The notes under the pieces: generated by a model
The model's input: only the letters and a program-made list of their open reading frames with translations
Database searches by the model: none
Told to the model about the DNA's origin: nothing
Shown: piece by piece, positions 1 through 45,193 of the stretch
Numbering within the stretch: position 1 is the stretch's first letter
Layout: each line of letters begins with the position of its first letter
Translations under genes and position numbers: made by a program
Assembly (NCBI GenBank): GCA_001802645.1
Contig: MGZJ01000078.1
Span: 1 to 45,193, forward strand
DNA: 45,193 nucleotides
Direction: 5' to 3'
Origin: Geobacteraceae bacterium GWC2_53_11
Lineage (GTDB): Bacteria > Desulfobacterota > Desulfuromonadia > Geobacterales > Pseudopelobacteraceae

Positions 1-323
1 GCAAGGAAGCCTACACCAAGAAAGGCGGCTGGCGTGCGGCATTCTCCCGGTACCTGGAGAACAAGAAGATCCTGCAGCTGACCGGAGCGCTGCGAGACGA
101 CATTCATCCTCAATCCGATGAACACCACGTCGAGTGGGGCACATCAGGCCGCATTCCGTATGCCGGTATTCAGCACCTCGGCGGGCCGGCTGGCAGAGGT
201 AAAAAAGTGCGCATTCCGGCCCGCCCGTATCTTGGCCGCAATGTAGGCGATGGAATTGAGATTGCCCCGGCTGATAGCCAGATAGCAATCGAGATGGTAG
301 CGGCTCATTTGAACGGGAGCTGA
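1..323 (+). CDS. Phage virion morphogenesis protein (Mu gpG-like), 5'-partial
   Basis: The frame starting at base 3 is open from the window edge to a TGA at 321-323 and gives the last 106 residues of a protein. The C-terminal part contains the pattern RIPYAGIQHLGG and then KKVRIPARPYLG, which is typical of the phage virion morphogenesis family (Mu gpG, tail completion). In Mu-like phages this gene directly precedes the protease/scaffold gene, as it does here. The family acts in head-tail joining in the cytoplasm. The N-terminus lies outside the window. The reverse-strand frame over the same bases is a shadow. Confidence 0.75.
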   Translation, partial: KEAYTKKGGWRAAFSRYLENKKILQLTGALRDDIHPQSDEHHVEWGTSGRIPYAGIQHLGGPAGRGKKVRIPARPYLGRNVGDGIEIAPADSQIAIEMVAAHLNGS

Positions 324-507
324 CAAAGCGCGAAATTTGCCCTGTAAGCCTCGACCAGCAACAAACCGCACATACCCTCGCACTGCCTCCGGTTCGGGCC
401 ACACAACAAAATTTAAAGACGGTTTTAACACGGTTCCGAAATGCAGGGATGACGGATGAATTCTGAATTTTGAAAACAGCTCATAATTCATCCTTCACAA
501 TTCATAA

Positions 508-536
508 TTGACTTATCCTTTCAGTTCGTGTCATAA
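508..536 (+). promoter_or_regulatory. Candidate sigma70-type promoter for the head gene block
   Basis: TTGACT at 508-513 is followed after 17-18 bases by TCATAA/CATAAG around 531-537. It lies about 140 bases before the protease gene, in an AT-rich stretch. Phage late promoters often need an activator, so this is only a candidate. Confidence 0.3.
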
Positions 537-646
537 GGCAAAAAACTTCATCAAGCTTCCCCACATCGCCCTTTTCCTTTTTCAGGAACGGGGCGTTCTA
601 ATTTGAAGCCGTTTCAAACCACCTCATTCACCACATCCCGTAATGT

Positions 647-669
647 ACCTCCTATCGTAATCAGGAGGT
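647..669 (+). promoter_or_regulatory. Hairpin that sequesters the Shine-Dalgarno of the protease gene
   Basis: ACCTCCT (647-653) and AGGAGGT (663-669) form a perfect 7-bp stem with a 9-base loop. The 3' arm is exactly the ribosome binding site of the GTG-started gene at 676. Folding would hide it and lower protease translation. Confidence 0.5.
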
Positions 670-675
670 GCGCCA

Positions 676-1683
676 GTGAAAAAGACCATCAAGCTGTTCA
701 AGCTGGGAAAAGCCGTCGCCATGAACGGCCAGACCTACAACTTCTCCGAAGCTCAACTCAAAGCCGCTGCCGCTGCCTATGACCCGGAGCTGCACGCCGC
801 GCCTCTCGTAATCGGTCATCCCAAACATGACGATCCCAAGTATGGCCAGATTCAGGCCATGTCATTTGCCGACGGACTACTGAGCGGCGACCCGGCCAAT
901 ATTGACCCGCAGTTTGCCGAGCTGGTCAACAGCGGCAAATACGACCGCGTGTCCGCTTCCTTCTATGCTCCCGACAGTCCCAGCAATCCCGTTCCTGGTG
1001 TTCTCTATCTCCGTCACGTCGGCTTCCTTGGCGCAGTCCCTCCGGGCTGTAAAGGTCTGGGCGCAGTGTCGTTTGCCGAGGGTGAAGAGGGCATTATCGA
1101 ATTCGGTGATTGGAACGACATGCAGATCGCCCGGCTGTTCAGGGGCATGCGTAACTGGATGATCGAGAAGTTCGGGCTTGCAGAAGCGGACAAGGCGCTT
1201 GGCGAGTGGGACGTCCAGAACGTCGCCGATGAAGCCGCCCGGCCTGATACGGCTGAAATAGACAGCTTACAGCCCGCATTCGCGGAGCCACATCATAAAG
1301 GAGGGGACAACATGGACCCCAAGCTGTTGGAAGAAAGAGAAAAGGCGCTCAAAGCAGGTGAAGCCGCGCTCAAGGCAGAAGATGGCAAGCGCAAGCACAC
1401 CAGCAATCTGGAATTCGCCGAAGGCCTGGTGGCTGCCGGCAAACTGCTTGCCACACAAAAGGCCGCCCTGGTCGGCGTGCTCGACTTTGCTGCCGGCGTA
1501 ACCGAAGGCGACACAATCGAGTTCGGTGAAGGCGAAGCCAAGAAGACCGAAGCGCCGCTGATCACGCTCAAGAGCCTGTTCGGAGCCCTACCCAAGGTAA
1601 TAGAGTTCGCGGAGCTGGGTAACGGAGCCGATCCGGCTGCACAGCAGAAAGCAGCGCCGGCAAATCTGACCAAGTTCGTTTAA
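676..1683 (+). CDS. Mu gpI-like phage protease with C-terminal scaffold domain
   Basis: The 335-aa product starts at GTG 676 behind a strong AGGAGGT site. The N-terminal part (about residues 1-150) has the pattern of Mu-like I protease/scaffold proteins: an early segment on placing the substrate, PLVIGHPKHDDPKYGQI near residues 43-60, and SASFY around 94. The C-terminal third is charged and Ala/Glu/Lys-rich, as expected of a scaffold that is cleaved and lost during head maturation. The next genes are decoration and capsid genes, so this is the head-maturation protease. As in Mu, the scaffold can also be made alone from an internal in-frame start at 1312 (separate entry). Confidence 0.75.
   Translation: MKKTIKLFKLGKAVAMNGQTYNFSEAQLKAAAAAYDPELHAAPLVIGHPKHDDPKYGQIQAMSFADGLLSGDPANIDPQFAELVNSGKYDRVSASFYAPDSPSNPVPGVLYLRHVGFLGAVPPGCKGLGAVSFAEGEEGIIEFGDWNDMQIARLFRGMRNWMIEKFGLAEADKALGEWDVQNVADEAARPDTAEIDSLQPAFAEPHHKGGDNMDPKLLEEREKALKAGEAALKAEDGKRKHTSNLEFAEGLVAAGKLLATQKAALVGVLDFAAGVTEGDTIEFGEGEAKKTEAPLITLKSLFGALPKVIEFAELGNGADPAAQQKAAPANLTKFV
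1312..1683 (+). CDS. Nested scaffold protein (Mu gpZ-like) from an internal start
   Basis: ATG 1312 is in frame with the protease gene (codon 213) and is preceded at about 1297-1306 by AAAGGAGGGG, an almost ideal ribosome binding site in the middle of a reading frame. Translation from here gives 123 residues, charged and predicted helical at the start (KLLEEREKALKAGEAALKA), fitting a free scaffold. Mu uses the same arrangement: gpZ is the C-terminal part of gpI expressed from its own start. The start is seen in the sequence; the function is inferred from the parallel. Confidence 0.65.
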   Translation: MDPKLLEEREKALKAGEAALKAEDGKRKHTSNLEFAEGLVAAGKLLATQKAALVGVLDFAAGVTEGDTIEFGEGEAKKTEAPLITLKSLFGALPKVIEFAELGNGADPAAQQKAAPANLTKFV

Positions 1684-1714
1684 TCAACCATTACTGCTCG
1701 AGGAGGTAACACCA

Positions 1715-2305
1715 ATGAGTCAAGGCAAAGTAGGCAGTTTTTCCCGCAATGAAGAGCGGGCCAGAGTTCCGGGACACGGACCGATAGTCCTGGCCAGCAC
1801 AGTTAAAGCCAATAACGGCATTTATCTCACCGGCATGCTGGTCACGCTGCTTGCTGCAGAGTTGATTCCCCTGGTGGTCGCCAGTGGCGAAGTGATCGAA
1901 ACCGGAGACGGCAACACCAAAGCCTTCACCGGCACACTGGCTGCGTTCCCGGTCGAACCCGGCACACTCGCTATCACTGATGGTATCGATACGTTTACCG
2001 ACGATGGTTGCGGACGTCTGACCGGATCGGCTGGCGGTACCGGCACGATCAACTACAAGACCGGCGCATATAGCCTGACGTTCAACGCCAACGTTGTGCT
2101 GGCCACTGATGTCACAGCCGATTACGTCACTGCATTTGATGGCGTCCTGGACACACAGGTTGATACGACTGTGGAAGGATCCGGCATTCGTGTTGTTCAT
2201 GGAACCGTTGACCGCACTGTGCTCAAGATCGGCAAAACCGACCCGGTCGAGCCGTCCGCAGCCGTATTGGCCATAGTCCAGGCCCACGGCGTCTATCCCA
2301 TTTAA
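1715..2305 (+). CDS. Putative head decoration/stabilisation protein
   Basis: This 196-aa product starts at ATG 1715 after GAGGAGGT. The position between scaffold and major capsid genes is that of lambda gpD-like decoration proteins. The ends of the protein (residues 1-55 with GHGPIVLASTVKANNG, and the end with VVHGTVDRTVLKIG) look like one small beta-rich domain. The middle (about 56-135) is a Gly/Thr/Asp-rich insert with the pattern ITDGIDTFTDDGCGRLTG and GTINYKTGAYSLTF, which resembles a beta-sandwich repeat seen in other phage surface proteins. The domain assignment is by pattern only; a small capsid surface protein is the best reading. Confidence 0.5.
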   Translation: MSQGKVGSFSRNEERARVPGHGPIVLASTVKANNGIYLTGMLVTLLAAELIPLVVASGEVIETGDGNTKAFTGTLAAFPVEPGTLAITDGIDTFTDDGCGRLTGSAGGTGTINYKTGAYSLTFNANVVLATDVTADYVTAFDGVLDTQVDTTVEGSGIRVVHGTVDRTVLKIGKTDPVEPSAAVLAIVQAHGVYPI

Positions 2306-2313
2306 CTCTAACC

Positions 2314-2333
2314 AGGGCGCTGCATCGCGCCCT
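2314..2333 (+). terminator. Stem-loop between decoration and capsid genes
   Basis: AGGGCGC (2314-2320) pairs perfectly with GCGCCCT (2327-2333) around a 6-base loop, 9 bases after the decoration stop. No long T-run follows, so it may be an RNA-stability or processing element rather than a true terminator. Confidence 0.4.
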
Positions 2334-2358
2334 TAACATCTCATCCCTGGAGGATACT

Positions 2359-3477
2359 ATGAAGCGTTTTTCGACTCTGTTTGGCTGGACCTTCTTGGTC
2401 CTGATCGCCGTGACGGTATATGTCATGGCAGCCCCGGCCATGGCGGCTGATCATATCCCGCCCGCTGCCGGTGCACCGCTGGTGCTGTTCGGCTTTACCA
2501 ACATCCGGAACCTGTTCACCCGTGATGCCATCATCCGTTACCTGGAGCAGCTGGGCGTCATGATGCCCACCGTGGTCATGGACACCATTTTTCCCGACCG
2601 GCCCCAGCAGGGCGGTCCGTTGATCGGTGAAGACATTATCAAGCAGGCGGTCCACGCCATGCCGCTCAGTCGTAGAGGCGGCAGCTCTGTCAGTATTGGC
2701 GGTGCAACCGGTATCAGTAATTTCTATGAGCCGTTCCCGATCAAGCCCTCCATCGCCGTCAATGGCGTTGACCTCAATAATCTCCGGGTGCTGCAGGGTA
2801 ACTCGGCGAACCTGGACGCCTGGGCACGGGCCAAAACCGACGTATTGCGTAAGCAGGTCCGCTTGACGGCAGAAGCAATGTGCGCGGATGCCCTGGACGG
2901 CGTTATCGATTATCCGGTGGCTCTGGACGGCGGCGGTTGGGATCACTTCTACATCAAGTACGGCGATATTCTGACCGTTACCGATCATACCCTTTGGGAT
3001 GCCGGCACCTGCAAGCTCGCCGACGTTTTTGAATTGCTGACCGAGCAGCAGCTGCAGATGAATCAGAAGGGCGTAGGCGCTAAAACTGTTAGCTGGGCAG
3101 GTAAGACGGCATACAACGCCCTGTTCAAACTGGCGGAGAAGAGCACTACCACCGCCAAGATCCGTGTTGAGATTACCGACCAGGGCATCAACATTGGCGG
3201 TTTCCTGATCATGCGCCGGGCAGAGCAGTACCGCAATCCTCAGACGAAAGCATTTGTGCCGGTTGTTCCGGACAAGACTCTCAAGATGATCGCCCTCGAT
3301 GCTGGCCATGTCATGCCGTATGCCGCCCTTGACGATCTCGACAGCAACCTGCAGGCCATGCCACTGTTCATTAAGCCGGTCAAGGACAATGACGGCAACC
3401 TGTCGCTGAAAGGCGAATCCAAGCCGCTGCCGGTTGTTAACCCGGACGGTATTTGCGACGCAGTAGTAGTAGCGTAA
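2359..3477 (+). CDS. Major capsid protein (lambda gpE-type) with a signal-peptide-like N-terminus
   Basis: The 372-aa product follows an excellent GGAGG site (2347-2352) and sits where the major capsid gene is expected. Residues from about 45 on resemble the lambda E-type capsid family (FPDRPQQGGPLIGEDIIKQ, VRLTAEAMCADALDG, KTVSWAGKTAYNAL), and the size fits. The first 30 residues are odd: KR near the start, a hydrophobic run LVLIAVTVYVMAA, then PAMA-A, which reads as a Sec signal peptide with an AxA cleavage site. Internal ATGs at codons 25 and 30 have no evident ribosome site, so the leader is probably translated. It could be a cleaved assembly leader instead. Confidence 0.7.
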   Translation: MKRFSTLFGWTFLVLIAVTVYVMAAPAMAADHIPPAAGAPLVLFGFTNIRNLFTRDAIIRYLEQLGVMMPTVVMDTIFPDRPQQGGPLIGEDIIKQAVHAMPLSRRGGSSVSIGGATGISNFYEPFPIKPSIAVNGVDLNNLRVLQGNSANLDAWARAKTDVLRKQVRLTAEAMCADALDGVIDYPVALDGGGWDHFYIKYGDILTVTDHTLWDAGTCKLADVFELLTEQQLQMNQKGVGAKTVSWAGKTAYNALFKLAEKSTTTAKIRVEITDQGINIGGFLIMRRAEQYRNPQTKAFVPVVPDKTLKMIALDAGHVMPYAALDDLDSNLQAMPLFIKPVKDNDGNLSLKGESKPLPVVNPDGICDAVVVA

Positions 3478-3483
3478 TCAATC

Positions 3484-3522
3484 GACTCCGCTCAGAAACC
3501 TGACAGGTAACTGAGCGGAGTC
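3484..3522 (+). terminator. Strong stem-loop after the capsid gene
   Basis: A perfect 12-bp stem (3484-3495 with 3511-3522, GACTCCGCTCAG type) encloses a 15-base loop that itself contains ACCTG-A-CAGGT. It begins 6 bases after the capsid stop. There is no T-run, so it may protect the abundant capsid mRNA or cause partial termination. Confidence 0.55.
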
Positions 3523-3536
3523 AAACCGAGGTTCCC

Positions 3537-3968
3537 ATGTACTGCACACTGGCTGACATAGAAAAGAAACGGATCCCGACCGACATGCTGATCACGCTGA
3601 CCGATGAAGAGAATCTCGGCGTGATCAACGAGGAGACCGTTGCCGGGTGCATTCATGATGCCCAGGTGCTGTTTGAAGGGTATATGCGCGGTCGTTACCA
3701 GCTGCCGCTTAACCCGGTACCGCCGCTAGCCACTAGCATCGTTGCCGATCTGACTTGTTTCAACCTTTACGCCCTAAAACCGCAGTTCGAAGTACCCAAA
3801 ACGATCAACGATCGCAACGACACAGCGCTCCGCCTGATGGCCCGTATCCAGGACGGCAAAATGCCGCTCTACGATCCTGTTGAAGCTCCACCGGCAACCG
3901 GAAGCAACTCTGTGCAATTCACCACTCCCGCCTCGGTTTTTACCAGTGATTCATTGAGGAACTTCTGA
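3537..3968 (+). CDS. Mu gp36-like head-tail connector protein (DUF1320)
   Basis: The 143-aa product has the DUF1320/gp36 pattern: MYCTLADIEKK at the start, then an acidic helix segment, VAGCIHDAQVLFEGYMRGRYQLPL near residues 35-58, and a helix VADLTCFNLYAL. This family is found directly after the capsid gene in Mu-like phages and is thought to act in head completion or neck assembly. The stop TGA at 3966-3968 overlaps the next ATG (TGATG), so the two are translationally coupled. Confidence 0.75.
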   Translation: MYCTLADIEKKRIPTDMLITLTDEENLGVINEETVAGCIHDAQVLFEGYMRGRYQLPLNPVPPLATSIVADLTCFNLYALKPQFEVPKTINDRNDTALRLMARIQDGKMPLYDPVEAPPATGSNSVQFTTPASVFTSDSLRNF

Positions 3969-4423
3969 TGCTGACCGAAGTGCAAAACGACATTCTGGCT
4001 GTCCTGGACAAAATCACGGCCAATGGCGGCCAGGTATTCAAAGAACGTGGCATCTGGCAGGGCAACCTGGAAGAGCTGCTGAAAATGCCACAGAAGACGC
4101 CTTCGGCTCACGTGGCGCTGGCTTCAGGTAATTTTCGCGAAGCACAGACCATTCCGCCCAAAACATCACCGATCCGTATGGGCTGGGACGTCATCATTGT
4201 CTTTCAATGTCTGAAAGATCGCCTTACCGCTTCAAATCAGGGTTATGGCCTGATTGAGTCCGTAGTCAAGCCGGTATCACCTGACGGAATACAAATCGGC
4301 GGCCTCACCGGGCTGAAGACTCAGGGCGGTATGCTCTGGCCGTCCACCCTGGAGCTGCTCGACACCATTAACGGCATAACTGCCTATGTCATCAGATTTG
4401 AGATTGAAAGGAGCATCACATGA
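3968..4423 (+). CDS. Mu gp37-like protein (DUF1834), tail terminator-like
   Basis: The 151-aa product starts at an ATG overlapping the gp36-like stop. The pattern (helical N-terminus MLTEVQNDILAVL, a central WDVIIVFQCLKDR strand-helix, and a final ITAYVIRFEIERSI strand) fits DUF1834/gp37, which follows gp36 in Mu-like phages and resembles tail-terminator proteins. Its stop again overlaps the next start (ATGA at 4420-4423). Assignment rests on pattern and gene order. Confidence 0.65.
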   Translation: MLTEVQNDILAVLDKITANGGQVFKERGIWQGNLEELLKMPQKTPSAHVALASGNFREAQTIPPKTSPIRMGWDVIIVFQCLKDRLTASNQGYGLIESVVKPVSPDGIQIGGLTGLKTQGGMLWPSTLELLDTINGITAYVIRFEIERSIT

Positions 4424-4701
4424 AAAGAGTCTTTTACCCCGTAGGCCCGCCTACCCTTATGGCCGGGATCGGCGGTCGCTTTAACCTCGGCAAAGCCAAA
4501 CCGGTGTCTGACAAAATCGCCGCTTTGCTGCTGTCGCGGCCCGAATTCAAGGAAGCTGCCCCGGATATGGCCGATGACGAGACCCAGGATATTAAAGCCC
4601 TGGAAGCTGAAGCCCTGGCCGCTGATAAGCAGGATGCCAGGGATGCAAAGGCAGCTGAGAAGGCTGCTAATAAAAAAGAGGAGGTAAACCTTCATGCCTG
4701 A
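4420..4701 (+). CDS. Small phage protein of unknown function
   Basis: This 93-aa product is coupled by ATGA overlap to the upstream gene, and its own end overlaps the tail tube start by 8 bases. Residues 1-45 contain YPVGPPTLMAGIGGRFNLG; the rest is an Ala/Lys/Glu-rich helix (about 55-90), probably a coiled coil. In Mu the small gene at this position is gp38 (DUF2635), and the YPV start is mildly reminiscent of that, but the match is too weak to assert. It is real because of the tight coupling. Confidence 0.6.
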   Translation: MKRVFYPVGPPTLMAGIGGRFNLGKAKPVSDKIAALLLSRPEFKEAAPDMADDETQDIKALEAEALAADKQDARDAKAAEKAANKKEEVNLHA

Positions 4702-5662
4702 GCAGGCTACCGGTGCCAACGGCATCATTACCATTTCCGGCGCGGAAACCACTCCGGGTGCCATCCCTGCCATTCCGGGCGGCATGATATTTCCGTTCGA
4801 GTCCGAATCGCTGCAGCGTAAGACCGAACTGATCAAGTCCAATATCATCCGTTCTTCCCGTAACGCCTCCAAACCGAACAGGGGCAAACGTGACGTTGCC
4901 GGCAACATCAAAACCGAACTCAACCCGTTTATGGGTCGGCAACTGCTGATGGGCTTCGGTGCGGTTACCACCAGCGGAGCAGGCCCGAACAAAACCCACG
5001 TCTTCAAGATCGGCGATACGCTGCCGTATCACACCATCGAAAAAGGCTTCACTGATCTGGGGCGGTATTTCCAGTACCTGGGCTGCAAGTGCAACAAGAT
5101 CGGCAGCGAGGTTAACCCCTCCGGCATTCTTCCCCTGGACATGGATTTCATGGGTTTGGACCGCATCATTGACAATGCAACCTTCGATGCCACTGCTGTT
5201 GACCTTGGCCACGATCCGTTTGAGTGTTTCGAAGGCACCATCAAAGAGGGCGGCGTTGATATCGCTATCATCACAGCCTTGAAGTGGACCCTTGAAAACA
5301 ACCTGGATGGCGACGTGTATTGCATCGGCGGCGCTGGAAAGCGCTACCGCATCCCTGAAGGTGCAACCGTCGTGTCCGGATCGCTGACCGCCCTGTTCGA
5401 TTCCGATGCCCTGTTGACCAAGGCCACCAACGGCACCGAATCGGCACTCGAAACGTCAATCGTTAGAGGCGATGGCCTCGGTACCGCCGGTAACGAATCG
5501 CTGATACTGAACTTTGATGAGCTGATCTTCCAGGAGCAGGATCCGATCATCAAGGACAAGAAGGGCATCCTGATCGAGCTGCCCTGGACAGCTTACTGGG
5601 ACAATGGTGCCAACAGCACCTCGATCATGGCAACCCTCAAGAATACGCAGGCCACGCTGTAG
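4694..5662 (+). CDS. Phage tail tube protein
   Basis: The 322-aa product begins at ATG 4694 after GAGGAGGT inside the previous gene. It has the shape of a siphovirus major tail protein: ESESLQRKTELIKSNIIRSSR near residues 35-55, NIKTELNP near 72, FTDLGRYFQYLGCKCNKI around 119-137, and a C-terminal strand block ending PWTAYWDNG. These fit the tail tube family often encoded before the chaperone and tape measure genes. It would polymerise into the non-contractile tail tube. A large structured gap follows it. Confidence 0.75.
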   Translation: MPEQATGANGIITISGAETTPGAIPAIPGGMIFPFESESLQRKTELIKSNIIRSSRNASKPNRGKRDVAGNIKTELNPFMGRQLLMGFGAVTTSGAGPNKTHVFKIGDTLPYHTIEKGFTDLGRYFQYLGCKCNKIGSEVNPSGILPLDMDFMGLDRIIDNATFDATAVDLGHDPFECFEGTIKEGGVDIAIITALKWTLENNLDGDVYCIGGAGKRYRIPEGATVVSGSLTALFDSDALLTKATNGTESALETSIVRGDGLGTAGNESLILNFDELIFQEQDPIIKDKKGILIELPWTAYWDNGANSTSIMATLKNTQATL

Positions 5663-5672
5663 CTACATATAA

Positions 5673-5747
5673 CGAGCCCTCGGTGGTGACGACAGACGGA
5701 TTGTAGGTGTGTCTCACGAGTTAACCACCAACCTACCCGAGGGCTCG
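5673..5747 (+). terminator. Long-range stem-loop after the tail tube gene
   Basis: CGAGCCCTCGG (5673-5683) pairs perfectly with CCGAGGGCTCG (5737-5747). Inside, GGTGGT (5682-5687) can pair with ACCACC (5724-5729) and GTAGGT (5703-5708) with ACCTAC (5731-5736), allowing alternative folds. It lies between the tube stop and the chaperone start (5779). It may terminate or stabilise the tube message. Confidence 0.5.
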
Positions 5748-5778
5748 CACATCACACTAAAAATAAAAGGAGTAGGAC

Positions 5779-6243
5779 ATGGCACTCGCATCACTCAATA
5801 CCGGCGCAGTAGCAAATAAGGGCCGTGCAATAGCACTTCTTCACCCTTCGCATCAAACACCGATCGGGATTCGTTTTTACGCTCTCGGCTTCGACTCCAA
5901 GGAAGCCAAGCGCATCCTTCGTGAACAGGAAAACGACCGTCTAGCCAAGCAGAAGAAAAACCGGGGCAAGCTCTATTTGCCGACTGCTGAAGAAACCGAG
6001 GAAAACGGGATTAATCTGCTGGTGGGTCTGACTACCGGCTGGGATGAAGATATCGTGGATGATGAAGGCAAAGTTACCGGAGTCCGCGATGAAATTGAGC
6101 TTAACCCCGGTCAGCTTGTTAAATTCAGCCCTGATGCCGTACGGGCAATTTACAAAGATCTCGGCTTCTCCTGGATCAAAGAACAGATGGACATAGAAAT
6201 CGGTGAACGTCGCGATTTTTTGCCATCGGAGAGTCAGAACTAA
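5779..6243 (+). CDS. Tail assembly chaperone, short form (lambda gpG-like)
   Basis: The 154-aa product starts at ATG 5779 after AAAGGAGT. Position between tail tube and tape measure genes is that of the tail assembly chaperone. Residues 30-60 (GIRFYALGFDSKEAKRILREQEND) are helical and charged. The reading frame ends at 6243, but a slippery heptamer T-TTT-TTG at 6216-6222 lets some ribosomes continue in the -1 frame. The short form should be the main product, as in lambda gpG. Confidence 0.75.
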   Translation: MALASLNTGAVANKGRAIALLHPSHQTPIGIRFYALGFDSKEAKRILREQENDRLAKQKKNRGKLYLPTAEETEENGINLLVGLTTGWDEDIVDDEGKVTGVRDEIELNPGQLVKFSPDAVRAIYKDLGFSWIKEQMDIEIGERRDFLPSESQN

Positions 6244-6647
6244 GCGATCACCTTGCCGAGGCGGCAGAGTGGCGGTTTCGCTTCGACACGCCCGGCAAGG
6301 ATGGTTGCACCCCGCGTCAGCATCTGGAACAGGTCTGGAAACAGACCAAACGCATGCCAGCGCTTCTGGAAGATGAGCCGGAATTTTACCCGGCGTTGCA
6401 ACATATATGGAACTGGTTCCACCAGCTGTCCAATACGCGAGGGGGCGGGTTCGGTCCCGCCCCTATCACGTTTCAAGAGATAGCAGCCTGGGCCGGGCTG
6501 ATGCAGACAGAGCCGACGCCCTGGGAGATTGAGCAGATCATACGGCTGGACGCGGTCTGGTTCAAACTGCAGGCGGAGCGGGATAAGGACAAGCCGGACA
6601 AGCGCCGGGGTAAGAAGGGGGTAAGAAATGCATCTGAAAGTAACTGA
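5779..6647 (+). CDS. Tail assembly chaperone, frameshifted long form (lambda gpGT-like)
   Basis: A -1 slip at 6216-6222 joins the 154-aa short form (from about residue 148) to about 140 residues read in the next frame, ending at 6647. The added part contains AEWRFRFDTPGKD, an acidic stretch, and then ITFQEIAAWAGLMQT...PWEIEQIIRLDAVW. This last pattern is common in the T-part of tail chaperones of siphoviruses. The -1 part has no good start codon of its own upstream of 6354, which supports frameshift expression. The long form would bind the tape measure protein during tail assembly. Confidence 0.7.
6216..6222 (+). promoter_or_regulatory. Programmed -1 frameshift site
   Basis: The zero-frame codons are GAT TTT TTG, so bases 6216-6222 form the heptamer T TTT TTG, a perfect X-XXY-YYZ slippery site. 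The -1 frame is open from here to 6647 without a stop. The zero frame stops only 19 bases later, at 6241-6243. Confidence 0.8.
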
Positions 6648-6840
6648 TGAGGAAGCACCATGGTACCGGGTCATTGACCAGGATACAGGAAATGAAATTA
6701 CATGTGTTGTCGAGGCCAATGATGAAACCGGTTTTTATAAGCAGCTGAAGCGTGATGCGGATGGAAAATATGTCCTGGATGAAAACGACGAACACGTTAC
6801 CGAAAGCAAGCAGGGCAACATTAAACTGATAAGAGTTTAA
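6628..6840 (+). CDS. Small phage protein of unknown function
   Basis: The 70-aa acidic product starts at ATG 6628 after AAGGGGGTAAG and overlaps the end of the frameshifted chaperone by 20 bases. It has pattern WYRVIDQDTGNEI, a short strand-rich fold, and ends IKLIRV. It is not recognised. Small genes of this type often sit directly before the tape measure gene in Mu-like siphoviruses. Confidence 0.55.
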   Translation: MHLKVTDEEAPWYRVIDQDTGNEITCVVEANDETGFYKQLKRDADGKYVLDENDEHVTESKQGNIKLIRV

Positions 6841-6863
6841 CAGGTAGTTAAAAGGGTCATTAA

Positions 6864-9800
6864 ATGGCGGCACTGGCAAAATTAAAACTGGTAATGGAGA
6901 TCGATGGCGACAAGGCTGTTGTCACGGGCGTGGAGCGCGTAGACGCCGCCATCGATCGCACCGCCCGGAATAGCCAGTCCGCTACTGAACGCATGGCGGC
7001 AGGTATGGGCAACGTCGAGACTGCCACGGGCAAGATGGCTGCCGGGATGGGTGGAGCCGAAACCGCAACCGGTATGATGACGTTAGCGGCTGGCAGCCTT
7101 TACTCCATGTTGCAACGGGTGATCGGCGCTTGGACGGCTTGGGAGATCGTCCAAAAAGGTAAGGACGCCACCATGTTTGCTGCCAATATGCAAATGGCGG
7201 AACGGGCTATCGGTGTAGTTGGTAATCAAACCGGGCATACCGTTGAAATGATGACCAAATACCGTGATGGCCTGAAAGATATCAACATCACTTCAATGGC
7301 TTCTACCAGTACCATAGCCATGATGGCCCGTGCCGGTCTTGATCTGGATGGAGCCATCCCACTGGCCCGCCTGGCTCAGGGAGCCGCAAGAATGAAGGCG
7401 CTTAGAGGTGAAACCGTATCATCCTCATCCGCACTTGATTCAATGATAAATGGCATAATTACTATGCAGCCTGAAATGCTTAAACAATTTGGCATCACCG
7501 CAACAGTAGAAGGTGCCATGCGTAGATATAAGCAGGCTACAGGGGAATCTGCCGAAGCGCTGACAGAACAGCAGCGCGTTCAATTATTCTTTAATGATGT
7601 ACTCAAAGACGGTCAACCATTGATGAGTCTGTACGTTAATACCCTCGACCTGGCTGCCAGCAAAATATCATCGTCACAGCGTCCAGTTGAAGAATTGAAA
7701 CTGGCCCTGGGACAACTCTTCCTTCCTGAACTGAACGTTGCCGCCACCGCCTATTACAACACCGTATCCGGCGGCATGAAGTGGGTAAAGCAACATTCCA
7801 GCGAACTGGGCGCACTCTCGGAATCAATCACCCTCCTCAGTTCTGCACTCATAACTGGCGGTGAGGTTTATCTCGGATATCTGCTGCTATTCAAAGGCCC
7901 AGCCATTGTAACGGCTATTGCAGGGTGGGTTCAGGCCTTCCACGCCGGGCAGGTGGCCAACGCCGAATTCAGCTCGCAGCTTGCCGCTGGTAATGTTGTG
8001 CAGTTGAACAGCGTTCAGGCCACGGCCATGAAAACAGCAGCACAGGCCGAATCCGCCCAAACGACAGCATCGGCAGCACTAGCTGAGTTAGATCATGCGG
8101 CAGCGTTGCAGGCCGGTTTGGTGGCCGAGCGTGAGATTACCGTGGCCAAGCTGCAAAACGTCATTGCTAATGAGTCCCTGATTAAATCACAGGTTACAGC
8201 TGCTGAAATAGAGTTGAGCCAGGCTGCTCTGCGTACTGAGGCAATCAACGCGAATCTTGCCATGATCGCCAAAGAAAATGCGGCACTGGCCGTAAAAGGC
8301 GACTTAACAAAGTCGGAAGCGGCCTTTTCCAACGAACTGCGCAACGCCGAATTTACCAGCAGAAACAAACTGATTCTTGCCACACAAGAACAGGCGGCTG
8401 CCGAGACGAAACTTGCTCAAATACAGGCATCGTCGCTTGAGGCGACACAACTTAAAACCAGTGCATTGACCGAACTGGCCACCGTCAACAAAAGCGCCGC
8501 TATAGCAACGACTCAACTGACGGCAGCGACAGCGGCGAATGAAGCCGCACAAATGGCATCAATTGCGGCTACCGAAGCTTCTGCTGCTGCTGCAAGCAAG
8601 GCAAAGTGGGCATGGTTAAGCCTGGGTAATGCCGTCAATGTTCTCTTTGCCGTCTATGCTGGATGGGAAATTGGGAGCTGGTTAAATAAGTTTGAAAGTG
8701 TCCGTGTAGCTGGAGCTGCCATGGTCGGAGGCCTGATTGAAACATGGAATCGGTTCCTGTTCGTCCTGGACCGAGTTAAGGCATCAGCAAACCCGTTCGG
8801 CAATGGTGACGAGCAGATCGCCGCGTTGAATCGCATCAACGAGGCTGAAAAGCAGTGGAAAATAACCCATGATCAGACCATGGCCGATGTATTCAAGGGC
8901 ACCGAAACAGCACCAAGCGCGACCAAACCGTATCAGAACGACCAGGCGGCAATCGAGGCTGCGAACAAAGCCAAAGCCGATGCTGCTACTGCCGCCGCTA
9001 AAGCGGCTGCTGCTAAAGCTGCGGAAGCAGATATTTCCTCATACAACAGTTTTGTAACAGCTTTTAACAGTAAAATTTCTGCTATTGAAGAAGCCAATCC
9101 CTTGCTCTCTCAGCATGAAAAAGAGCTGCTGAAGATTGCCGATGCTGAAGCCGCAATGATTGTTCAATATCCGAAGCATACCGGTGAAATTAAGAAACTG
9201 TACGCTTGGATTAACCAGGAAACGAAGGCATATCAAGAGCACGAGCAGGCAATTAAAAACACGTCCACTGAATTTAAAAATTTACTGGCTATGTGGGAGG
9301 CAGATACAGCAACTCCACAGCATAACGATGCTGGCCAGTTCAGTATTACCAACGATCAGATAATAAAGTTAATGAATACATTGAGTGGCCAGACCGCTAT
9401 CGATGATTTCAATGAAAAACTACGTTGGCTGAACGGCCTCATGAGCGAGTCTCCGGAACGTGCAGCGGAGATCTCTTCTGCTATTGCCAAACTGACAGCC
9501 GACTTTAACGCCATCGGTCTGGGCCGCTCAATTGCCGATATCAGTAATCAGCTGTCTCAAGTTGACATGGCCGAAAAGACTTACTCGCTCTCGACTGAAC
9601 AGGCGGCTCAGAAGCGCATAGAACTTCTGGACAAACAGTTGGTTGCCCAACGTGCCGTGTACGATTCAATCCCCGGAGATAGCGACGCCGGTAAAGCGGC
9701 ACAATTGCAGTATCAGACGGCAATTATATCTACAACCAGGTCGCTCCAGGACCAACAGATCCTTCTGCGTGATCGTACCGCCATTGGCGGCATGACCGCT

Positions 9801-12800
9801 GCAATCCATAAGTACAATGACGACACCACAAACATCGGAAAACAGGTGGAGCAGACTTTCACCAGCACTTTTAAGAACATCGAAAATTCAATCGTAACGG
9901 CCTTTCAAAAAGGCAAGTTCAGCGCTAGTGACATGTTCGATTTTGTGAAGGCTGAAACCGCCCGCATGCTGATCGCCAAGCCGCTGACCAATACGCTCGC
10001 ACAGCAATTCAATCCAGGTAGCGGCACTCAATTCGACTCCGCAGGGAACATAACTGCATCAGCTGTGCCTCAAGGTGCGTTGTATAAAGCTTCGCCGTAT
10101 ATTGCAGCAGGCGCTGCTGTTCTGCTGTTTGCCGATAATCTGCTGAGTTCGTCGGATGAAAGCGAAAAAGCCTTCAAAACATTAACTGATGCCTTGAAAG
10201 ATATGGCCACATCAGTACACGCCCAGACTCAGCGCCTGACCGGACAATCCAACCAGGCGGCTTTGTCTGAACTGGGAACGAAGCAGGCCCAGGAATCGCG
10301 GGATCTCAAATCAATGCAGGATGATCGATGGAAATATTTGATGGGCTCTATGATCGCCGCGTCTGGAAATATTGAAGCCGTAATCGCATATCAAAAACGG
10401 ATTTCCGAAGCTAATGCACAGTCTATAAAAGAATCTGGCGATTTGCTGGCTCTGCATAATCTCCAGATTCAGGCCGTGAAGGATGAACAAAACGCAACAT
10501 TCAACAAGCTAAAATTGCAGCAATTGGAAATGCAGGCTCTAAAAGGCACAACTGAATACATAAGCGCCTTGAACAGCATCCGCGCCGTTGAGTTGAACAA
10601 GCTCGATGATGTCAAAAACGCCTCCGGAGAATCTGAACGTAGCGTACAGGCAATGATCTATGCGTTGGAAGATCAAGCCGCAGCAGCAGAAAAAGCCACT
10701 GCCGCACTTGCCTATAACGCTGATCTCACGACCAGGCTGCTCGCAGCGTCCGGACAAGACAAGCTCTCATCACTCTACGCCCTGCAGGTGAAACAGGAAA
10801 AAGAACTTGCCGACGCCCGGAAGAACGGCATGGACACCGCCATGCTTGTTCAAGTGCAGCAACTGGAAATGGCGAACGCCATGAAGACAGCTTCCGAGAC
10901 CATATCCGAGGCCACGCAAAAAATCATCGCCACCGCTAAAACCGCGCTGACTGACGCCGTGAGCCTCAATACGACCATCCTGGGCACGATGCGGGAGTTG
11001 CTGAGTGGTGCCTCCGCCCAGCTCTCTCCGGAAGCTGCATATCAGCAGGCCAAATCTCAGTTTGCGACGGCTGATGCATCAAATGTCTCCGACCGCGTCA
11101 CCGCCTTTATGACTGCATCGCAGGCCTACAACGGCAGTGGCCAGTCGTATCAGACCGACCGCCTCGCAGCGCTTGACAAACTCAGCCAGTTTGCCGAAAC
11201 AGCCCCGACGCTCTCAAATGTCGAGCGCCAGATCCAGCTGCTCGGTGAAATCAAATCTGCGGTCGAATCGGGTGATGCGGCTCTCATTTCCGCAACACAG
11301 ATAACATACAACGCTGCCCAGATCGATATGGGTACGGCGCGTAACGCCCTGACTATAGCCCTTGAGGGCATTCAGTCCGCCCTGAACACTCCGATCACCG
11401 CCGGTACCGCCTCCGGAGCAATTACAGGGCAAATATCCGCTCTGCAATCATCCATCAATACCGGCATTATGGACGGTACCGCTAAATCTGTAATCACTGC
11501 TCAGATATCAGGGCTTCAGAATACCTTCAACTCCCCGGTGTATGACGGGACAGCCAAGGCCGCCATGGCCGGGCAGATTACGGCCCTGCAGAACACCATC
11601 AATACCACCGTGATGGATGGAACGACCAAAACGGCTCTACTTGCACAGATCACTGCCTTTTCAGCTGCCACGAATACGTATGTGCCAGATGGTACCGCCA
11701 AAACTGCGATACAGGCCGAAATTAACGCCCTTCAGACAAAGCTCAACACCGGAGTAACCGGCAGCGCCAAGGACGCAATTTCAAACTCCATCGGCGCGTT
11801 GCAACTGGCGCTCAATGGCACGATTTCAGCCGCCACGGCACAGGCATCCATCAGCGGGGCATACTCGACGGTTCAGGGCGCTTTAAACGGCACAATCAGT
11901 GGCACGGTAGCCGCCAACTCCCTGGCCACTCAATACAGCATTACGCAGGCCGCGTTGAATGGCACAATCTCCTCAGCAGCAGCCACCCAGGCGCTGCAAA
12001 CGGTGTACGGAACCGTCCAGAGCGCGTTAAACGGAACTATCAGCAGCACAACCGCCACTCAGGCAATTGGGACAGTGTATGCAACCGTCCAGGGAGCGTT
12101 AAACGGGACTGTTTCCGGTTCCGCTGCTGCCTCTGCTATTGGATCCACATACTCGACAATCCAGGGAGCGCTGAACGGCACTATCAGCGGTGCTACTGCT
12201 GCAACCACGATTGCCGGACAATACGGATCTGTAACGAGTGCACTGGATTCCGGATTAAATGTAGGCACCAACTCTATCAGCTCGCTGCTCAGCACGTTCA
12301 ACGACTCACTGACGGCATCGGCAAAGACTACAAGGGATGGGCTTCTGAACTTTACTAATGCCCTGGCCATCGTCAGCGATTACACCCGTCAACGTACCGA
12401 TGCTCAAGCGGCCCTTGGATCATTGAGCAGTCAATATCGTGCAGGGACAATAACAGGAGACCAATACACAACCCAGGCGGCCACAGCACTGGCACCGTTA
12501 AACTCCACAATTTCCGCAGGTGCCGCTCTGGGGTTAACCTCGTTGTCAGCTCCAACGTCCGGCATTACATCAGAGGACATTGACGCCCGGATGAAGACCC
12601 TGTTTACATCACTTACGAAACCAGGTGGAGAATTATACGAAATAGCGTATGGCCATGTGCCTGCTTCGGCAACACAGCTCGCAAAATACGATATCGCGCC
12701 GTTCGTAAATGGTAAACCGCAGCCAAACGGGACAATCGATCTGCTGGATCTTTATGTCGGTCAAAATTTTGCTACTGGGCTATCTAAGTGGTCAACAATA

Positions 12801-13109
12801 GGTTTGCCTGCCTTTGCCGACGGTACCAACAACCTGCCTTACGACATGATCGCCCAGGTGCATGAGGGAGAGCGTATCATTCCTAAAGCCGACAACTATG
12901 AGTTAATGCGGCGGCTCGACTCACCAGCCGACAACAAGGAACTGGTTGCTGCTATAGATAAGCTGGAAAAACGTCTGGAAAAAATCGAGCGTAACACGGA
13001 GGGCGGTAATCGTATCGCCCAGGCCGTGGGCCAGCAAACTATTGAGATCGGCAAGCGGCAGGAACGCAAGCTCGAAGACCTCGCCAATACTGCAAGGGTG
13101 GCAGCGTAA
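6864..13109 (+). CDS. Tail tape measure protein
   Basis: At 2,081 residues this is the largest gene, placed after the chaperone as expected. It sets tail length; at about 1.5 angstrom per residue the tail would be near 300 nm (inference). Seen: long Ala/Gln/Glu-rich coiled-coil stretches (about 375-580 and 1080-1500), two hydrophobic segments near residues 325-345 and 580-600, tandem repeats at about 1500-1795, and near the C-terminus (about 1975-2010) the pattern FADGTNNLPYDMIAQVHEGERIIP, which is common at tape measure ends. Its stop TAA overlaps the next ATG at 13109. Confidence 0.9.
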   Translation: MAALAKLKLVMEIDGDKAVVTGVERVDAAIDRTARNSQSATERMAAGMGNVETATGKMAAGMGGAETATGMMTLAAGSLYSMLQRVIGAWTAWEIVQKGKDATMFAANMQMAERAIGVVGNQTGHTVEMMTKYRDGLKDINITSMASTSTIAMMARAGLDLDGAIPLARLAQGAARMKALRGETVSSSSALDSMINGIITMQPEMLKQFGITATVEGAMRRYKQATGESAEALTEQQRVQLFFNDVLKDGQPLMSLYVNTLDLAASKISSSQRPVEELKLALGQLFLPELNVAATAYYNTVSGGMKWVKQHSSELGALSESITLLSSALITGGEVYLGYLLLFKGPAIVTAIAGWVQAFHAGQVANAEFSSQLAAGNVVQLNSVQATAMKTAAQAESAQTTASAALAELDHAAALQAGLVAEREITVAKLQNVIANESLIKSQVTAAEIELSQAALRTEAINANLAMIAKENAALAVKGDLTKSEAAFSNELRNAEFTSRNKLILATQEQAAAETKLAQIQASSLEATQLKTSALTELATVNKSAAIATTQLTAATAANEAAQMASIAATEASAAAASKAKWAWLSLGNAVNVLFAVYAGWEIGSWLNKFESVRVAGAAMVGGLIETWNRFLFVLDRVKASANPFGNGDEQIAALNRINEAEKQWKITHDQTMADVFKGTETAPSATKPYQNDQAAIEAANKAKADAATAAAKAAAAKAAEADISSYNSFVTAFNSKISAIEEANPLLSQHEKELLKIADAEAAMIVQYPKHTGEIKKLYAWINQETKAYQEHEQAIKNTSTEFKNLLAMWEADTATPQHNDAGQFSITNDQIIKLMNTLSGQTAIDDFNEKLRWLNGLMSESPERAAEISSAIAKLTADFNAIGLGRSIADISNQLSQVDMAEKTYSLSTEQAAQKRIELLDKQLVAQRAVYDSIPGDSDAGKAAQLQYQTAIISTTRSLQDQQILLRDRTAIGGMTAAIHKYNDDTTNIGKQVEQTFTSTFKNIENSIVTAFQKGKFSASDMFDFVKAETARMLIAKPLTNTLAQQFNPGSGTQFDSAGNITASAVPQGALYKASPYIAAGAAVLLFADNLLSSSDESEKAFKTLTDALKDMATSVHAQTQRLTGQSNQAALSELGTKQAQESRDLKSMQDDRWKYLMGSMIAASGNIEAVIAYQKRISEANAQSIKESGDLLALHNLQIQAVKDEQNATFNKLKLQQLEMQALKGTTEYISALNSIRAVELNKLDDVKNASGESERSVQAMIYALEDQAAAAEKATAALAYNADLTTRLLAASGQDKLSSLYALQVKQEKELADARKNGMDTAMLVQVQQLEMANAMKTASETISEATQKIIATAKTALTDAVSLNTTILGTMRELLSGASAQLSPEAAYQQAKSQFATADASNVSDRVTAFMTASQAYNGSGQSYQTDRLAALDKLSQFAETAPTLSNVERQIQLLGEIKSAVESGDAALISATQITYNAAQIDMGTARNALTIALEGIQSALNTPITAGTASGAITGQISALQSSINTGIMDGTAKSVITAQISGLQNTFNSPVYDGTAKAAMAGQITALQNTINTTVMDGTTKTALLAQITAFSAATNTYVPDGTAKTAIQAEINALQTKLNTGVTGSAKDAISNSIGALQLALNGTISAATAQASISGAYSTVQGALNGTISGTVAANSLATQYSITQAALNGTISSAAATQALQTVYGTVQSALNGTISSTTATQAIGTVYATVQGALNGTVSGSAAASAIGSTYSTIQGALNGTISGATAATTIAGQYGSVTSALDSGLNVGTNSISSLLSTFNDSLTASAKTTRDGLLNFTNALAIVSDYTRQRTDAQAALGSLSSQYRAGTITGDQYTTQAATALAPLNSTISAGAALGLTSLSAPTSGITSEDIDARMKTLFTSLTKPGGELYEIAYGHVPASATQLAKYDIAPFVNGKPQPNGTIDLLDLYVGQNFATGLSKWSTIGLPAFADGTNNLPYDMIAQVHEGERIIPKADNYELMRRLDSPADNKELVAAIDKLEKRLEKIERNTEGGNRIAQAVGQQTIEIGKRQERKLEDLANTARVAA
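11371..12250 (+). repeat. Two families of tandem repeats inside the tape measure gene
   Basis: The first part (to about 11800) encodes five to six units of about 24-28 residues built on INT-x-V-x-DGTAKTAI-x-A-x-I-x-ALQ. The second part (about 11800-12250) encodes six units of about 23 residues built on ALNGTIS then A..I...Y.TVQG. Both appear to be helical units that arose by tandem duplication. Confidence 0.8.
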
Positions 13110-15661
13110 TGAGCGAACCTATATCCCTGGTCGAACTGACCGACCATACCGGTTTTGTCCACCGATTTTGCACAGGGTCTACCGCCTGGACATCTCTGCC
13201 GACCGACAATCCGCCGAACGCATACTATGCCCCACGGGTGGAACAAGCTGGCCTGACCCGCCAGAGCATGTTTGCTAAAGGCACAACCAGTGGCAGCAGC
13301 ACCGGCGGCAAAGGTGACATTGTTCTCCGAAACTCGGATGGTGGGCTTGATCACTTTGTTGACCTCGGCTTTGACGGTCAATTGTGTGTTGTTAAAGACG
13401 GCACTCGGGATATGGTGTTATCTCAATTTGCCACTGTTCTCAGCGGTACGGTAGAGCAACCTGAATTGTCGTTCCTTAAGGTAACGTTACTGTGGAAAGA
13501 TTATGCAGCTCTCCTCAACACCCCGATTCAGACGTTGCATTATCTTGGTAATAATGTCGGCTCTGATGGTATCGAGGGCGGTCCGGAACTGAAGGATAAA
13601 CTAAAACCGCGCCTGAAGGGCAATCCCGGAATCAACCTCAAACCAGTGTGCGTCAATACTGCAAAGTTGGTGTATCAGGTCAACGCCTACGGTCCGGTAT
13701 ATGATATTCCTGCAGTTCACATCGGCGGCAACGTAGGTCAGATCATCCAGGGGGCAAATTACGCGACCAGCGCCGAGCTGCTGGCCGTTATTCTGCCACT
13801 GGTTACCGATCCGCCGTCGATCCCCGGCATTTATATCACCTGCCTGGCAGAGGGTTTGTTTCGCCTGGATGGCAATCCAATCGGAGATGTCACCTGTGAA
13901 GCCATAGAAGGTGCTACAGCGGCTGATCGTACAGCTGGGCAAATTATCAAGGCGCTGGCAATTGAAAAACTCGGCGAGGCACAAGTTGCTGCGCAGCCGG
14001 TCCTCGATCTTGATAAAGCAGCACCATACCAGGTCGGAATTTATGCTGACACGAATGAGACGAGCTACAGCCAGGCGTTTGAATCTCTATGTGGCGATGT
14101 CGGGGGGTGGTGGGGATTCGACAACCTATCTATCTTCTGGGTGAAACAGCTGACTCCTCCGACTGTTGCCCAGGCCATAATGACATTGGACCCGTCGAAA
14201 AATGAATATATCAAAATCGACCGGGTTGCGACGGCAGATGGTGACCATGGCGTTCCGGTATGTCGTGTTTTTGTGGAGTACTCAAAAAACTGGACCTTGC
14301 AGACGTCCGGCCTGGCCGGGAGTTCATCCTCCGGACAGTTGTGGTATGGCCCTGATACGGTGACACCTCCTAATGTCGGTCGGCATAATCTGTTGTCCAT
14401 GGAATATCTTCGCACCAAAGCGGAGAATCTTGCAGTGCTTGATGTTCATAAAAATGCCCCGACACTTACGATCAAGACGACATTAAACACTCAGGCAGAT
14501 GCGGACACGGAAGCCGCCCGGATTCTAGCCTTACGCTCAGTTCGCCGGGATCGGCTAAATATAAAGCTACCTATTGCTGCAATTCAGTATTCACCACTGG
14601 GTGATTGGGATAATGAGGCCATCACCGAACTTCCCACAACGACAGCATTCACTGATTACGCTATCTACACCACCACGGTTTATATTTACGACGTTACATA
14701 TGGCAGATTCATGTATCTCGACCTATTAAATCCTCAAGGGCACTGGCACTGGTTTGGAACACCAGCATATCCTACCAACGGGATGAATCTGACGACAAAT
14801 ATTATCGGGAATTACATCTATGCAATTGGTGGTATCAGCGGCGGGTTCGGAAACAAAATAACTCGCAGACTAGATTTAACCGGAGATGGTACGTGGGATA
14901 ATGCCGGAGTCGCGGAATTATTGACGGGTGTTGGGTTACACGCGGCGGTAGTTTATGACAATGATGTATATGGGTACCACGTGCTCATTTGTATCGGTGG
15001 AATTGATGAATCGGCATCGGCAACAGACACGGTGCAAGTCTTGGACATAACAAACCCCGCATCACCGTGGGGAGCAATGTTAAGCCTTCCGCATCCCCGA
15101 TTCGGCCACACCGGGGAGGTTCATGGTGATTGGATCATAGTTATAGGCGGAGACGAGCTGACGTTTGGTATTACCAGCCGCATCCTTGTCTATGACTTTG
15201 CTGCCATGTTTTCTCAGTCATGGGACGCTACAAAGATAACCCCGCTGCCATCTCCACGAGTAAACCACGCATCCTGCATTATAGATAATTATCTGTACGT
15301 CGCCGGGGGAGAATATCCCTATTACACACACCTGACATCTGTCATCCGGCTGGATCTGCGCAACCCGTTAGGTGCGTGGGAACTGGTAAGCGACTTGCCT
15401 TATCCGAGATCGAACCTTTGTATTGCCGGTATAAATAAATCCATCTTTGCCTTTGGCGGATACGCTGGGGCTAATGAAGCAAATTCGTGGAAACTTCGCT
15501 CAAATGATACGCCAGAGGACAAATCTCAGCTGACGTCATTAGGCCGCACGGTTCTGGTTAAACATCCTCGTTACGGCTACTCGGATGGGCGGCCCATGAA
15601 AATTATCGGCAGCGAATCAGATCTGAAAAACAGAATGATGACGCTTGAAGTCTGGGGGTAA
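13109..15661 (+). CDS. Tail-tip/hub protein with an inserted kelch beta-propeller
   Basis: The 850-aa product is coupled to the tape measure gene by TAATG. Residues 1-480 and 800-850 appear to form one tail-tip protein: an N-terminal part that begins with a ligand-like beta domain, and an end with LGRTVLVKHPRYGYSDGRPMKIIG, the usual final strand of such hub proteins. Between them (about residues 485-795) there is a kelch-type region with repeated YAIGG, ICIGG, IVIGG, YVAGG and FAFGG motifs spaced about 50-60 residues apart, a six- or seven-bladed propeller in outline. It is probably displayed at the tail tip for receptor or sugar binding. Function is inferred. Confidence 0.7.
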   Translation: MSEPISLVELTDHTGFVHRFCTGSTAWTSLPTDNPPNAYYAPRVEQAGLTRQSMFAKGTTSGSSTGGKGDIVLRNSDGGLDHFVDLGFDGQLCVVKDGTRDMVLSQFATVLSGTVEQPELSFLKVTLLWKDYAALLNTPIQTLHYLGNNVGSDGIEGGPELKDKLKPRLKGNPGINLKPVCVNTAKLVYQVNAYGPVYDIPAVHIGGNVGQIIQGANYATSAELLAVILPLVTDPPSIPGIYITCLAEGLFRLDGNPIGDVTCEAIEGATAADRTAGQIIKALAIEKLGEAQVAAQPVLDLDKAAPYQVGIYADTNETSYSQAFESLCGDVGGWWGFDNLSIFWVKQLTPPTVAQAIMTLDPSKNEYIKIDRVATADGDHGVPVCRVFVEYSKNWTLQTSGLAGSSSSGQLWYGPDTVTPPNVGRHNLLSMEYLRTKAENLAVLDVHKNAPTLTIKTTLNTQADADTEAARILALRSVRRDRLNIKLPIAAIQYSPLGDWDNEAITELPTTTAFTDYAIYTTTVYIYDVTYGRFMYLDLLNPQGHWHWFGTPAYPTNGMNLTTNIIGNYIYAIGGISGGFGNKITRRLDLTGDGTWDNAGVAELLTGVGLHAAVVYDNDVYGYHVLICIGGIDESASATDTVQVLDITNPASPWGAMLSLPHPRFGHTGEVHGDWIIVIGGDELTFGITSRILVYDFAAMFSQSWDATKITPLPSPRVNHASCIIDNYLYVAGGEYPYYTHLTSVIRLDLRNPLGAWELVSDLPYPRSNLCIAGINKSIFAFGGYAGANEANSWKLRSNDTPEDKSQLTSLGRTVLVKHPRYGYSDGRPMKIIGSESDLKNRMMTLEVWG

Positions 15662-15662
15662 C

Positions 15663-16475
15663 GTGAGTAGTAACGCCATCATATCGTATCCAGACCGTTC
15701 ATTGACGGCAACGCTGTTACCTGGTGGAACATGGTTGGAAACGGCCCCATTGGCAATTTTACTCGACCCTGTACTATCACATGTGGCGCGATCTACAACG
15801 ACACTGGCCAGCGCGTCTATAATACGCTGGGATCTGGGTGCAGCTTACCCAATCCGCGTACTGAGTCTTTGTGCTCATAATCTCACATCAGCGGGCACAA
15901 TCAGAGTGCGGGGCTATTCCGACTCCGGATTCACGACACTGGTCGCTGGCGCAGACACCGGAGTTGTACCCGCATGGCCTGCCGGTTTCACTGCTCGGAA
16001 TGTGTCTGAGTACCCGAAGAACTGGACGTACTGTTTTACAGCAGCCAAAACAGCCAGATATTGGCAGTGGGAGCCGGTGGATGTGGCTAACCCTTCCGGA
16101 CATATTGAGATAGGGCGTACATGGCACGGTGAGGCAACATTTGAGCCGGAAACCGGTGTTTCGTTTGGTATGTCACTGGGCTACGGATCCCACGACGTGA
16201 TTGAGGATTCGCCAGAGTGGGGGGAAAAGCGGACTCCGAAGCGCGAGCTGATTGCGGTATTCAAAACACTGACTCCAGCCGAGAAGAGAGCAGCATTGAT
16301 CATGCAAAAGGTGCTGACTGAGACGACCGAGGCGTTTTGGATATCCAACAGCCAGGCTGTCGCTGATGACATGCTGTTGGAGGCATTTCCGGCCTTCATG
16401 TCGAAGCCGTCACCGATTGCGTATCCGTATTTCAATAACCACGAAATGCCGATATCGATCATCGAAAGGGTATAA
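15663..16475 (+). CDS. Tail-tip associated protein of unknown function
   Basis: I place the start at GTG 15663, one base after the previous stop and behind GGGGG; the frame could also open at TTG 15645. The 270-aa product begins SSNAIISYPDRS and is beta-rich. Residues 45-150 (SIIRWDLGAAYPIRVLSLCAHNL, then IEIGRTWHG) look like a galactose-binding/discoidin-like jelly roll. Later, KRELIAVFKTLTPAEK and a final IERV are helical. This type of protein follows the hub gene in several siphoviruses. The exact role is not known. Confidence 0.6.
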   Translation: MSSNAIISYPDRSLTATLLPGGTWLETAPLAILLDPVLSHVARSTTTLASASIIRWDLGAAYPIRVLSLCAHNLTSAGTIRVRGYSDSGFTTLVAGADTGVVPAWPAGFTARNVSEYPKNWTYCFTAAKTARYWQWEPVDVANPSGHIEIGRTWHGEATFEPETGVSFGMSLGYGSHDVIEDSPEWGEKRTPKRELIAVFKTLTPAEKRAALIMQKVLTETTEAFWISNSQAVADDMLLEAFPAFMSKPSPIAYPYFNNHEMPISIIERV

Positions 16476-16606
16476 AGAAGAGGCAGCGACTGACCTGCAT
16501 TACGAGTGCCGATCAGACGCCAACCCACAGAAACAGGCTGTGAGCCGACCAAGGCTGCCCCACTCCGATCAGAGCACGGGGAGTCTATCACAAAAAAGAG
16601 AGGCTT

Positions 16607-16663
16607 ATGGGCGGCGCTGGCAAGGGCACAAAAAGAACGGAATTAATCTACAAAAACTGGTAG
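16607..16663 (+). pseudogene. Very short frame, possible remnant of a further tail gene
   Basis: After GAGAGG, ATG 16607 opens an 18-codon frame (MGGAGKGTKRTELIYKNW) closed by TAG. The start MGG..K resembles the beginnings of larger phage tail proteins, so it could be the stump of a gene lost at the prophage end. It could equally be chance. Confidence 0.25.
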
Positions 16664-16679
16664 GGTTAAACGAACGATT

Positions 16680-16719
16680 AAGGGGGCCAAAAAGCCCCCT
16701 TAAAACTGCCTACGGCAGT
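16680..16719. terminator. Double hairpin at the end of the phage late operon
   Basis: AAGGGGGC (16680-16687) pairs with GCCCCCTT (16694-16701) around CAAAAA, and ACTGCC pairs with GGCAGT (about 16705-16719). The first has the look of a rho-independent terminator, although the following T-run is short (TTAAAA). Confidence 0.6.
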
Positions 16720-16720
16720 T

Positions 16721-16765
16721 CATAAACCATCTGTCCGCGTTACATAAACCATGTGTCGCATTACA
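16721..16765. repeat. Tandem end repeats and predicted right terminus of the transposable prophage
   Basis: CATAAACCATCTGTCCGCGTTA (16721-16742) is followed directly by CATAAACCATGTGTCGCATTA (16743-16763) and then CA. Read on the other strand the sequence begins TGTAATGCG, the TG...CA end expected of Mu-like transposition. Such repeats are transposase-binding sites in the Mu family. The host should begin at 16766 (GATAC as possible 5-bp duplication). Confidence 0.6.
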
Positions 16766-16824
16766 GATACTCGTTCTCACGACTATCTTCGCACTGGGCT
16801 ACGTAGGAAAAGACTTCGCCGAGA

Positions 16825-16888
16825 CAAAAAAAAGACCCCCGAGCTCTCATTATAACTTTCTTAGTGAAAGTTTTGGTGAAAGTCGGGG
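16825..16888 (-). terminator. Terminator of tRNA-Ser (minus strand)
   Basis: On the minus strand, CCCCGA (16888-16883) pairs with TCGGGG (16842-16837), with an inner ACTTTC/GAAAGT hairpin. A run of eight T follows at 16833-16826 (after GTC), as in a rho-independent terminator. It lies 40 bases past the tRNA 3' end. Confidence 0.65.
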
Positions 16889-16928
16889 ATCTGTGAGGCA
16901 TAACCAGTTGATTATGCTAAACAATTAG

Positions 16929-17016
16929 TGGCGGAGAGGTAGGGATTCGAACCCTAGGTACGTTGCCGTACACCTGATTTCGAGTCAGGCACCATCGACC
17001 ACTCGGACACCTCTCC
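16929..17016 (-). tRNA. tRNA-Ser (anticodon CGA)
   Basis: The minus strand from 17016 to 16929 reads GGAGAGG...CCTCTCC-G-CCA, a 7-bp acceptor stem with encoded CCA. The anticodon stem-loop is CCTGA-CTCGAAA-TCAGG, giving CGA (reads UCG). The T-loop contains GTTCGAATC, and a long variable arm (TGTACGGCAACGTACC) is present, as in class II tRNA. Length 88 nt fits tRNA-Ser. Confidence 0.97.
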
Positions 17017-17027
17017 GTGGGACAGAC

Positions 17028-17056
17028 TGTATAACCTATTTCGCTTACTATTTCAA
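17028..17056 (-). promoter_or_regulatory. Promoter of tRNA-Ser
   Basis: On the minus strand TTGAAA (17056-17051) is followed by exactly 17 bases and TATACA (17033-17028), about 12 bases before the tRNA 5' end. Spacing and hexamers fit a good sigma70 promoter. Confidence 0.7.
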
Positions 17057-17066
17057 GACCGGTTTT

Positions 17067-17762
17067 TCAGCCGCGAATGGCGTGATGATCTTTGCCTGCG
17101 CGGATGCCCTGGCGGATGCCTACCTGGCTGCCGTCGGTCTGCCCCTTGGTGTAGGCATCGGCGTTGACATAGCTCCTGCGGCTGTGCAGGGTTCTGATGG
17201 GGCCGATTTCCTGCATCGCCTGCCTGATCAGGGCCTCTTTCACCGGAACCAGCGCGCCGGTGGTGACGGGGGTCTGGGCCTTCTGCTTCTTCAGGCGGGA
17301 GGTGATGGTGGAGACCGCGCCCAGATAATACGACTGCCGCATCAGCTCGCGCTGGCGGTTGGCAAGCGTGGGGGGGGCGTGCTGCTTCAGGTAGGTCCTG
17401 CACAGTTTTCTGATCGTCAGGTCAAGGTAGGCAAAGGTGTAGGCGGCGATCTCAACATCGGCCCCGACGCCGATAAAGGTCAGTTTGCCGGTTGCGGGGT
17501 GGTGGATGGCCTGGCAGTCGAAGGCGGTGCTGACCCCGGCACTCAGGTGGCGCAGCCATTTCGGCAGCGTCTTCGAGACAACGGTTTCCACCTTGTCGGC
17601 CTTGTCAGGCCGGTGCGATGCCTCGATGTCGGCCATGGCCAGGTTGTGCTCTGAGAGCAATCGCTGTGCATGGCCGGCCGCCAGTGCCGCCTCGTGCTCG
17701 TTGCTGGAGTTGGCCAGCGCCAGCAGTTTCTTTATTTTTTCGATGATGGGTGATTTTTCCAC
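17067..17762 (-). CDS. DUF2786 domain protein
   Basis: The 231-aa product starts at a GTG (17762-17760) with GAGG four bases upstream. Residues 1-45 (IIEKIKKLLALANSSNEHEAALAAGHAQRLLSEHNL) are the DUF2786 motif. The remainder (about 55-210) is an alpha/beta region with many basic residues and the pattern SYYLGAVSTITSRLKK. DUF2786 proteins have no firmly known function and are often near phage or DNA-related genes. Here it stands alone next to the prophage flank and tRNA. The frames on the opposite strand are shadows. Confidence 0.75.
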   Translation of the reverse strand: MEKSPIIEKIKKLLALANSSNEHEAALAAGHAQRLLSEHNLAMADIEASHRPDKADKVETVVSKTLPKWLRHLSAGVSTAFDCQAIHHPATGKLTFIGVGADVEIAAYTFAYLDLTIRKLCRTYLKQHAPPTLANRQRELMRQSYYLGAVSTITSRLKKQKAQTPVTTGALVPVKEALIRQAMQEIGPIRTLHSRRSYVNADAYTKGQTDGSQVGIRQGIRAGKDHHAIRG

Positions 17763-17794
17763 AAAACCTCGCTAATGCTGATCTCCCGCTATTT

Positions 17795-17900
17795 CCTTCT
17801 CCCTGAGGTAGAAGGTGGCCGAAGGCCGGATGAGGGGGGGCAGTGCCATATAAACCACATTTTCCCCCTCACCCTAGCCCTCTCCCTCAGGGAGAGGGGA
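17795..17900. repeat. Dispersed palindromic repeat, copy A
   Basis: About 105 bases with palindromic ends (TTCTCCCTGAGG.AGAAG on the left, CCTCTCCCTCAGGGAGAGG on the right) and an internal GGCCGAAGGCC. An inverted copy lies at 32093-32195. It fills the gap after the EamA gene end and before the DUF2786 gene start. Such repeats are common in proteobacterial genomes. Confidence 0.85.
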
Positions 17901-17938
17901 TTGTTTTACCGCCATAGTGGGAGATTGGTACTACTCAG

Positions 17939-18844
17939 TTAAATGTTTGCCGCTGGCGTGACCTGCTGCTTCTCCGCACTCAGGCGGAACAGCAGCGGCA
18001 GGAGGGCTGCCAGGAAAATGATGCCGCAGCCGAGCCATTCGCGGCTGTTCAGCCGTTCTCCCAGCACGAAAAAACCGGCAATCAGGCTCCAGACTGGATC
18101 AAGGGTGTAGATGAGCCCGGCCCGGGTGGGGGTGACGTAGCGCTGAAAGATGTTCTGCAGGGTGAAGCAGAGCACGGTCGGGAGGACGGCGCAGTACACC
18201 ACCGACATGACCGCCGGAGCGGTGACGGTGAAAGCGGGGAGGGGGAGCAGCAGCGTGGCGCCCCCGGCGATCAGCGTCACGGTGGCAAACTGGACCAGCG
18301 TGATCAGCAGCACATCATCGTTCTTCAGGACTTTTGACACCGAGATGATGTGGCAGGCGATCATGAAGGCGCAGAAGGTTGAGATGATGTCGCCGCGGTT
18401 GAATCCGGCCCCTCCGCCGGTTGCCAGCAGGACGATACCCGCCACCGCCAGAGCTATTCCGGCCATGTTGATCCGCCCGATTTTGTCCCGCCAGATGAGT
18501 TTGGTGATGACCGGGATGAAGAGCACAAAAAGATTGTTGAGGATGCCGGCGCGTGAAATGCTGGTCCCCTGGACGCCGAACACGAAGCTCAGGTTGGTCA
18601 GGCCGAGGGCGATGCCGACCGCCATCCCCCGGATGATGGTGTTGGAATCGAGCTTGCGCAAGCGGGTGGAGCAGGTCGCGAGCATGATCAGCGTTGCCAG
18701 GATGAAACGCGACAGCACAAAAAGCTGCGGCGGTATGGTCGCCACGCCGATCTTGGTAAAGAGAAAGCTGCCGCCCCAGAACAGGGTGGTCAGCACCAGG
18801 AAAAAATAGACCCTGCCCAGCGCAGGGGTGGTTGTGCTCGTCAT
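17939..18844 (-). CDS. EamA-type (DMT) membrane transporter
   Basis: I place the start at ATG 18844-18842, which overlaps the Nudix stop (ATGA); the longer frame beginning at 18937 lies inside the Nudix gene. The 301-aa product has about ten hydrophobic segments in two similar halves, as in the drug/metabolite transporter superfamily, with the N-terminal pattern LTTLFWGGSFLFTKIGV and the second-half pattern TRAGLIYTLDPVWSLIAGFFVLGERL. The substrate cannot be told from sequence. It is the last gene of the minus-strand operon. Confidence 0.85.
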   Translation of the reverse strand: MTSTTTPALGRVYFFLVLTTLFWGGSFLFTKIGVATIPPQLFVLSRFILATLIMLATCSTRLRKLDSNTIIRGMAVGIALGLTNLSFVFGVQGTSISRAGILNNLFVLFIPVITKLIWRDKIGRINMAGIALAVAGIVLLATGGGAGFNRGDIISTFCAFMIACHIISVSKVLKNDDVLLITLVQFATVTLIAGGATLLLPLPAFTVTAPAVMSVVYCAVLPTVLCFTLQNIFQRYVTPTRAGLIYTLDPVWSLIAGFFVLGERLNSREWLGCGIIFLAALLPLLFRLSAEKQQVTPAANI

Positions 18845-19245
18845 AGGGAGGCGGTTACCAGGGTCAAATATTCGGAGATAACCGGCTGGTCTGCGGCGGC
18901 CCAGTCCAGTTCCGGCATCCGGTGCGGTTCGATCCATTGCAGGGCGTGGTGCTCATGCATGGTGATGGTGCCGCCTTTCAGACGGCAGGTGAACGGGTAG
19001 AGAGTGACGGTGAAGTCGGGGTAGCTGTGGGTTGACGCGGACAGCGCCCGGTCGATATGGACACTGACGCCAAGTTCTTCCCGGATTTCACGGTTCAGGC
19101 ACTGTTCGGGGGACTCGCCGGTTTCAATCTTTCCGCCGGGGAATTCCCACTTGAGCGGCAGGGATGTGGCGGCGCTTCGCTGGGCCGCCAGTATTTTTCC
19201 CTCCTGCTCGATGATGGCGCACGCCACGTGCAGATGGCGCTTCAT
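18841..19245 (-). CDS. Nudix hydrolase, MutT-like
   Basis: The start ATG 19245-19243 overlaps the stop of the ATPase gene (ATGA), giving 134 aa. Residues about 36-58 carry the full Nudix box: GGKIETGESPEQCLNREIREELGV (shown here in two parts: GGKIETGE and REIREELGV), with the catalytic glutamates. The N-terminus HVACAIIEQEGKILAAQRS fits MutT-type enzymes that remove 8-oxo-dGTP or related nucleotides, but other NTP-pyrophosphatase substrates are possible. Confidence 0.85.
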   Translation of the reverse strand: MKRHLHVACAIIEQEGKILAAQRSAATSLPLKWEFPGGKIETGESPEQCLNREIREELGVSVHIDRALSASTHSYPDFTVTLYPFTCRLKGGTITMHEHHALQWIEPHRMPELDWAAADQPVISEYLTLVTASL

Positions 19246-20135
19246 CGGGGTGCCGTCTTCTGGTGCTTCAGCATCTGCTTGCCGACCCAGCGGCAGGCGA
19301 ACTGATAGGCAATCCGGCCGCTGTTGTCCCCCTTGTCGTAGCCCCACTGGATTGCCGCAGCACGGGCATCATCCGTCCAGCCGAGGGTTGAGCCCTGTTT
19401 GGCAAAGAGTTTGTCGACCCATTGCCGGGTGACAACGACGTACTGATCCTGGCTGAAGGGGTGAAAGCCGATCCAGAGCCCGAAGCGGCCGGAGAGGGAG
19501 ATTTTTTCTTCGATCGCCTCGCCGTGGTGCATTTCGTTGTTGATCAGCATGGCGCCCCGGTTGTCCGTCTCGAACTCCGGCAGCAGGTGGCGGCGGTTCG
19601 AGGTGACGTAGATCAGGACGTTGTCGGGAGGCGCGTAGACGGCGCCGTCGAGGGCGCTTTTGAGCATCTTGTAGCTTGATTCGCCCACTTCGAAGGAGAC
19701 GTCGTCGGAGAAGATGATGAAGCGGTACGGCAGACGCTTGATGCAGTCTACGATGTCCGGCAGGTGGATCAGGTCGTTTTTATCGACCTGGACGATGCGC
19801 AATCCCTCTGCCGCATAGTTGTTGAGCATCGCCCGGATCAGCGATGACTTGCCGGTGCCGCGCGTCCCCCAGAGCAGGGTGTTGTTGGCGGGGTATCCGG
19901 CCAGGAACTGACGGGTGTTCTCCACGACTGTCTGTTTCTGCTCTTCGATGCCGAGCAGGTCGTCAAGGGCGATCTGCTCGATGCTTTCCACCGGTTCCAG
20001 ATAGCCGCTGAAGGAGTGGCGCCGCCAGTTGGCGGCATGGCAGACCTCCCAGTCGATCTCGGCCACCGGTTTCGGCAGCAGCATCTGCAGCGACGTGAGC
20101 ACCTGTGTAAGTTGTGATTTCAATTCATGATCCAT
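19242..20135 (-). CDS. DUF815 family AAA-type ATPase
   Basis: The 297-aa product starts at ATG 20135-20133 after TGAGGA. Residues 90-100 hold the Walker A motif WGTRGTGKSS; a Walker B-like IIFSDDVSF follows near 140-148, then IYVTSNRRHL (sensor-like) near 176. The order and the NRGAMLINNEMHHGEAIEEKISLSGRFG block are characteristic of DUF815 (COG2607). The cellular role of the family is not well known. It leads a three-gene operon with overlapping stops and starts. Confidence 0.85.
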   Translation of the reverse strand: MDHELKSQLTQVLTSLQMLLPKPVAEIDWEVCHAANWRRHSFSGYLEPVESIEQIALDDLLGIEEQKQTVVENTRQFLAGYPANNTLLWGTRGTGKSSLIRAMLNNYAAEGLRIVQVDKNDLIHLPDIVDCIKRLPYRFIIFSDDVSFEVGESSYKMLKSALDGAVYAPPDNVLIYVTSNRRHLLPEFETDNRGAMLINNEMHHGEAIEEKISLSGRFGLWIGFHPFSQDQYVVVTRQWVDKLFAKQGSTLGWTDDARAAAIQWGYDKGDNSGRIAYQFACRWVGKQMLKHQKTAPR

Positions 20136-20187
20136 GATGCTGTCCTCAGACTCTGTTTTTTCATCAATCCATTGTTTTAAAATGCAA

Positions 20188-20216
20188 TTGACGTTTCATT
20201 GGTAATAACATATTGT
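20188..20216 (+). promoter_or_regulatory. Candidate sigma70 promoter upstream of the HTH-PTS regulator
   Basis: TTGACG (20188-20193), a 17-base spacer and TATTGT (20211-20216) form a good sigma70-type pair on the + strand. Transcription would start about 240 bases before the gene, and the palindromic element at 20238-20422 would be in the leader RNA. Confidence 0.45.
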
Positions 20217-20237
20217 TTTTGGCGCGTCAGCCAGAAA

Positions 20238-20422
20238 TAGGCACTTGGCAATAAGTAATGGTTTTGAATCGCGTTCGGATTTGGGTCAGATTTTGCTGGG
20301 TCGATTGAACAAAACCGCAGGCGTAGCAGTAGCTACGCTGAGGATTTTGTGATTGAGGCACAGCGAAAGATGGCTCGAAGACGGAATGCGAGATGGAATT
20401 ATTATTTATTGCTGAGTGCCTA
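20238..20422. mobile_element. MITE-like full-length palindrome, 185 bp
   Basis: The ends TAGGCACTTGGCAATAAGTAAT and (reverse of the right end) TAGGCACTCAGCAATAAATAAT match at 19 of 22 positions. The two halves remain partly complementary throughout and meet at GCGTAGC-AGTA-GCTACGC (about 20314-20331). Flanking TA dinucleotides fit a TA target as used by IS630/mariner-type transposases. There is no internal gene. Confidence 0.7.
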
Positions 20423-20467
20423 AGCAACTGTTTGCGTGGAAAATGATGCCATCCGGAGAGTCGTGCG

Positions 20468-21145
20468 ATGTTTTTAAAAGTAAACGATCTTGCCGCCGCT
20501 ATCGGCGTTGATGAAAAAACCGTGCTGGGGTGGATAAAAAGCAAAGGGCTCCCGGCGCATAAACAGGATGACCGCTATCGCGTCAACCGGGTTGATCTGC
20601 TGGAATGGGCCACCACTCACGATATCTCCATACCTCCCGACATCTTTGCGGCCAGTGGCGACACCCCGGATCGTCCGCTTGTCTCCGACGCGTTGGTGCA
20701 GGGGGGGATCTACTACGATGTGCCGGGAGATACGCCGGAAACAGCACTGCGCGAAGTCGTTTCTCGTCTTCAGCTCCCTCCGAGCATGGATCCTGATTTT
20801 CTGCTGCAGACCCTGCTGGCCCGTGAAGCGCTTGGCTCGACGGCCCTGGGCAACGGCATTGCCATACCGCACGTCCGCAGTCCGATCGTCGGGCACACCG
20901 GCGAATCGGCCATCAGTCTCTGCTTTCTCAAAAATCCCATCGATTTTGACGCGATTGACGGCAAGCCGGTTACCATACTCTTCACGCTGGTGACGCCGAA
21001 TGTCAAGATACACCTGCATTTGCTGGCGAAGCTTGCCTTCCTGCTGCATGATGCACCTTTTCAGGAGCTGCTCCATCGTCCCGGCAACGAAGACGAGATC
21101 ATGGATGTGATCCGGGCGTTGGAGAAAACGATTATTCACAGGTAG
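20468..21145 (+). CDS. HTH-PTS IIA (PtsN-like) fusion regulator
   Basis: The 225-aa product starts at ATG 20468 behind GGAGAG. Residues 1-50 are an excisionase/MerR-type helix-turn-helix (VNDLAAAIGVDEKTVLGWIK, then DDRYRVNRVDLLEW). Residues 85-225 are a type-2 PTS EIIA domain with the phosphorylated-histidine motif GIAIPHVR (H135) and LFTLVTPNVKIHLHLLAKLAFLL. A DNA-binding head on a nitrogen-PTS-like receiver suggests a regulator that reads PTS phosphorylation. The gene sits directly upstream of the Ehr operon and may control it (inference). Confidence 0.8.
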   Translation: MFLKVNDLAAAIGVDEKTVLGWIKSKGLPAHKQDDRYRVNRVDLLEWATTHDISIPPDIFAASGDTPDRPLVSDALVQGGIYYDVPGDTPETALREVVSRLQLPPSMDPDFLLQTLLAREALGSTALGNGIAIPHVRSPIVGHTGESAISLCFLKNPIDFDAIDGKPVTILFTLVTPNVKIHLHLLAKLAFLLHDAPFQELLHRPGNEDEIMDVIRALEKTIIHR

Positions 21146-21228
21146 GAATCCTTTCTGCCCTGTCAGGCAGAGACACGCTTCATGTCCGTTCGGCAGGTCT
21201 GTTCATTAAGGTCAGGAGGTAGCCGCAC

Positions 21229-23235
21229 ATGGCGCAGGAGCTGTTCTCCCCGAGTACCCTGATTTTCAGTGCCGCGTTATTGGCTGCCGTTTCCGGCGTC
21301 CCTCTGCTGTTCCCCCGCCTGTTGAGTGCTGCACGCGCTCAATTGCTGTCAGTTGCCGCTATGCTTGCCGCCTCATGCGCCGGACTCGCTGGCGCGATCG
21401 CGACACTCATATCCCGCGAAGTCTCCCTGTTCGAACTTGCCTGGGGAGTGCCGTTCGGCCCGGCCCGGTTTGGCGTTGATCCTCTGACCGCCTGGTTCCT
21501 GCTCCCCATTTTTCTCATCCCCGGTTGCGCCGCGCTCTATGCGCGCTCCTACTGGCATGCCGATCATTACCCCGCCAATGTCCGTAAAATGACCCTCTTT
21601 TTCGGCCTGATGACCGCCAGCATGGGGGGAGTCGTCCTGGCGCGCGACGGCATCAGCTTCCTGTACTGCTGGGAGATCATGGCGCTGTCCGCCTATTTCC
21701 TGGTCTCGACCGAGGATGAAAAGCCGGAGGTCAACGAGGCCGGTACCCTGTACATGATGACGACCCACACCGGTACTCTCGGCCTGTTTGCACTCTTTCC
21801 GCTCCTGCATCTGCTGACCGGTTCCTGGCTGTTTCCCGCCCCAGCTTCGCTGAACGCCTCTTCCGGCCTTTCGGCGGCGGTTTTTCTGACCGCGCTGTTT
21901 GCCTTTGGCCTGAAAGCGGGCATCATGCCGCTGCACATCTGGCTCCCGTCCGCCCATGCCAACGCCCCCAGCCATGTCTCGGCGGCCATGTCCGGGGTGA
22001 TCCTCAAGGTCGGGGTGTACGGCCTGATCCGGACGCTCTCGTTTTTTCACGGGATACCGCTCTGGTGGGGATGCGTTGTTCTGGCTCTGGGGGTTGTCTC
22101 CGGTGTGGTTGGCGTGGCTTTTGCCATCGGCCAGCATGATTTGAAACGGCTGCTGGCCTATCACAGCATAGAAAATATCGGCATTATCTTCATGGGGGTG
22201 GGGGTTGCGCTGATCGGGCAGATTGTGGGGTCGGCAACGATGATGGTTCTTGGCATGAGCGGAGCGCTACTGCACGTTCTCAACCATGCCATATTCAAGG
22301 CGCTGCTCTTTCTGGGAGCCGGATCGGTCATTCATGCCACCGGCACCCGGGAAATCGACCTGATGGGGGGTGTGGCCCGGCGTCTTCCGTACACTTCCCT
22401 GCTGTTTGGAGTCGGTGCCGTGGCAATCTGCGGCCTCCCGCCGCTCAACGGTTTCGTCAGCGAACTGTTTATCTACCTCGGCTTTTTCCGCGCTGTTCAG
22501 GCGGAGGGGGGCGCTGCGGCTGCCGCAACGCTTGCCGCTCCGGCACTGGCCCTCATTGGCGGGTTGGCGGTAGCCTGTTTTGTCAAGGTATTCGGCATTG
22601 TGTTTCTCGGCGCTCCCCGCAGCGAGGCGCATGTTGCCCGTCATGAGTCCGGATGGCAGATGCTGCTGCCGATGCTGCTGTTGGGGGGGCTCTGCGTTGC
22701 CATCGGTCTGGCTCCCGGTGTCGTGGCCGGATTGCTGGAGCAGACGAGCCTGACTGTCCTGCCGAAGCTGGCCGGAACCGGGCTCCCCATGCGGGAGCTG
22801 GTGCCGCTGACCATGATATCGATTGCGGGAGGCCTCCTGCTGGTCATGATTGCCCTCCTTACGCTCTGGTATCGCCGCCGTCTGGCCGGGGCGCCGTGCA
22901 GCGAAACAGTCACTTGGGGGTGCGGGTATCAGCGTCCGGCAGTCCGTATGCAGTACAGCGCCTCTTCGTTTGCCGAAATGCTGGTCTCCCTGTTTGCCTT
23001 TGTTCTCAAACCCCATAGTCACCGTCCGGACAATATCGCCGGTCTCTTTCCCGGCCGCAGCCGTTTTACCAGCCATGTCCCGGAAGCGGTGCTGGAGCTG
23101 TTGTACATTCCGGCGCTGCTGCGTCTGTATCACCGTTCTTCCGGCATCCGCAAGCTGCAGAGCGGAATACTCCAGCAATACGTGTTGTACACGCTGGTAA
23201 CCTTGATCGTGCTGCTGTGTGCCAGCTATTTTTAG
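21229..23235 (+). CDS. HyfB/NuoL-like antiporter subunit 1 of an Ehr-type complex
   Basis: The 668-aa integral membrane protein starts at ATG 21229 behind a strong AGGAGGT. It has about 14-16 hydrophobic segments. The conserved block LKAGIMPLHIWLPSAHANAPSHVSAAMSGVILK (about residues 226-260; shown in part) is the proton-channel core of NuoL/NuoM/HyfB proteins, with lysine and glutamate in the membrane. The C-terminus has the HyfB-type signature TWGCGYQRPAVRMQYSASSF (about 563-582). It would carry ions across the membrane. It is a paralogue of the gene at 24607, separated from it by the carbonic anhydrase-like gene. Confidence 0.9.
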   Translation: MAQELFSPSTLIFSAALLAAVSGVPLLFPRLLSAARAQLLSVAAMLAASCAGLAGAIATLISREVSLFELAWGVPFGPARFGVDPLTAWFLLPIFLIPGCAALYARSYWHADHYPANVRKMTLFFGLMTASMGGVVLARDGISFLYCWEIMALSAYFLVSTEDEKPEVNEAGTLYMMTTHTGTLGLFALFPLLHLLTGSWLFPAPASLNASSGLSAAVFLTALFAFGLKAGIMPLHIWLPSAHANAPSHVSAAMSGVILKVGVYGLIRTLSFFHGIPLWWGCVVLALGVVSGVVGVAFAIGQHDLKRLLAYHSIENIGIIFMGVGVALIGQIVGSATMMVLGMSGALLHVLNHAIFKALLFLGAGSVIHATGTREIDLMGGVARRLPYTSLLFGVGAVAICGLPPLNGFVSELFIYLGFFRAVQAEGGAAAAATLAAPALALIGGLAVACFVKVFGIVFLGAPRSEAHVARHESGWQMLLPMLLLGGLCVAIGLAPGVVAGLLEQTSLTVLPKLAGTGLPMRELVPLTMISIAGGLLLVMIALLTLWYRRRLAGAPCSETVTWGCGYQRPAVRMQYSASSFAEMLVSLFAFVLKPHSHRPDNIAGLFPGRSRFTSHVPEAVLELLYIPALLRLYHRSSGIRKLQSGILQQYVLYTLVTLIVLLCASYF

Positions 23236-23269
23236 CAGGTTTCTGTTTTCCGTATGAGGAGGCTTTGCC

Positions 23270-24349
23270 ATGAGTCCAGCCGGCACCATTCACGAACAGC
23301 CGATTGCAGATCGCATCGATTGGGTCTTTGATCTTGCCCAGAGATACTCGGCGGAATTCTGCTCTCCGGAAGCCTTTCTCGCCCGTGAACGGTATCTGGC
23401 TCTTCATCCGACCGCCATTGCCGTCCTGAAATGCATGGATGGCCGCATCAATATCCCGGTGGCCACCAAGACACCTCCCGGCATCATGCAGCCGTTCCGG
23501 AATCTGGGGGGGATGTTCGACATGGGATGGCCCCATCTGGGCGAGGTGCTGGCCCAGTATGTCCAGCGCATGGTGAGAAACGGCCGTCGGGTCCTGATCC
23601 TGATCACCTACCATTTCTCCCGTGGCGATGTTCACCGCGGCTGTTCCGGTTTCGGCTGCGACACCGGTGCGGCGATTGCCCACACCCGCCAGATTCAGCG
23701 CCAGATGGAGGCTATCTTCGGCCTCGGCCACGACAGCGTCTATCCCCTTATCTGCGGTTTTGAGACCGATGAGGATGCCCTGCTGCTGCACAGCTCGGAC
23801 GGTTCGATCCTGGATCTGTCCGGCGATATGCCGGAAGATGCGCTTGCCGCGGAACTGGCGCTCCGTTTTCATGACATGCCGCTCGAAATGCGGAGCGACC
23901 TTCTTCCGCTGCTGGTCGGCAACATCTCCCACATCAAGGGATTGCGCAGGGAGCGGCGTTCGCTCATCGTCGAACATCGTGAATGGATGATCTGCCTGGG
24001 GCGCGGCTTCGATTTTCTGCATACTCCCAATCTGGCCCTGATCATCGGGCCGTACAGTCCCAACCTGTCCGACCCTATCCGCAAGGCGGCGGCAATTATC
24101 GAAAGCAACATGGCCTCCGGTCGGGTTCCCGACGACGGCTTTCTGCTGCTCGCTTCGGTGCCGTACGATGAAATAGGGGTTGACCGGGCGCGCGCGGTCC
24201 TGAAATCCCACTTCCTTTCCCAATTTGCCGCAGAAGTGATCGAACGCGAGTTTCCCGATCTGGCCGGGAAAATGATCCGGCACACCGCGGTGCTCGACTG
24301 GAATTCCCGCAGGATAGAGGCGCTGACGGAATCAGATGTATCGCCGTAG
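23270..24349 (+). CDS. Beta-carbonic anhydrase-like protein embedded in the Ehr operon
   Basis: The 359-aa soluble product starts at ATG 23270 after ATGAGGAGG. It carries, in order, C55-M-D57-G-R59 (the CxDxR motif of beta-carbonic anhydrases: zinc cysteine and Asp/Arg dyad), FRNLGG (77-81, like the RNxGG motif), and H122-R-G-C125 (HxxC: zinc histidine and cysteine). H115 is an alternative ligand. Spacing C55 to C125 (70) fits beta-CA and carboxysomal CsoSCA proteins. The remaining 200 residues are a second lobe with no clear motif, possibly a decayed repeat, as in CsoSCA. Role in hydrating CO2 is inferred. It lies between two NuoL-like genes, 34 bases after the first. Confidence 0.6.
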   Translation: MSPAGTIHEQPIADRIDWVFDLAQRYSAEFCSPEAFLARERYLALHPTAIAVLKCMDGRINIPVATKTPPGIMQPFRNLGGMFDMGWPHLGEVLAQYVQRMVRNGRRVLILITYHFSRGDVHRGCSGFGCDTGAAIAHTRQIQRQMEAIFGLGHDSVYPLICGFETDEDALLLHSSDGSILDLSGDMPEDALAAELALRFHDMPLEMRSDLLPLLVGNISHIKGLRRERRSLIVEHREWMICLGRGFDFLHTPNLALIIGPYSPNLSDPIRKAAAIIESNMASGRVPDDGFLLLASVPYDEIGVDRARAVLKSHFLSQFAAEVIEREFPDLAGKMIRHTAVLDWNSRRIEALTESDVSP

Positions 24350-24606
24350 AAGTATCCAGCGCTCTGTTTCTCACAAAATCAGGAACTTGTGGTTGTAGTT
24401 TCCCTAAACGATAAGCTTGGTCGGGTAAAAAACAGGTCGGACAGTTCAAAAGTATCCAGCGGCAAATTCAATAAAAAGCCTGTTATTGCAACACATTTTG
24501 GTTGACACGTATACGCTTCAGGGTTCACTATCTCTTCCCGTTGGAAACATTGTTTGTCTCTCTGCTCACCTGATTAAGAACTTAATCCATTCAAGGAGTT
24601 TCCGGT
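24350..24606. other. Intergenic gap in the Ehr operon with a short direct repeat
   Basis: No gene is seen in these 257 bases. AAGTATCCAGCG occurs at 24350-24361 and exactly 100 bases later at 24450-24461. A possible promoter is listed at 24502-24531. The gap is large compared with others in this operon. Confidence 0.5.
24502..24531 (+). promoter_or_regulatory. Candidate internal promoter of the Ehr operon
   Basis: TTGACA (24502-24507) is followed after 18 bases by CACTAT (24526-24531), about 75 bases before ATG 24607. The -10 is weak (3 of 6), the -35 perfect. Confidence 0.35.
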
Positions 24607-26604
24607 ATGCAATCCGCTCTGCAGGGTGCCGTTGATCCTGCGCTTGTGGCGCTGTTCGCCGCGCTTGTTATCGGCTGTGCCGGCATCCCCGGCCTGTTTA
24701 TTCAAAAACCGGGACCCGGACAGATACTGTCGGCAGCAGCCACCATTCTGGCTGCGCTTGCCGGAGTGCCTGCCGCCCTGATGCTCATTTTCAGTCGCAC
24801 CGCAACTACCTATGTGCTCCAGTGGGGGTTGCCGTTCGGCCCCTGCGAACTGGTCATCGACCCTCTATCCGCTTTTTTTCTGCTTCCCGTGTTTCTCGTC
24901 TCTGCCGCCGGTTCCCTCTTTGCGCTCGGCTACTGGCCCGCTGCCGAACATCGAACCACCGAACGCGGCCTGACTTTTTTCTACGGGCTGCTGGCCTCAT
25001 CAATGGCTATTCTGCTCATGGCCCGCAACGGCGTCTTTTTCATCATGGTGTGGGAAATCATGGCGCTTTCCGCCTATTTCCTGCTGATGACGGAGCATGA
25101 ACGGGAGGATGTCCGGCGCGCCGGAATCGTGTACCTGATTGCGACACACATCGGCACCGCGGCCCTGTTTGTCTCTTTTTCACTGCTGGCTGCGCAGACC
25201 GGCTCGTTTCTGCTTCCTGCCGCCGGTTCCCTCTCGGCGCTGACACCCCTTGCCTCGGTTGTGGCATTGATGGCTTTTATCGGTTTTGGCGCAAAGGCCG
25301 GCATCATGCCGTTCCATATCTGGCTCCCCTCGGCCCATGCCAACGCGCCTAGCCACGTCTCGGCGTTGATGTCGGGTGTCATGCTGAAAATGGGGCTGTA
25401 CGGCATCTTTCGTACGCTGACCTATTTCCACGACCCGCCACTGCTCTGGGGGGCGGTGCTCACGGTGTGCGGCATAGCTTCGGCCCTGCTGGGGATCATC
25501 TTTGCCGTGGCCCAACGCGATCTGAAGCGTCTGTTGGCGTGCAGCAGTATCGAGAATATCGGCATTATCACTACAGGCCTCGGTATCGCCCTGCTGGGAG
25601 TGTCCAGCCATACGACGGTGCTGGTGTATCTCGGACTGGCGGGGGCCCTGCTGCATATTCTCAATCACAGCTTTTTCAAGCCGCTGCTGTTCCTCGGCTC
25701 CGGGGTCATTATCCATTCATCAGGGACGCGTGAGATGAATCTGATGGGAGGGCTTGGCAAGGGGATGCCGCGCGTGGCGCTGCTCTTCCTGGTGGGGTCG
25801 GTCGCCATCTGCGGCATTCCTCCGTTGAACGGTTTTGTCAGCGAGTTTCTGCTCTACCTCGGCTTCTTTTCGCAACTGAAGGCGAACAACCTGACGTATC
25901 TGGTGCTTCTGGCCCCTGTGCTGGCGCTGGTTGGCGGCCTGGCCATGGTTGCCTTTACCAAGCTGTTCAGCTCGGTGTTTCTCGGCACTCCCCGCAGCTC
26001 CGCCGCCGCTCATCCGCACGAAGCGGGGGTGACGATGCTGCTGCCGATGGCGTTTTTTGCGCTGCTCTGTCTTGTGATCGGAGTGGTGCCTCAGCTGGCC
26101 TTGCGGCTGGTGTCGCCGGTCATTACGGCTTTTTATCCTCAGGCCATGTCGGCTACGGTTTCCACCGAATACGGAACGATTCTGGGGCGGCTTTCGCTTG
26201 CCGGGGTATTGCTGGTGTCGGCTGTGGTCGTGGTGACGCTGCTCTGGAGATGGCGCCTGGGGAAGGGACTGATCTCGTTTACTTCGACCTGGGGATGCGG
26301 GTATCAGCGCGGCACGGCGCGCATGCAGTACGGTGGCACGGCCTTTTCCGAGCTTGCCGTTTCGGTCTTCGATGGTATTATGCGCCAGCGGATCAAGCGC
26401 CCGGCGTTGCATGGTCTTTTTCCAAAACGGTCACATTGCAGCGATGTCCCGACTGAAACGCTTCTTGACAAGGTAATTTCGCCGCTGTTCTCGCTGGCCG
26501 GAGTATCGTTTGCCTTTTTGAGGCGTCTTCAGCATGGCCAGATGCACATGTACATGATGTATATTTTTGTCACCTTGTTTATCCTGATGCTTTGGGCACA
26601 CTGA
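24607..26604 (+). CDS. HyfB/NuoL-like antiporter subunit 2 of the Ehr-type complex
   Basis: The 665-aa product starts at ATG 24607 after AAGGAG. It is similar to the first HyfB-like protein along its whole length: AKAGIMPFHIWLPSAHANAP, LKRLLACSSIENIGII, GTREMNLMGGL, VGSVAICGIPPLNGFVSEFL and the C-terminal STWGCGYQRGTARMQYGGTAF. About 14-16 membrane segments. Hydrogenase-4-like complexes carry several antiporter subunits, and this operon has three (with the one at 28247). Confidence 0.9.
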   Translation: MQSALQGAVDPALVALFAALVIGCAGIPGLFIQKPGPGQILSAAATILAALAGVPAALMLIFSRTATTYVLQWGLPFGPCELVIDPLSAFFLLPVFLVSAAGSLFALGYWPAAEHRTTERGLTFFYGLLASSMAILLMARNGVFFIMVWEIMALSAYFLLMTEHEREDVRRAGIVYLIATHIGTAALFVSFSLLAAQTGSFLLPAAGSLSALTPLASVVALMAFIGFGAKAGIMPFHIWLPSAHANAPSHVSALMSGVMLKMGLYGIFRTLTYFHDPPLLWGAVLTVCGIASALLGIIFAVAQRDLKRLLACSSIENIGIITTGLGIALLGVSSHTTVLVYLGLAGALLHILNHSFFKPLLFLGSGVIIHSSGTREMNLMGGLGKGMPRVALLFLVGSVAICGIPPLNGFVSEFLLYLGFFSQLKANNLTYLVLLAPVLALVGGLAMVAFTKLFSSVFLGTPRSSAAAHPHEAGVTMLLPMAFFALLCLVIGVVPQLALRLVSPVITAFYPQAMSATVSTEYGTILGRLSLAGVLLVSAVVVVTLLWRWRLGKGLISFTSTWGCGYQRGTARMQYGGTAFSELAVSVFDGIMRQRIKRPALHGLFPKRSHCSDVPTETLLDKVISPLFSLAGVSFAFLRRLQHGQMHMYMMYIFVTLFILMLWAH

Positions 26605-26609
26605 CGTTT

Positions 26610-26657
26610 AGTACGTTGTTTTCTGCGGTTTTGCAGAAAACTGTGTGTGAACGTACT
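26610..26657. terminator. Nested hairpin between the second NuoL-like and NuoH-like genes
   Basis: GTTTTCTGC (26618-26626) pairs with GCAGAAAAC (26633-26641) around GGTTTT, and the outer AGTACGTT (26610-26617) pairs with AACGTACT (26650-26657) with a TGTGTGTG bulge. It starts 5 bases after the stop codon. It may stabilise the message or give partial termination. Confidence 0.6.
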
Positions 26658-26686
26658 TATCCCGTGTGTCGGGCCGGAGAGTTGCC

Positions 26687-27595
26687 ATGACGAACAGTAT
26701 CATCCATATCTTTCTGGCGCTTGTGATGCCTCCCCTGCTGCTGGGGGTAATCGGTAAAACGAAGGCGCTGTTTGCCGGGAGAGTCGGGGCGCCTTTCCTG
26801 CAGCCGTATTACGACATCCTCCGTCTGCTGCATAAAGGCACCGTATTCAGTACCACCACCAGTTGGGTATTTCGCGCCGGGCCGATTGTTGCGCTGGCTA
26901 CGACCGCGGTTGCCGCGCTGCTGATCCCGTTCGGCGCACATCCGGCACCGATCTCGTTTACCGGCGACATGATCCTGTACGCCTATCTGTTTGCCCTGGG
27001 CCGGTTCTTTACCATGGCTGCCGCGCTCGATACCGGTTCGAGTTTTGAGGGGATGGGGTCGGCTCGTGAGGCGACCTACTCCTGTCTGGCCGAGCCGACG
27101 CTCTTTTTTGCCCTGATCACCCTGTCGCGCCTGTCCGGCTCATATACATTGTCCGGGATGCTGGTCAACATCAACTTCAGCGTCTGGATGCACACCAGCG
27201 CTGCCCTGCTGCTTCTGGTCGGCGGAATGTTCATCGTGCTGCTGGCCGAAAACTGCCGCATTCCTTTTGACGACCCCAACACCCATCTGGAACTGACCAT
27301 GATCCATGAAGTCATGGTGCTTGATCATAGCGGTCCGGCGTTTGCCATTATCCAGTATGCCGCTGCTCTGAAGCTGTTCGTGCTGGGAGCCTTTTTTGTC
27401 CACCTGGCGCTGCCGTACTCGACCGGCAACGCGCTTCTCGACTGGGGGCTCTTTATCATTTCCATGCTGGAACTGGCTGTTGTCATCGGCGTGGTCGAAT
27501 CGGTCATGGCGCGTTTGCGGCTGATTCGTGTTCCCCAGCTTCTGGTCGCTGCCACTATTCTGGCAGCGTTTTCTACTCTGCTCGTCATCAGGTGA
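26687..27595 (+). CDS. NuoH/HyfC-like membrane subunit
   Basis: I chose ATG 26687 because GGAGAG lies 8 bases upstream; a GTG at 26666 is less likely. The 302-aa product has eight hydrophobic segments. The block AKTKALFAGRVGAPFLQPYYDILRLLHKG (shown in part: LFAGRVGAPFLQPYYDI, about residues 24-40) is the typical basic loop of NuoH/HycD, and AENCRIPFDDPNTHLELTMIHE (shown in part: RIPFDDPNTHLELTM) is the conserved acidic loop where quinone or ions are coupled. It links the soluble arm to the antiporter modules. Confidence 0.9.
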   Translation: MTNSIIHIFLALVMPPLLLGVIGKTKALFAGRVGAPFLQPYYDILRLLHKGTVFSTTTSWVFRAGPIVALATTAVAALLIPFGAHPAPISFTGDMILYAYLFALGRFFTMAAALDTGSSFEGMGSAREATYSCLAEPTLFFALITLSRLSGSYTLSGMLVNINFSVWMHTSAALLLLVGGMFIVLLAENCRIPFDDPNTHLELTMIHEVMVLDHSGPAFAIIQYAAALKLFVLGAFFVHLALPYSTGNALLDWGLFIISMLELAVVIGVVESVMARLRLIRVPQLLVAATILAAFSTLLVIR

Positions 27596-27600
27596 TGTGA

Positions 27601-28242
27601 ATGATTACTCTGGCCGATCAACTTCTAGTCCTGGTCCTGCTGATAAACTTTATCTCGCTCGGCACCAGCCGTCTGATGTTTTCCATTCGTGCGGTGGCGG
27701 CCCAGGGGGTCATCCTCGGGATTCTTCCCGGTCTGATCCATCCGTTCTCCTGGCACCTGGTCGCGATCACGGTCGTCATACTGGCGGTCAAGGGGGTGAT
27801 TATCCCGATGATGCTGGGGCGCGCCGTTCGTTCCGCAGAAATCAAGCGCGAAGTGGAACCGTTTCTGGGATATGTCCCCACGCTGCTGCTCGGCGCGGTC
27901 TTTACGGCACTTTCGTTCGGCTTTGCCGGTCGGCTGCCGATGCTGGCGGAACACCAGAACTACATGTTCGTGCCGGCTTCGATCGCCACGCTGATGACCG
28001 GTTTTCTGGTGCTGACGACCCGTCGCAAGGCCATTTCCCAGGTTATCGGCTATCTTGTCCTTGATAACGGCATATTTATCTTCGGCCTGCTGCTGACGGA
28101 AGCGATGCCGGTCATGGTTGAAGCGGGGGCGCTTCTTGATCTTCTGGTCGGCACCTTTGTCATGGGCATCGTCATCAACCAGATCAGCCGTGAATTTTCA
28201 TCGCTGGACACCTCACTTCTGACCTCGCTGAAAGAGGAGTAG
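27601..28242 (+). CDS. HyfE-like (NuoK-containing) membrane subunit
   Basis: The 213-aa product starts 6 bases after the NuoH-like stop. It has about six or seven hydrophobic helices. The second half (VLTTRRKAISQVIGYLVLDNGIFIFGLLL, in part: AISQVIGYLVLDNGIF) resembles the HyfE/NuoK core with the acidic residues DN and, later, TEAMPVMVEAGALLDLLVG. HyfE proteins serve as the NuoK-type channel of hydrogenase-4-like complexes. Confidence 0.85.
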   Translation: MITLADQLLVLVLLINFISLGTSRLMFSIRAVAAQGVILGILPGLIHPFSWHLVAITVVILAVKGVIIPMMLGRAVRSAEIKREVEPFLGYVPTLLLGAVFTALSFGFAGRLPMLAEHQNYMFVPASIATLMTGFLVLTTRRKAISQVIGYLVLDNGIFIFGLLLTEAMPVMVEAGALLDLLVGTFVMGIVINQISREFSSLDTSLLTSLKEE

Positions 28243-28246
28243 TTCC

Positions 28247-29680
28247 ATGTACGCTGCCCTGATCATACTTCCGCTTATCGGAGCCGCCGTCACCTGGCTG
28301 ATTCCGTTTGACCGGCTGCGCCCCAAGGTGCTGTCGCTGTTCACCTTTGCCCACCTTGGTATCACCATCCAGATGCTCTCCTTCACGCCGCCACAATCTC
28401 CCGGCGGCTGGTTTTGCCTTGATGCGCTCGGGAAAATTGTGCTGCTCAGCACCAGTGTGCTCTTTCTGTTCTGCGCCCTCTATTCAATCGGGTACCTGTT
28501 CTATCGCCGGGAACGCTCCAACCGGGTGCTCTGCTGCGGCTTGCTGGTCTGCCTGTCCGCCGCATCCATGGTTACCATTACCCACCACCTGGGGCTCATG
28601 TGGGTGGCGCTTGAAACAACCACCATCTCCATGGCGCCGATGATCTACTTCAACCGCAATGCCCGTTCGATCGAGGCTACCTGGAAATATCTGCTGATCT
28701 GCTCGGTCGGCGTCGCGCTGGCCTTGATTGGTCTTTACTTTCTCGCCTACGCCACGATTGTCGCCAGGGTGGAACCGTCGCTGCTGCTGGATGATCTCAT
28801 CCGGGATGCCGGCAAGCTCTCCTCCGGCTGGGTTCATGCGGCGTTCGTCTTCCTGCTGATCGGTTTTGGCACCAAAATGGGTCTGGCCCCGCTTCATACC
28901 TGGAAGCCGGATGCGTACGGCGAGGCTCCCGGACTGGTCGGCGCCCTGTTGTCGGGCGGCCTGGTCAACCTGGCTTTTCTGGCGTTGCTGCGCATCTATC
29001 AGCTCAGTCTGGCAACCAAAGAAATCATGTTTTTTCAAAATGCCCTGGTTGTCATGGGGCTGATTTCGATGATTGTCGCGGCGATCTTCATGGCCCGTCA
29101 GGCCGATTTCAAGCGCATGCTGGCCTATTCCAGCGTTGAGCATGTCGGCATCATGGCGGTCGCACTCGGCCTGGGGGGGAAGGCGATTTTCGGCGCCCTG
29201 TTTCACATCCTCGCCAATGGTCTTTCCAAAGGGGTGATGTTCCTCTCGTCCGGCAATATCCACCGATCGTACAACAGCAAAAGTACCGATCATGTGCGGG
29301 GTGCTCTCCGACGTCTTCCCTGGTCGGGCGGGCTGTTTCTGGCCGGTTTCATTGCCATTACCGGCTCACCGCCGTTTGCGCCGTTCATCAGCGAATTTAC
29401 CATTGTCAGCAGCGCCTTTATCCAGGGGCGCATGCTGGTCGGCGCAATTTTCCTGATCTCGCTGATGATTATTTTTATCGGCATGGCCCTGACGGTCCTG
29501 CCGATGGTGATGGGCGAGGTTCCGGCTGACAGCGAAACAACGTCGTATCGTGACACCATCTATACGGTCGGTCCGCCGTTGGCCCTTTTGCTGCTGGTGT
29601 TCCTGCTGGGGGTATGGATACCTGCTCCGCTGATGACGCTGCTCAATGAAGCATCAGCACTTCTGGGGGTGCCTCAATGA
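28247..29680 (+). CDS. HyfF/NuoN-like antiporter subunit
   Basis: The 477-aa product starts at ATG 28247 after AGAGGAG. It contains about 12-14 membrane helices and the core blocks GFGTKMGLAPLHTWKPDAYGEAP, FKRMLAYSSVEHVGIM and AITGSPPFAPFISEF. TKMGLAPLHTW is typical of the HyfF/HycC-like third antiporter. The stop overlaps the next start (ATGA at 29677). It belongs to the same complex. Confidence 0.9.
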   Translation: MYAALIILPLIGAAVTWLIPFDRLRPKVLSLFTFAHLGITIQMLSFTPPQSPGGWFCLDALGKIVLLSTSVLFLFCALYSIGYLFYRRERSNRVLCCGLLVCLSAASMVTITHHLGLMWVALETTTISMAPMIYFNRNARSIEATWKYLLICSVGVALALIGLYFLAYATIVARVEPSLLLDDLIRDAGKLSSGWVHAAFVFLLIGFGTKMGLAPLHTWKPDAYGEAPGLVGALLSGGLVNLAFLALLRIYQLSLATKEIMFFQNALVVMGLISMIVAAIFMARQADFKRMLAYSSVEHVGIMAVALGLGGKAIFGALFHILANGLSKGVMFLSSGNIHRSYNSKSTDHVRGALRRLPWSGGLFLAGFIAITGSPPFAPFISEFTIVSSAFIQGRMLVGAIFLISLMIIFIGMALTVLPMVMGEVPADSETTSYRDTIYTVGPPLALLLLVFLLGVWIPAPLMTLLNEASALLGVPQ

Positions 29681-31197
29681 GCTTTGGTATGAAAACCTTC
29701 TATAACGGCACTTCGTTCAAGCGGAGTGACATCCCGGTGCCGGATAACGATACGTTCTTTCAGGGTGTCCTGGATGCCATAACCGCGGGATGGCGGGTCT
29801 GCTCCTATTTCGGCGTGCCGACTGCCGACGGGGCGACGCTCTACTGCGTCATGTCCGCCCGGGCCGGGAGCGGTATTCTCGGCATTGCTGCGACAACGGT
29901 CGGACGTACGTTCCCGTCGCTGGCGTCTCTCTGTCCGCAACTGCACCTGTTTGAGCGCGAGATTGCCGAACAGTGCCTGACCCGCCCGGAAGGGCATCCC
30001 TGGTTCAAGCCGGTTCGTTTTCAAAAGCCGCTCTGTGAAGGAAAAGGGTTCTGGAGTGAAACCGACGGCGGTGGTCTGACCCCTGCCGTGATGGATTTCT
30101 ACCGCGTCGAGGGTGATGAAGTTCACGAGGTTGCCGTCGGGCCGGTACATGCCGGGATCATTGAACCGGGGCACTTCCGCTTCCAGTGCCATGGCGAAGA
30201 AGTCTTCCACCTTGAGATCGCCCTCGGCTTTCAGCATCGCGGCATCGAGCGGGCGTTGATCGGCGGGCCGACGCCGCGTACCGTGCATGAGATGGAAACG
30301 ATTGCGGGCGATACCACCGTCGGCCATGGCCAGGCGTACTGCATGAACATGGAATCGCTGGGCGGTGTGTTTGCGTCGCCGCGAGCCGAGACGGTGCGCG
30401 GCATTGCTCTGGAACTGGAACGGCTTGCTAATCATACCGGGGATCTGGGGGCGATTGCCGGGGATGTGGGGTATCTGCCGACCGCCTCGTTTTGCGGCCG
30501 CATCCGGGGCGATTTCCTCAATATGACCGCCTTGTTATGCGGAAGCCGCTTTGGCCGTGGTCTGCTCAGGCCGGGCGGCATCGGCTATGATTGCGACGCC
30601 GCACTGGTCGATGAACTGCACAAGCGTCTGCAGGCGGCACGGGAAGACCTGGCCGGAGCGGTCGGGCTGCTCTGGGATTCCCCTTCGGTAATGGCGCGTC
30701 TGGAGGATGTGGGCATCGTTACGGCGGCTGATGCCCGCGAGATAGGTCTGGTCGGTCCTGCGGCCCGGGCGTGCGGTCTGAACCGCGATGTCCGCCGTGA
30801 CCACCCGTTCGGCATCTTCCGGATCAGCCAGATACCGGTTATCACGGCGACTACCTGTGACGTTGCCGCCCGTACGCTGCTTCGCTGGCTGGAGGCGGAG
30901 CGCTCGCTGGATTTTATCGATGAACAGGTGCAGCATCTGCCGCGTGGCACCTATCGCAACCAGATGAAGGAAATTGCCCCGGAACGGTGTGCCGTTGCCT
31001 TGACGGAAGGGTGGCGCGGTGAAATCTGTCATGTCGCCCTGACCGATGACCGGGGGCGTTTTGAACGCTACAAAATCGTTGACCCGTCGTTTCACAACTG
31101 GAACGGGCTGGGGCTTGCTCTGCGGAATCAGCAGATTTCCGATTTCCCGCTCTGCAACAAGAGCTTTAACCTGTCGTACTGCGGGTATGATCTGTAG
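29677..31197 (+). CDS. Ehr-type large subunit (NuoC-NuoD fusion, NiFe ligands absent)
   Basis: The 506-aa product has a NuoC-like N-terminal domain (about 1-140, FPSLASLCPQLHLFEREIAEQ in the loop region) and a NuoD/hydrogenase-large-subunit domain (about 150-506; ALGFQHRGIERAL at 182-194). In NiFe hydrogenases the first metal motif CxxC aligns with residues 210-213 here, which read A-G-D-T. The last motif (DPCxxC) aligns with N498-L-S-Y-C-G, so the two metal cysteines become S500 and G503. The site therefore cannot bind Ni-Fe as hydrogenases do. Ehr complexes are known for exactly this. The alignment was done by eye. Confidence 0.85.
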   Translation: MSFGMKTFYNGTSFKRSDIPVPDNDTFFQGVLDAITAGWRVCSYFGVPTADGATLYCVMSARAGSGILGIAATTVGRTFPSLASLCPQLHLFEREIAEQCLTRPEGHPWFKPVRFQKPLCEGKGFWSETDGGGLTPAVMDFYRVEGDEVHEVAVGPVHAGIIEPGHFRFQCHGEEVFHLEIALGFQHRGIERALIGGPTPRTVHEMETIAGDTTVGHGQAYCMNMESLGGVFASPRAETVRGIALELERLANHTGDLGAIAGDVGYLPTASFCGRIRGDFLNMTALLCGSRFGRGLLRPGGIGYDCDAALVDELHKRLQAAREDLAGAVGLLWDSPSVMARLEDVGIVTAADAREIGLVGPAARACGLNRDVRRDHPFGIFRISQIPVITATTCDVAARTLLRWLEAERSLDFIDEQVQHLPRGTYRNQMKEIAPERCAVALTEGWRGEICHVALTDDRGRFERYKIVDPSFHNWNGLGLALRNQQISDFPLCNKSFNLSYCGYDL

Positions 31198-31208
31198 AAC
31201 AAAACCTT

Positions 31209-31306
31209 ACCACCCCTAGCCCCTCCTACCAAAAGTAGGCGCTTCCAAGCGAAATAGGAGGGGGACTTTTACTCCCCTCCTTAGTTAAGGAGGGGTTGGG
31301 GGTGGT
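31209..31306. repeat. Palindromic repeat element inside the Ehr operon
   Basis: The left end ACCACCCCTAGCCCCTCCTA (31209-31228) and the right end AAGGAGGGGTTGGGGGTGGT (31287-31306) are near-perfect inverted repeats. The interior has further CTCC/GGAG pairs. It lies between the large and small subunit genes, and the ribosome site of the small-subunit gene begins at its edge. Confidence 0.75.
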
Positions 31307-31316
31307 TGGAGTTACT

Positions 31317-32078
31317 ATGCTAAAAGCACTACTCACACGTTTCCGACAGGGGCACCGCACCATGGCGTACCCGGATGCCCCGCAGCCGCTGCCGGCCCGG
31401 TTTCGCGGGTTGCCGGTTATTGAACCGGCACGCTGCGGCGACGGCTGCCGCGCCTGCGCTGCTGCCTGCCCGTATGGTTGCATATCCGCTTCAGGGTCCC
31501 TGACGCTCGATATGGGAACATGCCTGTTCTGTGCTGACTGTGTCGCCGCCTGTCCGCATGATGCGATCTCGTTTTCGGCCACGGATGCCTGTCTTGCCAG
31601 TCGCACCCGTGAGGGGTTGACGGTGACTGCCGGCGAGGAGTATCATGCCGCGGTTGCCCTGGAAGGCGAATTGCTGCGCCTGTTCGGACGCTCTCTCAAG
31701 TTGCGTGAGGTCAGCGCCGGTGGCTGCAATGCCTGCGAAGCCGACACCAACGTGCTCTCTACCATCGGGTGGGACCTGGGGCGCTTCGGCATCCAGTTCG
31801 TTGCCAGTCCCCGTCACGCCGACGGCATGTTTGTGACCGGCCCGGTCAGCGAGAACATGCGTGAGGCGCTGCTGGCCACCTATGCGGCGATTCCCGAGCC
31901 GAAGCTGGTGATCGTTGCCGGTGCCTGTGCTATCAATGGCGGTCCGTTCAAGGACCACGCCGAAGTTCATAACGGGGCTGACGGTTTTGTTCCGGTTGAC
32001 CTGTACATCCCCGGCTGTCCCCCCAGTCCGTTGACCATTCTGGACGGACTGCTGCGGCTGGTGGGACGGGTGAAGTAG
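31317..32078 (+). CDS. Ehr-type small subunit: ferredoxin (HyfH-like) fused to NuoB/HyfI-like domain
   Basis: I chose ATG 31317 with GGAG seven bases upstream over a TTG at 31296. The 253-aa product has two 4Fe-4S motifs: C40, C44, C47, C51 and C69, C72, C75, C79. Residues 110-253 form a NuoB/hydrogenase small-subunit domain with C137-N-A-C140, C204 (GAC) and C234 (PGC), enough for the proximal cluster. In other complexes the two parts are separate genes (HyfH, HyfI). It would pass electrons to the altered large subunit, so an electron donor or acceptor is needed even though Ni-Fe is absent. Confidence 0.85.
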   Translation: MLKALLTRFRQGHRTMAYPDAPQPLPARFRGLPVIEPARCGDGCRACAAACPYGCISASGSLTLDMGTCLFCADCVAACPHDAISFSATDACLASRTREGLTVTAGEEYHAAVALEGELLRLFGRSLKLREVSAGGCNACEADTNVLSTIGWDLGRFGIQFVASPRHADGMFVTGPVSENMREALLATYAAIPEPKLVIVAGACAINGGPFKDHAEVHNGADGFVPVDLYIPGCPPSPLTILDGLLRLVGRVK

Positions 32079-32092
32079 ACGTAACGAATAAG

Positions 32093-32195
32093 TCCCCTCT
32101 CCCTGAGGGAGAGGGCTAGGGTGAGGGGGAAACGTTGATTTATATGGTGCTCCCCCTCATCCGGCCTTCGGCCACCTTCTCCCTCAGGGAGAAGG
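32093..32195. repeat. Dispersed palindromic repeat, copy B
   Basis: This is the reverse complement of copy A at 17795-17900, differing at a few positions, mostly in the middle. Palindromes TCTCCCTGAGGGAGA at one end and TTCTCCCTCAGGGAGAAG at the other frame it. It fills the gap between the Ehr small-subunit gene and the GAPDH gene and could act as a bidirectional terminator. Confidence 0.85.
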
Positions 32196-32275
32196 ACTAA
32201 GGATATTAGAGTTTGTACGCAGGGCTTTGTGCCGTGCGCTGTTGGGAAATATCATACAAATGGGAGGAAGCTGTA

Positions 32276-33721
32276 ATGGATTCAGAAAAGCAGGAAGTGT
32301 ATCTTCAGGACTGGAAAAACCATGAAGCATGTGCCGAACGGATGTTGCCGATTATTGGCCGGATGTACCGCGAGAATAATGTTGTGCCCACGGTGTACGG
32401 TCGTCCGCTGGTGCATTGTTCGGTGATCGACATCCTCAAGGCCCATCGCTTTGCCAGGCTGATCATCGATACGGAGCTTTCCGTTACAGATACCCTGCCG
32501 CTTGTGGAAGCGATGGCCAAGCTTGATCTCGCACCTGCCCGTGTTGATCTCGGCAAGTTGATCGTGAAATACCAGAGTCTGAACGGTTCAATGACCGTTG
32601 AGGCTTTCGTCAGCCAGGAACTGGGCAAAATCAATACCGGCCGCGGTGCTCTGCGCCCTGAACCGCAGGATGTTGTCCTGTACGGTTTCGGCCGTATCGG
32701 CCGTCTCTTGGCCCGGATTCTGGTGGAAAAAGCGGGTAGCGGTGAAAAACTGCGTATCAGGGCTGCTGTCGTTCGCAAAGGAGGCGCTGACGACCTGCTG
32801 AAACGCGCCAGCCTGCTGCGTCGCGACTCCGTTCATGGCCCTTTTGACGGCATCATTACCATTGACGAGCAGGAAAATGCCATTATCGCCAACGGCAACA
32901 TGATTCGTATTATTTACGCCGATGCGCCTGAAAACATCGATTACACCCAGTATGGCATCCACGATGCCATACTGATCGACAACACCGGCAAGTGGCGTGA
33001 CCGTGAAGGCTTGGGTAAACATCTCAAGGCCAAGGGAATTGCCAAGGTTGTTCTTACCGCTCCGGGCAAAGGCGACATCCCCAATGTGGTTTCCGGCATC
33101 AATGATGAACTGATTACGGAGCAGGAACAGATTTTCTCGGCCGCCAGCTGCACCACCAATGCGATTGTTCCGGTGCTGAAGGCTGTCAACGACCGTTTCG
33201 GAATCGTGAGCGGTCACGTGGAAACCTGCCACTCATATACCAACGACCAGAACCTGATCGATAACTATCACAAAGCTTCACGGCGCGGGCGCAGTGCCCC
33301 TCTCAACATGGTTATTACCGAAACCGGCGCTGCCAAGGCTGTTGCCAAAGTTATTCCGGAGCTGGGCGGTAAGCTGACCGGTAACGCCATTCGCGTGCCG
33401 ACCCCGAACGTCTCCCTGGCGATCCTGAACCTTGAACTGGCCCATCCGGTCGATGTTGCCGGGATCAACAGTTACCTGCGTAATATGTCGCTTGATTCGC
33501 CCCTGCAGAACCAGATTGATTATACCAATTCACCCGAAGTCGTTTCGAGCGACTTTGTCGGCTCGCGTCATGCGGGCGTGGTTGATTCGCTGGCGACAAT
33601 CGCCCAGGGAAATCGCTGTGTCCTGTATGTCTGGTACGATAATGAATTCGGGTACAGCTGCCAGGTAGTACGCATGGTTCAGCAGATGGCCGGTTTGGAA
33701 CTGCCGACCCTGCCGAGCTGA
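32276..33721 (+). CDS. gap: Glyceraldehyde-3-phosphate dehydrogenase, long form
   Basis: I chose ATG 32276 after GGGAGGAAG; the frame opens earlier at 32213 but lacks a ribosome site. The 481-aa product has a 130-residue N-terminal extension, then GFGRIGR (137-143, NAD binding), and the catalytic motif SAASCTTNAIVPV with C292. Later WYDNEFGYS is also typical. The dehydrogenase part is about 350 residues, so the size matches the extended GAPDH type found in several proteobacteria. It oxidises G3P with NAD(P) and phosphate, or works in reverse in gluconeogenesis. The function of the extension is not known. Confidence 0.9.
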   Translation: MDSEKQEVYLQDWKNHEACAERMLPIIGRMYRENNVVPTVYGRPLVHCSVIDILKAHRFARLIIDTELSVTDTLPLVEAMAKLDLAPARVDLGKLIVKYQSLNGSMTVEAFVSQELGKINTGRGALRPEPQDVVLYGFGRIGRLLARILVEKAGSGEKLRIRAAVVRKGGADDLLKRASLLRRDSVHGPFDGIITIDEQENAIIANGNMIRIIYADAPENIDYTQYGIHDAILIDNTGKWRDREGLGKHLKAKGIAKVVLTAPGKGDIPNVVSGINDELITEQEQIFSAASCTTNAIVPVLKAVNDRFGIVSGHVETCHSYTNDQNLIDNYHKASRRGRSAPLNMVITETGAAKAVAKVIPELGGKLTGNAIRVPTPNVSLAILNLELAHPVDVAGINSYLRNMSLDSPLQNQIDYTNSPEVVSSDFVGSRHAGVVDSLATIAQGNRCVLYVWYDNEFGYSCQVVRMVQQMAGLELPTLPS

Positions 33722-33773
33722 TAAGCTGAAGCAACTCCATTCTGTGGCGACTGCTCGCCAAGGAGTCTTACGT

Positions 33774-34487
33774 ATGACACTGCACACAAACTCCCCCCGC
33801 TCAGCGGGGGGAGATCATAGCGCTCATTTTGACCATCTGGCCTCCGACCATTCCCATGACAGCAATCCGCTGATGATTGAATACCGGCTGCTGTATGATG
33901 AATACTGTGCCCTGAAGCATCGGTATGAGATCCTCGACAAGGAAAAAAACAGTCTGAAAACGCAGTTGGGTGAGATGGACCGCTCGCTTGATCTGGCAAC
34001 CCGGATCGACCCCATGACCGGGTTGGCTAACCGCCGTGATATCATGGAAAAGATGGAGCGGGAATTGAGCCGCTCCGAGCGTCACGGGAGAACCTTTTCC
34101 GTCATGCTTGTCGATCTGGATAACTTCAAACAGCTGAACGAGAAATATGGCTACAACGACGGCGACGATGTGCTGGTGGAAGTGGCGCGTGTGCTGATGA
34201 GTTGTGTCCGGAATGAAGATGTCTGTGCCCGCTGGGGGGGGGAGGAATTTCTCTTTCTGCTTACGGAAACGAACATCGAGGGAGCCACGACGCTTGCCCG
34301 CAAGATACTTGAATCCATTTCGATGACGGAATTCAAGGCCAATCGCCCTGGTATCAACATTACCGCAAGCATTGGTGTTTGTGAATATCAGGCGGGGCAG
34401 TCGCTCTATGAATGCGTATCAAAGGCGGATCAAGCGCTCAGGAAGGCCAAACAGGCAGGAAAAAACCGTTTTGTGATTGCAGCGTGA
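33774..34487 (+). CDS. GGDEF diguanylate cyclase
   Basis: I chose ATG 33774 after AAGGAGT. The 237-aa product has a short N-terminal part with a coiled coil (about 38-72), then a GGDEF domain. The active-site motif is GGEEF (155-159), with the inhibitory RxxD site (R146-D149) five residues before it, as in product-inhibited enzymes. Substrate-binding patterns DPMTGLANRR and DLDNFKQLNEKYG are intact, so it should make c-di-GMP from GTP. No sensor domain is present in the sequence seen. A strong GC hairpin sits at 33791-33813 within the first codons; M34 (33873) is an alternative start. Confidence 0.85.
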   Translation: MTLHTNSPRSAGGDHSAHFDHLASDHSHDSNPLMIEYRLLYDEYCALKHRYEILDKEKNSLKTQLGEMDRSLDLATRIDPMTGLANRRDIMEKMERELSRSERHGRTFSVMLVDLDNFKQLNEKYGYNDGDDVLVEVARVLMSCVRNEDVCARWGGEEFLFLLTETNIEGATTLARKILESISMTEFKANRPGINITASIGVCEYQAGQSLYECVSKADQALRKAKQAGKNRFVIAA

Positions 34488-34503
34488 AAGGCTAAACGAT
34501 AGT

Positions 34504-34622
34504 TGGCCACAGAGGCACAGAGACGCAGAGGAATCACAAAGCATTTGTTTATAAACAAGAACAGATTAGTGAAGCGATGTAATCATAATGTTTTTCTCTG
34601 TGCCTCTGTGTCTCCGTGGCAC
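34504..34622. repeat. Palindromic intergenic repeat element
   Basis: GCCACAGAGGCACAGAGACGCAGAG on the left and the reverse complement of CTCTGTGCCTCTGTGTCTCCGTGGC on the right match at about 21 of 25 positions. The centre is AT-rich. It separates the convergent GGDEF and cupin genes and may serve as terminator for both. Confidence 0.75.
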
Positions 34623-34629
34623 ATGTTTT

Positions 34630-34974
34630 TCAAGAGTTCTTGTTTCCTTCGAAATGAACCGCAACCCAGACCGTTTTTTTGTCCGTGTCGGTCCGTTCCA
34701 CCCGGTGCCGGCAGTGCGCGGGAATCAGCATATGGTCGCCAGGTTTTAACGTAGTCGGGGCGGCGTTGCCCTCAAACAACAACGTCGCCCCTCCGCTTAC
34801 CAGCAGTACCCACTCATCCCATTTCTGATCGTACCACTCACCCTGTGGCGTTGTATGCCCGTCCGATACAATCCGCTCGATCCTGACATTACCCGACTCA
34901 GCCAGAATCTGAATAAGCTCTTCCTGAACTGTTGAGGGAATATCGCCGAACAGGTTGTGTGTCTGTGTGGGCAC
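34630..34974 (-). CDS. Cupin domain protein
   Basis: The 114-aa product starts at GTG 34974-34972, whose first base is shared with the stop (TAG) of the upstream gene. The pattern EWVLLVSGGATLLFEGN, then LKPGDHMLIPAHCRHRVERT, is a small cupin barrel with histidines in the second motif. W-D-E-W suggests the first metal motif is degenerate. The substrate cannot be assigned. It is the third gene of a minus-strand operon. Confidence 0.75.
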   Translation of the reverse strand: MPTQTHNLFGDIPSTVQEELIQILAESGNVRIERIVSDGHTTPQGEWYDQKWDEWVLLVSGGATLLFEGNAAPTTLKPGDHMLIPAHCRHRVERTDTDKKTVWVAVHFEGNKNS

Positions 34975-35669
34975 TATTTAATGGTTTTCTTGGCGGGGTC
35001 TTCAGCAGGATGTGCTGTTGTTGTACCTGGTTTGTCCAGTTTCAGCACCGAGGAAAGACGTGCATTTTCAGCTTTCAACTCCTCCACTTTACGGGTCAAT
35101 TCCAGTTGTTCGATCTTGAGTTTGTCAGCCCGGCTTTGCTCCCCTGATAGCTGTGCAACCTTGGCGGTCAGGGCGGTTTTTTCGTCTTTAAGCGCCTCAA
35201 ATTCCTTGTTCATTTTCTGGCAGGCGACGGATTCGGTGCGCAGCCGCTCCAGTTCTGCTTTGCGATCCTCAAACAATTTCAGTTTCGCCTTGACTGCGGT
35301 AAACTGCTTTTCAATAGCTTCAAGTTCCGTTGATGCCCGGACAAATTCAACGCGTGAAAGTGCTGATGCAGTGGCAACTTCAGCCGCATCTATGGCAAGT
35401 TTAATCTCTTTTTCCGCTTCCGGGTTTATGTCGCCAAAACCGAACAGTGACTTGCCGGTTGTAAGGCTTTCGTCCGCCTGTTTCAGTGCCGTTTTTGCCC
35501 GCTCCAGGTCAGCTGAAGCCTCTTTATTCCCTTCAATTTTTGCCGCAGTCGCTTCGACAGCCGATTTGGTCGCCTCCAGCTGAAGCAGCGTTTTATTTTT
35601 TTCTGCAGCGAATGCGCTTGAGAGTGACAGGCCGAACAATGCGATGAGAAAAAAGCTTAACTTATTCAT
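34974..35669 (-). CDS. Exported coiled-coil protein of unknown function
   Basis: The 231-aa product begins with a clear signal peptide (MNKLSFFLIALFGLSLSSAFA-A, cleavage after residue 21) and is then almost entirely helical, with Ala/Glu/Lys/Leu heptads (about 26-215). It begins after GAGGAG, which overlaps the stop of the upstream gene, so the two are coupled. Probably a periplasmic or outer-membrane-associated helical protein. The A-x-A helical repeats resemble DUF4398-type proteins. Confidence 0.65.
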   Translation of the reverse strand: MNKLSFFLIALFGLSLSSAFAAEKNKTLLQLEATKSAVEATAAKIEGNKEASADLERAKTALKQADESLTTGKSLFGFGDINPEAEKEIKLAIDAAEVATASALSRVEFVRASTELEAIEKQFTAVKAKLKLFEDRKAELERLRTESVACQKMNKEFEALKDEKTALTAKVAQLSGEQSRADKLKIEQLELTRKVEELKAENARLSSVLKLDKPGTTTAHPAEDPAKKTIK

Positions 35670-35675
35670 GTTGAT

Positions 35676-36053
35676 TTACTCCTCACCCTGACGAAATTTT
35701 TCCAGCCGGGCATCCGTTTTTTTCAATTCTGAACGGCGTACGGCAAGTTTTTCCAGAATTTCCAGCTCGGCTGCCTTGGCATCTGCGGCATTCAGCTGTA
35801 TTTCAGCAAATTCCATTTGCCGGACCGCAAGTTTTTCCTTTCCTGCGGCAAAGTTGACTTTGGCGTCGGTAATGCTTGCTTTTGCTGCCTCAAGAAGTTT
35901 TTTTGCATATTCTCCAACGGAGGTAGTGGCCGCTTTCGCGGCTCGCTGTTCAAGTTGTCCCAGCTTGCTTTCAGAGGCGGTGGGGGCAGCGGCAAGGGCG
36001 AACGAAGAAAAACAGATCAGGAAAAAGATGGCTGGTAGAATTATTCTGCGCAT
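35676..36053 (-). CDS. Exported helical protein, DUF4398-like
   Basis: The 125-aa product has a signal peptide (MRRIILPAIFFLICFSSFALA-A) and a helical body with repeated A..A.A.IT.AK...AA.KEK patterns, similar to DUF4398 proteins. The start ATG is 8 bases after AAGGAG. It heads the operon with the coiled-coil and cupin genes, and the divergent GAF/HD-GYP gene lies 325 bases away. The function is not known; a cell-envelope role is likely. Confidence 0.6.
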   Translation of the reverse strand: MRRIILPAIFFLICFSSFALAAAPTASESKLGQLEQRAAKAATTSVGEYAKKLLEAAKASITDAKVNFAAGKEKLAVRQMEFAEIQLNAADAKAAELEILEKLAVRRSELKKTDARLEKFRQGEE

Positions 36054-36378
36054 ACGTCGTTACTCCTTCAGAAAATTTCATCAGATAGTACCACCGAATT
36101 GTTAAATTTCAACTATAAAACGTAGAAAAAACGGGGGTGAGGAAATGGAGGCTGATCTTGTATAACTTTATTTTATGCATGTAATATTATTCTGGTTTAT
36201 GGATCGTTACTTTGATATACACATTCACGAATTCAAATTGTCCGATACCTTTTTCCGGACCATTTTAATGTGGATATTCGCGGTAGTATATTTAGCTTCG
36301 CGCAAAGAAAATTAAGTATACCCTGTTTTAAATTGCTTTTTGTTTTGAGTATATAAGATGTTTGTGGAGGAAATGCAC
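36054..36378. other. Divergent intergenic region
   Basis: About 325 AT-rich bases separate the minus-strand operon from the + strand signalling operon. Promoters for both should be here. TATAAG-like words occur at 36352-36357, but I could not pair them with a good -35, and no gene is visible. Confidence 0.4.
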
Positions 36379-37743
36379 ATGGCGCTGGTTACTCTTGAAA
36401 AAATTATGAAAAAGCGGGCGTTTGCACCGGTGCTTCATAGTATTGTTGCCGCCCTTGAGTCATCTGTCGTTATTGAAGATGTTGAGGGGAAGCTTTTGCT
36501 GGCTACCTATGGTGCTGAAAAGGGCGATCGCTACCCGGTGAGTGTCTCTGGTGAGGTTGTCGGATGGGTAAGCGGCTCCGAGAAGGCGGCTTCTATTGCC
36601 ATGCTGCTCTCCTGCCAGGCGGAGTCGGAAATCGAAAAAAGAACTTTGGCAAGTGAAATGCTCACCAAATACAAGGAAATAACCCTGCTGTACGATATTG
36701 TCGAGAAAATCTCGTCCTGTCTTGATACCAAGGAAGTTGCCCGCCTCGTTATCGAGGAGGCGCGCAGGGTTATCAAGCTGAGCAGCGTGTCGGTGCTGCT
36801 GCTGAACAAGGAAACCGAAACCCTGGAGCTGATCGGCGAATTCGGCCATGACCAGGAACAGCCCACCGTCAGTTGGGGGGTGGGAATTGCCGGGAGCGTA
36901 TTGTCATCGGGACGTGCCGAGATCGTCAATGATGTTCATTCCGACCCCCGCTTTGTCGAAGGAGTCGTCACGATCTGTTCGCTGATGTGCGCTCCTCTGA
37001 AAGCAAAGGATACGGTTGTCGGCGTCATCAAGCTGGGCAGTGATCAGCCGGTGACTTACACGGCGGAAGATCTGAAGCTTTTTACCACCCTCGCTTCCCT
37101 TGCTGCCGTTGCCATTGAAAACGCCGGTCTGTATGAACAGTTGAAGGAAGCCTTTTATACGACCGTTTACACGCTCGCGGAAACAATTGAAAAGCGTGAT
37201 CCCTACACGGGGAATCATACCAAGCGGGTCATGGAGTACAGTCTGGCCATCGGCAAGAATCTCGGGCTGTCTGAACAGGATATGGCCCGCCTTCAGCTTG
37301 GCGCTGTCCTGCACGACATCGGCAAGATCGGCGTCCGTGACAGTGTGCTGCTCAAGGAGTCGAGTCTTAACGACGAGGAGTTTGAACAAATCAAGAAGCA
37401 TGCCGTGTACGGCGAAGAGATCATCAGCCGTATTGCATCGTTGCAGTCAGCGATACCCGGCGTGAAGCACCATCATGAGAAATTCAACGGCAGGGGCTAT
37501 CCCGACGGACTCAAGGGCGAGGAGATCGATATTACCGCCCGGATTATCGCCGTGGCGGATTCTTTTGATGCCATGACGACGAACCGGCCGTACCGCCAGG
37601 GTTTAAGTCTTGATGAGGCATTTGAGGAACTGCGGAAATACTCCGGATCGCAGTTTGATCCGGAGATAGTGGATGCGTTTTTTGCCGCCGATGTGATGGA
37701 AGCTTTTTTTGCGGCAAACTCGCGACAGAAAATTATACTCTGA
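36379..37743 (+). CDS. GAF-HD-GYP c-di-GMP phosphodiesterase
   Basis: I chose ATG 36379 because GTGGAGG lies 8 bases before it; ATG 36358 has no such site. The 454-aa product has a variable N-terminus (1-100), a GAF domain (about 115-255, ending AIENAGLY), and an HD-GYP domain (about 265-425) with HTKRV, HDIGKIG, HHEKFNGRGYPDG and TNRPYR. All catalytic HD-GYP residues are present, so it should break c-di-GMP. The GAF may sense a small ligand or redox state. It opens the signalling cluster and opposes the diguanylate cyclase at 33774. Confidence 0.9.
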   Translation: MALVTLEKIMKKRAFAPVLHSIVAALESSVVIEDVEGKLLLATYGAEKGDRYPVSVSGEVVGWVSGSEKAASIAMLLSCQAESEIEKRTLASEMLTKYKEITLLYDIVEKISSCLDTKEVARLVIEEARRVIKLSSVSVLLLNKETETLELIGEFGHDQEQPTVSWGVGIAGSVLSSGRAEIVNDVHSDPRFVEGVVTICSLMCAPLKAKDTVVGVIKLGSDQPVTYTAEDLKLFTTLASLAAVAIENAGLYEQLKEAFYTTVYTLAETIEKRDPYTGNHTKRVMEYSLAIGKNLGLSEQDMARLQLGAVLHDIGKIGVRDSVLLKESSLNDEEFEQIKKHAVYGEEIISRIASLQSAIPGVKHHHEKFNGRGYPDGLKGEEIDITARIIAVADSFDAMTTNRPYRQGLSLDEAFEELRKYSGSQFDPEIVDAFFAADVMEAFFAANSRQKIIL

Positions 37744-37766
37744 TATTTTATACGGGGAGCATGCAT

Positions 37767-38141
37767 ATGCCAAAGGTACTGATAGTTGATGATGAACCGT
37801 TTATCAGGCTGCTTCTGGAGCAGACGCTTGAAGATCTGGAAGACGAAGGGGTTGAGCTGATAACCGCCGATAATGGCGAAACGGCACTGCAAATTATCCG
37901 GGACGAAATGCCCGAAATCGTCTTTCTTGATGTCATGATGCCGAAGATGAACGGATTCGACGTCTGCAACACGGTCAAAAACGAACTCGGCATCAACGGG
38001 GTGTATATTGTCCTGCTGACGGCCAAAGGGCAGGAATTTGACCGGCAGAAAGGGATTGATGTCGGGGCTGATATCTACATGACGAAGCCGTTCAATCCGG
38101 ATGAAGTGCTTGACAAGGCGAAGCAGGTCCTGGGGCTTTGA
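37767..38141 (+). CDS. CheY-like single-domain response regulator 1
   Basis: I chose ATG 37767, spaced 7 bases after GGAG; ATG 37761 is too close to that site. The 124-aa product is a bare receiver domain: D10-D11 acidic pair, the phosphorylation aspartate in FLDVMMPKMNGFD, the conserved T in LLTAKG and K in MTKPF. It has no output domain. It is closely similar to the next receiver (38173), so the two are a tandem duplication. Confidence 0.85.
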   Translation: MPKVLIVDDEPFIRLLLEQTLEDLEDEGVELITADNGETALQIIRDEMPEIVFLDVMMPKMNGFDVCNTVKNELGINGVYIVLLTAKGQEFDRQKGIDVGADIYMTKPFNPDEVLDKAKQVLGL

Positions 38142-38172
38142 GGTTGCTCAGTAATGTTTACCGGAGTGTTGA

Positions 38173-38541
38173 ATGCCTAAGATACTGATTGTTGATGATG
38201 ACCCCTGTATCCGGCTTCTCCTCAGGCAGGTGCTTGAAGAGCTGGAGGATGAAGGGGTTGAGCTTGTCACCGCCGATAACGGATTGACGGCACTTGATAT
38301 TATCAGGAATGAGACCCCCGAGGTCGTTTTTCTTGATGTCATGATGCCGAAGATGAACGGTTTTGATGTCTGTAAATCGGTCAAAGGCGACAGCACCCGT
38401 TCTTTTGTCGTCCTGCTGACGGTAAAAGGGCAGAGAGTGGACAAGCAGAGGGGGTTGGAGGCCGGTGCCGATATTTATATGACGAAACCGTTCAGCCCCG
38501 AAGAAGTCCTTAAGGTTGCCCGAAACATCCTCGGTCTATAG
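38173..38541 (+). CDS. CheY-like single-domain response regulator 2
   Basis: The 122-aa receiver shares most residues with the first copy: ILIVDDDPCIRLLL, FLDVMMPKMNGFDVC, LLTVKGQ, ADIYMTKPF. The active-site residues are intact. It directly precedes an Hpt gene (3 bases gap), so it may take phosphate from it. The two receivers could serve as sink and signal, as in multi-CheY systems; this is inference. Confidence 0.85.
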   Translation: MPKILIVDDDPCIRLLLRQVLEELEDEGVELVTADNGLTALDIIRNETPEVVFLDVMMPKMNGFDVCKSVKGDSTRSFVVLLTVKGQRVDKQRGLEAGADIYMTKPFSPEEVLKVARNILGL

Positions 38542-38543
38542 CG

Positions 38544-38885
38544 ATGGGTACCCACGTCAACAAGCAGAATGCCCTCCGGTGGCTGGAAGGCGATGAACGG
38601 ATGTTTGGCCGCATCAAGGCCATCTTCCAAAAAAACATCCCTTCCCAGGTGATGCAGCTCAAGGAATGTCTCGACAAAGGGGACAACGGGGCGGTCGAGC
38701 GGTTGGCGCATACCATCATGGGCTCTTCGGCAATGCTGGGAGCGGGGGGGATGAGCGAAGAGGCACGGAAGATTGAGCTTTGTGCCATTGAAGGTGACAG
38801 TGCCACGGCCCGTCTTCATTTTGAACGTTTTGCGGCAGAGTATGAGAAAGTGATGGCGGAACTGGGTGCGGAGGGAGAAGCGTGA
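38544..38885 (+). CDS. Histidine phosphotransfer (Hpt) protein
   Basis: The 113-aa product is a free Hpt domain. The motif LAHTIMGSSAMLGA (about 54-67) carries the phosphorylated histidine (AHxxKGS-type, with M in place of the usual lysine). It has no kinase domain. Its stop TGA overlaps the next ATG (TGATG at 38883-38887). It would shuttle phosphate between the nearby receivers and kinase-linked receivers. Confidence 0.8.
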   Translation: MGTHVNKQNALRWLEGDERMFGRIKAIFQKNIPSQVMQLKECLDKGDNGAVERLAHTIMGSSAMLGAGGMSEEARKIELCAIEGDSATARLHFERFAAEYEKVMAELGAEGEA

Positions 38886-40063
38886 TGGACATCCTGATTG
38901 TTGATGATGAAGAGATGGTCCGGTATGTGTTGACGGAAAAGCTTACGGAGTCAGGATTTTCGGTTACAGCCGTCGCTGACGGGATGAGCGCGGTGAAACT
39001 GTTTCGCGATACGGTTTTTGATGCCGTGCTTCTCGACCTTAAAATGCCGGGTATGGACGGGATTGAAACATTAAAGGAGCTTCGAAAGCTGAGTCCGGAC
39101 ACCCCGATAATCATGGTGACAGCTTTTGGCGACATCGTTACCGCGGTGGAAGCGATCAAACTAGGTGCCTATGATTTTGTCGAAAAGCCCCCCCAGATAA
39201 GCAGAATTATGGTGACCCTCAGGCGTGCCATTGAAAAAGCCGCACTGGAGCGCGAACTCAGGAATATGGGCCGGAATGCCGAGGCTTCGGTTGCCCTGAA
39301 ACAGGCGTATGAAAAACTGAAGGAACTGGATCTTGCCAAGACGGCATTTCTCTCCTCGATCTCCCACGAATTGCGCACCCCCCTCACTTCCATCATCGGC
39401 TATGCGGAAATCAGCAGAAAGAAGCTTGCCAAAGCTATTCCCGACATCCGGAACGACAATGCCAGGAGCGCCGAAAAACTGCACCAGGTTGAAGAGAATC
39501 TCGATACCATCGTTTCGGAATCGGAGAAGCTGACGAGATTGATCGAAAGTATCCTTGACCTGACGGCCATGGAGGCGGGAACCGCGGAATGGAAATGGGA
39601 GCCGCTTTCTCTGCGCGATATTGTTGAAAACTGCGCCGGCCAGTTTGCTGCCACATTCAGAAAACGGGGTCTCGATTTTACCGTGGAGATTGAGGGCAAA
39701 CTCCCCCTGATCAAGGGAGACCGCTTCAGGCTGTCCCAGATGATCAGCCAACTTCTGGCCAATGCGGCTTCCTTTACCGCCCAGGGGGGGGTGACGTGCC
39801 GGGCCAAAAGAGGCAACGGGAAGATTGAGCTGAGTATCGCCGATACCGGCAAGGGGATCTGCGCCTCGCAGCAGGGGGTGATTTTTGAAAAATTCAGCCA
39901 GATTGGCGACATACTGACCGACAAGCCGAAAGGAGTCGGGCTTGGCCTCTCCATATGCAGGCTGATCGCGGGATACCATGGCGGAAAAATAGGGGTCGAA
40001 AGCGAGCCGGGCAGGGGGAGCGTTTTCACCATAGAACTACCGTTTGAGGAAGGGGTGTTATGA
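38885..40063 (+). CDS. Receiver-histidine kinase hybrid
   Basis: ATG 38885 overlaps the Hpt stop. The 392-aa product has an N-terminal receiver (1-120, phospho-Asp in LLDLKMPGMDG), a coiled linker, then HisKA ([21 protein letters not shown], about 153-175, with the active histidine) and an HATPase domain with GVGLGLSICR. It has no membrane segment, so it is cytoplasmic and driven through its receiver, perhaps by the Hpt. The stretch between the two kinase helices is longer than usual by about 20 residues, as in the next two kinases. Confidence 0.9.
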   Translation: MDILIVDDEEMVRYVLTEKLTESGFSVTAVADGMSAVKLFRDTVFDAVLLDLKMPGMDGIETLKELRKLSPDTPIIMVTAFGDIVTAVEAIKLGAYDFVEKPPQISRIMVTLRRAIEKAALERELRNMGRNAEASVALKQAYEKLKELDLAKTAFLSSISHELRTPLTSIIGYAEISRKKLAKAIPDIRNDNARSAEKLHQVEENLDTIVSESEKLTRLIESILDLTAMEAGTAEWKWEPLSLRDIVENCAGQFAATFRKRGLDFTVEIEGKLPLIKGDRFRLSQMISQLLANAASFTAQGGVTCRAKRGNGKIELSIADTGKGICASQQGVIFEKFSQIGDILTDKPKGVGLGLSICRLIAGYHGGKIGVESEPGRGSVFTIELPFEEGVL

Positions 40064-41634
40064 TGGCCATTCCGGCAATAAAAATACTGATCGTGGATGA
40101 CGACATCTTTGTCAGGGAAATGCTCTCATCCATCCTCGAAGGGAGCGGCTACACGATCGTGACCGCCGAGAACGGCCTGGAAGCGCTCGAAAAGTGCATC
40201 GCCGACTCAACCATCGACCTGATCGTCTCCGATGTTAACATGCCGGAGATGGACGGCATTCAGCTGATCAAGGAAATTCGCAGGCAGGGGTTGGATGTCC
40301 CGATCATCATGGTGACCGGGGTCAGCAGCATTTCCGTTGCGGTTGATGCCCTCAGCAGCGGCGCCATCGATTATGTGCTTAAGGATGAAGGTATTGAAGA
40401 AACCATCAACATTACCGTCAAACGGGCCCTTGCCAAGCATCAGCTCAAACTGCAGAACCTTCAGCTCATTGCCGATCTGGCTGCTAAAACAACCGAACAG
40501 GAAGACACGCTCTCCTACCTGACCGCCATCATCAATAATATGCCGGACGGCCTCCTCGTTACCAATGCCCAGGCCCGCATTACGCTTGCTAATCCGGCCC
40601 TCGGCAGGATGTTCGGGGTGAATGAGGCTGGACTGTTGAACATGAATTGCCAGGAGGTCTCCAGCGGGAATCTGGCGCCGCTCTTTGACATGATCTGTTC
40701 GCAGCTTGACCACCCGGTTTCGGTCCAGGTCGAGTTGGAAGGAGGGAGGACCGGGTCGGCGGTTGCCGCGGCAATCAGCAAGAAGCAGACATCCTCCGGC
40801 AGGCCGGATGAGTTTATCGGTAATCTGGTGATCGTGCGTGATGTGACGTCCGAGAAGGAAATAGAGCGGATGAAGGATGATTTCCTTTCAACCGTATCCC
40901 ATGAACTGAGAACTCCCTTGACGTCGGTGCTTGGTTTTACCAAGGTAATCCGCAAAAAACTGGAAGATGTGGTTTTCCCCCAATTGCGTCAAAATGATGT
41001 CAAAACCGAACGGACGGTCCAGCAGATCAATGAGAATATCGGGATTATCATCTCCGAGGGAGAGCGGCTCACGACGCTGATCAATGATGTCCTTGACCTT
41101 TCCAAGATGGAGGCGGGGAAAATAGAGTGGAAACGGGAATGCACTCCGATCCCGGAAATTCTGGAACAGGCCATTGCCGCCACAACGTCGCTGTTTGAAA
41201 CCAAGGGGATTGCCATTGTCAATAATATTGCCGAAGGGCTTCCCTCTGTTTCCTGCGACCGGGACAGGATTGTGCAGGTGGTGATCAACCTGCTCTCCAA
41301 TGCCCTGAAGTTTACCGACAGCGGTTCCGTCACCGTAACGGCGCGGGCAGCTTCTGATAGCGACAGCCCAGGGGGGAGCGTGCAGCCGTCTGTTATGGTT
41401 TCGATTGTTGATACCGGCATCGGTATTGCCGAAAAGGATCAGCAGAATGTCTTTGAGAAGTTCAAGCAGGTAGGAGATACCTTGACTGACCGGCCGAAAG
41501 GTACCGGTCTGGGGCTTCCCATCTGCAAGCAGATTGTTGAACATCACGGCGGAGAAATCTGGGTGAAGAGCTGTCCGGGAAAGGGGAGCAGATTCTCGTT
41601 CATCCTCCCTCTGTCATCAGTTGACTGCGCATGA
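40060..41634 (+). CDS. Receiver-PAS-histidine kinase
   Basis: Start ATG 40060 overlaps the upstream stop (ATGA). The 524-aa product has a receiver (1-125, [11 protein letters not shown]), a coiled linker, a PAS domain (about 155-270; [22 protein letters not shown] in part), HisKA ([16 protein letters not shown]) and HATPase ([10 protein letters not shown]). No membrane segments. The kinase core is a close paralogue of the neighbours. The PAS could sense redox or a ligand. The phospho-Asp receiver at the N-terminus makes it an internal member of a relay. Confidence 0.9.
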
Positions 41635-43013
41635 CATGTAATTCAGAGAACAATGGTATGTTCCTGAATGATGCCGTGCTGGATGATAAGGTTGCGGTTG
41701 ATCAGATGGATCTTTACTGTCGGGATCTGGTGCCGACCCTGTTTTCTTCGTCGCTGGTAAGCATCGGACTGACTTATTTTTTCTGGGGGCGCGAATATCC
41801 GCCCGCTCTCGTGGCATGGCTGGTATATCAGCTCTCGGTAAGTCTTCTCCGCTTCAGCACCAGCAAAGCCTTTGCGGCGCGGCCGGCAGGTGAAACCGAT
41901 ATCTCCATGTGGCTGGTCAGGCTGCAGGCGGGAGCATTTTTGGCCGGTGCGGGGTGGGGAGTCGGCAATGTGGTTCTGTATCAGGATATCGCCCTTGAAT
42001 ACAAGATTCTGGTGGCGTGTACCCTGCCGGCACTCTGCGGGGTGACTGCCAGCACCATGTCCATACTGCCCCGGACCTTCCCGGTTTTTCTGTTTCCGAT
42101 CATGCTGCCGTTTCTGCTGGTCAATGTTCTGCCCGGTACGACACTTGGATACGGGCTTACGCTCTTTGGAGTCCTGTTTACAATTGTCCTGCTGATTACA
42201 TCCCGGCGTAATCACGCAAACATGACCAAGTCACTCCGTCTCAGTCATCAGAACCTGATTCTGCGGGAATGTGCGGATGCGGCCAGTCATGCCAAAAGCG
42301 AATTTCTTTCATCGGTGTCCCATGAATTGCGCACCCCGATGACTTCCGTGTACGGTTTTGCCAAGGTCATCAAGAAGAAGCTGGAAAAGCACATTGTTCC
42401 GCTTATTGATGTGAGCGATTACAAGGCAATACGGGAAATACAGCAGATCAGGTCAAATCTTGATGTGATTGTTACCGAAGGTGAGAGGCTGACCAGCCTG
42501 ATCAATAATGTGCTCGATCTGGCAAAACTGGAGGCGGGACGGGTTGAATGGCACTTTGATGATGTTGATGTGAGTGGTGTTGTCGAACATGTTGCAGCGA
42601 CCATCATGCCTCTGACGGAGGCCCGGCAGCTTTTTTTGAAGCTTGGTGTGGAAAAGGGGTTGCCGTGTGTTCGGGGCGACCATGACCGGCTGGTGCAGGT
42701 GCTGATTAATCTGGGTTCTAATGCTGCCAAGTTTACCGAGCGTGGCGGGGTCACGTTTTCGGCACATCGTGAAGGTGAAGATATTGTGGTCTCGATTGCC
42801 GACACCGGCATCGGCATCGCTGCGGAGAACTGTGCCAAGGTGTTCGATAAATTTCATCAGATCGGGGATACGCTGACCGACAAGCCACCGGGAACCGGTC
42901 TCGGGCTCTCCATTTGCAAGGAGATCATCGACCGCCATGGCGGGAGGATCTGGGTTGAGTCGGAACTTGGCAAGGGGAGCGAGTTTAAATTTACACTTCC
43001 AGTGGAGTACTAA
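41631..43013 (+). CDS. Membrane-bound histidine kinase
   Basis: Start ATG 41631 overlaps the upstream stop (ATGA). The 460-aa product has about six hydrophobic segments in residues 30-190, short loops and no large periplasmic domain, then HisKA ([23 protein letters not shown] in part, near 222-244) and HATPase ([13 protein letters not shown]). It lacks a receiver. The sensory unit is the membrane bundle, so the signal might be lipid, membrane or intramembrane ligand state. Its kinase core matches the two upstream kinases. Confidence 0.9.
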
Positions 43014-43014
43014 T

Positions 43015-43533
43015 ATGGAACCAGTACACGAACAACTGAAAAGCGACCAGATTCTGGACGAACTCAAACGCCGGCAGCGAACGAAAGACGTGGTCGATGT
43101 TGAGGAGGAGCGGGTCAAAATCGTCATTTTCAGCAGCGGCGGGCACCGGTACGCATTCTATGGCAACGATATCAGGGAAATTCTCCCGTCGTGCGAAATT
43201 TCCTGGGTTCCCTGTCTTCCCGAGTATCTCCCCGGCCTCATAAATGTGCGGGGGGATATCGAGTCGGTTATCGATATCCGCCATTTTCTTGGCGAGGAGC
43301 TGAACAGTAAGGGGAAACATCTGATTGCCATGGCGGTAAAAGGGGATTTCCACTCCGGCATCATGATCGACTCAATAGAAGATGTGGTTGATGTTCCGGT
43401 GAATACGATTCACAAGCCTCTGGCTACCCTGAGCGGAGTGGCACGGGATCTGGTGATAGGAGAAATTGAATGCGCCGGTGCAATGGTAACGCTGCTTGAT
43501 GTGGAAAAACTGGCGGCCAAGATTTCGCTATGA
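43015..43533 (+). CDS. CheW-like adaptor 1
   Basis: ATG 43015 follows GGAG. The 172-aa product has a charged N-terminal extension (1-37) and a CheW domain (about 38-170): FSSGGHRYAFYGNDIREI, PEYLPGLINVRGDIESVIDIRHFLG, and VTLLDVEKL. It lies 1 base after the membrane kinase gene. CheW proteins link receptors to CheA, but no CheA is seen in this window. The stop overlaps the next start (ATGA). Confidence 0.85.
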   Translation: MEPVHEQLKSDQILDELKRRQRTKDVVDVEEERVKIVIFSSGGHRYAFYGNDIREILPSCEISWVPCLPEYLPGLINVRGDIESVIDIRHFLGEELNSKGKHLIAMAVKGDFHSGIMIDSIEDVVDVPVNTIHKPLATLSGVARDLVIGEIECAGAMVTLLDVEKLAAKISL

Positions 43534-43958
43534 GCGAACAGCCCGGAGCATATCTGAACCTGTTCCTCTTTTCGGTCGGAGGCGTCAATTTCGCTGTTGA
43601 TGCCGAACAGGCTGAGGGTATGGTTCCGTATGCCGGGGAGGAAGATCCGGACCTCTTCTGGGCTCACGAGGAGCTCGGTTTCGGCACAACGCCGGTCTCC
43701 TATCGAACGCCGACAATCATCACGATCAGGACAGCAGGGGCGCAGCCGTACCGGGTTATTATCGACGCGATGGAAGATATCGCGGAATTCAGCCGGAATG
43801 ACATCCGGCTTTTTCCCGGTCTGCTGGAACCGGCCGCGTTACGAAACGGGATGTGGGGGATTCTGCTCCGGGAAGGCTCTCTGGTCCTGCTGGTTGATTT
43901 TCAGCGCCTGATACAGAAAAAAAGATCACATTTTTCAGATACGCGACAAGGGAGGTAG
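43530..43958 (+). CDS. CheW-like adaptor 2
   Basis: The 142-aa product overlaps the first CheW gene by ATGA. It has a divergent CheW pattern: FLFSVGGVNFAVDAEQAEGM at the start and GILLREGSLVLLVDFQRL at the end. It lacks the usual GLINVRG loop, which is replaced by TPTIITIRTAG. Probably a diverged adaptor or a cap for the receptor array. It is followed 1 base later by the chemoreceptor. Confidence 0.7.
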   Translation: MSEQPGAYLNLFLFSVGGVNFAVDAEQAEGMVPYAGEEDPDLFWAHEELGFGTTPVSYRTPTIITIRTAGAQPYRVIIDAMEDIAEFSRNDIRLFPGLLEPAALRNGMWGILLREGSLVLLVDFQRLIQKKRSHFSDTRQGR

Positions 43959-43959
43959 T

Positions 43960-45193
43960 ATGGAGATTACGCTGCGCAAAAAAGTTCTGGGTTTGACATT
44001 TATCTGCGTGTTTTCGATGGCGCTGGTCATTTCGACCCTCTCGATCATGAATATCGTTTCCCGGGGAGAGGCCCGGATTGCCGCATACCGTGCCACCCTG
44101 ATCTCGGAACGGCAGCAGCAGATTAAAGGGTATGTCGATATGGCGGTGCGGGTGCTGGAGAAATCCACTCCCGAGGAGGCCAGGAAGACAGTCAGAAATA
44201 TGCGCTACGGCGAAAGCGGCTATCTTTGGATCAATGACTTTAACAACATCATGCTTGTCCATCCGGACTCCCGCCTGGAAGGGAAAGATCAGAGCGACCT
44301 CCGCGACCCGAACGGTGTCTATATTGTGCGGGAAATTGTCAAGACCTGCCGTGAAAAGGGCGAAGGGTTTCTTAATTACATGTGGAAGGCTCCAGGGAAA
44401 GAGGAGCTTAAGCCGAAAATTTCCTTTGCCAAGGCCATACCCTCCCGGAACTGGATTGTCGGCACCGGTGTCTATGTGGATGATATTGATGCCGCGGTTG
44501 TCAAGGAGCGTACCGCCATTAGTCGCGAGGTTTCGAGCAGTATTACCCAATATATTGCGCTGTCGCTGACGGTGCTCATCCTCATGCAGATTCTGGCGTT
44601 CTTGCTGGTCAACCGTTTCATCGCCGGCCCCATTGAAAAAATTACCGGCATTCTCAGGAATTTTGACAACGACCTGACGGCGAATGTGCCGGTGACCACC
44701 GCTGATGAAGTTGGTGAACTGGCACGCTGGTTCAACGAGCACATCGGCAGGCTTCATCAGATCATCGGCAAGGTGTCGGGCATTACCGAAAAAATCCATA
44801 CCCATACTGGGGCCATTGCCCTGACCATGGATCAGCAGTCCGGCTTCTCCACCCAGCTGTCCAGTTCGGTCGTGGAAATTTCTTCAACCATGGAAGAATT
44901 TACCTCAACCGCAAGCCAGATCGCCCAGCACAGCCAGGGGGTGGTGGAACGGGCCGACAAGACGCTTGAAGATACCAAGGTCGGCGCCGCCGAAGTCGAA
45001 AACCTGAGCTTCAAGGTCAACGATCTGAGTCACAACATTCAGGCCAATCTGAGCGAAATCGTGGAGCTGGGACGGAAATCAAAAGAGATCAACAAAGTCA
45101 TGGAGATTATCAATAACATTGCCAACCAGACCAAGCTGATTGCCTTCAACGCGGCGCTTGAGGCGGCCAGTGCCGGAGAGGCGGGGAAACGCT
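43960..45193 (+). CDS. Methyl-accepting chemotaxis protein with Cache domain, 3'-partial
   Basis: ATG 43960 follows GGGAGGT. The frame stays open to the window end (411 codons). It has an N-terminal membrane helix (about 8-32), a periplasmic single Cache_2-type domain (about 40-185; YGESGYLWINDF, HPDSRLEGKDQSDLRDPNG, GTGVYVDDID), a second membrane helix (about 198-220), HAMP (about 220-275), and the start of the MCP signalling coiled coil (NQTKLIAFNAALEAA near 392-406). Cache_2 domains often bind small organic acids. The end of the gene is outside the window. Confidence 0.9.
   Translation, partial: MEITLRKKVLGLTFICVFSMALVISTLSIMNIVSRGEARIAAYRATLISERQQQIKGYVDMAVRVLEKSTPEEARKTVRNMRYGESGYLWINDFNNIMLVHPDSRLEGKDQSDLRDPNGVYIVREIVKTCREKGEGFLNYMWKAPGKEELKPKISFAKAIPSRNWIVGTGVYVDDIDAAVVKERTAISREVSSSITQYIALSLTVLILMQILAFLLVNRFIAGPIEKITGILRNFDNDLTANVPVTTADEVGELARWFNEHIGRLHQIIGKVSGITEKIHTHTGAIALTMDQQSGFSTQLSSSVVEISSTMEEFTSTASQIAQHSQGVVERADKTLEDTKVGAAEVENLSFKVNDLSHNIQANLSEIVELGRKSKEINKVMEIINNIANQTKLIAFNAALEAASAGEAGKR

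Follow-up and report, generated by a model that had tools for sequence, protein, structure and literature searches.

A carbonic anhydrase-like gene lying between two NuoL/HyfB-like subunit genes of an Ehr-type membrane complex in Geobacteraceae bacterium GWC2_53_11 raises the question of what its product is, and of whether that product serves the complex or merely shares its operon. We address this question on contig MGZJ01000078.1 (45,193 nucleotides; hereafter the window, meaning the whole stretch of DNA that was analyzed) and on related loci from a genome collection, taking as our starting point a preliminary description made from the letters of the window. The reading we favor, with a probability of about one half, is that the gene would encode an accessory carbonic anhydrase (CA), an active, cytoplasmic zinc enzyme co-expressed with the adjoining subunit HyfB1 and serving the Ehr-type complex.

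Typing of the surrounding genes with Pfam and NCBIfam bears out both the Ehr-type operon proposed in the preliminary description and its placement of the CA gene between two NuoL/HyfB-like genes, HyfB1 and HyfB2 (Table 1). Judged by its gene content, the operon is of the Ehr type as outlined in the Ehr account of PMC6349859, comprising Hyf-like subunits (two HyfB-like genes with NuoH/HyfC-, HyfE-, HyfF-, NuoCD- and ferredoxin/NuoB-like genes) and a NuoCD protein that contains no CxxC at all and hence no nickel-iron site. The NCBIfam family nearest to HyfB1 is hydrogenase 4 subunit B, with a score below the cut-off of that family, and its nearest solved chain is formate hydrogenlyase subunit 3 (7z0s_C, E 2.7e-67). 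The regulator-like gene sits before HyfB1 in the near relatives read, and a match to it is present in 83 of the 120 Ehr regions introduced below. The CA gene lies 34 bp downstream of HyfB1 and 257 bp upstream of HyfB2, with all three genes on the same strand; no terminator is listed between CA and HyfB2 (24350-24606), where promoter-like matches are fewer than in shuffled sequences. Two further features of the window were recorded on either side of the operon. The Ehr genes are followed by a gene for a 502-aa glyceraldehyde-3-phosphate dehydrogenase (32213-33721), as they are in many near relatives, and a prophage-like stretch (676-16475) has PHROG matches to a head maturation protease, a head-tail adaptor and a minor tail protein, together with two proteins (850 aa and 276 aa) assigned to phage families whose function is unknown and one of 2081 aa that has no match.

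Table 1. Features of the CA gene and the Ehr-type cluster, in window coordinates.
Feature	Position	Strand	Basis
Regulator-like gene, HTH_17 and PTS_EIIA_2, first in cluster	20468..21145	+	Pfam
HyfB1, NuoL/HyfB-like antiporter-like membrane subunit, 668 aa	21229..23235	+	Proton_antipo_M E 3.5e-50
AGGAGG, ribosome-binding-site-like motif	23257..23262	+	Sequence; seven bases 5' of the CA ATG
CsoSCA2-type beta-carbonic anhydrase (CA), 359 aa	23270..24349	+	Pfam, conservation, 2FGY alignment, model, fold match
HyfB2, second NuoL/HyfB-like subunit, 665 aa	24607..26604	+	Family matches
HyfC/NuoH-like subunit	26666..27595	+	NADHdh E 1.6e-32
HyfE-like subunit	27601..28242	+	Hydrogenase 4 membrane subunit, E 7.3e-18, under cut-off
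HyfF-like antiporter-like subunit	28247..29680	+	Hydrogenase 4 subunit F E 2.8e-93 (under cut-off); Proton_antipo_M E 2.1e-44
NuoCD/HyfG-like subunit without CxxC nickel-iron motifs	29677..31197	+	Complex1_49kDa E 5.5e-38
Fused ferredoxin (4Fe-4S domains) and NuoB-like subunit	31296..32078	+	Oxidored_q6 E 2e-25, Fer4 domains

The identity of the gene product is carried by family and fold. The protein matches one Pfam family, CsoSCA_cat (PF20686; E 1.2e-6, 28.7 bits against a cut-off of 21.5), and has no match at E <= 1 to Pro_CA (PF00484), the canonical beta-CA family, or to DabA (PF10070). Against solved structures, a profile of 59 sequences retrieved CsoSCA chains exclusively at E <= 1 (5 distinct sequences, best E 3.8e-8); the lone match of a single-sequence PDB search, to nitric oxide synthase (E 3.2e-4), was judged to be due to chance. 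An AlphaFold2 model of the protein (pLDDT 90.2, pTM 0.88) likewise returned CsoSCA chains with Foldseek (E 3.7e-16 to 5.5e-15), with structural Z-scores of 29.5 (8thm), 28.3 (9g4t) and 28.0 (2fgy) over 332-338 residues at an rmsd of 3.0-3.3, and these were followed in rank by the beta-CA 1ddz (Z 19.1 over 287 residues) and by other beta-CAs at Z about 9-11. The CsoSCA_cat score and the fold match are far beyond chance, and the predicted fold is that of CsoSCA (Z 28-29.5), not one unrelated to beta-CA, the outcome on which the preliminary description had said its proposal would fall. The gene is under purifying selection, with dN/dS of 0.066-0.113 in 15 pairs among 6 sequences.

Among CsoSCA-related proteins, the closest description is that of CsoSCA2, which was named in 2022 and is presented by its authors as widespread and not yet studied (PMC9164163). 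The same account describes a compact variant ('csoSCA alone') that is found outside carboxysome loci and has an N-terminus of about 40 aa with two helices, an active domain and a second domain. The window CA is like this variant in its catalytic domain with seven active-site residues, in its two-helix N-terminus of about 40 aa (helices 12-30 and 33-45 in the model, within an N-terminal part of about 47 aa, the first strand starting at residue 48) and in its non-carboxysome locus, the latter resting on the absence of the RuBisCO large subunit from the genome and on the family typing of the neighbors. By sequence and model, then, the 359-aa protein is a beta-class carbonic anhydrase of the CsoSCA2 family, compact variant; CsoSCA2 being a divergent beta-CA (Pfam, fold, conserved residues), the beta-CA identity put forward beforehand was right in substance.

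The predicted active site comprises C55, D57, R59, H115, C125, H236 and E238, which in an alignment with 2FGY (numbering offset of 28) correspond to the CsoSCA active-site residues C173, D175, R177, H242, C253, H397 and E399 given in PMC9164163. All seven are invariant in the 78 aligned sequences, that is, the window protein and 77 relatives, 3 of 80 relatives having been left out for a stop in their translation. The C55-x-D57-x-R59 and RNxGG (R77-N-L-G-G81) motifs pointed out in the preliminary description are present and equally invariant (78/78). Its third motif, H122-x-x-C125, stands in part: the string exists and C125 is invariant, but H122, there taken as a zinc ligand, is His in only 24 of the 78 sequences. 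The predicted zinc histidine is H115, invariant and aligned with H242 of 2FGY, as C125 is with C253. Canonical beta-CAs have the zinc motif H-x-x-C; with H115 and C125 invariant and H122 variable, the zinc motif of the window CA is therefore of the CsoSCA type (H-x9-C), and of the residues on whose conservation the earlier proposal had been staked, C55, D57 and C125 hold and H122 does not. On sequence and model, a zinc enzyme with CO2 hydration activity is very probable. Residues strictly specific to Geobacteraceae, as against a conserved alternative elsewhere, number three (V19, M85 and S126). In addition, all 14 Geobacteraceae rows have a Cys at position 130 (C130 in the window CA), five residues beyond the predicted zinc ligand C125, compared with 2 of 64 others. 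Considered as a docking mark, V19, M85 and S126 (with C130) were set aside as too few to argue from.

Homology to CsoSCA could also be taken to indicate a carboxysomal or RuBisCO-linked enzyme, a true CsoSCA. We find this barely credible, because the genome, which is 96.5% complete, has no RuBisCO match, and because about 47 aa precede the first strand of the catalytic domain, compared with 144 in the CsoSCA of Halothiobacillus, a protein that binds RuBisCO through its N-terminus (PMC9164163). The NCBIfam equivalog for carboxysomal CsoSCA (TIGR02701) gives the window protein 32.1 bits, against a cut-off of 241.05. Given the lack of a RuBisCO match, supply to the Calvin cycle is unlikely, and a RuBisCO link was rejected; CsoSCA2 itself has been reported from heterotrophs such as Accumulibacter (PMC9164163).

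The distribution of the gene in relatives constrains its relationship to the complex. In the genome collection, 245 stretches encode a relative of the CA. The best 80 of these were retained; 13, from Geobacteraceae and their close kin, show 85-89% identity, and the remaining 67, from other groups, 63-72%. Across the own genome and 57 relatives, CsoSCA2 is carried by 13 of 58 (12 of the 37 in the genus, plus genome G044 of another family), versus 54 of 58 with Ehr NuoCD at E <= 1e-160; a HyfB1 match at E <= 1e-60, with a query that also picks up HyfB2, is found in 56. Constant co-occurrence of the CA with the Ehr genes, which the preliminary description had proposed as a check, does not hold, and the frequent absence that it had named as counting against its proposal is what is observed. 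CsoSCA2 is absent from 45 of the 58 genomes, and 41 of these 45 have Ehr NuoCD, so it is not a fixed or obligatory Ehr subunit, and that reading was ruled out.

Where CsoSCA2 does occur, its position is regular. In all 13 loci (L014-L026) it comes directly after HyfB1 on the same strand, at 19-81 bp in 12 of them and at about 26 bp between match ends in L018. CA and HyfB2, in contrast, are separated by anything from 0.13 to over 4 kb; unrelated inserts thus come behind the pair, not between its members. The genus offers 25 judgeable HyfB1/HyfB2 slots, 12 with CsoSCA2 and 13 others that were read directly: two hold a canonical beta-CA, four are empty (154-197 bp), two contain a PemK/MazF-like pair, one contains another insert and four a second Ehr operon, 11 of the 25 holding neither kind of CA. 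The two canonical beta-CAs (genomes G007 and G033) are on the operon strand, with a Pro_CA E of 2.5e-51 for the G007 copy, and in the HyfB1 tree these genomes form one clade, and hence mark one origin, inside a 15-row clade that includes 8 CsoSCA2 rows. To explain the presence of CsoSCA2 on the same tree, 7 changes of state are required, and well-supported branches make at least 4 of these unavoidable. With FastTree, the 14 CsoSCA2 rows from Geobacteraceae group in a single clade (support 1.0), for which the simplest account is one origin, later losses or transfers, and a single replacement.

The space between HyfB1, or the CA, and HyfB2 gathers unrelated genes (L095, L097, L100, L105, L106, L018) and so resembles an insertion hot spot. 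The inserts that could be typed (the PemK/MazF-like pair, AAA_21 with RloB, Band_7 and others) have no common theme, and their strands differ, the PemK/MazF-like pair being opposite to the operon and the L100 inserts on the operon strand. The second Ehr/Hyf operon seen between HyfB1 and HyfB2 in four relatives (L110-L113) is distant (29-50% identical), and the HyfB1-HyfB2 insert of L103 (genus g9), of about 3.2 kb, encodes a protein in which CxxCH heme motifs were seen by eye. Two operons are mosaics: in that of G044 (L104), identity to the window is 85-89% for CA, HyfC, HyfE and HyfF and 76% for HyfB2, but 60-70% for the regulator, HyfB1, NuoCD and ferredoxin-NuoB, and in L019 it is 69% for NuoCD versus 87% for CA. 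The CA and the HyfC-to-HyfF genes stand as near to the window here as those inside its own genus do, the genes that flank them having diverged. These mosaics suggest that the CA may have moved together with the membrane-arm genes.

A gap that takes unrelated genes, in a complex that most Ehr-bearing relatives run without CsoSCA2, is what would be expected of an ordinary free cytoplasmic CA that has settled in an insertion-tolerant part of the Ehr operon and is expressed along with it, with no functional tie to the complex. We regard this explanation as possible but somewhat unlikely. The inserts other than CsoSCA2 vary, with the PemK/MazF-like pair on the opposite strand and several inserts behind the CA. 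CsoSCA2, by contrast, invariably takes the place right after HyfB1, shares its strand and has a ribosome-binding-site-like motif.

Further evidence comes from canonical beta-CAs. In the class, 162 of 277 genomes have Ehr NuoCD at E <= 1e-120, and 120 Ehr regions (2.10 Mb) were read. These are not a random sample: 20 were chosen because HyfB1 and HyfB2 share a contig there (6 of these were known CsoSCA2 carriers), and 100 came from among the listed NuoCD matches, with some places left out, mostly near-duplicates or contig edges. A tblastn search of this sample, in which the first query (from L096) alone gave the same ten genes as four queries, found 10 beta-CA genes where 1.1 are expected from the PF00484 density of the 58 genomes (123 matches in about 233.6 Mb), an excess of about ninefold (Poisson P 3e-7). 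Two of the ten (L127 and L129, from G041 and G048) were known beforehand to have a beta-CA nearby, and 8 remain without them (P 2e-5). The ten represent six genus-level groups, and with kinship accounted for by group only, six against 1.1 gives a P of about 1e-3 and five gives 6e-3. No more than 0.6 kb separates eight of the genes from an Ehr gene or the regulator, and six of these eight are on the operon strand, in the slot (L096, L101), after ferredoxin-NuoB (L126, L127, L129) or before HyfB2 (L181); the remaining ones are divergent from the regulator (L200, L206) or 6.6-7.3 kb away on the other strand (L186, L193). Both the presence of another CA family in the same slot and the excess of beta-CAs at Ehr loci count against a free CA. 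By match positions, G043 and G045 have a beta-CA on the same strand 1.2-1.3 kb from a NuoD-like complex I match, which shows that Ehr loci are not alone in this tendency and fits a tie to complex-I-like operons generally.

Outside Geobacteraceae the evidence on a free CA is divided. A majority of the 67 CsoSCA2 loci (56) lack any match to DAB, SulP, Hyf-like, antiporter-like or beta-CA genes, as does an Accumulibacter locus in which CsoSCA2 lies beside a SpoU methylase, and these favor an unattached enzyme; the occurrence of CsoSCA2 at DAB and SulP-Hyf loci, among the other 11, argues against it. In L048, L055, L083 and L092 a distance of 4.6-5.6 kb separates DabA from CsoSCA2, with Pfam DabA proven in the last three. 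DabA was found in 24 of the 49 CsoSCA2 genomes searched, and in the loci of those 24 the four cases observed compare with about 0.11 expected. Two antiporter-like genes are present in L066, and two weak ones are 6-8 kb off in L027; SulP alone follows CsoSCA2 in L032 and L067, and SulP with a Hyf-like operon stands beside it in L045, which carries a Pro_CA gene too, L075 and L091. In L045, L075 and the DAB loci the neighbors are tail to tail with CsoSCA2 and so do not form operons with it, whereas in L091 CsoSCA2 and its SulP/Hyf neighbors agree in strand. Loci with such neighbors are scattered over the CsoSCA2 tree.

In the three SulP-Hyf loci, from Betaproteobacteria (L045), Rhodocyclaceae (L075) and Thiobacillus (L091), the SulP permease gene heads the Hyf-like operon, and a bicarbonate-uptake locus is possible. 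In the class of the L075 genome, 43 of 369 genomes have Hyf-like NuoCD at E <= 1e-110. Among the 20 further Hyf-like regions of these genomes that were read, SulP was found in none, and its role as a regular partner of Hyf-like operons was not upheld; CsoSCA2 was found in one (L230), 100 bp behind NuoB on the same strand. Pfam misses some CsoSCA2 proteins, that of L230, 73% identical to the L045 protein, having no match at 0.001.

Taken together, the canonical beta-CA in the same slot, the beta-CA excess at Ehr loci and the CsoSCA2 genes by DAB and SulP-Hyf loci support a functional link between CA and Ehr, which does not look like chance. From these gene neighborhoods, it appears fairly likely that the CA gives functional service to the Ehr complex. 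Since CAs of more than one kind recur beside complex-I-like operons, the pump may help CO2 and bicarbonate handling.

In the accessory reading that we favor, the Ehr complex would probably take electrons from ferredoxin or a similar donor via its Fe-S subunits, and would probably move protons through HyfB1, HyfB2 and HyfF. The CA would interconvert CO2 and HCO3- + H+ on the cytoplasmic side, beside the proton-input side of the pump; with flux in the direction of hydration, the protons released could be taken up by the complex, and bicarbonate would be left for carboxylations or export. With no RuBisCO match in the genome, the bicarbonate would serve carboxylases of central metabolism, or else the CA would turn over respiratory CO2 and protons.

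The neighboring position of the CA and HyfB1 genes also admits a tighter coupling, in which the CA would be docked on HyfB1, by analogy with CupA on NdhF3 and DabA on DabB, and Ehr electron flow would drive one-way CO2 hydration. The subunit logic would parallel that reported for NDH-1MS (PMC6981117) and DAB2 (PMC13144422), but HyfB1 has no CA beside it in many relatives, CsoSCA2 proteins outside Geobacteraceae remain 63-72% identical, with three residues alone marking the Geobacteraceae group, and, with all CsoSCA active-site residues kept, the enzyme should work unaided, unlike DabA2. We consider such coupling improbable; because the full CsoSCA active site is kept, activity without HyfB1 is expected, and for this reason we favor an accessory enzyme over one gated in the manner of DAB. 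An energy-linked bicarbonate pump, as raised in the preliminary description, is possible. It is similarly doubtful that Ehr includes a redox-driven CO2-hydrating type, which would recruit CsoSCA2 or a canonical beta-CA at a HyfB-type subunit and convert CO2 to bicarbonate one way in non-photosynthetic, partly heterotrophic bacteria. If true, this ferredoxin-linked complex-I relative would be a bacterial counterpart of NDH-1MS in which the CA part is of unrelated descent.

CsoSCA2, Ehr, DAB and NDH-1MS are each already known separately. In the open-access literature, among the matches listed, no paper was found on CsoSCA or CsoSCA2 together with Ehr or Hyf, nor was one found on CsoSCA together with Geobacter, and the main text of a 2024 review of inorganic-carbon toolkits (PMC10880623) contains neither 'NuoL' nor 'Geobacter'. 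The recurrent CsoSCA2-Ehr link, with the other kind of CA in the same slot, provides a testable CO2/bicarbonate role for both, and the pairing of CAs with complex-I-like subunits, as in NDH-1MS and DAB, may have evolved on more occasions than the literature records, and outside autotrophs as well.

The main text of PMC9164163 contains no 'Geobacter', and its CsoSCA2 section no Ehr, Hyf or DAB neighborhood, whereas the window CA lies in an Ehr operon. The operon is like known Ehr complexes in its Hyf-like set, its NuoCD without nickel ligands and its antiporter-like subunits, and contains a CA gene that goes without mention in the Ehr account of PMC6349859, which treats the role of Ehr as unsettled and calls for experimental testing. 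With DAB1/DAB2 and MpsAB the window shares the pairing of a beta-CA-like protein with a NuoL-like subunit, DAB2 having the beta-CA-like DabA on the NuoL-like DabB, and DabA a Cys-His-Cys zinc site and an Asp-Arg dyad, with DabA2 missing a residue that stabilizes the transition state (PMC13144422). It differs from them in that DabA belongs to PF10070 and has a membrane finger motif, the window CA being roughly one third as large as the DabA proteins encountered in this analysis, and in that the window CA neighbors a complex with redox subunits. In cyanobacterial NDH-1MS (CupA/CupS), CupA binds the terminal NdhF3 and has an alpha-helical fold drastically unlike known CAs, with zinc bound by His130/Arg135 (PMC6981117). 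Unlike the all-helical CupA, the window CA has, in the model, the alpha/beta CsoSCA fold, and it is not an obligatory subunit; like CupA, it is a zinc protein (in its case by prediction, as is its CO2-hydrating activity) whose neighbor is a terminal antiporter-like subunit in a relative of complex I linked to ferredoxin.
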